53,174 nucleotides of DNA from a virus: positions 64,001-117,174 of IMG/VR virus record IMGVR_UViG_3300034022_000267; one strand, 5' to 3'. The position numbers and the translations under genes were made by a program. Positions 1 through 53,174 of this stretch are shown here, in pieces (the stretch's first letter is position 1; each line of letters opens with the position of its first letter). A model generated the notes under the pieces. That model was not told where the DNA came from, ran no database searches, and saw nothing but the letters and a program-made list of their open reading frames with translations.

Positions 1-236
1 CCTTTAAGGCTAATATTAAAAAATATTCCTTCACAATTTATTCCATTTATGTTAATACTTGATGCTACTAAATATGTCAAAACGAACTGTCTACAAGGAT
101 TTTCTGTAGTGGTAGTTGTAGTGGTAGGACAACCTCCTATACACATTTGACTATTTAATCTATCAAGCTGTTTTGATATTTGCCATAAGAGATTAGCCTT
201 TTCACTCCAGCCTATTTGTTTTGGTGGTATTGCCAT
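1..236 (-). CDS. Thr-linker adhesin with QIGWS-type anchor (partial, C-terminus outside window)
   Basis: Seventy-eight codons are visible from an ATG at 236 and the frame runs off the window edge, so the C-terminus is missing. The first ~30 residues contain QIGWS, NLLWQISKQL and a following D-R, which closely match the N-termini of the next two upstream genes (starts 987 and 1618). A short Cys-flanked segment (MCIGGCP) and a poly-Thr linker follow, then a new domain beginning NPCRQFVLTYL. This looks like the third member of a tandem family of virion adhesins in which a common anchor carries different tips. The anchor role is inferred from the conservation pattern. The tip cannot be identified from what is visible. 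Confidence 0.75.
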   Translation of the reverse strand, partial: MAIPPKQIGWSEKANLLWQISKQLDRLNSQMCIGGCPTTTTTTTENPCRQFVLTYLVASSININGINCEGIFFNISLK

Positions 237-246
237 TATTTTTTAT

Positions 247-987
247 TTAATCTATTAAACAACGCACTGAGAAACCAAGTTTCTTATTACTACTAAAACT
301 GAATGCAGTACCAGTGTTAGATGCTAGGTATTGATACCTAGCATTTGGAGTATCGTACTCTGACGAAGTCCACCAGTAACCAATGTAGCCAATGTTGGAG
401 AACGGCCCAATGTTGTAGCGATAACCTCCTGGTAATGCTGTAAAACCACTAATGTTAGTAGCATCTGTATTTGGAGCATTCCAATTAGTTGTTCCAACTT
501 CTTTTAGTTTTCCTCCAGCAACAGTAAGTCCTCCTAAAAATGTTGTTAACGTGGTCCATTCAGTATCAGTAGGTACATGTTGACCAAGTGGAGCTAAACC
601 CCTTGGGTCGTTCACAGCATACCAATTGTATATTTTTCCATAAATTGGTCCATTTGCTGGGTCATTGTTATAATAACACCAAGCCCCTGTAGTTAAAGCT
701 TTCCAAGCTGTAGCGCCTTGCACTTCAGGAATAGGATCTCCATTAGCATATGTAACAACTTCTAAATTTCTTAAAATCCAAGTTTGATCTCCTATTAAAA
801 TAGAAGGTATTGCTTCTGTAGTTGTGGTAGTTGTAGTTATTGGAGCAATAGTAGTAGATGTGGTAGTGGTAGATGTAGGGCAATCACCTGTACACATAAT
901 AGAATCCATTCTATCTAATTGCTTAGATATTTCCCATAAGAGATTTTCTTCTTGTGACCACCCAATTTGTCGATTACCTATTGCCAT
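247..987 (-). CDS. Adhesin with QIGWS anchor, Thr linker and FISUMP (C-type-lectin-like) domain
   Basis: Encodes 246 aa. I chose the ATG at 987 (MAIGNRQIGW) over a longer frame opening at 1068 because it aligns with the start of both paralogues and leaves a 16-nt spacer after the preceding stop instead of a 65-nt overlap. Residues 1-~30 are the shared anchor, ~31-57 a Cys-flanked Ser/Thr linker. The rest is a FISUMP (Fibrobacter succinogenes major paralogous, TIGR02145-type) domain: IGDQTW, ANGDPIPE, GKIYNWYAVNDPRGLAP, HVPTDTEW, LPGGYR, WWTSSEY and the terminal GFSVRCL are characteristic. FISUMP domains have a C-type-lectin-like fold and sit in surface and phage tip proteins. Likely role: receptor-binding tip. 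The exact virion location is unknown. Confidence 0.85.
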   Translation of the reverse strand: MAIGNRQIGWSQEENLLWEISKQLDRMDSIMCTGDCPTSTTTTSTTIAPITTTTTTTEAIPSILIGDQTWILRNLEVVTYANGDPIPEVQGATAWKALTTGAWCYYNNDPANGPIYGKIYNWYAVNDPRGLAPLGQHVPTDTEWTTLTTFLGGLTVAGGKLKEVGTTNWNAPNTDATNISGFTALPGGYRYNIGPFSNIGYIGYWWTSSEYDTPNARYQYLASNTGTAFSFSSNKKLGFSVRCLID

Positions 988-1003
988 TGTTCTTTTATGT
1001 TTA

Positions 1004-1618
1004 TTAGTTATATACTCTGATTTCAATAGGTGTGTCAGATAATAAACTATCTCCATTAAAGTCACCACCTTGTGTTTTAATATAAAGAACGTCAGGGCCT
1101 TGATTATTTACACTAATATAAACAGGCTCTATAATACCATTATTATCTATCACTGAATCTGCTATTCCCCAAGTTTTATAACTATGTAATAACCCATTAC
1201 TATTCATAATATAAGTTCCAACACCCTCATACGCAAACCAAATATTACCAATAGTGTTTTCTAATACTGTTACTACTGGAGCTCCTTCATCGTATTCTAA
1301 ACTTTTTGTTCCCCAACTATTTGGTGTTGTTCCTGTTGCAACAAATGATGTATTTGCATCATTATTAGGAGCACCTACATTTGTAAAATCACCCCCAGTA
1401 CCACCACTTTTAATTAAATAAGTAACACCTACTGTTAAATCACCAGATGTTATAGCAATAGGACTGTTTACACCACTCTGTGTTAATAAAGCTGTATACA
1501 CTTTATATTTAGGCTTAAGCCCAAACATAATTGATGTTAATCTATTAAGTTGTTTTAATATTTGCCAAAGTAAGTTAGATTCTTGAGACCAACCAATTTG
1601 TCTAGAAATTATTCCCAT
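1004..1618 (-). CDS. Adhesin/fibre protein with QIGWS anchor and YTALLTQSG-type fibre domain
   Basis: Encodes 204 aa. Residues 1-~30 (MGIISRQIGWSQE, NLLWQILKQLNR) are the anchor shared with the two downstream genes, but this copy has no Thr linker and moves directly into a fibre-like domain. That domain begins YKVYTALLTQSG and contains TSFVATGTTP, VVTVLENT and EGVGTYI, wording I recognise from many uncharacterised fibre proteins of Bacteroidota phages. The arrangement suggests an exchangeable tip on a common base. It is the first gene after the 1.64-kb promoter candidate and so may begin a separate adhesin transcript. Confidence 0.75.
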   Translation of the reverse strand: MGIISRQIGWSQESNLLWQILKQLNRLTSIMFGLKPKYKVYTALLTQSGVNSPIAITSGDLTVGVTYLIKSGGTGGDFTNVGAPNNDANTSFVATGTTPNSWGTKSLEYDEGAPVVTVLENTIGNIWFAYEGVGTYIMNSNGLLHSYKTWGIADSVIDNNGIIEPVYISVNNQGPDVLYIKTQGGDFNGDSLLSDTPIEIRVYN

Positions 1619-1642
1619 TATCTTTAAATTTTATTTATTATA

Positions 1643-1673
1643 CAAAAATATATTATTATTAACAAAAAAACAA
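1643..1673 (-). promoter_or_regulatory. Candidate Bacteroidota sigma-A promoter for the QIGWS adhesin cluster
   Basis: On the minus strand TATTTTTG (1650-1643) matches the -7 consensus TAnnTTTG, and a TTG at 1673-1671 sits exactly 20 nt upstream as the -33 element. It lies in the 111-nt gap in front of the 204-aa adhesin gene, whose ATG is at 1618. The match rests on the family consensus only; the start site is not known. Confidence 0.5.
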
Positions 1674-1701
1674 TATTCTTTATTAAATTATTATAACAGA
1701 A

Positions 1702-1724
1702 TTAGTTAGAAAATTTATAACTAA
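1702..1724 (-). other. AT-only inverted repeat after the holin-like gene
   Basis: Arms TTAGTTA/TAACTAA (1702-1708 and 1718-1724) form a 7-bp stem with a 9-nt loop, six bases past the stop of the 84-aa membrane protein. The stem holds little G+C and no immediate U-run follows, so it would be a weak terminator at best. It may mark the end of the lysis/fibre transcript before the 1.64-kb promoter candidate. Confidence 0.3.
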
Positions 1725-1729
1725 AATTA

Positions 1730-1984
1730 TTACACGATTAATAAAAAAATATTTACTACTAATCCAGCTATCACTGCTCTTACAACATCCAAGTAGTCAA
1801 TCTTGTTATCTTTATTATACATATGCCAACCCCATTCCCAACACGTGCCTATAACACCAATTACAAATGATGTTAAGAATATTTGTATAGGAATTGGTAT
1901 TCCTGAGTAAGTTAATGATAATACCCATCCTAATCCAGCACCTATTAATATGTGCAATCCATTTCTAATCTGTTCTTTTTTCAT
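1730..1984 (-). CDS. Small membrane protein, holin candidate
   Basis: Encodes 84 aa with two or three predicted membrane segments (about residues 9-27, 31-48 and 66-84) and a charged, Trp-containing stretch between them (WEWGWHMYNKDNKIDYLD). Size, topology and position in an operon with endolysin and spanin fit a holin. Small membrane proteins with an acidic D-x-x-D-V motif before the last helix also occur outside lysis cassettes, so the call is tentative. The start overlaps the stop of the 128-aa gene by 4 nt, suggesting translational coupling. The 160-aa protein at 5.3 kb is the competing holin candidate. Confidence 0.5.
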   Translation of the reverse strand: MKKEQIRNGLHILIGAGLGWVLSLTYSGIPIPIQIFLTSFVIGVIGTCWEWGWHMYNKDNKIDYLDVVRAVIAGLVVNIFLLIV

Positions 1985-2367
1985 AATGTTAAATTGTTTT
2001 TTCTATATGTAAAATTAGTTACACCTAAGTCAATTATTGTTTGGTTACATTCTGCTCTTAACCTTGCTCTTTCATCTATTGCATATTGTGGTATTGGAAT
2101 ACCATCTAAATTTAATTTCTCAATATGCTTCTTTAGAAGTTCTGAAATCTGATTAGTGTAGTCTATGTCAATTTCTAATGCAATATTAATTTTATAATTA
2201 TTTATTTCTTCTTGTGTAGCAGTTTCATAAAATACTTGGTCTATAGGATTGTATCTGGGATTTGTATAATTACCTACGTATAAAAGTTCAGTACTATTTA
2301 TTGGTGGAACATCTGTGTTTGCAGTCCAAAATCTTCCTTCACTATCGTATATAGTATATATTTTCAT
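1981..2367 (-). CDS. Fibre-associated small protein (possible fibre chaperone or accessory)
   Basis: Encodes 128 aa: an N-terminal beta-rich part (MKIYTIYDSEGRFWTAN, then YVGNY) and a helical, charged C-terminal half (EEINNYKINIALEIDID, KKHIEKLNLDG, ERARLRAECNQTI). Its ATG overlaps the stop of the 337-aa fibre gene by 1 nt, the usual placement of fibre assembly factors, and the beta head plus charged helical tail is reminiscent of such chaperones. I see no motif that proves this. A structural accessory subunit is equally possible. Confidence 0.5.
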   Translation of the reverse strand: MKIYTIYDSEGRFWTANTDVPPINSTELLYVGNYTNPRYNPIDQVFYETATQEEINNYKINIALEIDIDYTNQISELLKKHIEKLNLDGIPIPQYAIDERARLRAECNQTIIDLGVTNFTYRKNNLTL

Positions 2368-3380
2368 TATTTATAATATGTTAACGATATTGTTTTTTGT
2401 TGTAAACTACCAGTTGCTGATGTTGTTATTGTTGATATTAAATAATATACATTAGACAATGTAAGACTTATTGATAAATCAGCAGTTATTGTACTATATA
2501 TTATACTATCTGTAATTGCTGTTGTTGTTCCAGGATAACCAGTTAGAATACCACCACTGTCTATACTAAATTCTCTTGAAAATAATCCTGGAGATACATT
2601 TAAACCTCCATTATATACACCTATCTGTGTTGCATTAGCTGGACTTATATCATTACTGACAGAAGAAATATAGAATTTAATATTTCCTGTATTACCAGCA
2701 ACAGGTCTTCTAAATCTTGAATTAAATTTTAATATAGAGTTTATTTTTATAGAATTAGCTGGTATAGTATTATTACTCATTATCTGTTCAGTTGTTGTTC
2801 CAATAACACTTGTGTATGTAGTTAGATTTGTAAAAATAGATATTAAGTCTTGTTTTAAATCAACTGTAGTCTTAACTAAGTTATTAGTTGGATATTTAGT
2901 TATTGAATTATCTAATAATGTATTCTCTTTGTTTGCTACGTTTTCTGGTGTAAAACCTAATGCAGTGGTTACATCTAAAGATGTTATACTTGTTAAATAT
3001 ATATTTGTGTCAAGAGCAAAGGTACCAGCTGCAGTCATCTTTACAAATGGTGTGCCAGTGGTCCAAGTTGGATAATTTAATGCTCCCCAAGTACCAACTG
3101 TTGGTATTGTTGGAAATGTAGCTAAACTACCATCACCTCTTATATATTGACTTATTGTACCAGTTGGTATAGCAAAGTATATACTGTTATATGTAGTTAA
3201 ACCATTAGCCCATATAACAGATGGATTAGGATAGGTTCCTGATAAATCACCACCAGCAGGTCCTGAAGGGGCTCCTCCACCTCCTGTAGCAACTTCTTTC
3301 ACCTTACCGAACTTATCTATTACGACAACTTTGGCAGAGTTAGCTGAGATGTTTCCATTTTTATTTATAAACTCATACAT
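2367..3380 (-). CDS. Phage tail/side fibre protein
   Basis: Encodes 337 aa. Near the N-terminus, after an oligo-Gly stretch, is SGPAGGDLSGTYPNPSV (about residues 39-55), a signature seen in many Bacteroidota phage fibre and baseplate proteins. Around residues 130-175 are TALGFTPENVANKENT and a helical stretch of the kind found in fibre shafts. The C-terminal ~140 residues are Ser/Thr/Ile-rich beta sequence typical of a trimeric tip. The gene overlaps both neighbours by 1 nt, inside a tightly packed set of small fibre-related genes downstream of lysis. Likely role: host recognition fibre; the receptor is unknown. Confidence 0.75.
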   Translation of the reverse strand: MYEFINKNGNISANSAKVVVIDKFGKVKEVATGGGGAPSGPAGGDLSGTYPNPSVIWANGLTTYNSIYFAIPTGTISQYIRGDGSLATFPTIPTVGTWGALNYPTWTTGTPFVKMTAAGTFALDTNIYLTSITSLDVTTALGFTPENVANKENTLLDNSITKYPTNNLVKTTVDLKQDLISIFTNLTTYTSVIGTTTEQIMSNNTIPANSIKINSILKFNSRFRRPVAGNTGNIKFYISSVSNDISPANATQIGVYNGGLNVSPGLFSREFSIDSGGILTGYPGTTTAITDSIIYSTITADLSISLTLSNVYYLISTITTSATGSLQQKTISLTYYK

Positions 3381-3682
3381 TAGATCTCTTCTATTGCATT
3401 AACATAATATGTTGTGTCAACTACATCTGATATAAATTGAATATAATCACCTTGATAAAGAGTGTAAGTTTCTGTATCTCTTATAGAATCTCCTGCATCT
3501 AAAGATAGTTCATATATAGGAACTATATGAATGCCAGGTCCCACCATAAATCTATTAAAATTAAATAAGTAGTTTGAATCAAGATTATTAATAATAATGG
3601 TTGTAATAGTCAATGATGTAGTTGTACAAGTGATTCTTGTACTTCCATCTAAAGCTATTTTTCCTTGATACACTATATTCAT
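3380..3682 (-). CDS. Small beta-rich protein of the fibre operon, unknown function
   Basis: Encodes 100 aa with no signal peptide and no membrane segment. The sequence is beta-rich (YQGKIALDGSTRITCT, TIIINNLDSNYLFNFN, GDYIQFISDVVDTTYYV) and looks like a compact virion or tip subunit rather than an enzyme. It overlaps the 70-aa gene by 4 nt and the fibre gene by 1 nt. I do not recognise the family; placement suggests a fibre partner. Confidence 0.55.
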   Translation of the reverse strand: MNIVYQGKIALDGSTRITCTTTSLTITTIIINNLDSNYLFNFNRFMVGPGIHIVPIYELSLDAGDSIRDTETYTLYQGDYIQFISDVVDTTYYVNAIEEI

Positions 3683-3891
3683 TTTGTTGCGTTAGTTTGT
3701 TTTTTTAAAAATACGTAATCATCTTTATATTCATTGGGAATTACAACTAACTGTTTCACCTTCCAAACTCCATTAGAAAATTCTGAATTAGTAGGTTTTA
3801 CAGATTGAGAAACATTTACAATAGAATTTGAATATTCTCTCATTTCTATGAAATTTGTAGGTCCTCCAAAATTAACATGTGATATTCTCAT
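3679..3891 (-). CDS. Small conserved-looking protein, unknown function
   Basis: Encodes 70 aa beginning MRISHVNFGGPTNFIEM and ending in a Lys-rich tail. The middle (WKVKQLVVIPNEYKDDYVFL) is mixed beta/charged sequence. It overlaps the spanin gene by 4 nt and the 100-aa gene by 4 nt, so it is almost certainly translated as part of the operon. There are no recognisable motifs, and a role with the fibre proteins is only inferred from position. Confidence 0.5.
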   Translation of the reverse strand: MRISHVNFGGPTNFIEMREYSNSIVNVSQSVKPTNSEFSNGVWKVKQLVVIPNEYKDDYVFLKKQTNATK

Positions 3892-4391
3892 ATCATTGGA
3901 AATTTAAACATGCCTTTCATATATCTATATCCTAAATATACAAGTAGTAAAAGTAATAGCCACAACCACCATAAGTCTAAAATAAATTTGCTCCAGCTGA
4001 ATTGTTCTTTATAAACTATCTTTGTGTTCTCAACCTTTTGAACTTCTATCTCATTACTGATTGAATCAACCACAATCTTAGCCACTATTTTTTCATTTAC
4101 GACTATTGTGTTATTTTTTATTTTCTTCTTGCTTAAACGAGCATTTTTGTATTTTGTAACCTTACCCTCATTGTTAACTATTTCAATTGGCTTAGTAGTA
4201 TCAACAGCTTCAATTACTATTTCTTCTGTTTCAACATCAAACTTTATAGATGTACTATCTTTAGAAATACTATCTGTTTTTACAACAGCAACAGTTTTTG
4301 CAATACTATCTGTTTTTGTTTCTTGTTTGTTTACATTTCGTGCACTACAAGATAAAAGTAAAAGCGATAAGAATATAAATATTGTTTTCAT
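3888..4391 (-). CDS. Unimolecular spanin (u-spanin)
   Basis: Encodes 167 aa with the full u-spanin architecture. A lipoprotein signal ends in lipobox LLSC (Cys15), so the N-terminus would be lipidated in the outer membrane. A periplasmic domain of about 115 residues follows, with alternating Val/Ile/Thr/Lys beta-type sequence, then a single strong transmembrane segment at about 136-156 (WWLWLLLLLL) and a short basic tail for the inner membrane. In T1 gp11-like u-spanins this layout fuses inner and outer membranes in the last step of lysis. It overlaps the endolysin gene by 4 nt (ATGA). The host is therefore Gram-negative. A separate Rz/Rz1 pair is not needed and was not seen. Confidence 0.8.
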   Translation of the reverse strand: MKTIFIFLSLLLLSCSARNVNKQETKTDSIAKTVAVVKTDSISKDSTSIKFDVETEEIVIEAVDTTKPIEIVNNEGKVTKYKNARLSKKKIKNNTIVVNEKIVAKIVVDSISNEIEVQKVENTKIVYKEQFSWSKFILDLWWLWLLLLLLVYLGYRYMKGMFKFPMI

Positions 4392-4858
4392 TTGAAATAA
4401 ATTTTAACTTCTTCAGTTCTTCTTTTTATAAGTCCATTGTTGCGAACTCCATTTGCATTAACCCATTTCATAAACTCTTTAGCTATAGCTGGATCATTTG
4501 GGTTTGAATTAACCTTCTTTAGCAAGTTGCTATCTCCTAATCCTTCTGGTATATTATCTGCATCAATATCACTTCCTAAGTTAAAAGCAAAAGACACAAG
4601 AGCATTGAATTGATTTTGATTGACATTAGATGTAACTAACATGTCAACATCTTTAGCAAACATATTAGCTGTAGTCGTTAACATCCAAAGAGCAGTTTCT
4701 TTAGTAATTGCTTTATCCTTCATAGTAACTTTTTTACCACTAGGATAGAAGGTTGATCCATATCCAATTGTTGGAACACCAGCACTGCAGAGGTATGGAC
4801 TTAGTCTTAATCCCTCAAACTTAGCAATAATCAAATAACCCTCTTCGTTTAGTTTCAT
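4388..4858 (-). CDS. Endolysin, GH24 (T4/P21-type) lysozyme
   Basis: Encodes 156 aa, the usual length for a single-domain GH24 muramidase that hydrolyses the MurNAc-GlcNAc bond of peptidoglycan. The catalytic pattern E-x8-(D/C)-x5-T is present as Glu15 (KFEG), Cys24 and Thr30 within YLCSAGVPTIGYG; the Cys variant is known in lambdoid P21-type endolysins. Other family features are NQFNALVSFAFNLG near residues 81-94 and LIKRRTEE near the C-terminus. There is no signal peptide or SAR helix at the N-terminus, so release should depend on a holin. The start shares one base with the stop of the 160-aa membrane/coiled-coil gene (TAATG), and the stop overlaps the spanin start. Confidence 0.93.
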   Translation of the reverse strand: MKLNEEGYLIIAKFEGLRLSPYLCSAGVPTIGYGSTFYPSGKKVTMKDKAITKETALWMLTTTANMFAKDVDMLVTSNVNQNQFNALVSFAFNLGSDIDADNIPEGLGDSNLLKKVNSNPNDPAIAKEFMKWVNANGVRNNGLIKRRTEEVKIYFK

Positions 4859-5340
4859 TATTTTGCTGCTTTTTTATGTTTATCAAAGTCTTCTTTGAGT
4901 TTTTCATAAAGTCCTTTTAAGCTATTATACTTTTCTAAAAGTTCTCTATGCAATTTTTCCCAGTTTTGAGATTGCTCCACTTCCTTTGCATAAGCAATTT
5001 GAATAGTGTTAAACTGTCCTTGCATAATAGTAGTCTGTGCACGTAGTTCATCTATCTGAGATCTGAAGTATTCTTTTTCTAATTTAAATTCAGCAATTAT
5101 ATCATTTTTATCATTTTTTAAATTTTCATTTTCTTGTGCTAATTTAGCATTTAAACTATCATATAGCTCCCTCACCTTAGCAGCATAATCTATTTCAGCT
5201 GATTCAATCTCTACTTCTCCTTTTTTTAAATCTTGATTTTTTTGTTGTCTACCCCCTAAAATCCATCCAACAATTCCACTTATACTTCCACCACCTAATA
5301 GTGTAAACCAATTATTATTTAGCCATTCAAACATGTTCAT
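4858..5340 (-). CDS. Membrane-anchored coiled-coil protein of the lysis cassette (holin or spanin-like candidate)
   Basis: Encodes 160 aa. One hydrophobic Gly-rich segment at about residues 11-30 (WFTLLGGG, SGIVGWILGG) is followed by ~125 residues of strongly charged heptad-like coiled coil. It sits directly upstream of the endolysin with a 1-nt TAATG overlap. One N-terminal membrane helix plus a soluble coiled coil resembles an inner-membrane spanin subunit, but a complete u-spanin is encoded two genes on, so a holin or holin regulator is also plausible. It would be the first gene of the lysis operon. Function uncertain. Confidence 0.6.
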   Translation of the reverse strand: MNMFEWLNNNWFTLLGGGSISGIVGWILGGRQQKNQDLKKGEVEIESAEIDYAAKVRELYDSLNAKLAQENENLKNDKNDIIAEFKLEKEYFRSQIDELRAQTTIMQGQFNTIQIAYAKEVEQSQNWEKLHRELLEKYNSLKGLYEKLKEDFDKHKKAAK

Positions 5341-5490
5341 TTATTTAAAATATTGTTACTTTTACTTTTATATAGAATGAACAAATTTATTAATAATAAA
5401 GTTAAAAACATAATGGATAAAAAAAGTAATATTTATAATATAGCATAAGCTAAAACTATTTTTCATTTAGATGATGATGTCTATGTTCAT
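5341..5490 (-). promoter_or_regulatory. 150-nt spacer before the lysis operon: weak hairpin and possible -7 element
   Basis: I see no gene here. A 7-bp inverted repeat TAGATGA/TCATCTA (5468-5474, 5487-5493, 12-nt loop) overlaps the TAG stop of the 1629-aa gene and could be a weak terminator or processing site. Closer to the lysis genes, TAAATTTG on the minus strand (5389-5382) matches TAnnTTTG, but I cannot find a good TTG at the expected distance. A lysis-operon promoter is therefore possible but not well supported. Confidence 0.35.
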
Positions 5491-8400
5491 CTACCTTATA
5501 CCATAATTAGATTGAACTTTTATGCCAAGATCTTTAGCAAGTGCTGGGTAGAACATAGGAAGATATCCTGCCATTTGATTTGATAAAGGAAACGTTTTCA
5601 TTAAATATTTAATAACATATGTTTTCTCTGCAGTTTCATCATCTCCTGTAAGTAACGCCCAATTTTCTTTCTTAAAATTATTTATCAATTTAGCAAAATT
5701 AGTTATCAATGCAGCTGATGGAAAGAATCCTTGAGATATAAGATCTAATCCACTAGTAGGATCATAGAAGTACATAAGTTCTCCTTTGAATTTATCTGTA
5801 GCTTTTAATATAAACTTATATTGATTTTTAACAATTGGATCTTCATCATCATCTGGTTCGTTAGCTTTTAATGCAGCAATTGCTGAGAATACTATTGCTA
5901 AAAATACAACATCTACTAATTGAGATTTAATGTTTTGTCTAGCAAGATCTATAAATTCAGCTTCTGTCATTTCAAGTGTTTTACCTGTCTCAGCTTCATA
6001 TTCATTTCTTTTCTTTTCCCACATTTCTCTCATATACTCCACTCCTTTTTCATTACCTGTTAATGAATTATATAAGTTACCTAATGGTGCAAAAGGTTTT
6101 GTAAGACTGAAATCATCTGTTAGCACCTTCATAACCATTCTAGTTCTTCCCCATTCATATGCATCAGAAGCAGAATTGAATTTTAAACCACCCATACGTA
6201 CATCTACAAGTCTAGGAATCCAGTTCTTAAACACCATAAATGATTTTCCAACTACACTCATGTTAATCATTCTAAGATCATCCTCAGATAGATTACCTAA
6301 TGCATCTTTAGATACTTGTTGCACCTTTCTTCTAAGTTCTATTACAGAATTAGACTTTTGATCTACACCAGGAATTACAAACTTATTATCAATAACCTCT
6401 CCAAGTTTTAACACTCCTTTTTCTTCAATGAGTCTTTTTACTTCTGCATCAAATTTTTCTTCATAAGCTTTTCTATCTTCTACAGATCCTTTATACTTAT
6501 CTTGATATTCAGGAAGAGTTCTTAAATAATCTCTAACGTTAATCACTTCACCATCTTGAACTATTGAATTATTAAGAAATGCATAGAAGTTAGATGTTTG
6601 TACATTTAAATCTGTTTGTCTCATTAATATCATTAAGAAATCTTGAATGCTTTCTTGTGTCAATGTGTTAAGAGAAAGTTGTTTAGCTATTTCTCTATTG
6701 TAATTATCAGTTAATGGTAAAAAATATTCTAATGCACCAATCATTTTCTTTTGATCTGTACCACCAAATTTGTTTGAAAAAATCATCATCTCTGCAGCTA
6801 GATAATCTTTCTTAGTAAAATATTTACCAGAGTTGATTAATGATTGAGCATTACCTCCAAAGAAGTTGGAAGAAGCAGAAAGAACATTAAGTCCTAATGT
6901 TGTAATTTGAAATGTATTATTCAATTGATTGATAAACTTATTCACACTTAATTGTCTAGTAGACATATCTTCTGGAAATACACTTACACCAAGTTTTTTA
7001 TTTAGTGTTTCTCCCCAAGATCCCATTTTGAATAGAAGTTGATCAAATGCTTGACTATCTACAAACTTCTGTCCATATATAATAGCTTTCATCATATCTT
7101 CTACAAGTTGAGCGTTCTCTCCTTTTGTATCAGTATATTTTAATACACCATCTTCGATTTTACTTTTACCAAATAAAGATGTAGCTATAGATTTTTTATT
7201 CTTTTCAACAGCAACAATAGCTTTTACTTGATCTTCTATTTCACTTAAGTATTTATATCTAAGCGCAGCTTCATTATAGAATGCCATAGTTCTAAATAAG
7301 TCAGTAGATGTTTCTTGTTCTAAAGGTCTAGTAAAATATTTAGGTATTTTGTTTACAGGTTTTCCTGTATTAGGATCTATTTCTCCATATCCTATATCAC
7401 CTTCATCTACAGATATATCTGTAAAGAATTGTTGACCAAGTTTAACTTGACCTCCAGTGATTAACTTTTCTACTAAATTCTTTCTTATAAATGGAAGGAA
7501 TGTTCTAGCAAATCTTTTATTAATATATCCAAGATCAGCATATTCATTATTCTTTCTGATGATATAATCATAGAATTCCTTAGCAGGTTCATTTTCTTTC
7601 TTTATAAGTTCTAACCATTCTTTAGATGTCCACTTATCTTTCTTTGGAAACTTTTTAGTTTCATTATATATAAACCATCCAGAAGATGTAGTGGTAGATG
7701 TATCATATAAGTTTTTAGCTTTATATATTTCCATCATCACTTCATTAGGAAGCTTACCAGTATTAGCTAATGCATCAGCTTCTTCCGATGTTAATAGTCT
7801 AGGTTTGTTTTTGATTCTTTCTATCTCTTCAGCAAGCTTCTCTTTTAAATGTTCATTGTATGCAGAAACATCTATATTTTCTCTTATCCATGAACTATCT
7901 CTATCATCTGATACACTCTCTAATTCTTTTTTAGTTTTAGCTTTTAGATCAGTGTAGAATTCTGGATTGTATTCATCTATAAGTTCATTAGAATCTTTCT
8001 TCTTAAGAATATTAAAATAATCTTTATATGATAATCCTTTTCCTTTAGCCCAATTTTCAAACTTAGTTTTTAATTCACCAAGTTTTTTACTTTCTGCTAA
8101 TGTATCCATAGAAGAATAAGCAAATGCTCTATTTGCTTTCTTATATAATAACTGAACAGCTTTACTTTGTAGTGTAGCTGTAGAAGCAAACATTTTTGTA
8201 AATCCTTTAATTATCTTTTCTGGAGCAAGAAAGTTATCTACTCCTTCTCTTTGAGCAATTATGTTTTCTGTAAATTTTTCTAATATGATCTCTAGATTGT
8301 ATTCTAATTTTCTTGCGTTATCAGATGTTCTTCTTAACTCTTCTTTAACTTTGTTATCTTCTTCACTATCTGATAGTAATCCTTCCAATTCTAAATAAAG

Positions 8401-10380
8401 ATCTGTATAGATACCAATTGCATATTGTGCATCTGAGATTTCTTTAACAAAATCATTAACTTCTTTTTCATTAAATGAAGCAGCATCTTTATCTACAAAC
8501 TTATCATTATATCTTTCTATAAGTTTATCAATACTCTTGTTCAATAACTGAGCTTGTCTAACTAATGGTTGAATGTTTTCTTTAACTTGTAATTGTCTTA
8601 TAGAATGAAACAATGAATTAAGTAACTCATCTTTATTCAACTTCTCAGATTCAGGAACTGATTTATCAGAAATCTTTGTATATAACTTATTAAGTTCTTC
8701 TAATAACTCATCTATCTTTCTCTTACCTGTTTTCTCATTCTTAATTGGAACAGGAAGTAAGTAGTCATCTTTAATATTCTTAACATTAACATCTCCAATT
8801 TTAATACTAAGTAATACTGGAAGAATGTTTTCTTTTGAATTTGCTTTTGAATATAAAGCCTTTATAGGAATCATTCTTGTTTGTTTGAACTTCTCACCCT
8901 TTACACCATAAGCGTTCTGTAGAATAGCTCTATATTGTCCCATTTGTAGATTCCATGCAGTGTTTTTATACCAAGGAATATCTGTATATTTATCTACATC
9001 AAGATCCATAAACTTCCAGTCAAGAATGCTCACATCACCTTCTTTAGTAATAGCTAAGAAATCTACAGTACCTGCACGATTTGCTTTAGGATTGTAGATA
9101 GTAACCTCAGCCATAAATCTTGTATCTTTAGGAAAAGATTTAAGACGTGCTTCAAGATTTTTCTTTAATGTATCATACATCTCTCTATTATTAGGATTGA
9201 TTCTAGATTTATATCCAGTATCATCTAATGGTGTATCTCTTAAGTATCCATCCTCATCTACAAATAAAGTTTGTATGTATTCAAGATCAGCATGTCCTGC
9301 TGTACCTTTCTCAGCTTTTAAATCATTAACAGCATCTTGAAATTCTGTTTTACCTATCTCTCCATTTCTAAATGTTCTTTCATACCATTCATCTACTAAT
9401 GCAGAAACTCTAGGAATGTTTTTACCATTAATCATATATCCACCTTCCGTAGGTTTTGCTATAATGTTAGATACTTCTTTAATTCTATCAATAAGTGATT
9501 GTTGAGGATCTATTTGAAGGAAAGCTTTACCTTCTTCTTCTCTAATATCTTCTGCGGTACCAATAATCTTACCTGTCATAACATCCATAGACAATTGGTC
9601 AAATCCTGATGTACTAATTAGATTCTTAAACCAATCAACTATCTTATCCCATAAACTTTGCATTTTAGCAATGTTCTCTGGTTTTTCTAAAGATCCTTCA
9701 TTGTTCTTAATAATAATTTCAGCTAACACCTTTGCAATAGCTTCTTCTTTAAGCATAATTACATCAGGCTTTCCATCTATTTGATACATAGGATTCTGAC
9801 CATATGTAGCAAACACTTCTTGCAATATGGCATAACCATTAATCTCACTCATCAACTTTTTGTATAGAGCAGGATTAGTTTGTTTAATAATAGCAACAGC
9901 AAAGTGCATAGCTTCTTCAGGAAGAGACTGTGCTTCTTTACCTTCTACTACTTGTATAAGTTTCTGTGTAAGTAGAGCAGCACCAGCAGCATCTTGTTTG
10001 ATACCATCAATAATAACATTTTTCATGGCTTTTGTATCTACACCAATACGTGTAAGAAAGTCATTAATCATTGCTATTGTTTTAGGAGAAGCTATAGATG
10101 ATATAGGTCCTTCATTCAATTGATAAAAGATTCCTTTAGCATTATCTATTTCTTTAAATGCTGTTTTATTAGGAACAGCCTTGCCATCTTCTTCATAGAA
10201 TAGTTTACCTTGTATTCCATATTTTTCTACAGCAATGTCAGATAGTTCTTTGTTGCTTTTTACAAATTTATTATAATCAAGTATTTTAAGAAATTCATCA
10301 ATAATACCACGAGTTCTCAACCAAGATTTAGTTGAGGCCTCTGATGTTTTAAACTTTTTCTTATCGTTGCAATTTGCCAT
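5491..10380 (-). CDS. Giant virion protein with PD-(D/E)XK nuclease domain and degenerate zincin-like motif
   Basis: Encodes 1629 aa. A RecB/Cas4-like PD-(D/E)XK nuclease signature spans about residues 355-480: AGHADLE (His363), an upstream Glu in RFMAEV, GTVDFLAI (Asp440), ILDWKF (Asp454, Lys456) and the Gln helix NLQMGQYRAIL. Near the N-terminus EEAMHFAVAI (Glu156, His159) looks like an HExxH site whose first His is replaced by Glu155. The rest is long charged helical sequence, with one hydrophobic stretch near residues 1490-1510. It starts 10 nt after the RNA polymerase gene and is probably ejected with it. Nuclease substrate unknown: host DNA, competitor DNA or its own genome ends. Confidence 0.75.
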   Translation of the reverse strand: MANCNDKKKFKTSEASTKSWLRTRGIIDEFLKILDYNKFVKSNKELSDIAVEKYGIQGKLFYEEDGKAVPNKTAFKEIDNAKGIFYQLNEGPISSIASPKTIAMINDFLTRIGVDTKAMKNVIIDGIKQDAAGAALLTQKLIQVVEGKEAQSLPEEAMHFAVAIIKQTNPALYKKLMSEINGYAILQEVFATYGQNPMYQIDGKPDVIMLKEEAIAKVLAEIIIKNNEGSLEKPENIAKMQSLWDKIVDWFKNLISTSGFDQLSMDVMTGKIIGTAEDIREEEGKAFLQIDPQQSLIDRIKEVSNIIAKPTEGGYMINGKNIPRVSALVDEWYERTFRNGEIGKTEFQDAVNDLKAEKGTAGHADLEYIQTLFVDEDGYLRDTPLDDTGYKSRINPNNREMYDTLKKNLEARLKSFPKDTRFMAEVTIYNPKANRAGTVDFLAITKEGDVSILDWKFMDLDVDKYTDIPWYKNTAWNLQMGQYRAILQNAYGVKGEKFKQTRMIPIKALYSKANSKENILPVLLSIKIGDVNVKNIKDDYLLPVPIKNEKTGKRKIDELLEELNKLYTKISDKSVPESEKLNKDELLNSLFHSIRQLQVKENIQPLVRQAQLLNKSIDKLIERYNDKFVDKDAASFNEKEVNDFVKEISDAQYAIGIYTDLYLELEGLLSDSEEDNKVKEELRRTSDNARKLEYNLEIILEKFTENIIAQREGVDNFLAPEKIIKGFTKMFASTATLQSKAVQLLYKKANRAFAYSSMDTLAESKKLGELKTKFENWAKGKGLSYKDYFNILKKKDSNELIDEYNPEFYTDLKAKTKKELESVSDDRDSSWIRENIDVSAYNEHLKEKLAEEIERIKNKPRLLTSEEADALANTGKLPNEVMMEIYKAKNLYDTSTTTSSGWFIYNETKKFPKKDKWTSKEWLELIKKENEPAKEFYDYIIRKNNEYADLGYINKRFARTFLPFIRKNLVEKLITGGQVKLGQQFFTDISVDEGDIGYGEIDPNTGKPVNKIPKYFTRPLEQETSTDLFRTMAFYNEAALRYKYLSEIEDQVKAIVAVEKNKKSIATSLFGKSKIEDGVLKYTDTKGENAQLVEDMMKAIIYGQKFVDSQAFDQLLFKMGSWGETLNKKLGVSVFPEDMSTRQLSVNKFINQLNNTFQITTLGLNVLSASSNFFGGNAQSLINSGKYFTKKDYLAAEMMIFSNKFGGTDQKKMIGALEYFLPLTDNYNREIAKQLSLNTLTQESIQDFLMILMRQTDLNVQTSNFYAFLNNSIVQDGEVINVRDYLRTLPEYQDKYKGSVEDRKAYEEKFDAEVKRLIEEKGVLKLGEVIDNKFVIPGVDQKSNSVIELRRKVQQVSKDALGNLSEDDLRMINMSVVGKSFMVFKNWIPRLVDVRMGGLKFNSASDAYEWGRTRMVMKVLTDDFSLTKPFAPLGNLYNSLTGNEKGVEYMREMWEKKRNEYEAETGKTLEMTEAEFIDLARQNIKSQLVDVVFLAIVFSAIAALKANEPDDDEDPIVKNQYKFILKATDKFKGELMYFYDPTSGLDLISQGFFPSAALITNFAKLINNFKKENWALLTGDDETAEKTYVIKYLMKTFPLSNQMAGYLPMFYPALAKDLGIKVQSNYGIR

Positions 10381-10390
10381 GGTTTATTTA

Positions 10391-13300
10391 TTAAAATGGT
10401 ACACAAGAATCATCGTTATCTTCTTCTTTCCAAGAGTTATCCTCTTCTGTAAATAGATCCAATTGTCCTGGTATAGGTTTAGGTGTTTTAATTTTAGACT
10501 TCTCTTTAGGAAGTTGATCTTTTAAATCTCTTAATTCTTCTTTCAATTTACTTAATTCAATAGATGTACCAATTTGAGCAGTATAATTTGCTTTACTTCC
10601 TGAAGATAGTATGTCAATTATAATATTTCTTACATCTTGTGTATCAATACCTGTATCTCTAAAGTTATCATCCCATATATCATTAGCTGCTTGATCTACA
10701 GTTTTACCATTTCCACTTAGTAAAGAAGGACTAATATCTAATTTAGTTCCTACCTTTGCACCAGTTTCTTTTGTTGCAGATATTGGAGTTATTTTAGGCA
10801 AGTTGTTTAATACAATTGTTTCTGTATTTGTAACATCAAGATCTTTTTGAATGTATTCTAACTCTGCAATTCTTTGTGTAAGATCATTTATTTCAAATTG
10901 TAATTGTTCTTCTTCAGTGTATTCTACTTCTTCATCAACAATCTCTTCTGTTGGTAAAGATACAATATCTTCTGTAACTTCACCACCAAAATAATCAATA
11001 ATAACTGAATCAGGAATCTCATCCTGAATCTTCACTGTACCATTGTTAAGAACAGATTGTCTTCCATCTAAATAATATTCAGAAACTAAATTACCATCAC
11101 CAAGTAAGTTAACTAGTTTGTATACATAATCACCTTCAGCAGTTGTTACAGGATTACCATTTGAGTATTTCACTTTTTGATATCCATAGTAGTCTGTTAA
11201 TGATGTATCTCCACCTAGTCTTATAGCTCTCATTGCTTGTGGACTAATAGTTTGCCCAGTGACAATATTAATGTTCTGACCTATTTTGTTTACAATCACT
11301 TTAGGAACCTTTACAAAATCACTATTAGCACCATTGCGAGCATCATATTTTGGACTTAATGTTAGCACCAATCTTTTTTCTTGCATAGTTGATCCATCAA
11401 ATACTTCTAAGAATGGTGATACTTTATATCTATATACATCATTTCCATATGGATCTTCTCCCAAATATTCTTCTACAGGTTCAAAATTTGCATCTCTTTC
11501 AAAATAGAATCTAGGAGTGGTAGTAGGAACTATTGTTTCATCTTTCCAATTGTTCTTTTGAAACATTCCTTTAGTAAAATATTCTATATTTACATCATCT
11601 ACTAATGTATCTATAATAGGTTTGATCTTTTTAGCATAGTCTTCTATTGGAACAATGTTATTAATAGATACAGGAGATTGATAAGTTCCTTGTAGAATAG
11701 CCACCTTAACAATATTATTGTATAACTCAGGATCCAATTCTCTTAGTTCTCTCATCATCTCTACATATAAGTTCTCATCATATGCTTCTTTTAAGTTCAC
11801 TTTAAGTTTAATAGTTTGTGCACCATCAACTTTTTTAGATGCTTCAGGAACAAGATCTTGTAACAATCTCATATTAGGATATTTTAACTTAGCTTTTGCT
11901 AATTGCTCAGCAATAGAATTATCTCCTGTAGTTAATGCTAATATCTCTGAGTTAAGTCCAGATTTAGTTTGTACAATAAAGTCAAGGAACGAAGCCTTAG
12001 CTTTACTAGCAATCTTAGAAAAGTCATCATCTTTGATAAACTCTTGTTCTTCAAATGATCTTAACACCTCATTAGTGATATCTACAAACTGTTCTTGTTC
12101 AAGTTTAATAAATGAACCAACACTCTTCATTGCAAAGTCTATCAATCTTTTTTGATTACCAATTGAACTTGACTCCAAAAGTTTATCTACAGAAGAGAAT
12201 ATATTTTTATTTCTTGCTACATCTGTTCTAGTTGTTTTCTTATGGAAAGTATCAGAGTTTTTAAACTTAGTTGTATCATAGTTTGTAGCTTGTGTAAATT
12301 TGAAACTATGTTCAGCCATTTTAGAATACTTTAAGAACTCTTTAAGTATAGCTCCTTGTGCTTCATTCTCTTGCTTAGTTGACATTTTATTCTTATTGTC
12401 AGCATACGTTTCAATGTTTTTCTTTAAGCTATCTACATCAAATGATTCTTTTTCTGTACCTCTAGCTCCTGATTTAAGAAGACCAAACTTAGCTCTCACC
12501 TCATTTATATTTGCTGGATTATATAAGAACGTAGTTCCTTTATTTTCAAGTAGGTCTAAATATTCAGAAATGATTGGTTGATTCATAAACCATATTGTAT
12601 TTTGACCAGCACCAATTCTTTCTAAGAACATAAATGTTCCAATAGCAGGTTCTGATTTAATAATTTTCATAATGAATGGATCTTTTGCAATATCCACTAC
12701 AGCAGTAGCATATCCAGAAAGTCTATAAGAAATCTTTTCCAATAACCCTTTAGCATTTGGTACAGCTGTTGTAGTTCCAGAGAGACTCACCTTACCATCA
12801 ATTTCATTATGTGGAAGTTTAACTTTACGATCTCCTAATATTACTCTTTCATCAAAAGTTAGTTTATCTGCTACAGCATCAATATCCATTACTAGTTTCA
12901 TTCTTTGAGCAAGAGCATGTCCTGTAATGTTTACAGCAACAATACCTACCCATTTTTTACCAGTAAGGAATGCATGTCTTAGATTTGTAAGATAGTTTCT
13001 GTTGACCATTCTATTTTTAATAGTTGTCTCATCATCTTTTCTCATATCATCTAATTCCTTAGATATGTCTTTTAAACCAGCATCTCCAATAGGAGTAATT
13101 AAGTTTTCATAGTTACCTTCTAATGTAATAAGTTTTTCAAATGCATCAAAATATCTATTTTCAAGAGCTTTCTTATACATAATTTTAACATACTTATTTC
13201 TCATCTCTTCGTTAAATAACTTAGAGTTAAGTTTCTCTGTCTTTTCAGAAAGAGATTCTATTTGAGAAGTCATATATTCTGAAGGTAACATCTCTAAATC

Positions 13301-16300
13301 ATCAGCTTGAGAAACTATTTCATTAATTACATCTTCATTTGATTTATAAAACAATCTCTGTTCTTTAGATACCACTACATTTGTTTGTTCAAATGCATTT
13401 AATACATCAAGTAAATCTTTTCTAAATTCATCACTACTAGTTATTTTATCAATACTCTTTTTGATTGTATTATCATATACATTTCCATAAAAGTCTTTTG
13501 TATCTTTCTCAGATCCTTTATAATCAACTGCATAAAGTCTTCCGTTCTCATCTATATATATAGATTTAAGATACATGTTCAATTTATCAATATCAAAATC
13601 TGATCCAGCTTGAGATGTAATCTCTGAAGGAACTATAACTGTTTTACCCATAAAGTCTGGTAAGAAACCTGCCACTCTAATAGCAGCCATAGAAGACATA
13701 GCTTGAGCAGGAATACGGAAACCAATCCCTTTTAGAATTCCTTGATTCTCAGGTTTGTTTAATTCTCTAATAAGATCTGCATCATTAGCAAATTTACCTT
13801 TAAGAGATTTCTTAAACCAGTTAGGAATCAACACTTCCATATAAGGATCTTCTTTTGTAGGGAAGTGTAATCTATCACTTGTAAGAACCACTTTATTTTT
13901 TTGAGCTTCTGTTAGTGCATCATATTCTTCTCTAGATAGTTTTCTGTATCCATCTTTTTCTTTAATTGCCATTCCTCTACCTTCTTTAGCATTCTCCCAT
14001 CCTGTAACAGGAGCTTGTACATATCCTCCTCCATTCATTTTTGGAGAAACTAATGATTTGTTAATCATTGAATATACAACATCTTTAATCTGTTTGTATG
14101 CAGGAGATGATTCAAATGGAATTCTAAACTTACCATTAGCATCTAATAGAATAGTGTCTTTGGCATTATTAGAAAGCTGTCTTCTAAACAATTCACGTTC
14201 AAGAGTTTTTGAAATAATTTTTGGATCTAGTAATTCAAATTCACCCATACCAAGATCTTCTACACCAAAGTTAGAAAGAAGTTCTGTATATGCATTATCA
14301 TCAAGATCTTTAAGAGCTTGGTTGTATACATCAAAAGCTTCTTTTGCTCCTTCAATAGTTTCTTCACCATTGTCAAACATATCCAATGTAACAATCTTAG
14401 TAGGTTGTGAACCTCTTGTTTGTTCTCCTCCACCTTCATATGAAGTTTCTAATTGAATACCATTAATAGTCCAAGGAACTAACACTTTAGTATCTGTAGC
14501 AAATTCAGTGTCATTAAATGTTCCATTTTGATTGTAAAGACTATGTGTTTTTTCTATACCAAGTTTTCTACCTGATTCAAATATCACATAATCAATTCTT
14601 TCTTTAAACATTTTAATATATAACTTCTCAAGAGTTGTTCCTGCAACAGCACTGTAATACAAAGGCATTTGAGAAGTTTTATCTAATACAAGTTTTACTT
14701 CATTCTCTCCATACTGACTACCTGATACAATTGGTTTAGTGATATCAATTACATGTTCAGGTTGTGGTTCTGATAATGCTTTTTCATCAGCAGCTTTCAA
14801 TGTTTTATTAGAATATTTATATTCTCCTTTATCAGATAATGATTTTCTAGTAAAAGCCATTTCATATTGGTGCCAAGCTTCAGCAGTTGCAGGCCATTGT
14901 CCATTTTTATTCTTAACCTCTCTATATGCTACATCAGATATATATGAGAAAGCATCTGCTTCATTCACACCTTCATATCTAATTGTATCCAGTTCAACAT
15001 CTTTTAATGTCACTGTAGAAGCATATTCTTTATTCTCATGGTATCCAAAATCATCTGGAGTTAGTTCTATTTCACCAACCTTATTTTGACTATTTAAAAA
15101 TGCATTAAACTCAGGACTATCAAATGTAGTTCTTCTAGGAGATAAGAAAGATTTAACACGTTTAGTTTCATCTAATACACCATCTTTAATTTTAAATTGA
15201 TATGGATCTCCAAATAGTATTTTGTGAAATTCTATGTTATTGATAAAGTTATTTGCATTTACAAATGTTATTACATTATCAAGTTGAGTCTCAGTCATTT
15301 TTAATTTATTGATACCTGATTTCATAGCAAAGTTGCTATCAAGACCAATATATTTATACATGTTCTCAGAATCATTCTTAGTCTTAATAGCTGATACCAC
15401 TTCACCTTGTTTAAGTAAAATATCTTTTGTACCTTTTGCAATATCTTGTATAGACTTAGCTACAGCATCATTGATAGCTTTACTATTCTTAGCAATGTAA
15501 TCTTTAAACTCATCGTCTGATGTAGCTTCATCCTCAATCATCTCATTAAGATCTTTCAATTGCTCTGGAGCATAAACTTCTAATATCTCTTTGAAGAAAC
15601 GTAACTCTTTAGCTTTTGACCCAATGTTTTTAAGACTACTTCTACTTCTCCAATCACGAGCTAATGCAATATCATCAATTAAATATCCTTTAAATATATC
15701 ATAAATTTCATCCCAAGCTCTACCACCTACAACTCCTTCATATGATATATGATTACCAAGATTCATCATCCATTCTGTAGCTCCATCTGCAGGAATAAGA
15801 ATGTAATAATCTCCATTAATGTTTTGGTTAATCTCTTGTGTAAATCTTTGACCTTTAGTTAGTTTACTTGTAGAAGTTCCTTTGTTTGTATCAATTGATT
15901 TCTTACCATCAATGTAAGAAACTTTAATCATCTTAAATCTATTTCCTTCTTCATTGAAAAATAATCCACCTTCTTTAAATGTAATAGCATTTTTAGAAAA
16001 CACATCATTAAGTTCTGGTCTTGATATTTTTAATTCTTCTAATGTTTCTGAATCATTAAATGAATTCTCAAAGAATGAAGGAGCATTATTATCAGAGTAA
16101 GCTTGTTTCTTACTTCCTTCAACTCCCATTAATGTATTCTCCTGATTAGGATTAGTCACTTTAACTTGTAATTCTGCAAGCTTAGCTATTTGTTTATTAA
16201 TCTTTAACGTTTTACCATCTAATGTACCTATATCTTTAGCTTGTGGTAGATAAGCATATATCTCTCCAACAGTATCACCAAACTCTTGTCTTTGATTTGA

Positions 16301-19300
16301 TTTTAATTTTAGATAATCATCCATATTAAATGTCACACCTAAGTTCTTCAAGAAACCAATCATCTCTTCAACATCTTTAGGAAGCTTCTCAGGCCATAAC
16401 TCTGAGTCTGTGTTAACTTGATATGTTTTAGTTTCACTATTAAATCTAACAAGCCCATTACGAGTTTTAGCTAGTGCTCTCATTTGACTAAACCAATCTT
16501 GTTCTACTTGTTTAGTTATTGTAAATTGATTAGCAGGAGCAGTGTACACTTCATTTCCTATAACATATTGAATAAGAGCATTTGGTTTTTGTTTTGTAAA
16601 TGTTTGATAGAAGTTAATGAACAATCTCCAGTCTTCTGGTGTTTTGAATTTACCAAAATCTATATTTTTTGAAAGATTACCACTTGCATCAATAGAATAA
16701 GATCCACCAATACGTTGAAAAAATCTAACGTATGTAGCATCGTAGCTAGCTAGATCAACTAACTTATCAATCACTTTATCAATACTTGTTGTATTAGATA
16801 TTTTATCCAATAACGTAGCAAACACTCTACTGAAATTTACTAACTTAAATCCTCCAACAGAAGACTTTTGTCTTACAGGTAATTTTAAACTAGTAGAATT
16901 TTGTTGATTAGTAGGAACTACTTCTGGTAATGTAGCAGCAACAAGTTTAATAGCAAATGGAGAAGTCTTTTTATGATCAACTGTAAATGTTTCTTGAGAA
17001 TAACCAACACTAGTTATATTCTCATCATTAATGTCTTTAAGATCTTCTTCATTGAAATCAACACCTATTGTGCGTAACAATTGTTTACCTTGTGTAAACA
17101 AAGCATTAAAACGTTCTTCTCCTAATTGTTGATATACATTACCAGCAATGTATGCTTGTTTAATATAATTATATATTTCAGCTCCTGTAATTTGTTGTAA
17201 ATCAAATATAGATTCTTTATTCTCACCAAATATATAATTTGCTGCACGAGAGAATATATCCTCTGCATATTCAGCAGCTTGTGTTTCTGTTATACCAGGA
17301 ATTCTACTGTAAGCAGGTGGTCCTTTCTTTTGTGATTCAGAAATAGTAAATTCTTTATACTTACCAGCATCAATAGCTTTAAACAAATCTTTAGCTAATG
17401 AAGGATTAGCATTTCTAGACATGATAAAGTTTATAATTCTTCTAAAGAAGTTACGTACTAATTCACTCAATGATCTAGCAGGAAGTTTACCCACTTTGAA
17501 TTCACCAAAGTCATCAGCTATTCGTTCTTCTATTTGTTTATCTGTAGCACTAGCATAATCTATTTTCTTACCAGAAGCTCTATCTGTAAACTGTCCAGGT
17601 TTGTTTCTAAACTCTTCTTCAAGAGCAACTCTTTCATCAGCTGTTAAGAAATGCTGATATACAGGGTGAAACAACTCATGATAACCAACTGTTCTTGGTC
17701 CAGCTTTGTAGAACTTAGCTACACCATCAACAAATACACCAAAAGCTTTTTCACCATCATATGTATCTACAAGATCTTCTAGCACTTCTAACGGTACACC
17801 AGGAAGGTTTTCAGCTTGGAAGTCTTTTAATATCTGAATATCATTCTCAGACATTACATCTTCTTCAGCTGTAACTCCCACTCTCATATAGTTATCATCA
17901 GGTAGGTCAGTGTCTTTTATATCAATAGGATCTATTTTGTCTTCAGGAAGAATCTGTGGATCAACTTCTTCTACAGCTGTAGGAGTTTGTTGTTTAGTTT
18001 CTTCTTCTTTAGTATAATTTTTTAATATTGTAAATATATTACCTTTTAATCTATACCAATCTGGATTACCTTTAAACTTGTAAGATTTTGTTTTTTCTGA
18101 AATAACTTCTATTTCTCCTTCTTTAATATTATTAGTTCTCCAAGGTTCTTCTCTTTGATTATATACTTCTAATATATATTGAACTTTATCTCCTTTTTTA
18201 AAACCATAAGGTCTAGAGTTATCTTCTTTTATTTCTTCTACAACTGTAGGAATTTCTTCTTCAACAACTGGAGCTTCTTCAGCTTGTTGTGTGCTTTGTA
18301 TTTCTTTTAATGCAGCAATAAGTTTATCACCAACAAATGTTACAACACGTTGTTCATCACTAGCTTCTTCATCATATTTACCAATAGCTTGTAACACACC
18401 ATCCACTGTAGCTAATATATCTTTATTATTTGCAGCTGATGTTATTGTGTCATTCACTTTAATATCTACAGATTCTACATTACCATCAGCATCTACAGTT
18501 CCTGTAAACTCAACTGGACCATTTGCAAATTGATATACATTAGGTGTAGTTCCATTCATTACATATTCTCCTATCATACCAGGGGTTGCTGGTGTAACAG
18601 GAGCAGCTTTAGCAGCCTGTGCAACAGGAGCAGGTTTTATAATAGGAAGATCAAAATCAACTAGTGTAGCATACTTCTGAGAGAATGAATAAGGAACAGT
18701 TGCTGTAGGAGCAGCCACTATAGTTGTAAGTGGTGTATTTTCACTAGAACGAGATGTTTTACCATCAGGAAGTTTAGATGATAACAAATAAGATTGGTAG
18801 TTTTTCCAATATCTAGCTACAAGTTGACCTTCTTCATTTTTAACACCTGTATATTCATAGAACTTACTCGTAAGATCTTTGATAGTTTTACTGTTGATAT
18901 TATGATGTGTACCTGTAAGTTGTTTTACAATCTCTGCTTCTTTGTTTTCAATATCTATAATAGGATATTTTACACCGCCTAAATAAATACTTCTTGAGTT
19001 AGTATCAATATAGAATTGATTACCTGATGTGTCTGCACCCTTACGTAAATATAATACATTTTGTAAGTATGATAAATAGTTTACATCTATATCTAATGGT
19101 TTACCAGATGTAGATTTTTCTCTTATGTCAAGAGCCAATGCTTTAATAACTTGATATATTGCATTAGCTTTATCTTTACCTAATACACTATTGTTTAAGA
19201 TTTCTAATACATCTTCATATTGAAGAATAACTATACCTTTTTCTTTAAATGTAATGTTTCTTCCTTTATGAGATACAAATCCTGCAGTGTTTATTTGAAG

Positions 19301-22300
19301 AAGTTTTGGTTGAGAAGATATTTTATTCTCAGGAATTAATATACCACCAATTTGATTTCTTTCGTAAAGACCATTAATTTTAGGATTAATGATAGCTATA
19401 CCTCTAGATACATCAATAGCATAAACTTTATGTTCTGCTGTAGTGTTTGCAAATAATCCAGCTCTTACTTGTCTCCAACCATTAGCTGCAGATGCAAGAT
19501 TTTCTTTTTCACCTTGTCTATATCTAGGAACTCTTTTTCCAGTTTTAGGATCTGTATATGTATAATACAATTCTGTTGTAGGCATAGCTTGGAAAATAGC
19601 TTGATTTACATCAATTGGTTTTCCAACTTCTCCTAAACGTTCACCTTCTTTATTTACAAAATATGATTTACCACTCTCATGTTCTACAAATACTTGTGCA
19701 ACAAATCCTGTATCAACATCATTTATTTTATCATCTGCAGTGGTTGGTCTACCAAACTGAAGTTCTGTAAGTCCTTTTAGTCCCAACACTTCTTCATTGT
19801 TAGGTGTAACTAACATTGCACCTATTCTCTTAGCATTCTTAAAGTTTTTAAGATTGTTTAAGAACTCTCTAGAGTTTTTAACATGCTGAGGTGCATTAGC
19901 ACGACTTTGAACATTTTCAGATTCACTAGTACCAGAGATGAAAAAGTTTCTCCATGTCTTTAAATAACTTTCATCATCTTTTACAATAGCTTCTGATGTT
20001 GTAGTTTCTGTAGGAATGGGTGTAGCAATCTCTCCAGAATTAAGCTCTGCTTTATTCTGTTGTCTATCCACTTCATTCTTAGTTACAAGCATTGCTTGCT
20101 CTTCTTTTTCTAAAGCAAGATTCTTTTCTTTTACAGCTTTATATGTTTCGTCTATGTTGTTTGTTATAATAGCAATAGTTTCATTCAACAAGTTTTCATT
20201 AGTTGTACCAAACAATCTTCTAAAGAATGTTTTTAATGAATTGACAAATGCTTCCCATGTAGAAGTTTGTGTATTCTTATATGGAATAGTTTGTAAGTAT
20301 CTTTGGAAGTCTCTATTAGATAAAGCTTCTGTTGCAAACTCATATATGTTTTTAAATGCGTAGAATTCACCATTCTTAATCAATCCTGCTTCAGCATATT
20401 TGTCAGGATCATTCTTAAATGTTTCTTGTACAAATTTAAATAATGGATCCAACTCTTTGAAGAATTGCCCATTAGTATCTGATAATCCATATACAGTTAA
20501 ATCATGTCCTATTTCATGTAACAATACATGTTCTGCAACAAGATTTCCACTATTGTCATAATCTGAAGCAAGATCTTCATAATTAATTCTACTTACTGCA
20601 GAATCTTTTCCTAGGTTTCCTCCTCCAGATATTCCAGCAGTAGACAATGTTCTATCACCTAATATAATTTTACTATCTCTACTAGTAAAGTTCAAGAAGG
20701 CAGTAGCTAATTGTTTTTCAAGAGTGGTGGCATAAGGTGACTCAGCAATCTTTTGTAACACTTCATATTTACTCTTCTCTCCTTCACCATATTGACTTAC
20801 AAGATCAGAATAAGATCTTTTATCTGATTTGAATTTGTTTCTACTCTTAGAGAAATATTGTGAATTGTTTGTATCAGGAGCAGTAGTTCTTGTCTTCTTT
20901 CCTTCTGGTGTAACTTCTGCTTTCTCTCCAGCAGTTGTATAGTTTTGTGGATTATCTTTTAAATCATTATATTCATTTACAAACTGTTGTCTTCTTCTTG
21001 AAATATCAACTACATCTTTTAATTCTTGTTTAACAAGATCTGTATCAATACGTTTTGATTTTTGTTGATCTATGTTGTATAACACTTTAGCAAGACTCAC
21101 TGATGTATCATTAGATAACTCATCATCTACAACATCCTGTACAGGAATATTTGCTCTTAAAAGTCTTGCAGATAGTTGAGGAATACGAATATCGTAATCA
21201 GCTATCTTACTAGCTGCATATACCATCTTATCAATAATCAATGGAGAATACTTTCTCATTTGATTACCTGCTTCATTAACTAATGGTTCACCATCTTCAT
21301 CTGTTACAACAGCACCACTATATCTAAGGTTTAAAGATTTATATAATTCATCTGTATTTTTTGCTGTAGCTTCAAAAGCATTTAATTTTTTTTGAAATGA
21401 TTCTACAGTATCATTAATGTTAGCAATACCTTCTTCTTTTAATTCGCTAAGTCCTTCATTAGACGATGAAGTTTGTCTAAGTTCTTTGACATCATCCATG
21501 ATCATATCAAATCTACCATACTTAATACGTGGGGCAAGATATGTATGTGTTAAATCAGCATTAAGATCTCTTGCTTCTAATTCATTTCCATCAATAGTAG
21601 CATCTTGTTGCTCTTCTTGCAACTTAACAAATCTATTTACATTTTCACTTCTTTCTTTAAACGCATCTCTAAATGTAGGAGCATTATCAAGTTCTTTAAT
21701 AAATTTCTCAGTATTAGACAATCTAGCTTTTCTTTGTGCAATTTCTCCATTAGGACCAAATGTTTGCATCACTCCTCCAGTAATACCACCAAGGATACCA
21801 CCTTCAATACCTTCTTTAGAAACTAATGCACCAACTCCTTCTCCAGATTCATCTTCACCAATCATTCCATAAAGAAAACCATCAGTCCAAACACTTGCTT
21901 CTTTACCATCACGTCCTTTATTAAAATAGTTTTGTGTACCCACTTGTAAAGCATACTGACCAATCTCTTGCCCAGCCTCTTTAGGATCAAATGCATACTT
22001 AGCTATTCTACTACCTTTTTCATATAGTTTACCAAGTTTAGTTGTGGCACCAGCTTTTGCTGCATACCCACCTTCTCTTAATACTACATCATCTGCACTA
22101 CCTAATATACTGTTTGCAGCTTGTCTTTCAGCAGAATAAGAACTTCCTAATAGTTTTGGAAGTTGTACATATTCTGTAACTCCTAATAATGCTAAATTTC
22201 CTAAGAAAGAAGTTTTACCTATTTTTTCTGAAATAGTATTTATATTTGATAGTTCAGCACCTGTAGGTTCTTCACCAAAATGGTCTTCTTTATATCGTTG

Positions 22301-23260
22301 TATTAAATTATTTCTATATTCATTTGATGTTTGTAATGCTTCAAATGCAGCTTCTCCTGATGAAGAATATGTAGCAATTGCTATTCTTCTTGCTTTTTGA
22401 CCAAAGCCTGACATAGCATTAGTTGATTTAGCTATATTTAAAATAGCAGATTCTCTAGCTGTAAGATCAGCAATAGATGTAATACTCTTTTCAAGAATTG
22501 CAGCTGCCTCAATATTTTTACCTACAGAAAAAGCTCTTGCTGTATTTCTTAATAATGGTGTAAATAATTTAAATGCTTGAGATGCTTCTGCAGCAATTGA
22601 TCCTGCAAGAGCAGCTTCTCCAATTGTTGCACCTGCTACTTTTAATGCAGCATTTGCTATATTACCAGAAAGCATTGCTCCTACAGCAAATCCAGAATTC
22701 TTAACTAATTTATCAAATAGAAAATTAGTTGTTATCCAGTTATCTGTAGAATACCATGATGCATTTTTTTCTTTATCAGTATAATAATTTGGTAGATAGT
22801 TTTGATCCACCTCATTATTATATTCATCTAATTTTTGCATTATAGGATTATCCCATATATCTGCAAATCTTCCAGAGAACGGAGCTCTAGCTGCACCATA
22901 TAACATACCAAATCCACCAGCTATTGTTGTAGCAGCAAGATTAGTTCCTTTTAATATACCATTAGCAGCTTTTGAAAATCCTGATTGTGCATTAGCATAT
23001 TGATCTTCTATATCAATTATGTCACGAGAGAATACATCATATCTTCTATTTGCATATAGTTCTCCTGATGTAACAGTAGGTAACAATCCTTTACCTGTAA
23101 TTGGACCTTTTCCAAATATTGGATCACCTTCATTTCTTCCAGATAAATCTGTAGTCAATGGTCCATAGTTATTTGGAGCAGGAGTTGATGGATTAGGTAG
23201 ATTAGGAAGTTGCTGATCTGGGTTTATAAGAATCGGATTAAGATTTTTAAAATCTGGCAT
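10391..23260 (-). CDS. Giant virion polyprotein: two zincin-like protease sites plus two-barrel RNA polymerase
   Basis: Encodes 4289 aa, the largest gene here. Residues ~85-240 hold Gly/Ala-rich hydrophobic stretches that could act in membrane passage. HEIGH at 915-919 with a downstream Glu (YEFATEA, ~974-978) is a zincin Zn site; a second, HELFH at 1861-1865 with Glu candidates near 1911-1912, is separate. The RNA polymerase core is clear from GFRIPAQAMSSMAAIRVAGF followed by SDFDIDKLN. Asp3221, 3223 and 3225 match the DxDxD catalytic motif of two-barrel polymerases and the crAss-like virion RNAP (phi14:2 gp66). Known role in that group: injected with DNA and transcribes early genes. The proteases probably mature the polyprotein (inference). 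Confidence 0.88.
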   Translation of the reverse strand: MPDFKNLNPILINPDQQLPNLPNPSTPAPNNYGPLTTDLSGRNEGDPIFGKGPITGKGLLPTVTSGELYANRRYDVFSRDIIDIEDQYANAQSGFSKAANGILKGTNLAATTIAGGFGMLYGAARAPFSGRFADIWDNPIMQKLDEYNNEVDQNYLPNYYTDKEKNASWYSTDNWITTNFLFDKLVKNSGFAVGAMLSGNIANAALKVAGATIGEAALAGSIAAEASQAFKLFTPLLRNTARAFSVGKNIEAAAILEKSITSIADLTARESAILNIAKSTNAMSGFGQKARRIAIATYSSSGEAAFEALQTSNEYRNNLIQRYKEDHFGEEPTGAELSNINTISEKIGKTSFLGNLALLGVTEYVQLPKLLGSSYSAERQAANSILGSADDVVLREGGYAAKAGATTKLGKLYEKGSRIAKYAFDPKEAGQEIGQYALQVGTQNYFNKGRDGKEASVWTDGFLYGMIGEDESGEGVGALVSKEGIEGGILGGITGGVMQTFGPNGEIAQRKARLSNTEKFIKELDNAPTFRDAFKERSENVNRFVKLQEEQQDATIDGNELEARDLNADLTHTYLAPRIKYGRFDMIMDDVKELRQTSSSNEGLSELKEEGIANINDTVESFQKKLNAFEATAKNTDELYKSLNLRYSGAVVTDEDGEPLVNEAGNQMRKYSPLIIDKMVYAASKIADYDIRIPQLSARLLRANIPVQDVVDDELSNDTSVSLAKVLYNIDQQKSKRIDTDLVKQELKDVVDISRRRQQFVNEYNDLKDNPQNYTTAGEKAEVTPEGKKTRTTAPDTNNSQYFSKSRNKFKSDKRSYSDLVSQYGEGEKSKYEVLQKIAESPYATTLEKQLATAFLNFTSRDSKIILGDRTLSTAGISGGGNLGKDSAVSRINYEDLASDYDNSGNLVAEHVLLHEIGHDLTVYGLSDTNGQFFKELDPLFKFVQETFKNDPDKYAEAGLIKNGEFYAFKNIYEFATEALSNRDFQRYLQTIPYKNTQTSTWEAFVNSLKTFFRRLFGTTNENLLNETIAIITNNIDETYKAVKEKNLALEKEEQAMLVTKNEVDRQQNKAELNSGEIATPIPTETTTSEAIVKDDESYLKTWRNFFISGTSESENVQSRANAPQHVKNSREFLNNLKNFKNAKRIGAMLVTPNNEEVLGLKGLTELQFGRPTTADDKINDVDTGFVAQVFVEHESGKSYFVNKEGERLGEVGKPIDVNQAIFQAMPTTELYYTYTDPKTGKRVPRYRQGEKENLASAANGWRQVRAGLFANTTAEHKVYAIDVSRGIAIINPKINGLYERNQIGGILIPENKISSQPKLLQINTAGFVSHKGRNITFKEKGIVILQYEDVLEILNNSVLGKDKANAIYQVIKALALDIREKSTSGKPLDIDVNYLSYLQNVLYLRKGADTSGNQFYIDTNSRSIYLGGVKYPIIDIENKEAEIVKQLTGTHHNINSKTIKDLTSKFYEYTGVKNEEGQLVARYWKNYQSYLLSSKLPDGKTSRSSENTPLTTIVAAPTATVPYSFSQKYATLVDFDLPIIKPAPVAQAAKAAPVTPATPGMIGEYVMNGTTPNVYQFANGPVEFTGTVDADGNVESVDIKVNDTITSAANNKDILATVDGVLQAIGKYDEEASDEQRVVTFVGDKLIAALKEIQSTQQAEEAPVVEEEIPTVVEEIKEDNSRPYGFKKGDKVQYILEVYNQREEPWRTNNIKEGEIEVISEKTKSYKFKGNPDWYRLKGNIFTILKNYTKEEETKQQTPTAVEEVDPQILPEDKIDPIDIKDTDLPDDNYMRVGVTAEEDVMSENDIQILKDFQAENLPGVPLEVLEDLVDTYDGEKAFGVFVDGVAKFYKAGPRTVGYHELFHPVYQHFLTADERVALEEEFRNKPGQFTDRASGKKIDYASATDKQIEERIADDFGEFKVGKLPARSLSELVRNFFRRIINFIMSRNANPSLAKDLFKAIDAGKYKEFTISESQKKGPPAYSRIPGITETQAAEYAEDIFSRAANYIFGENKESIFDLQQITGAEIYNYIKQAYIAGNVYQQLGEERFNALFTQGKQLLRTIGVDFNEEDLKDINDENITSVGYSQETFTVDHKKTSPFAIKLVAATLPEVVPTNQQNSTSLKLPVRQKSSVGGFKLVNFSRVFATLLDKISNTTSIDKVIDKLVDLASYDATYVRFFQRIGGSYSIDASGNLSKNIDFGKFKTPEDWRLFINFYQTFTKQKPNALIQYVIGNEVYTAPANQFTITKQVEQDWFSQMRALAKTRNGLVRFNSETKTYQVNTDSELWPEKLPKDVEEMIGFLKNLGVTFNMDDYLKLKSNQRQEFGDTVGEIYAYLPQAKDIGTLDGKTLKINKQIAKLAELQVKVTNPNQENTLMGVEGSKKQAYSDNNAPSFFENSFNDSETLEELKISRPELNDVFSKNAITFKEGGLFFNEEGNRFKMIKVSYIDGKKSIDTNKGTSTSKLTKGQRFTQEINQNINGDYYILIPADGATEWMMNLGNHISYEGVVGGRAWDEIYDIFKGYLIDDIALARDWRSRSSLKNIGSKAKELRFFKEILEVYAPEQLKDLNEMIEDEATSDDEFKDYIAKNSKAINDAVAKSIQDIAKGTKDILLKQGEVVSAIKTKNDSENMYKYIGLDSNFAMKSGINKLKMTETQLDNVITFVNANNFINNIEFHKILFGDPYQFKIKDGVLDETKRVKSFLSPRRTTFDSPEFNAFLNSQNKVGEIELTPDDFGYHENKEYASTVTLKDVELDTIRYEGVNEADAFSYISDVAYREVKNKNGQWPATAEAWHQYEMAFTRKSLSDKGEYKYSNKTLKAADEKALSEPQPEHVIDITKPIVSGSQYGENEVKLVLDKTSQMPLYYSAVAGTTLEKLYIKMFKERIDYVIFESGRKLGIEKTHSLYNQNGTFNDTEFATDTKVLVPWTINGIQLETSYEGGGEQTRGSQPTKIVTLDMFDNGEETIEGAKEAFDVYNQALKDLDDNAYTELLSNFGVEDLGMGEFELLDPKIISKTLERELFRRQLSNNAKDTILLDANGKFRIPFESSPAYKQIKDVVYSMINKSLVSPKMNGGGYVQAPVTGWENAKEGRGMAIKEKDGYRKLSREEYDALTEAQKNKVVLTSDRLHFPTKEDPYMEVLIPNWFKKSLKGKFANDADLIRELNKPENQGILKGIGFRIPAQAMSSMAAIRVAGFLPDFMGKTVIVPSEITSQAGSDFDIDKLNMYLKSIYIDENGRLYAVDYKGSEKDTKDFYGNVYDNTIKKSIDKITSSDEFRKDLLDVLNAFEQTNVVVSKEQRLFYKSNEDVINEIVSQADDLEMLPSEYMTSQIESLSEKTEKLNSKLFNEEMRNKYVKIMYKKALENRYFDAFEKLITLEGNYENLITPIGDAGLKDISKELDDMRKDDETTIKNRMVNRNYLTNLRHAFLTGKKWVGIVAVNITGHALAQRMKLVMDIDAVADKLTFDERVILGDRKVKLPHNEIDGKVSLSGTTTAVPNAKGLLEKISYRLSGYATAVVDIAKDPFIMKIIKSEPAIGTFMFLERIGAGQNTIWFMNQPIISEYLDLLENKGTTFLYNPANINEVRAKFGLLKSGARGTEKESFDVDSLKKNIETYADNKNKMSTKQENEAQGAILKEFLKYSKMAEHSFKFTQATNYDTTKFKNSDTFHKKTTRTDVARNKNIFSSVDKLLESSSIGNQKRLIDFAMKSVGSFIKLEQEQFVDITNEVLRSFEEQEFIKDDDFSKIASKAKASFLDFIVQTKSGLNSEILALTTGDNSIAEQLAKAKLKYPNMRLLQDLVPEASKKVDGAQTIKLKVNLKEAYDENLYVEMMRELRELDPELYNNIVKVAILQGTYQSPVSINNIVPIEDYAKKIKPIIDTLVDDVNIEYFTKGMFQKNNWKDETIVPTTTPRFYFERDANFEPVEEYLGEDPYGNDVYRYKVSPFLEVFDGSTMQEKRLVLTLSPKYDARNGANSDFVKVPKVIVNKIGQNINIVTGQTISPQAMRAIRLGGDTSLTDYYGYQKVKYSNGNPVTTAEGDYVYKLVNLLGDGNLVSEYYLDGRQSVLNNGTVKIQDEIPDSVIIDYFGGEVTEDIVSLPTEEIVDEEVEYTEEEQLQFEINDLTQRIAELEYIQKDLDVTNTETIVLNNLPKITPISATKETGAKVGTKLDISPSLLSGNGKTVDQAANDIWDDNFRDTGIDTQDVRNIIIDILSSGSKANYTAQIGTSIELSKLKEELRDLKDQLPKEKSKIKTPKPIPGQLDLFTEEDNSWKEEDNDDSCVPF

Positions 23261-23275
23261 AATTGTTTATTATAA

Positions 23276-25873
23276 TTATTTTTCTAATTTATCAAAGTCA
23301 AAATTTGGGTAAGCTTGTTTAAGTACAGCAAGTAGCACTTGATCATTTAAAGCATTTAAATTATCTCTTCCTTGATCGAATCCAACTCTAGATAATCTAT
23401 TATTTCCTGAAAGTTCAAATGCAGAATATTTACCATTTTTATTTTTAACATACACTGTTGGAATAAATAAACCAGGACTGTCTTCTTCTAATTTTGCTGT
23501 AACTTGATAATTCATAATTCCTGGAAAATCTCCAAAACGTTTTTGCATTAATGCATTAGTTGCAACATTTGTTCTGTTTATATCACTACTACCTTTTCCT
23601 ATTGTCATTCTAGAAGAAGCTTGTACATTTTTATTTACATAGTTCTTTCCTAAATATGCTTCAACTTCTGGACCACTCACTTTAAAAGATTGAACATTAT
23701 CTGGATCAGACATGTTTTTCATTTGTATTTTATAATTATCCCCATCTTGTATAACATACACCTTTGTATCTTTTATCATTTTATCTGTAAGATATGAATT
23801 GGCTGTTGCAGAATCATATTTACTATCAGTTTCTATTCCTTTAGCATCTTGTGATATAATTAATTGACTAAGTCTTGGTAATATTAATGGTGGTACTTCT
23901 CCTTTAGCATTCACTACAACTTTTATTTGTGGAACAAATGCATTAGCAGATTGTCCCATTTTTTCTGTATAAATTTTTTGTGATTTAGCATAAACATCTT
24001 TTACATTTCTTGCAGAAGGTCTATAGCTTTCTGTTATTGATTTTAATTTTGTATTAGTAGCATGATTTAATTTACCAGGATTATTATAAACTAGATCAAC
24101 ATATTTTCTTTGTTTAGCATTTAAATTTTCAACATCTACAGTCAAATTAGATGTACCTCTAATTTCATTAGGATCTTGTCCTTTAACTCTTAAAGGAGAT
24201 GTAGGTTGTGTTACTCTTTTTTCATTCAATACTATTTCTAACATTTCTTTTGGAGTTAAGTTTATCACTTCTCCAGTATTTGTTTTTAAAGATATATTTC
24301 CTCTACCTTTTATATTTGAATTAATAACTCCAGCAACACCTGCTTCTTTTTCAGATTCAGCTTTTGTTCTTTTTTCAAAATATTGTAACTGCTTAACGTA
24401 GTTTTCATTCTTTGCAATATCTTGTATTAAGCCAATTGCGTTAGCTGGAATGTTTGCTTTAGACATTACACCTTGAGACTCATTCCATCTGTTTAACATT
24501 GATGTAACTTCTGTTTCATTATATCCTTTATCTATTAATCCTTGTTTAGCAGATTTAATTGATTCATCTGTAGCTATAACATGATTAGTAAATAACTCTT
24601 GTCCTCTATCTTTATTATCTGTCTCATTTCCTAACATTGTCCAAGGACCATCTTCACCATATGCTAATGCTTTATCTAAAGCAAGTTTCTCAGCATCTAT
24701 AGCAATTTTTCGTTCAGCTTGTGAACTAGTGATACCAAATTCATAACGTTGTCTACTTTCAACTTGTTGTTTAAATTTCATGTCATTAACCCAATTCTCT
24801 TGTTGTTTAAGAGGATTAGTTACATATTCTTCTTCTTTAGTTTGCCATTTAAAAGCATTAGCAAACTCTTTAACAAATCCATCTTTATATATATTGAATT
24901 TTACATCATCAGGATTAGTTCTAGCTTGTTCAACATTTTTATAAAAGTTTTCATCAAGTTTACCCACCTTACCATCTCCACCTAATAATTCTTTATATTG
25001 TTCAATCTCATCATCAATATCATTTAACTTAGTAGGGTCTGTTGTAGTGGCTTTTTTAATTTGTAATAAATCTAAAGAAGCAACTGCTGAATTTCTTTGT
25101 AAATCATAATCTTGTTTAGCTTTCTGTGCAAGTTGTTCAGGGCCTGCTCCTCTAAATTCATATTTAGAATCAATTCTTAATTGATTTAAATCATCTGGAG
25201 TCATTGTTGCAGCTAATGCTTCAGCAATCTTTGCTTCACTAATGCCTTCAATCTTATATCTCTTCATTGCATCAGCATAAAATCTTTCATCTATTTTACC
25301 ATTAGCATCCATTTTAAAAGGAATATCATATTTTAAAAGATCTGGATGTAAAGCTTTTATAGTATCCATTGCTTTCTTTTTAACATCTGTATACTGTGTG
25401 TATCTTCCATTAAATTTTTCTCCAACTTTATCAGAACTTAAATATCTATTTGCTTGTTCAGTAAAATCATACATGTTAGATTGAGAAGACTTTCCATCAG
25501 CAACAGCTTTTTCCATAACTGATTGTTGTTTTCTTAACCAAGCTGTAGATGATACAGCATTCATTACATTTTTATCTTTAGTTATTTGATTAGTCATTCC
25601 ATTAACAGAATTAACTAATTGGAAATTAGAGAAATCTCCAGCAGCTACAGCAGTAAGATTATTACCAAGAGCGTTAAGTTTAGATTGAAGATATTTTTTA
25701 TCAGCATCATTTGCAACATCCATTCCTGCAACGTTATCAATATTGGTTTGAATTTTTTCTAAACCTTGTTCATATTGTTGTTGTTTTTGCATACCAACTT
25801 TTACCATTGCTTCTACAGGTAATTGTTGTACGTAAGGATTAAATGTTGGGATTTTGTCAGTATATGAGGCCAT
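23276..25873 (-). CDS. Large helical internal virion (cargo/ejection) protein
   Basis: Encodes 865 aa that are largely helical and rich in Lys/Asn/Gln, starting MASYTDKIPTFNPYVQQLPVEAM and continuing as long amphipathic helices (KVGMQKQQQYEQGLEKIQTN). There is no signal peptide, membrane segment or enzymatic motif that I can see. N-termini of this style begin cargo proteins encoded just before the RNA polymerase in crAss-like phages. It is preceded by a well-matched host promoter (25913-25944) and a strong hairpin, so it begins the transcript that also carries the RNAP polyprotein, whose start is 15 nt beyond this gene's stop. Likely packaged and ejected; direct evidence is lacking. Confidence 0.65.
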   Translation of the reverse strand: MASYTDKIPTFNPYVQQLPVEAMVKVGMQKQQQYEQGLEKIQTNIDNVAGMDVANDADKKYLQSKLNALGNNLTAVAAGDFSNFQLVNSVNGMTNQITKDKNVMNAVSSTAWLRKQQSVMEKAVADGKSSQSNMYDFTEQANRYLSSDKVGEKFNGRYTQYTDVKKKAMDTIKALHPDLLKYDIPFKMDANGKIDERFYADAMKRYKIEGISEAKIAEALAATMTPDDLNQLRIDSKYEFRGAGPEQLAQKAKQDYDLQRNSAVASLDLLQIKKATTTDPTKLNDIDDEIEQYKELLGGDGKVGKLDENFYKNVEQARTNPDDVKFNIYKDGFVKEFANAFKWQTKEEEYVTNPLKQQENWVNDMKFKQQVESRQRYEFGITSSQAERKIAIDAEKLALDKALAYGEDGPWTMLGNETDNKDRGQELFTNHVIATDESIKSAKQGLIDKGYNETEVTSMLNRWNESQGVMSKANIPANAIGLIQDIAKNENYVKQLQYFEKRTKAESEKEAGVAGVINSNIKGRGNISLKTNTGEVINLTPKEMLEIVLNEKRVTQPTSPLRVKGQDPNEIRGTSNLTVDVENLNAKQRKYVDLVYNNPGKLNHATNTKLKSITESYRPSARNVKDVYAKSQKIYTEKMGQSANAFVPQIKVVVNAKGEVPPLILPRLSQLIISQDAKGIETDSKYDSATANSYLTDKMIKDTKVYVIQDGDNYKIQMKNMSDPDNVQSFKVSGPEVEAYLGKNYVNKNVQASSRMTIGKGSSDINRTNVATNALMQKRFGDFPGIMNYQVTAKLEEDSPGLFIPTVYVKNKNGKYSAFELSGNNRLSRVGFDQGRDNLNALNDQVLLAVLKQAYPNFDFDKLEK

Positions 25874-25912
25874 ATTCTTTTTTATATTTTACACACTATG
25901 TATGTCGATTAG

Positions 25913-25944
25913 CAAATGTAATATGAATTATTAGAACTACCAAA
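25913..25944 (-). promoter_or_regulatory. Bacteroidota-type promoter TTTG-N20-TACATTTG ahead of the cargo/RNAP genes
   Basis: On the minus strand TTTG at 25944-25941 is followed after exactly 20 nt by TACATTTG (25920-25913), matching TTTG/TTG-N19-21-TAnnTTTG used by the primary sigma factor of Bacteroidota. The predicted start lies ~30-40 nt before the ATG of the 865-aa gene. The same two elements with the same spacing recur at 32.1 kb. This implies that the structural and RNAP genes are read by host polymerase late in infection. Confidence 0.7.
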
Positions 25945-25968
25945 ATTAATAATCAATTCTGGTAATTC
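25934..25968 (-). terminator. Strong 14-bp stem-loop between the 1270-aa and 865-aa genes
   Basis: Arms at 25934-25947 and 25955-25968 pair over 14 bp with two G-U wobbles and a 7-nt loop. No clean U-run follows, so it may be a processing or 3'-end-protecting hairpin rather than a classic terminator. It lies 17 nt after the stop of the 1270-aa gene and physically overlaps the -33 box of the next promoter. Confidence 0.55.
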
Positions 25969-25984
25969 TTTATAATTAAATTAG

Positions 25985-28900
25985 TTATATATTTTTATAA
26001 GATTTTACAATAGAGCCATTTCTTGCAACATCTTCTTTCTTTTTCTTTTTAAGAACCGTTTCATATTCATATCCTTCAGGAGCAGATTCTCTACTAGAAG
26101 TTCCTCTTCCTTCCATGTTAAATTGAGCAAGTGGATTCATGTTAACAGCTCTACCATCTTTATCAAATCTATAGTTGTACATGTTTTCATATATTCCTAA
26201 TTCTCTATTCTCAAGTTTGTTCTTAGCATATTTATCAGATATAGAACTAAGAGCAGCTTGTGTTGTAGCTTTAGTGTTAGAAAGAGCTTGTGCTTGTCTT
26301 CCATATTGTTGATCATAGATAGCAAGGTTTTTAAGTTTAGCATCATTTAGAATGTTTCTATTCTCTCCATACACTTTATCTTTCATTGCTTGGTTAGCTC
26401 TAAACTGTTCACCTAGCACTCCTTGATTAGCTTGATACTTTTGTGCATTTAGATTAGCTTGAGCTGCTGGATTATAACCTACCATTCTTTGAGCTGCTCT
26501 ATAGTCAGATTGATTTGCGTTCAATTGATCTTGGAATGATATATCATAAGGTGATCCAAGATCAGGTTGATACCCTTGAGCAGGTACAGGTTCTAATTGA
26601 TTAGAAGATAGTGCATACATTTCTCCAGATAATTGATTAGGATCTAATCCTTCTTGATCTGTAGGTCTAAAATAAGGAAGTGCTGCATTTAATATATTCA
26701 TCCAGTTATTTCTATTAGAAGCTGTTCCTTCTTCTGTATCTTCAGTTTCTTTTATAGCATCAGCAGGTGTTGTATCTTTAGGAATTTCTGCTGCTTTTGG
26801 TAATAGTAATTCATTAGCAGCCCAACCAAAACCTATTTTTTCATCAAGCATTGGATCTTGATTATACAACATTTTATGTCTAGCTTTAATTAATGGAGCA
26901 CTTTCAGGATTGTTTAAAAGAAACTCTTGAAACTCTTTATTTCCTTTTCCTTTAAATCCTAATTTATCAGCTACATCATCCCATTGTTTTGCAGAGAAAG
27001 ATGATGCTGTGGCTTTACCATATTTGTTTCCTGCAGAAGTGTTTCCTTGCCAAGGAGTGATACCATATTTACTTACATACTCTTCTGTTTTAGGAAGTTC
27101 TTTAAGAGGAGGATTTACTGTCGAAACATTAGCTACAGGAGAAGTGACTGCAGGGGAAGTTGCTGCATTTCTTCTACTAGTTCTTGGTGCAACAGTGGTA
27201 GTTTGTTGCACTGTTCTAACAGGAGCTATTGGTTTATATTCTGGTTCTGGTTGAGAAGTTACTACAGCTCTTTCATTCTCTTCTGCTATTTGACCAATAT
27301 TTTTTTGAGGAGTTTGTTTTAAAGCTTTTGCTGCATCATATTTTTGTTGTGATGTAGGTTCCCATTTAGTTATTTTATCAGTAGTATTATCATAATTACC
27401 TTTTCTAATTAAACGTCCTTTTGCATCAAGTTCAGCAACTCTTCCATTTGAATAATAACTTTTTTTGGTATTGTTACCAAAAGTTTTTGTATAGTGATTA
27501 TCATTATCATCATATTTATAATCAATGATATCATTAGCATCAGCTTTTTTAGAAGTTAATATTTTACCTTTATCATCTCTGTCTACAATAACATTTCCTT
27601 CATATACATATCTTACTACACCATTAGATAATTTAAATTGATTTTTGATATTTTTTCCTTTCCATAATTCATCACCATCTTGTGCTTTAGGAAAACTACC
27701 TCCATATTTAGCATATTGTTTAATAGCTTCTTTATCTATCTTCACTTTACCTCTTGCAAGATCATCTGCAACTAACCCATTTTCTTCTGCTGTATCATTG
27801 ATAGCATTTTGAAGAGAAGCTGCGTTTATCTTTTTATCAGCTATAGATTTAAGTTTCATATTAGCTCCTTGTATACTAGCTTGTAAAGCAGATAGTTTTA
27901 ATTTATCAAAAGAGTTTTTAGGATCTAATGCATTTAATTCATTAGTTGATTTCTCTACTAGTTTATTTTGTTTAGATTCTATCTTAGATAAATCATTTAC
28001 GTAGTTTTTAAACTTCTTACCCTTAGCATTTTTATCTCCTAGCATATCTATATATTGATTAGGTATTTTTAAATTACCAAACACCACTCCTGATTTTTGT
28101 ACTTCTCCTGTTTGAGGATCTATAACACCACCTTCTTCTAATTCAACCATAGGTTCTCCTCTTTCTACTTCTACTGGATTACCACCATAAGTTACACCTA
28201 TTCCTGTTTCTCCATTAGGAGAATACTCTTCATGACTCTTACCTCTAAACATAACTGTTTCTCCTGTACCAGGTAAATAAGGATTGTGTGAAATAGTTTC
28301 AGCTCCTCCACCCCAATGTGTTTGTAATTCTCCACCTAATCCATATGACTTAACTCCTCCACCATCTCTGTATGTTTCCATAGCTCTTTCACTAGGAGGT
28401 GTATAAGATTTTAAATGTCCACCAGCTCTATATTTATGAGCATAATCAGCAAAGTCTTCAGCAGTGTGATCACCAAACATTGTTATCACTTGTGGGTTAT
28501 ATTCTGGGTTCATATATCCACCTTCTTCATAAGAAGGAATATCTCCACCATTTTTTACATAAGAACTATATTGAGCCTGTAAACCTTGTCCAGTAGCATT
28601 TCCAACTATTGTCCCAATGTTTCTATTGATAGCATTTTGATCTCTTTTAATAGCCTTCTGTGATGTGTTAAGCATTCCTCCTGCAATATTACCAATTGCT
28701 CCACCAATCATTCCTCCTACAGGGCCACCAAATGCTGTTCCTGCAGCTGTACCAATTCCTTTACCAATCTGACTCTCTGCACTATTGTTTGAAAACATAT
28801 TACCAATACTTGTTATTCCTTGTGCACCTCCTTGTTCACCCATAAAACTAGAAAAGTCCATACCATCTTGTGCATTGCGTATATATCCACCATGATAATA

Positions 28901-29797
28901 TTGTTTTACATTACTATCGTCTAATGGTTCATATCCTCCATCATCATATATATTATTAGGAGCATATGTATTTTGTATCTCTGTTGGGTTACCAGATATT
29001 TGTCTACCATATTCTGCTCTTTGTATAGATCCTCCATTACGTGTAATAACATTTGTACCTACACCGTATGTAGGAAACATTTGATTTGCTTGTACAAGAT
29101 TATCCCAAGGAGTGTTATATCTTCTTTCTTGTTCTTCTTCTCTAGTGCCAGAAGCCAACGCTTGTATATCAGTAACCTTACGTGCTTGACGTGCTTTATT
29201 TTTTTCTTCTTTCTGTTTTGATAATCCTTGAATTCCTCCAATTATATCTGTAGCAGCTCCCATGTAACTACCAATTCCTCCAGCAGCACCATCTGCTTCA
29301 GGCGGTGTATAACCAACGTCATTAGGAAGAGCTTGAGGAATACCTCTCATACCTGATGTAGTTTGATTAGCTTTATTTATAAACTGTTGCCCATAATTAG
29401 GCATAGCAAAAGAATCTGTAGGTTGGAAAGCATTTTGTGCAAATTGCTGAGCATTAGGAGTATACAACGATGAAAAAGATTGTGCAGAAAAATTTTGAGT
29501 TGGGCCCATTTGTTGTAAAGATGCTGGTTGACTTTGATATGATCTAGTATCAGCATAATTAGCAGTTTGTCCAAATCTAGAATCTCCCATAGGGTTTTCT
29601 AAATAATCAGGAATACCATTTTGATTACTATCAGGTAATAAACTTGTTCCTAATTGAGCTTTATTTATTTCCATACCAGTTTGAGCTTTCTTAAAAGCTT
29701 TACCATGTACTTTCATAAATGCTTCCTCTGATGGATATTTTTTGTAGAATTCTTTTTCAGATTTAACTCCTGCTATTTTTAAAATTTCTGCTTTCAT
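25985..29797 (-). CDS. Large Gly/Asn-rich virion protein with repeated AQxG motifs
   Basis: Encodes 1270 aa. The N-terminus (EFYKKYPSEEAFMKVHGKAFKKAQTG) and a Ca-loop-like DSNQNGIPDYLE at about residues 56-67 resemble proteins shared among Bacteroidota phages. A Gly-zipper hydrophobic region near residues 330-380 (GIGTAAGTAFGGPVGGMIGG, then AIGNIAGGML) could insert into membranes. Short motifs of the form [KNR]A[QE]xG recur (KKAQTG, NKAQLG, QRAEYG, RNAQDG, PKAQDG), often after a GG pair, and also occur in the adjacent 586-aa protein. The gene starts 1 nt after that protein's stop. Likely an ejected internal protein; no enzyme motif recognised. Confidence 0.6.
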   Translation of the reverse strand: MKAEILKIAGVKSEKEFYKKYPSEEAFMKVHGKAFKKAQTGMEINKAQLGTSLLPDSNQNGIPDYLENPMGDSRFGQTANYADTRSYQSQPASLQQMGPTQNFSAQSFSSLYTPNAQQFAQNAFQPTDSFAMPNYGQQFINKANQTTSGMRGIPQALPNDVGYTPPEADGAAGGIGSYMGAATDIIGGIQGLSKQKEEKNKARQARKVTDIQALASGTREEEQERRYNTPWDNLVQANQMFPTYGVGTNVITRNGGSIQRAEYGRQISGNPTEIQNTYAPNNIYDDGGYEPLDDSNVKQYYHGGYIRNAQDGMDFSSFMGEQGGAQGITSIGNMFSNNSAESQIGKGIGTAAGTAFGGPVGGMIGGAIGNIAGGMLNTSQKAIKRDQNAINRNIGTIVGNATGQGLQAQYSSYVKNGGDIPSYEEGGYMNPEYNPQVITMFGDHTAEDFADYAHKYRAGGHLKSYTPPSERAMETYRDGGGVKSYGLGGELQTHWGGGAETISHNPYLPGTGETVMFRGKSHEEYSPNGETGIGVTYGGNPVEVERGEPMVELEEGGVIDPQTGEVQKSGVVFGNLKIPNQYIDMLGDKNAKGKKFKNYVNDLSKIESKQNKLVEKSTNELNALDPKNSFDKLKLSALQASIQGANMKLKSIADKKINAASLQNAINDTAEENGLVADDLARGKVKIDKEAIKQYAKYGGSFPKAQDGDELWKGKNIKNQFKLSNGVVRYVYEGNVIVDRDDKGKILTSKKADANDIIDYKYDDNDNHYTKTFGNNTKKSYYSNGRVAELDAKGRLIRKGNYDNTTDKITKWEPTSQQKYDAAKALKQTPQKNIGQIAEENERAVVTSQPEPEYKPIAPVRTVQQTTTVAPRTSRRNAATSPAVTSPVANVSTVNPPLKELPKTEEYVSKYGITPWQGNTSAGNKYGKATASSFSAKQWDDVADKLGFKGKGNKEFQEFLLNNPESAPLIKARHKMLYNQDPMLDEKIGFGWAANELLLPKAAEIPKDTTPADAIKETEDTEEGTASNRNNWMNILNAALPYFRPTDQEGLDPNQLSGEMYALSSNQLEPVPAQGYQPDLGSPYDISFQDQLNANQSDYRAAQRMVGYNPAAQANLNAQKYQANQGVLGEQFRANQAMKDKVYGENRNILNDAKLKNLAIYDQQYGRQAQALSNTKATTQAALSSISDKYAKNKLENRELGIYENMYNYRFDKDGRAVNMNPLAQFNMEGRGTSSRESAPEGYEYETVLKKKKKEDVARNGSIVKSYKNI

Positions 29798-29798
29798 A

Positions 29799-31559
29799 TT
29801 AATTATATTTGTTTAACCATCCACCGATAGTTGGTTTATTGTAATTGGTAAAGTTAATTAAATTATCTAAATTTTGTAAACCTTTTTGTTCTTGTCTTCT
29901 TCCATTCTTAGCCATTGGATATTCTGTAACTTTCTTTCCTTTAAACTTATAGTTTTTTCCTGGCTTCATTAGTTTTGTATCTCCTGTATCTGATACTCCT
30001 AGTAATGGTTCATATACTCCTTCCATTGTAATATCATTAGATCCTATTTCTACTGGTTTTCCCCAGTTATCAGGATTCCAATATCCATTATTATCTTTAA
30101 TTACGGAACCATCTTTACTAATAGTCTTAGGTTGAAAATCTAATCCATTCTGATAGTATTGCATCTCTTGACCATTCTGTGCACTAGCCATTGTTTTCTT
30201 TGCATACTTCCCATTACTAGGAGCAGCTCCTTGTGTACGTGCGTATGAGAAACCTACAGCTCCTGGAATAGAACCACCCATTGCATATTCTTGTAATCCT
30301 TTATATATAGTACTCATTGGAGCAACTTCTTTATAATGTTCTGCAAAGTATTCTGCTTCTTCAGGAGAATTAAATCTAATTGCTTCTCTACTTCTAGAAT
30401 CAGGATCTATTAATGTTAATTCTTCTTCACCAAAATCTTGTAATAATGGTACAGCATAATTATCTACAGATGACATATAATGTGTTCCTTGCCCTTCAGG
30501 AGTCATTCCTGTTTTAGGCATAGCTTGTGACATTCTTTTTATAGCAGGGTTACCAAAAACATTACCCATTCCTATTTTAGATTTCATCATTCCACGCATT
30601 GCATCTTCTGATGTACCATCCTGTGCCTGAGGAACATAATTAACTGGATAGACAGAACCACCCATTTGATATTGAGGTGTAATCTTTCTTGTATTACCAG
30701 GACCTAAATCATCAGGACTTGTTATATTACTTAAATCAGAAATTCTATAATTAGTTTGACTTCCTCCAAAGGGTTGGTTTATGTTTTCTTGTATATCATA
30801 ATATTTAGCACGTCTAACATCTGGGTGTAATCCTGATATATCAGCATTTATATCTAAATCACAATGTACTAATCCTTCTGGTTGTAGATTGTTTTGTATT
30901 GCTTTTATTTTAGTTCTTTTTACAGGAACATCTTTTGTTTCATCTATAGGTGAATCAGAATCTTTTACTATTACTTGTTGTTGTGGTTTTTTATAAAAAA
31001 AATTAGGACTTTTAAAATCTTCATAATAAACTTTTTCTTTTGAGTATGTATCTGGAGAAAAAAAATGAGATTCTTTATATCTAGGACCTTCACCTAAATA
31101 ATCCTCATATTTATAAGGTTTTATATTAGGATTTAAAGATTCTTTAATACGACGGTCTTCTTCATTTTTTTCATCAGGAGATAGTTGTGAATAAGATTTT
31201 GTTTTCACTATCTTTTTAATTAACTTAGGGTCAATTTTTTCTTTTGACTTTTCCCATCTTCCAGAAATAGGACGATTATGTAAAAGTTTTGATATATCTT
31301 TAGTTCCTTCATATAAAGAAAGACTATCATTATAAGCTCTATATCTAGGGTCATTTGTTGATTCTACATATACAGGTTTCTTTGTTCCATTCTGAGCATT
31401 AGGAATTTCTCCTCCTTCTTGAAACTGTCCTCCCCATGCAGGAGACTCCCATTGGGGACCATTGAAAGTTCCTTCACCAACAAACCCTGGGGGTAAACTT
31501 ACTTTAGAATCATTAAAATTATCCAACCATCCAGTGGTTTGTTGAGTTTTATTTTTCAT
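29799..31559 (-). CDS. Virion-associated protein with GWLDNFNDS motif and AQxG repeats
   Basis: Encodes 586 aa. It opens with TTGWLDNFNDSKVSLPPGFV, an N-terminal sequence I recognise from large uncharacterised virion proteins of Bacteroidota phages. Motifs GGEIPNAQNG (49-58), PQAQDG (mid-protein) and ASAQNG (~465) match those in the neighbouring 1270-aa protein. The rest is polar, low-complexity and Tyr/Pro-rich with little predicted fold. Its start overlaps the end of the HNH endonuclease gene by 11 nt, which suggests the endonuclease gene inserted just before it without breaking it. Function unknown; grouped with the cargo proteins by position and motif. Confidence 0.6.
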   Translation of the reverse strand: MKNKTQQTTGWLDNFNDSKVSLPPGFVGEGTFNGPQWESPAWGGQFQEGGEIPNAQNGTKKPVYVESTNDPRYRAYNDSLSLYEGTKDISKLLHNRPISGRWEKSKEKIDPKLIKKIVKTKSYSQLSPDEKNEEDRRIKESLNPNIKPYKYEDYLGEGPRYKESHFFSPDTYSKEKVYYEDFKSPNFFYKKPQQQVIVKDSDSPIDETKDVPVKRTKIKAIQNNLQPEGLVHCDLDINADISGLHPDVRRAKYYDIQENINQPFGGSQTNYRISDLSNITSPDDLGPGNTRKITPQYQMGGSVYPVNYVPQAQDGTSEDAMRGMMKSKIGMGNVFGNPAIKRMSQAMPKTGMTPEGQGTHYMSSVDNYAVPLLQDFGEEELTLIDPDSRSREAIRFNSPEEAEYFAEHYKEVAPMSTIYKGLQEYAMGGSIPGAVGFSYARTQGAAPSNGKYAKKTMASAQNGQEMQYYQNGLDFQPKTISKDGSVIKDNNGYWNPDNWGKPVEIGSNDITMEGVYEPLLGVSDTGDTKLMKPGKNYKFKGKKVTEYPMAKNGRRQEQKGLQNLDNLINFTNYNKPTIGGWLNKYN

Positions 31560-32073
31560 TTATATTATTTCTTCTATTGTTACAATTTTCTTTTTTAGTA
31601 ACCCATCTACAATTCTGTGGTTCATAATTACCATTATTGTCTATTCTATCTATTTCTAATTGTTTAGAGTAAGTAGAGTACATATCTTCAATAAATAGAT
31701 TTATATCTTTCCATCTTTCACATACTTTTATTCCTCTACCACCATAATATTTATTATTTAAATTATTACATCTATATAACATGGAATACCAAACATGATA
31801 TAGAGGATGTTTCTTATGTCCATGTGTTATATTATTTAAACACATATTCTTCATTTTTTCTTTTTGCAAACATCCACAAGAAGATTTATTAATCTTAACT
31901 TTATCTATTATTGCTTCAAACTGATTTCCACAAGAACATATAAATAAAGCTTTTCTTCTTATACGAGTTCTTTTACTTTCTTCTGTTTTTAAAATAATCT
32001 TAGGAGAAACTTCTTTCATAAAAGTGCAGTTACCTATCTTATCTCCATTACTATAATTTACTTTAGTTTTCAT
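31549..32073 (-). CDS. Free-standing HNH-type homing endonuclease with N-terminal zinc ribbon
   Basis: Encodes 174 aa. CSC (46-48) and CGC (66-68) form a CxC...CxC zinc-ribbon-like pair. The C-terminal half has the signature of a phage endonuclease family: HPLYHVWYSMLYRCNN, YYGGRGIKVCERW (109-121) and IDRIDNNGNYEPQNCRW (141-157), ending NNRR. Such proteins make site-specific double-strand breaks that spread their own gene. It lies between the 288-aa muzzle-associated gene and the 586-aa gene, overlaps the latter by 11 nt, and has its own host-type promoter 22 nt upstream. This pattern fits a mobile insertion in a structural operon. Confidence 0.85.
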   Translation of the reverse strand: MKTKVNYSNGDKIGNCTFMKEVSPKIILKTEESKRTRIRRKALFICSCGNQFEAIIDKVKINKSSCGCLQKEKMKNMCLNNITHGHKKHPLYHVWYSMLYRCNNLNNKYYGGRGIKVCERWKDINLFIEDMYSTYSKQLEIDRIDNNGNYEPQNCRWVTKKENCNNRRNNINEK

Positions 32074-32094
32074 AATAAATATTTATTTGTCCAC

Positions 32095-32126
32095 CAAATG
32101 TAAGTATTTTTATTCTATTTAACAAA
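32095..32126 (-). promoter_or_regulatory. Bacteroidota-type promoter TTTG-N20-TACATTTG ahead of the HNH gene
   Basis: TTTG on the minus strand (32126-32123) and TACATTTG (32102-32095) are separated by exactly 20 nt and lie in the 53-nt gap between the 288-aa gene stop and the HNH ATG at 32073. The elements are identical to the 25.9-kb promoter. Transcripts from here would cover the endonuclease and then the 586- and 1270-aa genes, so it may also be the cargo-operon promoter, not one private to the endonuclease. Confidence 0.7.
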
Positions 32127-32993
32127 TTATTTATAAGATATTTGACTAGGGCTCAGGATAAATTGGCTCACTAGGTGTGTTGTTGCAGAATTATCAAGTA
32201 TATGTCTCACTCGCAATTCTTTGGCTCTTAGAGGGGATTTTTTGAAACTTCTATATCCATAGTCCATATTCTCTTGATTGACTATCTTATCAATCGATAA
32301 GCTTTCACAAGACACTCTAAACAATGGAACCTGAGAACTCTTTTGAAGAGCCCAGAATGTATTGTATTGATAAAATGAATCACTCTTAGTATATGTGATT
32401 GTTTTGCTATCTGTATTGAATATTGGATACTGCATATAAGAACTTAAATTGTTTAATGGTTTAGCTACAAGTTCTAGTATACCAGAACTCTGTTGGTTAT
32501 TATATAATACAGCTTTGTTAAACCATTTGTTGTTTGTTTCTATTCTTACGTTATCATCAAACACACCATCTACTATAGGAAGATATTCATATGCTTTTGT
32601 GTAATCTTTTACATTCTGCAGGATTTCATCTTGATATTGATAAGCAAAAGGATATTCAATAACATAGGGTTCTATATTCCCATAGTAATAATTATATATT
32701 TCTACATTAGTTAAATGTCTCCAAATACAACCTGTTCTAGATTCTTTATAAGTTGAATCCATAAACTCTACAATATTAAAACTCTCTAGGTTAAATAACT
32801 TTTTAATTTTACATTCTCCTAAAGATTCTATATATATAGATGTCACTGTATCTGCTATTTCATAATTTACTCCTTGTATAAGATTTTTTTTAGAAACACT
32901 TTCTACAATAACATTATCTAAAATATCAGTGATTCTAAAAGGACCTGCAGATGGACCAGTCTTAGTTAATTTTATGGTTACTATCTTTGACAT
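32127..32993 (-). CDS. Muzzle-proximal tail protein with SAGPF-type N-terminal domain
   Basis: Encodes 288 aa. Residues 1-~70 (MSKIVTIKLTKTGPSAGPFR, SKKNLIQG, SLGECKIKK) align by eye with almost the whole of the 93-aa protein at 43.1-43.4 kb: both have xT/KxGxSAGPFxx, a S[RK]xxLIxG segment, a D-x-x-T-x-I strand and a SLGxxC end. The remaining ~215 residues are beta/helical with many Tyr and Asn and have no family I recognise. It starts 2 nt after the muzzle gene stop, so it is likely a tail-tip or muzzle-bound subunit. Function inferred from position only. Confidence 0.6.
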   Translation of the reverse strand: MSKIVTIKLTKTGPSAGPFRITDILDNVIVESVSKKNLIQGVNYEIADTVTSIYIESLGECKIKKLFNLESFNIVEFMDSTYKESRTGCIWRHLTNVEIYNYYYGNIEPYVIEYPFAYQYQDEILQNVKDYTKAYEYLPIVDGVFDDNVRIETNNKWFNKAVLYNNQQSSGILELVAKPLNNLSSYMQYPIFNTDSKTITYTKSDSFYQYNTFWALQKSSQVPLFRVSCESLSIDKIVNQENMDYGYRSFKKSPLRAKELRVRHILDNSATTHLVSQFILSPSQISYK

Positions 32994-32995
32994 AA

Positions 32996-35900
32996 TTATA
33001 CTGTTGTTGTAGTGGTAGTTGTTATTATACTTTCAGTTAATGACGCTCCTACACAATTTATAATTTGTGCTGCTGAAGTTACACCAGTTAATTCTAGAGA
33101 AGTGGTAGCAATTAATAAATAAGGACTTGTTTTTTCAACACCGTAAACTACACCATCTGCTTGAGCAATGTAAACTGTGCAATCACATTCAAATATCGAT
33201 AATGGTGCAACTGTTCCAATGTTTAGATCTAATTCAATAGTTCCTGTAGGATAAGTATATTGAGTTAAATAATAATCATTTGATACAGTGTCTTGATTAA
33301 TTACAATTAATTTTCCATCATTTGTATATAACATATTTCCAAATGCTATTCTATCAACTTGTAAAGCAAACTGTACAGTAGATATCATTAACATTGGACT
33401 AATAGGATTATCAATTTCTAATTCCACAATATTTAATGGAGAAACAGAATTATCAACAGCAATGATTAAACTGTCACTTATTGCAACTATTCCTGAAGAT
33501 GTTGTAAATGTTCCAGGAAAAGGAATTGCTGTATTATATGTAGCAGTGAATGGACTTAATGTAATATCCCATTGATTAAACTCTGTAGCTGTAACTGACC
33601 ATAAATAATTTTGTGTTAAAGCTATTCCATATGAAGTGGTGTATCCAGGTACATTTAATTGTAACATTGTTAAAAATGAATCATAATAGTAAATATTATT
33701 AGTATCTGAAAATATAATTCCACAGCATTCGGAAATACTTGGAATAAGAGTTGTTGTACTTGTAGTTGTTCCACAATCACAATCTCCAATTTCAATAATA
33801 ATTGCATTTAACACTCTATAAGCAAAACCGTAAACTTGACCTTCAAATGTATAATACCATCCATCACTTACAAATGTACAATCTGTAGAATTTGCATCGT
33901 AATAAAGAATAGAATTTATTTCTAAACTATTTGCGTTTAATGAAAATCCTGATAATGCTACATTAGGATTATTTAATTTTGTTATAGAAAGTGCATTACA
34001 CGCATCCTCTAAACTACCTGTTGATACTACAGGAGGATTTACATCAACTGTATATCCAGAAATAAAAGAGAAAGAGTTTAACCCTATTGGTCTTGTACAA
34101 ATTGTAGTTGTTGGTACTGATGGAACTGTTATAATAGCATCTCCTTCTAGTTCACAACTAGTGGCTATAACTACTCCTGCTAAATTACAATCTTTAGGTT
34201 TTTCTGTTGTAGTGGTTGTTGTTAATTTTGGTGAAGTGGTAGTAGAAGTAGTTGTTGGAATAATTCTATTCATATCTCCAACTAATGCTGTAAAATCTCC
34301 ATCAACATCTGAACAACATCCATTAATACCAGAATAGAAGAAATTGTTTTCTCCTACATAAAAGTTTGGAAGATAACTATGAAAACTCACCCAAGTTTTA
34401 GTATTGAAGTTAAATGATATTGTCCAACTCTTATTGCAGAAGTATTCTAAATCTGTTAGATAAACTTGTGTTTTAAATACACTTCCATTAGTTATAGTTT
34501 CAATATAAAATTCATTTAACGCTGCATCATATTTTATATCTTTATCAATAGGGATATAATCTAGTTTAGTTAAAATAATTCTATCAAACTTACTATCATA
34601 CACTCCATGTAATCCTAATCCATTAAAATGATTATCTGTATCTGCAGTGGGGTAGTATCTAAGTATCTCAAATGCTAAATGATCTGTAAAGAATCTATTC
34701 ATCCCAGAACCAAATGCTGATAGATCTACAGCTTCTGTACCAGATATCAAAAACACTTGTCCTCTTTTAGCATCTATACTAATTTGTCCTTGTGGTATCT
34801 TTAATAAGAACTTATTCTGACTTCCTACATACCCAAGATCTGTTTCTGCAAAATCAATTGGAGGAGCACTAAACATGTTAGGATTACCTACGTATGCTGC
34901 TTGTGGGTTACTTGTATCAATTGTAAGGAGGTTGTTATACATCAATGACTTATTCTCAAATCTAGCAAGTATGGCTCTATTCTGAATACCATCTAAAGAA
35001 GTTAAATTTCCATAATTCTGTGGAAAATCAAAATACGAAAGAGCTCTGTACACTAACCAATTATTCACTCTATTATCAGCATCTGTTTGTTGAGCATCTG
35101 AATATATAGCTCTAAATGGATAATTTGTATAACAAGCTTTATCCCAATCATTTGGAATATGTGTAAATGTATTTTCTTTATTTTGTTTAGAGAATGTTAC
35201 ATTATATGTATATGTATTATCATTTGCAATACTTACATAACTTTCTTGTACCCAATCATCAGGAATACCTGTACTTACGTGAGGCCAGAAGTCTCCTTCT
35301 TTATTATTGAATGCTTGTCTAAGATCTAAGTTATAACTTGTTTCACAATAGAAATTAGGTATCCCATATGCAAATAAATAGAAATACCCATCATAAAAAG
35401 TTCTACTAGTACTAGTTAACACTTGACTTGTTAAAACTGTTGTTGTAGTTGTAGTAGTTCCTGGATCTATTAAAGGATTTTCAATAAAATCTTGACTGTT
35501 AGGACAATCAAAATTATGTGCTTTATAAGAAATAATATTAGAAATTACTTTTCCTTTTAGTGTATAATTTTTTAAAATTGATCTAGCAGAATGCCAGTAT
35601 TTTGGATAGGCTATATTACCAATCTCATCATAGAATATATCACTATCATCAGGAGCTCCCACTCTATTATCAAAGAAAAAAGGAAGTTTAGTTTTAAATG
35701 CAAATCTAGATATAAACGTATCTCCACCAAATATAGTTGCAGAAGATGATCCTGTTATAGGAGTTATATCTTTTTGAAATCCTGTGTCAATTGTTTCATA
35801 TGAATATATCTGTCCCCATTGATTTACAAAATTATTTTTCATAGATGCATAATAACACACACTACTTATGTTTTGATCTCTTAATGGCGTTGCACAAGAA

Positions 35901-38884
35901 TCGCTACTTGATATAGTTCTTCTAGATATATCTGTAACAATACTTGTTCCTCCAGAAATCATATTAGGAGAATCACTTGGGAAAAGTAATGGTGGTATAA
36001 CTACTCCTTCTCTCTCTTCTACTGTTTTTATAAAGACAGAAGATTCTCTTTGGTAGTTATTTATATTAAACTCTTCTCCTATAGATTGTACTCCTGGAAT
36101 TAAATATTGTGTTAAATCAATTTGTCTTTGTTTAATTCCTAAGTTGTTATCTATAGATTTCCAATAATCATAATTCATAATTGAATTATAAGAATAAGCA
36201 TAATTCTTTCTTGTTATACCATTTACATAAATAGTTAAATAAGCTTGATATGCTGTCCACATTGCAGTGGCATTAAAAGAATCAGTAATATCTCCAATTC
36301 TTTTTGAACTATCAAGAGCTTCAACTTGCGCTTCTTCAGATAATAGTTTATATTTAGCATTATTCCTTACTGCAACAAAATGTGCTTGTCCTTTTCCAAA
36401 AATAACATTTTCTAATTTTAATACATTACCTAAGAATGGTTGTCCAAATGCTGTTTCAGGAGAATTAAATACTTGTCTATATCTAGAACTATCTGTTGTA
36501 AATGCAGATAATTGTTCTGGTTGTAATGGGTTTAATGTTGATCTTCTACTTACAGTGGGAACAAACACTTGATCATAGTCAATATATCCTGTAACTTCAT
36601 TTAAATTTTGTATAGTAGGAAGTGTAAAAGTAACTTCAGCACCACAAGATGGAGGAAGTCCTCCATCAGGACATATAATTTGAACATCGTTGTCTACTGT
36701 TACAGATGCGTATAAATCTTCAGCAGGAATTAAACTTCCTAAAAACAAAGCAGTAGGATCTAAAAAATTAGATTTACTTTCTGAACTATTGTTTCTAGAA
36801 AAAGGTGTATTCCATTTAATTGTAAAACCTGATGTGCTATTTTCTGCTGTAGCATAATAAACATCATAGTTTCCTGGACCAATTAAAATTCTACCTCCAG
36901 TTCTTACTGGTCTAGAAACAGAAAGAAACTCATGCGTTTCTCCTACTGCAATTCTTCTAGTAGTTTCTTTTCCTGTATTAATGTCTATGTATTTATATTT
37001 ACCTGGACCATTTAGTAGAGAATATCCATAATCAGGATTTATTACTAACCAAGGTTCGGCAGCTGTTTCATATGCATTATTATTTTTTATCAAGAAAGGA
37101 TCTTCATTAAGATCATTATATGGATAATTAGGAAAGTAAAAAGTTTGTTCTTGTTTAGTGTATTCACCAACGTTTCTTAATATTCCTTTACCAACAATAG
37201 ATTTGTTTGTTCCTCTGTTACCTCTTACAATTTTAAATCCTTCTATATTATCTTTTTGAGCTAATGTAAGATTTGAAGAAGCAATTAAACTATTTACTTG
37301 ATTAAGATCTATTTTTACACCAATAGGAAATACAGCATCGTTCTGCATCACCATACCCTCTGCTGATATAAACATTGCAGATTCAAAATGTGGAGATACT
37401 AATACATCTGGGAACTTATGATGTCTAATTGGTTGATTAGCTAAATCACCCCATATAGCCTCATTACAAGGATATACATCTTCTGATTCCCAATAAGCAA
37501 ATTCACCATATTCATGTGGTGTAGCATTTCCAATATTAATAATAGAAGGTGATGTTCCAGTAACTGAAGCTGTATTATAAATTCTCCAATATGGTGCTTC
37601 TGTTCCTTCTCCTATAAAATCAGGATTACTATTTAAAATATTTGGTAACGATTGTTCTAAAAAAGATATAGCTCTACCAGGAATATGAAAACCATCTGTT
37701 TGTTTTCCATTCTTAAGCAAGAAGACAATTTCAAATGCATACACCTCATCACGTAGGTATCCTCTAAGATTAGTAGCATTTAATTCATCTGAATAGTTTT
37801 CTGTTGCAGGAATTTTATATGTTTCCCACTGTAAGTTTATATTAGACGCTATAGATTGATAATTAACTCTATCAATAGATGTTAGTCCTTTCCACACAAG
37901 AACGTCTTGTACAGCTGTTATATCATCTGCTAATTCATAATATGGAAACTTTTCAAATATATCAGAGATACTTAAACCTATTTGTATTTGACCTGTGTAG
38001 GTTATGTTCTGTGTTAAAGAATCTATAAAATATGTTCCTATTAATTCAGGAGTGGATATATCATTTATTGTTTTAATTACAGCAAGATTGAAATATTGAA
38101 ACTGTCCTGTTTCATCTAAGTTGCTAACATTAACAACAATAGATTTACCCACTGCATAATTAAAATTAACAGTGGTTATCCGTGGATCAGCAATAGGTGT
38201 AGGATTTGTAATTGAATAATAAGCTGTGTAAGGATTCCCTACTGAATCAGCATATTGTATAGCAAACTGATATACACCAGCAATTAAGTTTCCACCTGTC
38301 ACTACATCAACAATAGCTAATTGTGGGATGTTAAAATTAGGTTGCAATTTTAATTGATTACAATCTAGTTCATTTGAATACAATGGATCACATCCTGAAT
38401 AATTTGAAACAATAGTTCTAGGAATACTTTCAATATCTAAATATCTTCTTCCATTATTATCTGGCCAAAATATCTCTGTTGAGCAGTTAGATATTTTATG
38501 TACCACTTTATGTATTGGATAGTTTACATCAAAGTTTAAACAATTAGCATTTACTAATGTTTGATATACACAATCATTATTATCCATAAATCCTATTTCA
38601 CTTTCTTCAGTTACAGGATTCTTTAAAAAGAATATATGTTTATTTTTTTCTTGTATGAAATGTGTACCTAAAAGAACAAAGTTATTTGGGAATGTAACAC
38701 ATAATTCATTACCAGGTTCGTTTTGATAATTAACAGAATTAGAATCAAAATTTTCCACAGCAGCATTCAGGGCATAAGTTAACATCCCTGGTTTAATTTG
38801 ATTAGCTGTTTGATCTAGATTTAATCCAACAGTAGCATTGTTATACTCTTGTTTAATATTCCCTTGTTGTTGTTCTTCTGCCAT
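32996..38884 (-). CDS. Tail muzzle (P22 gp10-like stabilisation) protein with adhesin-like C-terminal extension
   Basis: Encodes 1962 aa. The N-terminus (KQEYNNATVGLNLDQTANQI, then TYALNAAVENFDSNSVNYQN and IFFLKNPVTEESEIGFMD) is typical of crAss-like muzzle proteins, related to the P22 gp10 tail-needle hub, which closes the portal channel. It follows three ring-type proteins, as in that group. Poly-Thr linkers at about residues 1140, 1541-1563 and 1704-1713 and a poly-Thr C-terminus divide the distal part into modules. The last ~240 residues have WD/propeller-like repeats (NYLWSVTATEFNQWDI, DSLIIAVDNSVSPLNIVELE). The distal modules could contact the host surface (inference). Confidence 0.8.
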   Translation of the reverse strand: MAEEQQQGNIKQEYNNATVGLNLDQTANQIKPGMLTYALNAAVENFDSNSVNYQNEPGNELCVTFPNNFVLLGTHFIQEKNKHIFFLKNPVTEESEIGFMDNNDCVYQTLVNANCLNFDVNYPIHKVVHKISNCSTEIFWPDNNGRRYLDIESIPRTIVSNYSGCDPLYSNELDCNQLKLQPNFNIPQLAIVDVVTGGNLIAGVYQFAIQYADSVGNPYTAYYSITNPTPIADPRITTVNFNYAVGKSIVVNVSNLDETGQFQYFNLAVIKTINDISTPELIGTYFIDSLTQNITYTGQIQIGLSISDIFEKFPYYELADDITAVQDVLVWKGLTSIDRVNYQSIASNINLQWETYKIPATENYSDELNATNLRGYLRDEVYAFEIVFLLKNGKQTDGFHIPGRAISFLEQSLPNILNSNPDFIGEGTEAPYWRIYNTASVTGTSPSIINIGNATPHEYGEFAYWESEDVYPCNEAIWGDLANQPIRHHKFPDVLVSPHFESAMFISAEGMVMQNDAVFPIGVKIDLNQVNSLIASSNLTLAQKDNIEGFKIVRGNRGTNKSIVGKGILRNVGEYTKQEQTFYFPNYPYNDLNEDPFLIKNNNAYETAAEPWLVINPDYGYSLLNGPGKYKYIDINTGKETTRRIAVGETHEFLSVSRPVRTGGRILIGPGNYDVYYATAENSTSGFTIKWNTPFSRNNSSESKSNFLDPTALFLGSLIPAEDLYASVTVDNDVQIICPDGGLPPSCGAEVTFTLPTIQNLNEVTGYIDYDQVFVPTVSRRSTLNPLQPEQLSAFTTDSSRYRQVFNSPETAFGQPFLGNVLKLENVIFGKGQAHFVAVRNNAKYKLLSEEAQVEALDSSKRIGDITDSFNATAMWTAYQAYLTIYVNGITRKNYAYSYNSIMNYDYWKSIDNNLGIKQRQIDLTQYLIPGVQSIGEEFNINNYQRESSVFIKTVEEREGVVIPPLLFPSDSPNMISGGTSIVTDISRRTISSSDSCATPLRDQNISSVCYYASMKNNFVNQWGQIYSYETIDTGFQKDITPITGSSSATIFGGDTFISRFAFKTKLPFFFDNRVGAPDDSDIFYDEIGNIAYPKYWHSARSILKNYTLKGKVISNIISYKAHNFDCPNSQDFIENPLIDPGTTTTTTTVLTSQVLTSTSRTFYDGYFYLFAYGIPNFYCETSYNLDLRQAFNNKEGDFWPHVSTGIPDDWVQESYVSIANDNTYTYNVTFSKQNKENTFTHIPNDWDKACYTNYPFRAIYSDAQQTDADNRVNNWLVYRALSYFDFPQNYGNLTSLDGIQNRAILARFENKSLMYNNLLTIDTSNPQAAYVGNPNMFSAPPIDFAETDLGYVGSQNKFLLKIPQGQISIDAKRGQVFLISGTEAVDLSAFGSGMNRFFTDHLAFEILRYYPTADTDNHFNGLGLHGVYDSKFDRIILTKLDYIPIDKDIKYDAALNEFYIETITNGSVFKTQVYLTDLEYFCNKSWTISFNFNTKTWVSFHSYLPNFYVGENNFFYSGINGCCSDVDGDFTALVGDMNRIIPTTTSTTTSPKLTTTTTTEKPKDCNLAGVVIATSCELEGDAIITVPSVPTTTICTRPIGLNSFSFISGYTVDVNPPVVSTGSLEDACNALSITKLNNPNVALSGFSLNANSLEINSILYYDANSTDCTFVSDGWYYTFEGQVYGFAYRVLNAIIIEIGDCDCGTTTSTTTLIPSISECCGIIFSDTNNIYYYDSFLTMLQLNVPGYTTSYGIALTQNYLWSVTATEFNQWDITLSPFTATYNTAIPFPGTFTTSSGIVAISDSLIIAVDNSVSPLNIVELEIDNPISPMLMISTVQFALQVDRIAFGNMLYTNDGKLIVINQDTVSNDYYLTQYTYPTGTIELDLNIGTVAPLSIFECDCTVYIAQADGVVYGVEKTSPYLLIATTSLELTGVTSAAQIINCVGASLTESIITTTTTTTV

Positions 38885-38889
38885 AACTA

Positions 38890-39858
38890 TTAATTATTAC
38901 GTCTTCTACCAGCTCTATTAGTTCTGTTTGGAAGTTCGTACATATTAAATCTATTTAGATCATTTTTAATTCTTCTCTGCTTAGCATATGCATCTTGTTT
39001 CTTAATTTCTATAGATGCCATGATAAATGATTCTTCATAAGCTTGCTTATGATAAATTAACTTTTGCTGTAACTGATTAAATGTTTCATCATTAGTTTGA
39101 TTAGTAAGCATTTCAAACACTTTAAACTTAATGAATGCTTCTACATACTCTCTTATACGATAGTTATCTGGAATCATTTGATTACCGATAGTATCATACT
39201 CTGTAGCATAAAATATTAATTGAACTGTTCCATTTCTAAAATTAGTAACAAACTTGTTATCTCTAATGTCAAATGAATCTAATCCTGAAGAACCAGGAGT
39301 AAAGTTTTGTCTTGGTACATTTTGACCATATGTTTCTAAATCACTTGAATAATTTAAACTACAATTCTGTCTTGCAGAAATGTTTCCTGGTTTAAGTAAA
39401 TAAGATTGTTTATAAGAACGTGTTTGTTGTGTATTTGTTTTATATACAGCTTGTATTAGTTCAGGCATACACTCAGGACATCCTGTTGTACATTCTAAAT
39501 TTGTACAAGCCACTCCTCCATAAGTTACTGGAGCTACTTGTATAGTAGTTGAACTAGCTGCTTGTGAATAAAATGAATTAGCTGATTGATATGGTAGCTG
39601 AGGAATTTCTGTACACATCCAAGCTTCTCTAACAGCATAAAAATTATCAGGAAGTCTAGCTTGAAAGTCTTCAATAAACAAAACTGTTTCACTAATAACA
39701 TATGTTGTTCTTCCTAACTTCTGAAGAGCTTTGTCTAAATATGTTGGAAATAATAAATCATCCACTGCTCCTGTATCAAAATAGCTCTTAAGCTCTTCTT
39801 TAACTGTAGAATAAACTGGTTCAGGGGATATAAAATTGTATTTATAATAGTAGCTCAT
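38890..39858 (-). CDS. Probable tail ring/adaptor protein (crAss-like neck)
   Basis: Encodes 322 aa. An N-terminal helical part (VKEELKSYFDTGAVDDLLFP, TYLDKALQKLG) leads to a beta-rich core containing RLPDNFYAVREAWM, and a long helical basic C-terminus (YVEAFIKFKVFEMLTNQ, KKQDAYAKQRRIKND) ends in an Arg-rich tail. This helix-beta-helix plan is that of T7 gp11/P22 gp4-like tubular or ring subunits placed directly before the muzzle gene in crAss-like phages. A Cys-rich insert (CTNLECTTGCPECM, ~120-135) may bind a metal. Assigned from order and general pattern; the exact ring is not resolved. Confidence 0.6.
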   Translation of the reverse strand: MSYYYKYNFISPEPVYSTVKEELKSYFDTGAVDDLLFPTYLDKALQKLGRTTYVISETVLFIEDFQARLPDNFYAVREAWMCTEIPQLPYQSANSFYSQAASSTTIQVAPVTYGGVACTNLECTTGCPECMPELIQAVYKTNTQQTRSYKQSYLLKPGNISARQNCSLNYSSDLETYGQNVPRQNFTPGSSGLDSFDIRDNKFVTNFRNGTVQLIFYATEYDTIGNQMIPDNYRIREYVEAFIKFKVFEMLTNQTNDETFNQLQQKLIYHKQAYEESFIMASIEIKKQDAYAKQRRIKNDLNRFNMYELPNRTNRAGRRRNN

Positions 39859-39861
39859 AAT

Positions 39862-40344
39862 TTATGATTTCCATTGATTGTAAATGTGTTGATACTTATC
39901 ATTGGTTTTTAAGTAGTGTGACAATAGTCTTGATGTAAGTCTAGAAGGTTTGAAATACCAAAGATCAGAGTTTTTAAATCTTGCTGATTGTTTAAACCAC
40001 ATCCATCCAAAAAAGAAACCTTCTGTATGATAGTTGAAATTGTATATCACCTTTCCTTTTTCTTTGGTCTTTTGCCAATCTATAGGAAGATTAACAAACT
40101 CTTTACCATCAATATTATTCTTTAGTTTTCTTCTTTTCTTTTTATTAATTGAAAATTCTCCAAATCCAAAAGGAAGTCTTGCTTTTTCTCCAGTCTCTAA
40201 AATATATTCTTTAAATGCTTCATTGTAGGTGTATAATATATTCCTCCATTCATCGTAAGTAAGTGTAATAGCTGGATGTTTTTTACAGAAATTATTATAA
40301 CTGTCTTTACTAGAAGATCTCCAATCAATTTTTGTTCTTGACAT
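39862..40344 (-). CDS. Conserved neck-module protein (ring-type or IHF-like annotation in crAss-like phages)
   Basis: Encodes 160 basic aa rich in Trp, Tyr and Lys. Characteristic stretches are TYDEWRNILYTYNEAFKEYI, KARLPFGFGEFSINKKKRRK and FGWMWFKQSARFKNSDLWYF. Position between two ring-like proteins matches the small gene often labelled IHF-like in crAss-like genomes, but the sequence could equally be a structural ring subunit. The basic GFGEFSINKKKRRK patch might touch DNA in the tail channel. Start overlaps the stop of the 241-aa gene by 1 nt. Confidence 0.5.
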   Translation of the reverse strand: MSRTKIDWRSSSKDSYNNFCKKHPAITLTYDEWRNILYTYNEAFKEYILETGEKARLPFGFGEFSINKKKRRKLKNNIDGKEFVNLPIDWQKTKEKGKVIYNFNYHTEGFFFGWMWFKQSARFKNSDLWYFKPSRLTSRLLSHYLKTNDKYQHIYNQWKS

Positions 40345-41069
40345 TAATTAGTTGGTTTTGAGTTTGGAGCTTGTCCATCTATTCCTTCTTGACTAATGTC
40401 TGTTTTAATTTGGAAATATGTAGATAATAATTTTCTTGATGTTAATTCTAACACTTGTTGTTCTAAGTATCCAGGAAGAGGAAATTCTTTGTCTAAAGGA
40501 TTTTTACATATATCTTCAAGTGCATATTCACCTCCACATCCACATTCAGGATACATGATATTATTGTCTACATCTTCTTCAAAGAAAGCTACAAATCTAA
40601 TTGCTTGTAGCAAAGGGTTAGTAACATATAGATATCCGTTAGATATCCAAAAATAAGTTTCATTTTTAATTACAGGAAGTTTAAGTAAGTTTATATATCT
40701 ATTTACAGATATTTCTTTTAACTTCTTTCCTTTACCACTCATTGCATTAATGGAATAAACTCCTTGAATAACATATTGGTAATTACCTTCTGATATACGT
40801 GGAAGTTTAAACTTAGTTCTTGCAATACTACATTCATCAACATAATTACAACATTCAGAAATAGGAACTTCACACATCTCAAGACATGGTATAGTAGTGA
40901 ACAATGTATCAGTTGCCCAAAGCTTTCTAAGATTGGTTTCACGTTTAATAAGCAATAAAGAATTATTTCTTATTTCGCTAGCTATTGCTCTATCTGTTAT
41001 TAATGAATCTGTAGAAAGTATCTTGTGAACACTTCTAACATCTGATACTAATTTTCTTAATGTTGCCAT
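40344..41069 (-). CDS. Probable tail ring/adaptor protein
   Basis: Encodes 241 aa. The N-terminal helix (TLRKLVSDVRSVHKILSTDS) and C-terminal helix (LPGYLEQQVLELTSRKLLST) bracket a beta-rich core with scattered Cys (CLEMCEVPISECC; PECGCGG). The layout matches the head-tail connector or ring fold expected at this place in a crAss-like neck module. It is the first structural gene after the GIY-YIG endonuclease gene, 3 nt beyond its stop. No enzymatic motif. Ring identity is inference. Confidence 0.55.
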   Translation of the reverse strand: MATLRKLVSDVRSVHKILSTDSLITDRAIASEIRNNSLLLIKRETNLRKLWATDTLFTTIPCLEMCEVPISECCNYVDECSIARTKFKLPRISEGNYQYVIQGVYSINAMSGKGKKLKEISVNRYINLLKLPVIKNETYFWISNGYLYVTNPLLQAIRFVAFFEEDVDNNIMYPECGCGGEYALEDICKNPLDKEFPLPGYLEQQVLELTSRKLLSTYFQIKTDISQEGIDGQAPNSKPTN

Positions 41070-41072
41070 AAT

Positions 41073-41699
41073 TTATATTCTTTCTTTAAACCATTTGAAT
41101 TTATAAGCAGTTGGTTTTTTATTATTAACACATGAAGATATATGTGATATATCAAATTTTAACTCTCTCTTAATATCTGACATACTATCCCAAACTTTAA
41201 TAAATGTATTATCTAAACTATATTGATAAACTTTAAATGCTCTATGATGATCTTTTCCAAATTTACCTCTAGTAGAATGATTCTTTTCTAAATTTTTAAT
41301 ACATTGTTCTTTTCTAATACCTATCATTCTTTTTTTAGCAGAAATAGATTGTTTAAGTTTTGTCTCTTTAGAAAGTATTACTCCATCTCTTCCTTCTCCT
41401 CCATTTGTAAAATTACACAAAGTTCCTAAATTTAAATCTTTTCTACCGTATAATTTTATAAATTCTTTTTCTTTCTCTATTATAAAACTTCTATTATCAC
41501 TTTCAAATAAAATTTCTACATCATAGTTTGTAAAATTTATTATGTTTAACCAGTGATTATTTCTATTCTTAGTAGTATAAGCTCTTCTATATTTTTCAGA
41601 ATCTTTACTATAAGATTTAGTATTTTTATTAATTTTTCCTATACCAATATAAAAAATCTCATTCTTATCTAATCTAATATGTCTATATAAGTAATACAT
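41073..41699 (-). CDS. Free-standing GIY-YIG homing endonuclease with NUMOD-like C-terminal domain
   Basis: Encodes 208 aa from the ATG at 41699; an ATG four codons earlier exists but 41699 gives a TAATG junction with the previous gene. N-terminal YLYRH (3-7) and FYIGIG (16-21) form the GIY-YIG core, with RNNHW, a likely catalytic Glu in the EKEKEF helix (~75-80) and LCNFTNGGEG (95-103). The C-terminal KVYQYSLDNTFIKVWDSMSD (~156-175) through SSCVNNKKPTAYKFKW is a NUMOD-type DNA-binding module typical of homing endonucleases. It sits between the phosphoesterase and ring genes as a compact insertion. Confidence 0.85.
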   Translation of the reverse strand: MYYLYRHIRLDKNEIFYIGIGKINKNTKSYSKDSEKYRRAYTTKNRNNHWLNIINFTNYDVEILFESDNRSFIIEKEKEFIKLYGRKDLNLGTLCNFTNGGEGRDGVILSKETKLKQSISAKKRMIGIRKEQCIKNLEKNHSTRGKFGKDHHRAFKVYQYSLDNTFIKVWDSMSDIKRELKFDISHISSCVNNKKPTAYKFKWFKERI

Positions 41700-42922
41700 T
41701 ATATACGACATTCGAACTCTGCAATCTTGCCTAATATAGGATCATATACAAGAGCTAATGCTGCACGTACTGAGTGTACAAAGTTATTATCTAGGTGCCA
41801 TCTATCTGTTCCAGATAAGCTAGGCATTTGTTGTATTCTTACACCTTTGACTTCTTTAGCCATATAATGGTGTTTATCTCCTGTGTGTATCTCTCTGTAT
41901 TTAGCATTACCAAAGAAATAACTATATTCAGGATGTGTAGCAAACAATAAAGGAAGATCATCTAATTTACAATTACCATGGTGCCATCCAATAAATGTAT
42001 TACCGAGCACCTTTGCTTTAATAACTGAATGTTCTCTTATAAAATCTACATCAGCATCTTTACTAAAATACACATCTAATGCGTGTGCTAGATAGAAAGA
42101 TTTAGTTCTATCATGGTTACCCTGTACAAGAACAACTGTAACATCATTACAATGTTGTCTTAACATATTGATTGTATCTACAAGAACAGCAAATCCTAAT
42201 TCATACTCTTCTGCATAATCCATTATAGTGTCTTGTGGTGTACCTTGTGTAGTTTGGTTTTGATAGTTATCTGTATGAAAGAAATCATTTGATATAGGAA
42301 GTACAACAGTGTTTATATTGTAATTAGCTTCCACTTTATTAATCAAAGACTGAGCCACATTAAAATATCTTAAAGCTCGTGCCCCAGGACTATTGTCACC
42401 ATCTACACATTTTTTAGCTAAATGAAAATCAGCTATAGATATTTCTACATCCACGTGATCTTTTACTAGACTAGGATCTGCTTTAATGATTGATATATTG
42501 GTTGGTGTGTAGTTTTCTAAAAACTTAGCAAAGTCTTCAGGAGAATAGTCTTTAGGTTGTTTTCTCTTTGAGAAGATGGAAGAAGTAAACTTTCCATTGG
42601 GTAACATCTTAGACCAGTAGTTGGTAATGATGTATTTATCTAGATTTATCTTGTGTAGTTTGGCTAGTGCTATATCATCTTTAGGTTCAAAGTTACTAGT
42701 GACAGTACTTTCTATTGTACCTTTTTCAACATTTACCTTTCTAGTTTCTTCTGTATAATTCTTATTTACATTTGCTGGATCATCGTCTTTCTCTCTGAGT
42801 TCTTTAAGAAGCTCATTCACTTCGTATTCACTTATTCCTAACTTATCTGCGTAGAACTTTTTACTCTTCTTCTGGGTTAACAATTCTTCTAATCTGTACA
42901 ACAAGCTTTGATTTTCAGACAT
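41699..42922 (-). CDS. Calcineurin-like metallophosphoesterase with N-terminal helix-turn-helix
   Basis: Encodes 407 aa. The two-metal phosphoesterase motifs are in order: D-x-H (Asp165, His167 in IADFHLAKK), a GD-equivalent Asn212-Asp213, GNHD (268-271), His314-315 in GWHHGN and GDKHH (348-352). Residues ~14-42 (LTQKKSKKFYADKLGIS, then EYEVNELLKELRE) look like a helix-turn-helix. The fold covers protein phosphatases and Mre11/SbcD-type nucleases; the HTH favours a nucleic-acid substrate. It is the first gene after the 43.0-kb terminator, behind its own promoter candidate, and reads into the neck genes. Role in virion assembly or DNA handling unknown. Confidence 0.82.
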   Translation of the reverse strand: MSENQSLLYRLEELLTQKKSKKFYADKLGISEYEVNELLKELREKDDDPANVNKNYTEETRKVNVEKGTIESTVTSNFEPKDDIALAKLHKINLDKYIITNYWSKMLPNGKFTSSIFSKRKQPKDYSPEDFAKFLENYTPTNISIIKADPSLVKDHVDVEISIADFHLAKKCVDGDNSPGARALRYFNVAQSLINKVEANYNINTVVLPISNDFFHTDNYQNQTTQGTPQDTIMDYAEEYELGFAVLVDTINMLRQHCNDVTVVLVQGNHDRTKSFYLAHALDVYFSKDADVDFIREHSVIKAKVLGNTFIGWHHGNCKLDDLPLLFATHPEYSYFFGNAKYREIHTGDKHHYMAKEVKGVRIQQMPSLSGTDRWHLDNNFVHSVRAALALVYDPILGKIAEFECRI

Positions 42923-42950
42923 ATTTGTTTATGTTAGTTAAAAAATATCG

Positions 42951-42983
42951 TAAAGATAAAGAATAGTTTTTATATATTCCAAA
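42951..42983 (-). promoter_or_regulatory. Candidate promoter for the phosphoesterase/neck/muzzle operon
   Basis: Minus-strand TTTG (42983-42980), 21 nt, then TATCTTTA (42958-42951), one base from TAnnTTTG. It lies between the intrinsic terminator at 43.03-43.06 kb and the phosphoesterase ATG at 42922, where a new transcript would be expected. Confidence 0.45.
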
Positions 42984-43027
42984 TAATTTTAGTTAGAGCT
43001 GTAACTATTTATAATCAAATTAGTTAT

Positions 43028-43061
43028 AAAACAAAAACTCCCCAAGAATAAACTTGAGGAG
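43028..43061 (-). terminator. Intrinsic terminator after the adhesin cluster
   Basis: Read on the minus strand, CTCCTCAAG (43061-43053) pairs with CTTGGGGAG (43046-43038) over 9 bp with one G-U pair and a 6-nt loop, followed at once by TTTTTGTTTT. This is the clearest Rho-independent terminator in the window. It separates the capsid/adhesin block from the neck/tail block. Confidence 0.8.
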
Positions 43062-43091
43062 AAACTTAGTAAAACCAATAAAACTAAGTTT
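43062..43091 (-). other. Perfect 8-bp stem-loop directly in front of the terminator
   Basis: AAACTTAG/CTAAGTTT arms at 43062-43069 and 43084-43091 enclose a 14-nt loop. It abuts the terminator stem, so the two hairpins stand in tandem at the 3' end of the adhesin transcript. It may protect the RNA end or back up termination. Confidence 0.6.
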
Positions 43092-43100
43092 TTTATAATG

Positions 43101-43382
43101 TTAAATAGTAGTAGTAGTGGTAGTTGTTGGTGCCACTGTTGTGGTTGTAGTGGTTGTTGGTGATACTACAGGTATATCAATAAAATTAGTACAAGACAAT
43201 CCTAATGATAAAACTCTAATAGTTGTTGTAAAATCAGGAACTAATGCTGAAGCATATCCAGCAATTAAAGTGGCTCTACTAATGTTTGTTTCAAAAGCAG
43301 AAGTAAATCCATCTATATCTGAATATAAGTTAAAGGGCCCTGCTGAAGTTCCTGCTGTAGTTAATGTTATGTATACTGTCAT
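43101..43382 (-). CDS. Small virion protein with SAGPF domain and poly-Thr C-terminus
   Basis: Encodes 93 aa from the ATG at 43382 (MTVYITLTTAGTSAGPFNLY). A longer frame from 43436 is disfavoured because its first codons are simply the poly-Thr codons of the previous gene read in another frame. The SAGPF domain matches the N-terminus of the 288-aa protein next to the muzzle gene. The C-terminus is a double poly-Thr tract with no domain after it, like the ends of the 399-, 182- and 1962-aa proteins. It may be a partner subunit of the adhesins. It is the last gene before the terminator. Confidence 0.6.
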   Translation of the reverse strand: MTVYITLTTAGTSAGPFNLYSDIDGFTSAFETNISRATLIAGYASALVPDFTTTIRVLSLGLSCTNFIDIPVVSPTTTTTTTVAPTTTTTTTI

Positions 43383-43393
43383 ATTATATTGGT

Positions 43394-43942
43394 TTAAAGT
43401 GGAAGAGTTGTGGTTGTAGTGGTTGTAGTAGGACAAATTCCTCTATCTGATTTAATAAATACACCAAACCTTTGTAATGTAGAAGGTATTATACAAGGTG
43501 TATCTATAGATTGTGAAATATTTAATACTCCTCCAACAAAAACTGGATCTTTTCCAGAATTACATAAAGCTGCAACCCATATTCCAGGACTTGCTTCTCC
43601 CTGTAAATTATAATAATGACATTCTTCTACCACTGTAGTAGTAGTTGTAGTTGTTTCACATCCCCATACAGTTTCACAATCTACAGTGTTATTTACAATT
43701 GTTGTAAATTGATTATATAAACTTATATTGTTAGTAATGTTATTAATAATTGTTTCAACCATTCCTGGACCACATATAAAGCCATCTATAGATTCAAACA
43801 CACTAGTTAATGTGTCACAGTTTGCCACTCCTATACAATCTAAAGCAGGTCCTTGGTATACGACATCATCTGTTGATGTTTTACATCCACATGGATTGTT
43901 TTCACATCCACAATTTGTATTAATATTATTTGTACAAGACAT
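43394..43942 (-). CDS. Adhesin-like virion protein: MSCTN anchor, Thr linker, one Cys-bracketed module
   Basis: Encodes 182 aa. Residues 1-~95 are a Cys-rich anchor (MSCTN, VVYQGPALDCIG, DTLTSVFESIDGFI, NNTVDCETVWGC) clearly paralogous to the start of the 290-aa protein and, less closely, of the 366-aa collar-domain protein. A poly-Thr linker leads to a ~60-residue module (CHYYNLQGEASPGIW to TPCIIPS) and the protein ends in poly-Thr then LPL. Tandem copies with shared anchors suggest several fibres or decorations attached to the same virion site. No enzyme motif; likely adhesion. Confidence 0.65.
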   Translation of the reverse strand: MSCTNNINTNCGCENNPCGCKTSTDDVVYQGPALDCIGVANCDTLTSVFESIDGFICGPGMVETIINNITNNISLYNQFTTIVNNTVDCETVWGCETTTTTTTVVEECHYYNLQGEASPGIWVAALCNSGKDPVFVGGVLNISQSIDTPCIIPSTLQRFGVFIKSDRGICPTTTTTTTTLPL

Positions 43943-43965
43943 TTTTATTTATTTTTAAATTATTA

Positions 43966-44838
43966 TTAACAAGTACCTTCAAAAGATACTTCACCTTTAT
44001 ATAAAGGGGCAGTTGTAGTAGGCGTACCATTAGCACATACTATCTGAGTTGTATTTCCTGGAACTATTATAGGAATATCAGGTCTTCCTAAACAAGCATT
44101 GTAGAAAAATAGTATTGAGTCTTCAGTCTTAGCTTCTAAACCATAAGAAGCACAACCAACAAATTCTGTAGTGGAAGATGTTGTTGTTGTGGTTGGTGCT
44201 GCTGTAGTAGTGGTGGTAGTTGTACACTCTGTTTCATTTACTATAACAGCTTGTGTCAATACTAATGTATTATTAATTATACAAGGTGTAACAACTGTAT
44301 TTCCAGCTAATGGTATAATTCCTCCTGTTCTAGCAAATGCACACGTAGTAGCAATCCAACTTGCATTGTTTACCAATGCTTGAAGTGTATAAGTTACACA
44401 CGCATCTGCCACAGTGGTAGTAGTGGTTGTTGTAGAACTACTACTTGATGTTGTTGTAGTGGTTGAACTACTACTTGTTGTAGTTGTGGTGGTTGGTTCT
44501 ACCGTAGTGGTAGTGGTAGTCGTAGTTGGTACTGGCCCACATGCATCTATAGTCTCACAACTTATCACTCCATTAACAAGTTCTATAAACTCAGGATATT
44601 CTTCTGGGTTATCTTGTATAAGATCTAATATATATTGAGTTAGTTCTATACTACATAAAAAATAACTTAATTGTTGTAAAATTTCAGAAGCTGTCATTCC
44701 TGGAGTAATACCAGAACATTCTCCAGCAATACCCTCATAAATTAAATCACTAGCTGTAAGTCCAGAGTGATTACAACTTGTTCCAGGATTATTTGGAGTT
44801 TCTGTACAATTACATTTTTTTGGTAGGAATGGCCACAT
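43966..44838 (-). CDS. Adhesin-like virion protein: anchor, Thr/Ser linkers, two Cys-bracketed modules
   Basis: Encodes 290 aa. Residues ~20-105 are the anchor shared with the 182-aa protein (LIYEGIAGECSGI, MTASEILQQLSYFLC, LVNGVISCETIDACG). A long Thr/Ser linker (~107-145, TTTTTSSSSTTTT-like) follows, then module one (CVTYTLQALVNNASW to TPCIINN), a second Thr linker, and module two (CASYGLEAKTEDS to IVCANG). The modules resemble the single one in the 182-aa protein, so module number differs between paralogues. The gene starts 1 nt past the stop of the collar-domain gene. Probably a surface-exposed adhesin. Confidence 0.65.
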   Translation of the reverse strand: MWPFLPKKCNCTETPNNPGTSCNHSGLTASDLIYEGIAGECSGITPGMTASEILQQLSYFLCSIELTQYILDLIQDNPEEYPEFIELVNGVISCETIDACGPVPTTTTTTTTVEPTTTTTTSSSSTTTTTSSSSSTTTTTTTVADACVTYTLQALVNNASWIATTCAFARTGGIIPLAGNTVVTPCIINNTLVLTQAVIVNETECTTTTTTTAAPTTTTTSSTTEFVGCASYGLEAKTEDSILFFYNACLGRPDIPIIVPGNTTQIVCANGTPTTTAPLYKGEVSFEGTC

Positions 44839-44839
44839 A

Positions 44840-45940
44840 TTAAGCTGGGATATACATTATATAATAACAAGCAAAAACTGGTTGAATATTTGAATGAGGT
44901 AAATTACCTCCTGTAGGTTTATTATCTATTGTTGTAACAACAGTTAAGTTTGTTGATGCTGGAAAAGTTGTTAATCCTGAAGCCAACACTCCATTGTTAT
45001 AAGCTGAAGGACCTCCTGATCCACTTCCTCCTCCTGGTAAATCATGTTGATGAGGTTCTTCTGTAACTACAGAAGCAACAGTGTTTGGATGAAAATGACT
45101 TGGCATTTGTGTAACTCCTAATGTAATTTGATTTGCTCCTTGAGTTGTACTTAAAGCATATGCTGGATTACCATTTACTCCAGGTAGAACTGCAGGATCT
45201 GTTATAGTATTTCCTAACATAGAAGTAGATGTTACTAAAACTCTTCCTCTTAAATCAGGAACTCCTGGGTTAGCTCCATTACATAAAAATATTCTATCCC
45301 ATATACCTAGTCCTGCACCTGATCCATCAAAATTAGCAAATGATCCTCCAGGAGGAAAATAAGGAACTGCAGCATAAGGAACCATTCTGTTACTTATTAA
45401 TTGTTGCGAAGGTGCTGTTGCTAAATAATTTGCTGCATAAGTATTAAAGTCAGTAATTAAAAGATAATTAACTAAATTTGTTGAAATTGTTGATACAGCA
45501 CTATTCAATGTACAAAGATTAGTTATTACTGCTTGTAGAATAGCATGTGTATTTGAAGAAGCTGTTACACCTGTTAAACATCCAATTGTGTAATCTGCAT
45601 TTAATATATCTAATTCACTATTGATACTAGCTACTTCTGTTTCTAAATCACATACTGATTTAATAATAGCTGTTAATATATCATTTAAAGATATTCCTGT
45701 ACATCCTGAACATACAGGAAGGTTGTTATTAATAATTGTACAAAGTATAGAAGGATTTAGTGTTGGGAATATTTCTTCTCCTAATATAAAAGATTGTATA
45801 TAATTAAATATTGTTTCTTCTATAGACAATAAAGTATCACCATTAGTAATACCAAGACCAGGAACATCTACTCCTGTATATTTTACGCACTGATCTGAGA
45901 TAGTTTCAGCACATCCATTAAAGCAATTTGTACAAGACAT
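44840..45940 (-). CDS. Tail-collar-domain fibre protein
   Basis: Encodes 366 aa. The N-terminus starts MSCTNCFNGC and contains NGDTLLSIEETIFNYI, the anchor theme of the next two genes. A predicted helical segment runs to ~175. The C-terminal domain is a phage tail-collar (PF07484-like) fold: GIWDRIFLCNGANPGVPDLRGR with PDLRGRV at 228-234, a Gln-rich loop, metal-binding-type HFH (282-284) and HQH (297-299) pairs, and the terminal HSNIQPVFACYYIMYI. Collar domains occur in short tail fibres and bind iron or receptors. A (TAAAA)5 repeat lies in its leader and may tune expression. Confidence 0.82.
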   Translation of the reverse strand: MSCTNCFNGCAETISDQCVKYTGVDVPGLGITNGDTLLSIEETIFNYIQSFILGEEIFPTLNPSILCTIINNNLPVCSGCTGISLNDILTAIIKSVCDLETEVASINSELDILNADYTIGCLTGVTASSNTHAILQAVITNLCTLNSAVSTISTNLVNYLLITDFNTYAANYLATAPSQQLISNRMVPYAAVPYFPPGGSFANFDGSGAGLGIWDRIFLCNGANPGVPDLRGRVLVTSTSMLGNTITDPAVLPGVNGNPAYALSTTQGANQITLGVTQMPSHFHPNTVASVVTEEPHQHDLPGGGSGSGGPSAYNNGVLASGLTTFPASTNLTVVTTIDNKPTGGNLPHSNIQPVFACYYIMYIPA

Positions 45941-45950
45941 AATATATATA

Positions 45951-45975
45951 TTTTATTTTATTTTATTTTATTTTA
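45951..45975 (-). repeat. Five perfect TAAAA tandem repeats in the leader of the collar-fibre gene
   Basis: The plus strand reads TTTTA five times without interruption, from 45951 to 45975. The repeats fill most of the 35-nt gap between the stop of the LRR-like gene (45976) and the ATG of the collar-fibre gene (45940). Pentanucleotide repeats in leaders are prone to slipped-strand length change. Confidence 0.9.
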
Positions 45976-47631
45976 TTAATTTAAAACTACATTACCTGAT
46001 CCAATAAGTGCAACTAATGCGTTGTAAGCAACATCACTCGCTGACGTTCGTTTAGGTGTTGAACCACATTTAATTATAAAGTCACTATAAGGGACATAAA
46101 TATAACTAGGTTGAATATCATTTAACAAATTGTCTGTTTCTGTTGAGTTAAACCCTGTCCAACTACCACCAAATGCTGGTTCTATAGTTAAACCTGTATA
46201 GGAAGAAGCCCAAGTTCTACCTGATGAAGAATAACTAAAGTTATTATTACCATTTTGTACAGTAAAACTAATTATTAGTGGTGGTAATAAAAATAAATCA
46301 CCAGTTAAAGTATTAAAGCCTCCTATGCGTATAGCAATTGATGATAATGGTAATGTTGTTATATCACCACTAACTGTATTATTACCAAGTATAAGAGCAA
46401 TCTCTATGTTTGGTGGTAATGTAGATATATTACCACTTATTGTATTATCTCCATCAATTTCACAGATTATAAGTGACCTTGGTAAATTTAAAACAGTTCC
46501 ACTTATTGTGTTATCACCATCAATTCTTAGTTGTCTTACTGAAGGTAAATCAGATGTATCACCACTTATAGTATTAAAACCTCTAATTATCATCGTTGAA
46601 CTTGTCAGCATACGTGGTAAATCAGATGTATCTCCACTAACTGTATTATTACCCTGTAAATCTAGTGTACTAGTTAAAGTGTTTGGAAATCCTGATGTGT
46701 CACCACTAATAGTATTAGTACCATATATACCCATAAGTGTTAAAAATCTTGGTAAATCAAATGTAGTTCCACTAACATCAGTATTTTGAAGAACTAACTC
46801 AGTTATAGTGCGTGGTAAATTTAAAACATTTCCAGTAATAAATAAACCATCATTAGGCCATGCTCTTAAATCATCTAATTGATCTAATTTCTCTAATTCA
46901 CTTGTTGATGTCCATAATGATTGAGAGTTGTGAGGATTTGTTTCTGATTTAAAGGCTGTTATTGACGATAGATCTGTTGATAAAATTTTAATTTGTCCTG
47001 TATATGGTAATAAATATGTGTGAAATATATTAGTTGATCCTGATGGGAATGATTCTATATTACCATCTCCCCAATCTATATAATAAGGAAGTGACGCTGT
47101 TATTCGAAACCCATATATTGGTGTGGTACTACTCACAGTAGGAAAAATTTCAGTAACACCTTCAGCGTTAATTATAAAATCTTCGAGTGGTGCTTCTGTA
47201 GTGGTGGTTGTAGTAGTACTACTTGTACTAGTAGTTGTAGTACTAGTAGAAGTACTGGTACTAGTAGAAGTACTGGTACTTGTACTAGTAGAAGTGCTTG
47301 TACTAGTACTTGTAGATGTTGTTGTAATTCCTGTACCAGAAGTACGACAGCTACAATCTTTTATACATCCAGATGTGAACCTTCTCACTTTACTAGCAAT
47401 CATATTAACAGTGAAATGTCCTGCATAGTTTGGATTACACACCTTGTACTGTAGAATACGTTTATAGTTCAATAAATCAGAAAGTAACTCATGGTTGAAA
47501 GATTTGTTTAGCATAAATACAACATTGTTATATAAGCTAACACTCATCTCTGCAACCTTGCAGTCTATACTTTCAATTAATGAACATATATCTTCGCATT
47601 CTGCACAATTAGTTAATCTAGGTGTTAACAT
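45976..47631 (-). CDS. LRR-like repeat adhesin with Ser/Thr linker
   Basis: Encodes 551 aa. Residues 1-~100 are a Cys-containing base (LTNCAECEDICSLIESIDC; LLNYKRILQYKVCNP) that I recognise from other crAss-like and Bacteroidota phage proteins. A ~45-residue Thr-Ser alternating linker follows. The outer part has IDWGDGNIESFPSG, as in BspA-like/DUF285 surface proteins, then eight repeats of 21-23 residues on the pattern N-T-[IV]-S-G-D-x-S-x-L-P, which should form an LRR or beta-solenoid. The C-terminus (TSASDVAYNALVALIG) looks like a cap. Likely a receptor-binding or decoration protein. Its start overlaps the 39-aa gene by 7 nt. Confidence 0.72.
   Translation of the reverse strand: MLTPRLTNCAECEDICSLIESIDCKVAEMSVSLYNNVVFMLNKSFNHELLSDLLNYKRILQYKVCNPNYAGHFTVNMIASKVRRFTSGCIKDCSCRTSGTGITTTSTSTSTSTSTSTSTSTSTSTSTSTSTTTTSTSSTTTTTTTEAPLEDFIINAEGVTEIFPTVSSTTPIYGFRITASLPYYIDWGDGNIESFPSGSTNIFHTYLLPYTGQIKILSTDLSSITAFKSETNPHNSQSLWTSTSELEKLDQLDDLRAWPNDGLFITGNVLNLPRTITELVLQNTDVSGTTFDLPRFLTLMGIYGTNTISGDTSGFPNTLTSTLDLQGNNTVSGDTSDLPRMLTSSTMIIRGFNTISGDTSDLPSVRQLRIDGDNTISGTVLNLPRSLIICEIDGDNTISGNISTLPPNIEIALILGNNTVSGDITTLPLSSIAIRIGGFNTLTGDLFLLPPLIISFTVQNGNNNFSYSSSGRTWASSYTGLTIEPAFGGSWTGFNSTETDNLLNDIQPSYIYVPYSDFIIKCGSTPKRTSASDVAYNALVALIGSGNVVLN
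47197..47325 (-). repeat. Imperfect 12-18-nt repeats coding the Thr-Ser linker
   Basis: Units such as ACTAGTACAAGTACC and ACTTCTACTAGT recur throughout this stretch and encode alternating Thr-Ser, then poly-Thr. Unit lengths are multiples of three, so gain or loss of units would keep the frame while changing linker length. Similar but shorter Thr-coding repeats lie at about 44.17-44.22, 44.41-44.53, 43.40-43.43, 43.10-43.15 and 48.42-48.48 kb. Confidence 0.8.
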
Positions 47632-47744
47632 GATCTAAAAAATTTTAATGCTTTATTTACAGCAGCACGACAAGTTGCGCATAAGCCATCTTTTAATTGA
47701 CACCCACAACCAACATTAGTACCACAAGTTCTACAATTTGCCAT
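47625..47744 (-). CDS. 39-aa Cys-rich mini-protein, zinc-finger-like
   Basis: Reading from the ATG at 47744: MANCRTCGTNVGCGCQLKDG, then LCATCRAAVNKALKFFRSC and TAA. Six of the eight Cys form CxxC, CxC and CxxC groups, the spacing of a small treble-clef or zinc-ribbon knuckle; another Cys is the C-terminal residue. It lies 6 nt after the 187-aa gene, and its TAA overlaps the ATG of the 551-aa gene by 7 nt, so translation is probably coupled to both. Short Cys-rich genes at this spot exist in related phages as I recall. It could be a small virion cement or assembly factor; function unknown. Confidence 0.7.
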   Translation of the reverse strand: MANCRTCGTNVGCGCQLKDGLCATCRAAVNKALKFFRSC

Positions 47745-47750
47745 TTGATT

Positions 47751-48314
47751 TTAATTAAAGTTGTTTATATAATTATTACCAGAACATCCACAATTATTTC
47801 TTATGAAAGCTGTTAGTGCTTTATCTGCTTGATTATATAGTTTATTTGCATTTACTATTGCACAGTTATTAGCTGCTGCAATTGCTCCTTGAATAAAGAA
47901 ATATATGGAATTTAGTTCCACTTTTGATTGTGTTCTAATTGCACTATCGCACTCCATCATATCAAGTGTCATAAAAGCTTCATCGAATCTCTCTTGAATT
48001 TTATCTGTACGCATAATAGATTTTTCTATAAAGTTTGCATATGCAGGTGCAATGGAATATCTCAAGTGATATACACCATCAGGAAGAGGTTGATTAATGC
48101 CTGCTGATGAAATTCCTAAATTAGCTGACGTAAATGTATTATAACTATTTACATCAAAAGGAATAATTGCAACATTGAATCCAGGAGGAGTTATTTCTAT
48201 TGTTGGAGAAGTAACTACAGGAGGATCTGTTAAATACGTAGAAGTATCAACAACACCAAGTGTTAATGTATTATATGTAGGAACTACTAAGAAATCTAAT
48301 TTTAATGTTGGCAT
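47751..48314 (-). CDS. Putative virion protein, beta N-terminus and helical Cys-ending C-terminus
   Basis: Encodes 187 aa from the ATG at 48314 (MPTLKLDFLVVPTYNTLTLG). An in-frame ATG at 48368 lies inside the stem of a hairpin and would add 18 unlikely residues, so I reject it. The first ~100 residues are beta-rich (VTSPTIEITPPGFNVAIIPF; GVYHLRYSI) like a small jelly-roll or Ig-type domain. The rest is helical (KIQERFDEAFMTLDMMECD; IYFFIQGAIAAANNCAIVNA). Position after the auxiliary capsid candidate suggests a head- or tail-fibre base. Family not recognised. Confidence 0.55.
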   Translation of the reverse strand: MPTLKLDFLVVPTYNTLTLGVVDTSTYLTDPPVVTSPTIEITPPGFNVAIIPFDVNSYNTFTSANLGISSAGINQPLPDGVYHLRYSIAPAYANFIEKSIMRTDKIQERFDEAFMTLDMMECDSAIRTQSKVELNSIYFFIQGAIAAANNCAIVNANKLYNQADKALTAFIRNNCGCSGNNYINNFN

Positions 48315-48329
48315 GTTTTTATAATAAAT

Positions 48330-48368
48330 ATGCCAGAGGAATATGAGATTTCCTCTTTCCCCTGGCAT
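48330..48368 (-). other. 12-bp stem-loop between the auxiliary capsid and 187-aa genes
   Basis: ATGCCAGGGGAA (48368-48357, minus strand) pairs with TTCCTCTGGCAT (48341-48330) over 12 bp with one G-U, around a 15-nt loop. No U-run follows, so it is more likely an RNA-processing or attenuation element, or a 3' stabiliser for the abundant capsid mRNA, than a full terminator. Its G+C content stands out locally. Confidence 0.7.
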
Positions 48369-48406
48369 AGGTTATTTAATAATAATTTTTTTACTTCTTC
48401 TTATCC

Positions 48407-49606
48407 TTATGGAATGTTAGTAGAAGTTGTAGTAGTAGTTGAAGGAGCAGCAGTACTAGTAGTAGTTGTTGTAATAATACAAGCATTGTTATCTACAACA
48501 GCACCTAAAGCAGCTACTAACACTTCTTCAATGTCAGCAGCAATTGTACCAGTACCTGAAGCAGCATTTGGAACAGCAAGGATTACCATAGAATCTTCCA
48601 TAATGTAATCACCCCATTGGTAAGCAGATTTATCATATTCATTGAATTTGATATAATAAGTATCATATGTAGCACCACTAGATACCCAAGACTCAAAGTT
48701 CTCATTGTAACCAGCCATTCTGTAAAGGTGTTTCAAGTAACCAGCTTGGTAGCTATAGAAGTTTTTCTCTAATTGAGCAATTTCTGCAGATTGTCCTGAA
48801 GCGTAAGAAGCACGTTGTGTGATTACAGAGTTAGCAACAATGTTACAGTTGTCAGCAACAATAAAGTCAGCAGTAGTAGCTGGACCAGAATAAACAAAAG
48901 TTCTAAAAGACATTCTGTCATATTCAAAAGGGAAAGCAGCAACATCACATGGCTGACCATATACTGTTAAAGGTTTTCCAGTAATACGTAAAATAGTACC
49001 ACCTACATTTTCAAATGTAAAGAATGTGTTAAAGCTAATGTTATCAGGATTGATACCAGGAGCTTGTGCAGTTAATTTTGCAATCAATTGATTAATTAAT
49101 GCATTTGCATCAACATCGGTACATGGGTCACCACCACAATCACAACAAGGTGCTTGTACAGTTACTGAACGTGTAAATCCATTGAAATACAATGTATTAA
49201 TGTAAGAAGAGCTAGCACGCAATGTAAGTGTTAATGTATCACCACATTGTACAGAGAAATTAGTTACATCTGTAATTTGATTCGCAGCTGTAGGACATCC
49301 TGATGCTTTGTACCATTCTGTTACGTTAGAGCTGTTAGGTCTAACTGTCTGAGCAGCTCCTGTAAGAGGCAAAGCTCCACCAGCAATTCTGTCAGATCTT
49401 TTAGATCCTTGTAAATAAGTGTTATCTCTACCTTGTGCAATGTAGAAATAAGGAAACGTAGCAATATCTGTGCTATCTACTGTAGCATACAAATTGTTAA
49501 AGATTCCCACAATACCTGGGTCTAGGTCTTGTGTTGAGCCAGAGCTAGGGAGCGTTGCTTGCCCTACTGGAACCACGAATACCGTGGTTAATGAAAAATC
49601 AGCCAT
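48407..49606 (-). CDS. Candidate auxiliary capsid/major virion protein with poly-Thr C-terminus
   Basis: Encodes 399 aa. The N-terminus (MADFSLTTVFVVPVGQATLP) and PYFYIAQGRDNTYLQGSKRS are followed by beta-rich domains, a Cys cluster (CCDCGGDPC, ~153-161) and a helical part (AEIAQLEKNFYSYQAGYLKH). The protein ends with two poly-Thr tracts separated by AAPS. Codon choice looks more GC-balanced than in neighbours, as in the capsid gene, which hints at high expression. Placement three genes after the capsid gene fits the auxiliary capsid protein of crAss-like phages. Structural role inferred, not proven; the exposed Thr tail could be an attachment point. Confidence 0.55.
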   Translation of the reverse strand: MADFSLTTVFVVPVGQATLPSSGSTQDLDPGIVGIFNNLYATVDSTDIATFPYFYIAQGRDNTYLQGSKRSDRIAGGALPLTGAAQTVRPNSSNVTEWYKASGCPTAANQITDVTNFSVQCGDTLTLTLRASSSYINTLYFNGFTRSVTVQAPCCDCGGDPCTDVDANALINQLIAKLTAQAPGINPDNISFNTFFTFENVGGTILRITGKPLTVYGQPCDVAAFPFEYDRMSFRTFVYSGPATTADFIVADNCNIVANSVITQRASYASGQSAEIAQLEKNFYSYQAGYLKHLYRMAGYNENFESWVSSGATYDTYYIKFNEYDKSAYQWGDYIMEDSMVILAVPNAASGTGTIAADIEEVLVAALGAVVDNNACIITTTTTSTAAPSTTTTTSTNIP

Positions 49607-49633
49607 TTTTATTTATTTAAATGTTAATAAAGT

Positions 49634-50365
49634 TTATTCGTTTGTTTGTATTCTATATTGTGCACTTTGAACTGCAGAAGCATTTTCTGTATACATTGCT
49701 AAATTTTGCACTGTAAGATCTAGAAGTTCATCTTCTAAATATAATTCTAATTCACAATCTGTATTAATTGATGGATTGCCATCTAACATTATATATCCTT
49801 CTTTATTTATATAATCAGGATAACGCATGTACATTATATTTAAACTAACTGGTTCAAATGTACCATCTGTAAAAATACTTATTTCATCAGATGCAAGAAT
49901 ATTAAATGTTTCTTGATATTCAAATGAAGGTTTATAATGATCATTATTTAATATAAATTGAAGATCACCATGTTTAGCAAGATCTCGATTAATCCAAATC
50001 TTTCTGTTCTTACATCTTCCTTTATCTGCTAATAGATAACTATCTACATAAAACATATATTCTGGAAAAAGATCATGAACGCTAGCAACCCATTGATTTA
50101 TATTTGGATCTCTTAATGTCAATGTTAGAGGTTGATGGTTATAATCCATTACAAGACTTTGTAAATCTTCATAACGTTTTTTAAATGAATCTTGTCCTAA
50201 TTGACTAACAATACTTATACCATCAATTTTTTGCTTTATTAACTTAATCTGAGCTTCATTTAAAGCTAGGATTTTGTCTTCTAATTGAATTTGTTGATGT
50301 TCATTAGTTGATAGTTTATTTAGTTTCTGATCAATCTTATATAATAAACTATCTACTGGTATCAT
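49634..50365 (-). CDS. Virion assembly protein, possible head-tail adaptor
   Basis: Encodes 243 aa. Residues 1-~80 are helical and may coil (KIDQKLNKLSTNEHQQIQLE; AQIKLIKQKIDG). The middle is beta-rich (MFYVDSYLLADKGRCKNRKI; EISIFTDGTFEPVSLNIMYM), and the C-terminal helix ELLDLTVQNLAMYTEN is of the sort that ends connector-type proteins. It could be a neck adaptor or ring subunit encoded apart from the main neck block, or a capsid vertex protein. No motif allows a firm choice. Confidence 0.5.
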   Translation of the reverse strand: MIPVDSLLYKIDQKLNKLSTNEHQQIQLEDKILALNEAQIKLIKQKIDGISIVSQLGQDSFKKRYEDLQSLVMDYNHQPLTLTLRDPNINQWVASVHDLFPEYMFYVDSYLLADKGRCKNRKIWINRDLAKHGDLQFILNNDHYKPSFEYQETFNILASDEISIFTDGTFEPVSLNIMYMRYPDYINKEGYIMLDGNPSINTDCELELYLEDELLDLTVQNLAMYTENASAVQSAQYRIQTNE

Positions 50366-50381
50366 ATTCTTTTATATTTTT

Positions 50382-50409
50382 AAACTAGCTACTAAATAGC
50401 AGCTAGTTT
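50382..50409 (-). other. Perfect 9-bp stem-loop across the stop of the 322-aa gene
   Basis: AAACTAGCT/AGCTAGTTT arms (50382-50390, 50401-50409) with a 10-nt loop. The loop contains the TAG stop codon of the 322-aa gene, and the downstream arm runs into the A-rich leader of the 243-aa gene. It could stabilise or separate the mRNAs, or regulate reinitiation. The U-rich side lies on the plus strand, where no gene would need it. Confidence 0.65.
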
Positions 50410-51360
50410 TTTAGTTTTTAATTTACCTTCTAATATTAATAACTCATCTTGGTTATCATCATCAGCAAGGAATCTAATTAAATCTTCTTCATCTTTTGCC
50501 ACTTCATATTCACCTTCATAAACCTTACCGTTAGGTTTGATTCTATATACTGAATGTGCTGTAGCTTGTTTAACAAGATCTTTAATATGTAGAAGGGCAT
50601 CTTTCATGTCAGCAAATCTGTTGAATACTTCAACTGGACTTAATCCTGAATATTTACCATTCTTGAATTCTGTTTGTTTTAACACATTATCAACTAAATT
50701 ATACACAACCTCTTCTTTTGTTTCTTCTGTTACTGGAAGACCTAATAGTCTTGCAACTTTTTTCTTCTTCTCAGGAGACATAGAATCAAACTTAACAATT
50801 GCTTTGTTAATCAATTGTTTTTTCTTGTATATAACAGCATTCTCAATTTCATCATCAACAACATAGAACTGTGTCTCTGCTGGATACTCACCTCTTTCCC
50901 AAGCTTGGTGACTTGAAGCAATTGTGGGATGTACTCTCAACCATGAAAAAGCAATTTCTTGAAAAGCATTTCCTAGATCAAAATAGTTATCACCATCCAT
51001 TAATTTAACAGATTGAACATGTGTTTGATCATCTGGAGAAAGTGACAATCCATAATTCCAGAATTGTGAACGAGGTCCTAAATCAATATCCCCTATTTCC
51101 TCTTCTAATCTTTTTTTAAGATTTGTTACTCTTTCTGTTTCAAGTTGTCTTTCAGTATCATCTTTGATTCGTTTGATGTAAGATGCAGTTGGATCTAATC
51201 CTGTTCTATACTTTCCATCTAATTCTTTGTAAGGATATTTAAAAACTCCTGTACCAGGAATTCTTGTCATTCCTTTTTGTGATAGACCACTGTCCATTGT
51301 TTGCAATTGCGAACTGTTATACTCACGTTTGATTGTAGAGATTTTGCCTGTTTTAGCCAT
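50392..51360 (-). CDS. Head-assembly or virion protein following the capsid gene, unknown function
   Basis: Encodes 322 highly charged, mostly helical aa. There is a probable coiled coil near residues 65-92 (YIKRIKDDTERQLETERVTN, then KKRLEEEIGDID), a central GNAFQEIAFSWLRVHPTIAS region and a C-terminal acidic/basic tail (EDLIRFLADDDNQDELLILE). Genes of this size follow the capsid gene in several Bacteroidota phage groups, but I cannot name the family. A scaffold or capsid-associated factor is possible. The ATG lies directly after the structured 250-nt spacer, and the stop sits in a hairpin loop. Confidence 0.5.
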   Translation of the reverse strand: MAKTGKISTIKREYNSSQLQTMDSGLSQKGMTRIPGTGVFKYPYKELDGKYRTGLDPTASYIKRIKDDTERQLETERVTNLKKRLEEEIGDIDLGPRSQFWNYGLSLSPDDQTHVQSVKLMDGDNYFDLGNAFQEIAFSWLRVHPTIASSHQAWERGEYPAETQFYVVDDEIENAVIYKKKQLINKAIVKFDSMSPEKKKKVARLLGLPVTEETKEEVVYNLVDNVLKQTEFKNGKYSGLSPVEVFNRFADMKDALLHIKDLVKQATAHSVYRIKPNGKVYEGEYEVAKDEEDLIRFLADDDNQDELLILEGKLKTKKLAAI

Positions 51361-51610
51361 AATGTAGTTAAATTTAATAATTGGTTTATTTTAGTAGAGT
51401 GGTTCCATCGAAGGAACTTGATCCTGGATACTATCCATACCAAACACTCTTGTTTACTATTTTAAAGTGCAGGTGCTAAGGCAAATGCTTAGTTGGGCAC
51501 TATTTGAGATCAATCCCCTCTAGGAGGGAGAGGAGGTGAGGGGATCTTTCTCGGAAATAAGAGATGTATGCTGTTCTATAATGGGAAGCAATACACCTTC
51601 AATTTTATTA
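51361..51610 (-). ncRNA. Structured 250-nt intergenic region after the capsid gene; candidate non-coding RNA or RNA switch
   Basis: This is the longest gene-free stretch and is richer in G+C than its surroundings. In minus-strand order it holds an 8-bp stem ATCCCCTC/GAGGGGAT (51513-51520 with 51538-51545, 17-nt loop), a nested stem-loop AGTGC/GCACT enclosing CTAAG/CTTAG (51466-51501), and GTTCC/GGAAC (51402-51417). There is no clear U-run terminator. The only short frame (15 codons, ATG at 51438) is not convincing. Possible roles are a 3' structure protecting capsid mRNA, an attenuator, or an independent small RNA. Confidence 0.45.
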
Positions 51611-53173
51611 TTAGAATTGTGGGATTTCCTCAATCAACACAGTTCTTGATAAATCTTCAATAAATACATCACATCTGTCTTTCATCCAGATTTCGTATCC
51701 TGGGAATTTGTTAGCACTTGACATACCTTGAGATTTAGCAAAACCTAAGTGATGACGAGTTCCATCAATATAACCCCAAGTCATAGAAGGAGCACCTTTC
51801 ATTCTCACTTCTCTAATGTTATTCACCATTGAACCATCAGACATTGGAGAAACATCAAACACCATAAATACAGGAGTGCTCTTTTTGTTTTGTCCAAACT
51901 CTAAGTTAGTTTGTGGTAAATCTAATTCTTTCAAGTGAATCAATTCAACTCTACCAGTCTCACGTGTTACCATTGCATCAAATGCAAAGTTGTAAGTGAT
52001 ATGTTGTCCTTCACCTTGCATAAATCTGTTTCCAGAATCAGCCATAAATGTAAGACCAGAATTCAATGCATCATTTTTCAAAGCTTGTTGGAATACATCG
52101 AATCCAGCTTCATTAGTATACATTTTTACACTTCTGTCTTTTACATCCACTCTTCTGTAGAAAAGATCACCAAATACAGAACGAATTAAGTTAGCAGAGA
52201 ATTCACCTCTGTTATATTGTACTAAGTTTCCATTATTACGCATTCTGTGATATACACCAGCAGACGTACGTTTAACTTCTTGTTTAGAACCACCAGATTT
52301 AACTGTACCTGGTTTAGCCCAAATCATACGTTTAACTTTCAATTCAATCATAGATTTACGCATCCAGAATTCGATGAACGGTTCCCATTTAACATCATTA
52401 CGTGTAAGTGGTAATTGGTTACGTCTTTGTGGAGCATATACCAAAATATCAAGAGGTTTACCAGAAGCATCTCTCATCATTTTGTCATCAGCCCATTCTG
52501 TGATTTTGTGCTCATAACCATATGCAGAACCTAAAGATTCAAACATTGTGATTTGCTCACCTAATCTTGGAAGACCTAATAAGTCTTGATCAAATTCACC
52601 AATAGCAGCATCAACTAATTCTAGTTCAATACCATACTGTAAGAATGTAGGATTAACAAAGTCAATAGTTGGATTATCAGTCACAAGAGTGAATGAATAA
52701 AGGTAACCCATGTTCCAAGGTAATGGATCTTTGATCACGTAGAAACGTGGACCGTACTGACGTGTACCTACAGAGATGATAGCGTTTTTAGAAAACTCAT
52801 TAGTATCTAATACTAATTGGAATTCTTGACCATCAATACCTGTTTTACCAGCATCGATTAAATCTTGTGTGGTAGAAGGAATGTCAATAATTTTTGGGAA
52901 CTTGTAAGGAACAGCTACTTGCCATTTCCACGCATCACTATTATTATCAATATAATAAGGTGTGCTTTTGTTGATCATGTCTAAGAAGTCATTGCTATAC
53001 AATGAGCTCTGTGTGTAAAGACTGATGATTTTTTTATCATAGTCTGCAGGCTCAGTAGAGTGAAAACTCTCTAAGTGGTTAGAGTCTGTTAGTTTCCCTA
53101 CTGCACGTTTGTCCATAGACGCTACACGAGCATAAGTAAAACCAGTTAACCCAGGAATTGTTTGAATTGCCAT
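51611..53173 (-). CDS. Major capsid protein, crAss-like (HK97 fold expected)
   Basis: Encodes 520 aa; the start codon lies at the window edge, so the gene is complete. The sequence reads as a crAss-like major capsid protein: MAIQTIPGLTGFTYARVASM, YTQSSLYSNDFLDMI, an N-terminal arm and E-loop region, then IEFWMRKSMIELKVKRMIWA, FSANLIRSVFGDLFY, TYNFAFDAMVTRETG and a C-terminal RCDVFIEDLSRTVLIEEIP. Length (~500 aa) fits the group. Codon use is more GC-balanced than elsewhere, in keeping with a highly expressed gene. It forms the icosahedral shell. The identification rests on family recognition and on the order of the genes that follow. Confidence 0.85.
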   Translation of the reverse strand: MAIQTIPGLTGFTYARVASMDKRAVGKLTDSNHLESFHSTEPADYDKKIISLYTQSSLYSNDFLDMINKSTPYYIDNNSDAWKWQVAVPYKFPKIIDIPSTTQDLIDAGKTGIDGQEFQLVLDTNEFSKNAIISVGTRQYGPRFYVIKDPLPWNMGYLYSFTLVTDNPTIDFVNPTFLQYGIELELVDAAIGEFDQDLLGLPRLGEQITMFESLGSAYGYEHKITEWADDKMMRDASGKPLDILVYAPQRRNQLPLTRNDVKWEPFIEFWMRKSMIELKVKRMIWAKPGTVKSGGSKQEVKRTSAGVYHRMRNNGNLVQYNRGEFSANLIRSVFGDLFYRRVDVKDRSVKMYTNEAGFDVFQQALKNDALNSGLTFMADSGNRFMQGEGQHITYNFAFDAMVTRETGRVELIHLKELDLPQTNLEFGQNKKSTPVFMVFDVSPMSDGSMVNNIREVRMKGAPSMTWGYIDGTRHHLGFAKSQGMSSANKFPGYEIWMKDRCDVFIEDLSRTVLIEEIPQF

Positions 53174-53174
53174 T

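Follow-up and report, generated by a model that had tools for sequence, protein, structure and literature searches.

Oligo-threonine runs in surface proteins of a crAss-like phage: probable sugar-coated tags or stalks and probable sites of tip exchange

The window analysed here, a stretch of 53,174 nucleotides taken from a crAss-like phage record of 117 kb (IMGVR_UViG_3300034022_000267; 117,174 bp), of which it is the structural half, appears to carry two loci of surface proteins built of an anchor, a poly-Thr tract and modules with further tracts, in which the tips would be swapped at the tracts and the tracts glycosylated by the phage's own glycosyltransferase, a reading to which we assign a probability of roughly 0.7. 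Close relatives keep their anchors but carry different tips, a given tip can recur on unrelated anchors, and homology breaks on the 5' side at the Thr tract and, in the best-resolved case, on the 3' side in the A/T-rich leader of the next gene. The Thr runs probably carry sugars and act as tags or stalks, and probably also mark the sites of tip exchange.

Judged by the sequence of its homologous portal protein (797 aa), the phage belongs with the crAss-like phages (Crassvirales and outgroups): this protein matched 137 phage records, with crAss-like portals aligned over 95-99% of the length at E values of about 1e-47 to 1e-21. Phage proteins match PHROG head and virion families, and the phage encodes a UvsX-like recombinase, an exonuclease VIII-like protein and, beside the tract genes, a GT-A-fold glycosyltransferase of the PHROG 4417 family whose DxD motif is invariant.

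Pure runs of at least six Thr residues occur in 8 of the 142 gene-like ORFs of the whole record, where shuffling of the individual proteins predicts 0.075. Seven of these genes were among the eight that the preliminary description had listed as bearing poly-Thr or Thr-Ser tracts, whereas the remaining one lies immediately to the left of the window (G000:C1:62644-62850) and encodes an anchor of 68 aa that has two tracts. All eight listed genes do carry tracts, at or near the positions assigned to them, including slot Z with its Thr/Ser tracts TTTTTST and STTTTTST; tracts are likewise present at the C-terminus in the four cases described (large virion protein and slots E, D and Z), and the FISUMP assignment was borne out by Pfam (Table 1). 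Anchors indeed recur: the IGWS..LLWxI anchor occurs in three genes, of which the third has no tract, the Cys-rich anchor in two (slots C and D), and the TxxGxxAGPF anchor both in slot E and N-terminally in 32127-32993. The cassette open to exchange spans 43101-47631; slot Z is a fixed structural gene.

Table 1. Tract-bearing genes and their neighbours, in window coordinates
Feature	Position	Strand	Basis or remark
IGWS anchor, T7 (105-125), small tip; extends left of window	1..236	-	truncated by window edge; full protein 109 aa
IGWS anchor, tract (817-876), FISUMP tip	247..987	-	PF09603 E 2e-41
IGWS anchor, no tract, fixed C-terminal domain	1004..1618	-	
Large virion protein: tracts 35438-35458, 34205-34255, 33749-33769; C-terminal T7 33002-33022	32996..38884	-	PHROG 37948/15100 virion structural protein
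DNA repair exonuclease (SbcD/Mre11-like)	41699..42922	-	PHROG 704 E 5e-51; cassette border
Slot E: TxxGxxAGPF anchor, two T7 runs (43107-43157), stop = empty slot	43101..43382	-	
Slot D: Cys-rich anchor, T7 (43634-43654), module, C-terminal T8 (43406-43429)	43394..43942	-	
Slot C: Cys-rich anchor, tract 44413-44526, module, tract 44167-44223, module	43966..44838	-	sequence and AlphaFold
Slot B: tail-fibre-type protein, no tract, one C-terminal family	44840..45940	-	PHROG 8469/8763 tail fibre
Slot A: anchor aa 1-102, Ser/Thr tract aa 103-145 (47197-47325), LRR-like tip aa 146-551	45976..47631	-	anchor conserved in relatives
Slot Z: structural protein, C-terminal Thr/Ser tract 48419-48472	48407..49606	-	comparison with relatives

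In relatives the layout is that of a constant anchor, a Thr tract at a fixed position, and then zero, one or more modules. The slot A anchor is conserved in 93 distinct proteins of relatives, and its tip recurs at ~86% DNA identity behind another anchor (locus L037), homology stopping within the tract. The slot E anchor is common to 111 relatives, many of which have tips behind the same tract; for this anchor and for a YVRFDG anchor, no relative was found in annotated phage records. The FISUMP tip family also sits on slot A, C/D and E anchors, and some IGWS-anchored proteins have C-terminal domains without any tract. In slot C, AlphaFold predicts the module at aa 142-205 with a pLDDT of 82-96 and leaves tracts and flanks below 50; the anchor is itself predicted at low confidence. 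Placement of the anchors on the virion was sought by sequence and gave no match to a solved crassvirus, and a PDB search with the Cys-bracketed module yielded no fold match (best E 0.44).

Do the breakpoints between differing tips cluster at the tracts, as the preliminary description had proposed to check in related phages? On about 160 IMG/VR loci of relatives, fetched by way of the exonuclease gene and nearly all of them metagenome contigs, they do. Of 34 tip families, 20 occur on at least two unrelated anchors; among pairs sharing a tip at 84% DNA identity or more, the boundaries lie at tracts in both genes in 16 of 18 (5% under the null), and across 21 family-level sharing events 86% of the ends lie at tracts. 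FISUMP pairs at 70-80% identity, whose boundaries are often tens of bases inside the tip, diluted the first cross-anchor statistics. Slot B, the tract-free control (no tract in 90 of 94 relatives, one C-terminal family common to 92 of 94), is itself very diverged, varying strongly despite having no tract, and for this reason a boundary test over the whole region yielded mixed classes; the test was therefore done slot by slot, and homology within the same slot ends at tracts in 89, 71 and 64% of cases, compared with 3-6% under the null. Slot A has a tip in 49 of the 74 relatives with a tract and in none of the 18 without one. In one pair of genomes with flanks 99.9% and 99.3% identical, the region differs essentially by a single FISUMP tip, which is joined within the Thr tract at its 5' end and within the A/T-rich leader of the next gene at its 3' end. 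The tips are putative binding modules, the exchange of which would alter surface specificity.

Lectin-fold domains are known targets of diversity-generating retroelements, and it might be supposed that such an element diversifies the C-type-lectin-like FISUMP tip. This explanation has a next to negligible probability and is largely refuted, given that the 117-kb record contains no match to a reverse transcriptase (PF00078) and that the variation consists in gain, loss and exchange of whole modules. Only slightly less improbable is the notion that the apparent swaps are assembly chimeras joined at repetitive tracts. The tracts are of low complexity and the relatives mostly metagenomic, and false joins could account for some cases; yet tract positions are fixed across hundreds of genes, a single T7 tract measures 21 bp, which is below ordinary read length, and a further record, possibly from a related sample, matches the window region at 100% identity over 18,345 bp.

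At what level, DNA or peptide, are the tracts maintained? They consist of Thr and Ser in 7-residue units with Pro, and the length of the Thr runs is quantised at seven, a fixed length not seen in unrelated phages. Codon order within the runs is random (adjacent identical codons 0.380, expected 0.374) and ACC is enriched. A run length fixed at seven together with scrambled codons implies that selection acts on the peptide. The preliminary description had suggested that Thr codon repeats could serve as recombination points; these data weaken the case for repeats maintained as DNA, but chance microhomology is indeed greater than in other coding DNA, an exact match of at least 12 nt being found in 21% of random tract pairs as opposed to 0.1% for other coding stretches. 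That the tracts were selected as DNA recombination sites, the peptide being a by-product, is accordingly very doubtful and was rejected, even though junctions lie inside them, for slot Z also retains its tract without ever exchanging. Tract breakpoints may instead reflect selection for viable fusions rather than sites at which recombination starts; crossover would be permitted there by tolerance of the fusion and by short microhomology, with help from the UvsX-like recombinase.

A simpler proposal is that the tracts are nothing but flexible inter-domain linkers: illegitimate recombination would occur anywhere, joins in linkers alone would survive, and no glycosylation would be involved. A linker is a natural site for a tolerated fusion, the tracts are predicted, at low confidence, to be unstructured, and the scrambled codons speak against selection on DNA. 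What this leaves unexplained, and what makes it rather unlikely in our estimate, is the fixed length of seven, the co-occurrence with one glycosyltransferase family in unrelated phages, and the C-terminal tracts with nothing to link, found in 263 of 490 proteins and in slot Z. The latter has its tract in 92 of 94 relatives, followed in 85 of these by exactly three residues, and in none of the relatives by a tip. The idea that proteins ending in poly-Thr await a partner consequently holds for slot A, which is empty or filled in near-identical genomes, but fails for slot Z, tract-ended and tipless, and sits poorly with capsid and tail proteins of Gram-positive phages that end in the same kind of tail. 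Because the glycosyltransferase family sits beside Thr-tailed virion proteins across lineages, the C-terminal poly-Thr is more likely a glycosylation tag.

The proposed glycosylation of the stalks likewise gains indirect support in that the GT-A gene adjoins tract genes and co-occurs with poly-Thr tails across unrelated phages. It adjoins tract genes in 36 of 58 relatives, while 9 of the 58 loci, some of them fragments, have no tract gene nearby. In each of the 14 lineages examined, the family has as neighbours virion proteins whose Thr-rich tails are mostly C-terminal, and in one clade glycosyltransferase and Thr-tailed virion protein occur together at 72 of 72 IMG/VR loci. Among cultured phages with the enzyme, Lactococcus lactis phage 1706 has two structural proteins that terminate in 9-10 Thr plus HHD, and Chryseobacterium phage MA9V-3 has two tract genes next to the glycosyltransferase gene. 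In a portal-based set scored by a strict Thr-run criterion, 14 loci have both, 24 neither, one the glycosyltransferase only and none the tract only; a looser measure of Thr/Ser density finds some such ORF in 7 of 13 glycosyltransferase-negative loci and so gives no separation. Gram-positive loci with and without the enzyme belong to different clades, the association thus being partly phylogenetic. The tracts would be O-glycosylated by this PHROG 4417 enzyme, which would make them stalks where they separate modules and decorated tails where they end a protein. More broadly, and with the odds about even, an oligo-Thr of ~7 residues may be a tag read by this one phage glycosyltransferase family: phages infecting Bacteroidota, lactic-acid bacteria, enterococci or staphylococci, together with at least one Arcanobacterium phage, would sugar-coat chosen virion proteins by a C-terminal tag, and crAss-like phages would have made the tag a universal joint for the exchange of adhesin modules between unrelated anchors.

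Several known systems bear resemblance. In the gp38 adhesins of T2-type phages, a glycine-rich motif lies within one folded tip (a polyglycine II lattice) with variable loops (PMC12892980), whereas the Thr tracts of this phage connect entire modules, themselves unrelated, to a number of unrelated anchors, in association with a glycosyltransferase; glycine-rich motifs flanking variable loops are absent, the tracts being Thr/Ser with Pro. Phage receptor-binding proteins show domain mosaicism, recent fragments being common to non-homologous proteins, with tail fibres and tail spikes the richest classes (PMC10684548); the sharing of tips among anchor families is similar, receptor binding being putative here, but that survey names neither joints formed by threonine tracts or linkers nor arrays of several slots supplied from one pool. 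Collagen-like phage tail proteins likewise combine low-complexity stalks with domains that vary among related prophages (PMC3368898), but their stalks are triple-helical GXY repeats, which the Thr/Ser runs lack. In phicrAss001, with which portal homology is shared, head fibres and gp22 are attached to capsid or docking hubs by short N-terminal anchors (residues 1-38 and 1-58 in the head fibres, 1-26 in gp22), and their distal parts are flexible (PMC10172136); the words 'threonine' and 'linker' are absent from that report, and single-sequence PDB searches with our capsid and large proteins found no match, solved crassvirus proteins included. Putative mycobacteriophage capsid glycosyltransferases have been suggested to modify capsid proteins (e.g. 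PMC11256854); in the present case the candidate acceptor can be recognised as an oligo-Thr tail or linker and, as expected of phage-encoded virion O-glycosylation, the enzyme is encoded near putative acceptor genes.

If correct, these proposals would assign a function to a glycosyltransferase family that carries the label 'unknown function' and occurs in many phages infecting lactic-acid bacteria, enterococci and Bacteroidota. They would also allow glycosylated virion proteins to be read off from sequence, by oligo-Thr at the C-terminus or between domains. Both the tag and the swapping of tips are testable in cultured phages. The proposals would further explain surface-module swapping in one group of environmental crAss-like phages: tips from a shared pool would move among anchors that are unrelated, some slots being empty, as can be seen between genomes that are 99% identical in the rest of their sequence.

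The window spans positions 64001-117174 of an IMG/VR virus record that is 117,174 bp long. In that record eight genes contain pure threonine runs of at least six residues, where shuffling of the proteins predicts 0.075; all eight lie in the structural half, and the minus strand holds every gene of interest; the coordinates at which the preliminary description had placed the Thr-tract genes proved correct. Among the window's products is a PHROG 11589 capsid protein, and the record's portal shows homology to those of crAss-like phages (E about 1e-47 to 1e-21); because the portal matches come mostly from phages of Bacteroides, Flavobacterium and Cellulophaga, the phage probably infects one of the Bacteroidota. 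Two small genes that by eye resemble homing endonucleases sit inserted within the structural module.

Relatives were represented by 80 loci fetched via the capsid gene (capsid identity 94-98%) and 80 via the downstream exonuclease. Conservation of their DNA with the window covers 53174 to about 47500 and resumes at about 43100; the hypervariable stretch between carries slots A, B, C/D and E, with N-terminal anchors homologous to those of the window. The tract starts at a fixed position after the anchor (about 113 in A, 88 or 119 in D, about 75 in E) and is followed either by a stop or by modules, the exchangeable tips, with more tracts between them; in 263 of 490 distinct tract proteins the last tract lies within 12 residues of the protein end. 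Tips in slot A were found in 49 of 74 proteins with a tract versus 0 of 18 without (Fisher 1e-7). Slot B, a natural control, lacks a tract in 90 of 94 cases and shows one C-terminal family in 92 of 94, yet its DNA is strongly diverged too. In slot Z the tract is C-terminal, present in 92 of 94, and no protein carries a tip; the structural protein of this slot in the window has a weak Peptidase_A4 match (E 0.0016, under the curated cut-off). A second adhesin locus, left of the window, follows the same plan with two more anchors: YVRFDG, with a tract near residue 49 in 71 of 76 (59 of those 71 empty, i.e. with nothing after the tract), and IGWS, with a tract in 37 of 47 (17 empty, 20 with tips from nine families). 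Since the other 10 IGWS proteins have a C-terminal domain and no tract, the tract is not always needed for one. This locus also encodes a phage protein that contains an ice-binding-like domain (DUF3494, PF11999, E 1e-19).

Features of the cassette and its surroundings (window coordinates unless prefixed; G000:C1, the record; L084, a fetched locus)
Feature	Position	Strand	Remark
Slot Z	48407-49606	minus	structural protein
Slot A	45976-47631	minus	LRR-like tip
(TATTT) x 5.8 tandem repeat	45949-45977		leader between slots A and B
Slot B	44840-45940	minus
Slot C	43966-44838	minus
Slot D	43394-43942	minus
Slot E	43101-43382	minus
Two-hairpin RNA element	43021-43106	minus	between slot E and exonuclease
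Hairpin 1	43062-43091	minus
Hairpin 2	43038-43061	minus
Exonuclease	41699-42922		borders cassette
GIY-YIG-like gene	41073-41711		homing endonuclease-like
HNH-like gene	31549-32073		homing endonuclease-like
Glycosyltransferase (putative), 337 aa	G000:C1:62862-63875	minus	PHROG 4417, unknown function; about 0.1-1.1 kb left of window
DUF3494 protein	G000:C1:60615-61925 (L084:615-1925)		second adhesin locus

Tip families, defined as clusters of inter-tract segments with at least three members each, number 34, and 20 of them are found on at least two anchor families. The FISUMP tip sits on A, C/D and E anchors in relatives and on the IGWS anchor in the window, and the window's LRR-like tip recurs at ~86% DNA identity on a different anchor in locus L037, where homology to the window's slot A gene ends in the tract. 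As this segmentation is itself defined by tracts, boundaries were also tested on unsegmented DNA, where, for the best pair per combination of anchor pair and tip family, 86% of 5' ends lay no more than 15 bp from a tract, the median distance being 0. The suggestion that a comparison of related loci would place the breaks at Thr tracts is thus borne out: in 16 of 18 tip-sharing pairs of at least 84% identity the boundary falls inside a tract, or no more than 15 bp from one, in each of the two genes (5% for random positions), and in same-slot pairs of at least 90% identity homology ends in the tract of both genomes in 89% (A), 71% (D) and 64% (E), against a null of 3-6%; pairs are not independent events, and the 21 combinations counted at family level give the fairer sample. 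Some anchor-tip joins could be false, made by metagenome assembly.

A recent exchange separates loci L050 and L058, whose sequences show 99.9% identity over the 6,094 bp preceding the slot A junction and 99.3% over the 4,785 bp following it, while slot A encodes a 121-aa anchor ending TTTTTTTVV in one and, in the other, a protein of 340 aa that bears a FISUMP-like tip. The 5' junction falls within the opening codons of the Thr tract (common sequence CCAACAAC) and the 3' junction in the next gene's leader, immediately before the common AATAATATG. The exchanged piece runs from tract to leader; tract-to-tract modules occur as well, and A/T-rich leaders could provide another zone of crossover. The 3' exchange junctions fall near the (TATTT) repeat region. 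At the other end of the cassette, comparison with relatives delineates a two-hairpin RNA element (covariation score 0.543 vs 0.239 shuffled and 0.09-0.14 slid), whose first hairpin has a near-invariant loop, TTT[G/A]TTGGTTTT, on a strongly covarying stem, and whose second is followed by a T run, resembling an intrinsic terminator; an Rfam search gave no match at gathering score.

What is maintained in the tract, the peptide or the DNA? Pure run lengths are quantised (5, 369; 6, 148; 7, 568; 8, 88; 9, 2; none longer), also in the second locus (6, 13; 7, 131; 8, 27; 9, 2; 10, 1), so that across all tract genes seven is preferred and length is sharply capped at around eight or nine; control runs of P-T6 or more in unrelated phages instead decay (6, 43; 7, 17; 8, 6) and reach 26. 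Consecutive runs are most commonly spaced by three residues (unit P-T7-x-A). Because length is quantised, codon order within runs is random and ACC is enriched (0.16 vs 0.024 outside), selection appears to act on peptide length, and the tract DNA does not look like a maintained repeat. Exact matches of at least 12 nt are nevertheless shared by 21% of random tract pairs, versus 0.1% for other coding stretches, a microhomology that the phage's encoded UvsX-like recombinase and exonuclease VIII-like protein could exploit.

The putative glycosyltransferase gene adjoins the second adhesin locus. The best PDB matches of its structure model (mean pLDDT 92) are all GT-A enzymes, namely glycogenin, xyloside xylosyltransferase and blood-group transferases (E about 7e-6, TM 0.4-0.55), and the DxD pair D106/D108 is invariant across 35 sequences. 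In 36 of 58 relatives the gene next to it is a tract gene, and in 49 a tract gene lies no more than five genes away. PHROG 4417 is also represented among phages infecting Chryseobacterium, Lactobacillus, Lactococcus, Enterococcus, Staphylococcus and Arcanobacterium, and in all 13 further lineages examined nearby proteins carry Thr-rich tails or tracts: C-terminal runs of 8-10 Thr in structural proteins of Lactococcus 1706 and CHPC971, T7-QG in the Enterococcus phiFL2B head protein, TTTTTTSHA in Lacticaseibacillus R3.3, T9-P in the Arcanobacterium TPWB06 tail protein, T9-AAGK in vipetofem, T7-ASK in Lactobacillus Iacchus, looser tails in Planchet (TTTDPVTTTSTT), SAC12B (TTVxP) and LP65 (TETQT), and long internal T/S tracts in two genes neighbouring the enzyme in Chryseobacterium MA9V-3. 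An IMG/VR search with the phiFL2B enzyme returned tract genes in 72 of 72 loci, and 39 relatives of the R3.3 portal comprised 14 loci with both enzyme and tract, 24 with neither, none with the tract only and one with the enzyme only (L433, with broken frames in the enzyme and capsid region); the Fisher p of 7e-7 (long loci only) overstates this association, as loci with the enzyme and loci without it fall into separate clades, and many of the 72 scarcely differ from one another. C-terminal tails in these loci peak at seven Thr (22 of 49; maximum nine). Among phages that infect lactic-acid bacteria, enterococci and staphylococci (L346-L352, L353-L424, L464-L469), the enzyme gene adjoins genes for capsid or tail-tube proteins that have poly-Thr ends (T7-QG, TTTTTTSHA, T10-HHD).

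The oligo-Thr tract is probably a peptide tag glycosylated by the phage's own enzyme. Its role at a C-terminus would be to decorate virion proteins; placed between domains, it would act as an extended stalk, and since a module placed after a stalk leaves the anchor undisturbed, tips could be joined there without harm, the cassette being slots filled from a common pool. Proteins ending in poly-Thr had earlier been pictured as awaiting a partner, which fits slot A, where empty slots can be filled; for slot Z and the Gram-positive tails a glycosylation tag is the better explanation. A poly-Thr end beside a gene of this family is a candidate for a general rule of virion glycosylation.
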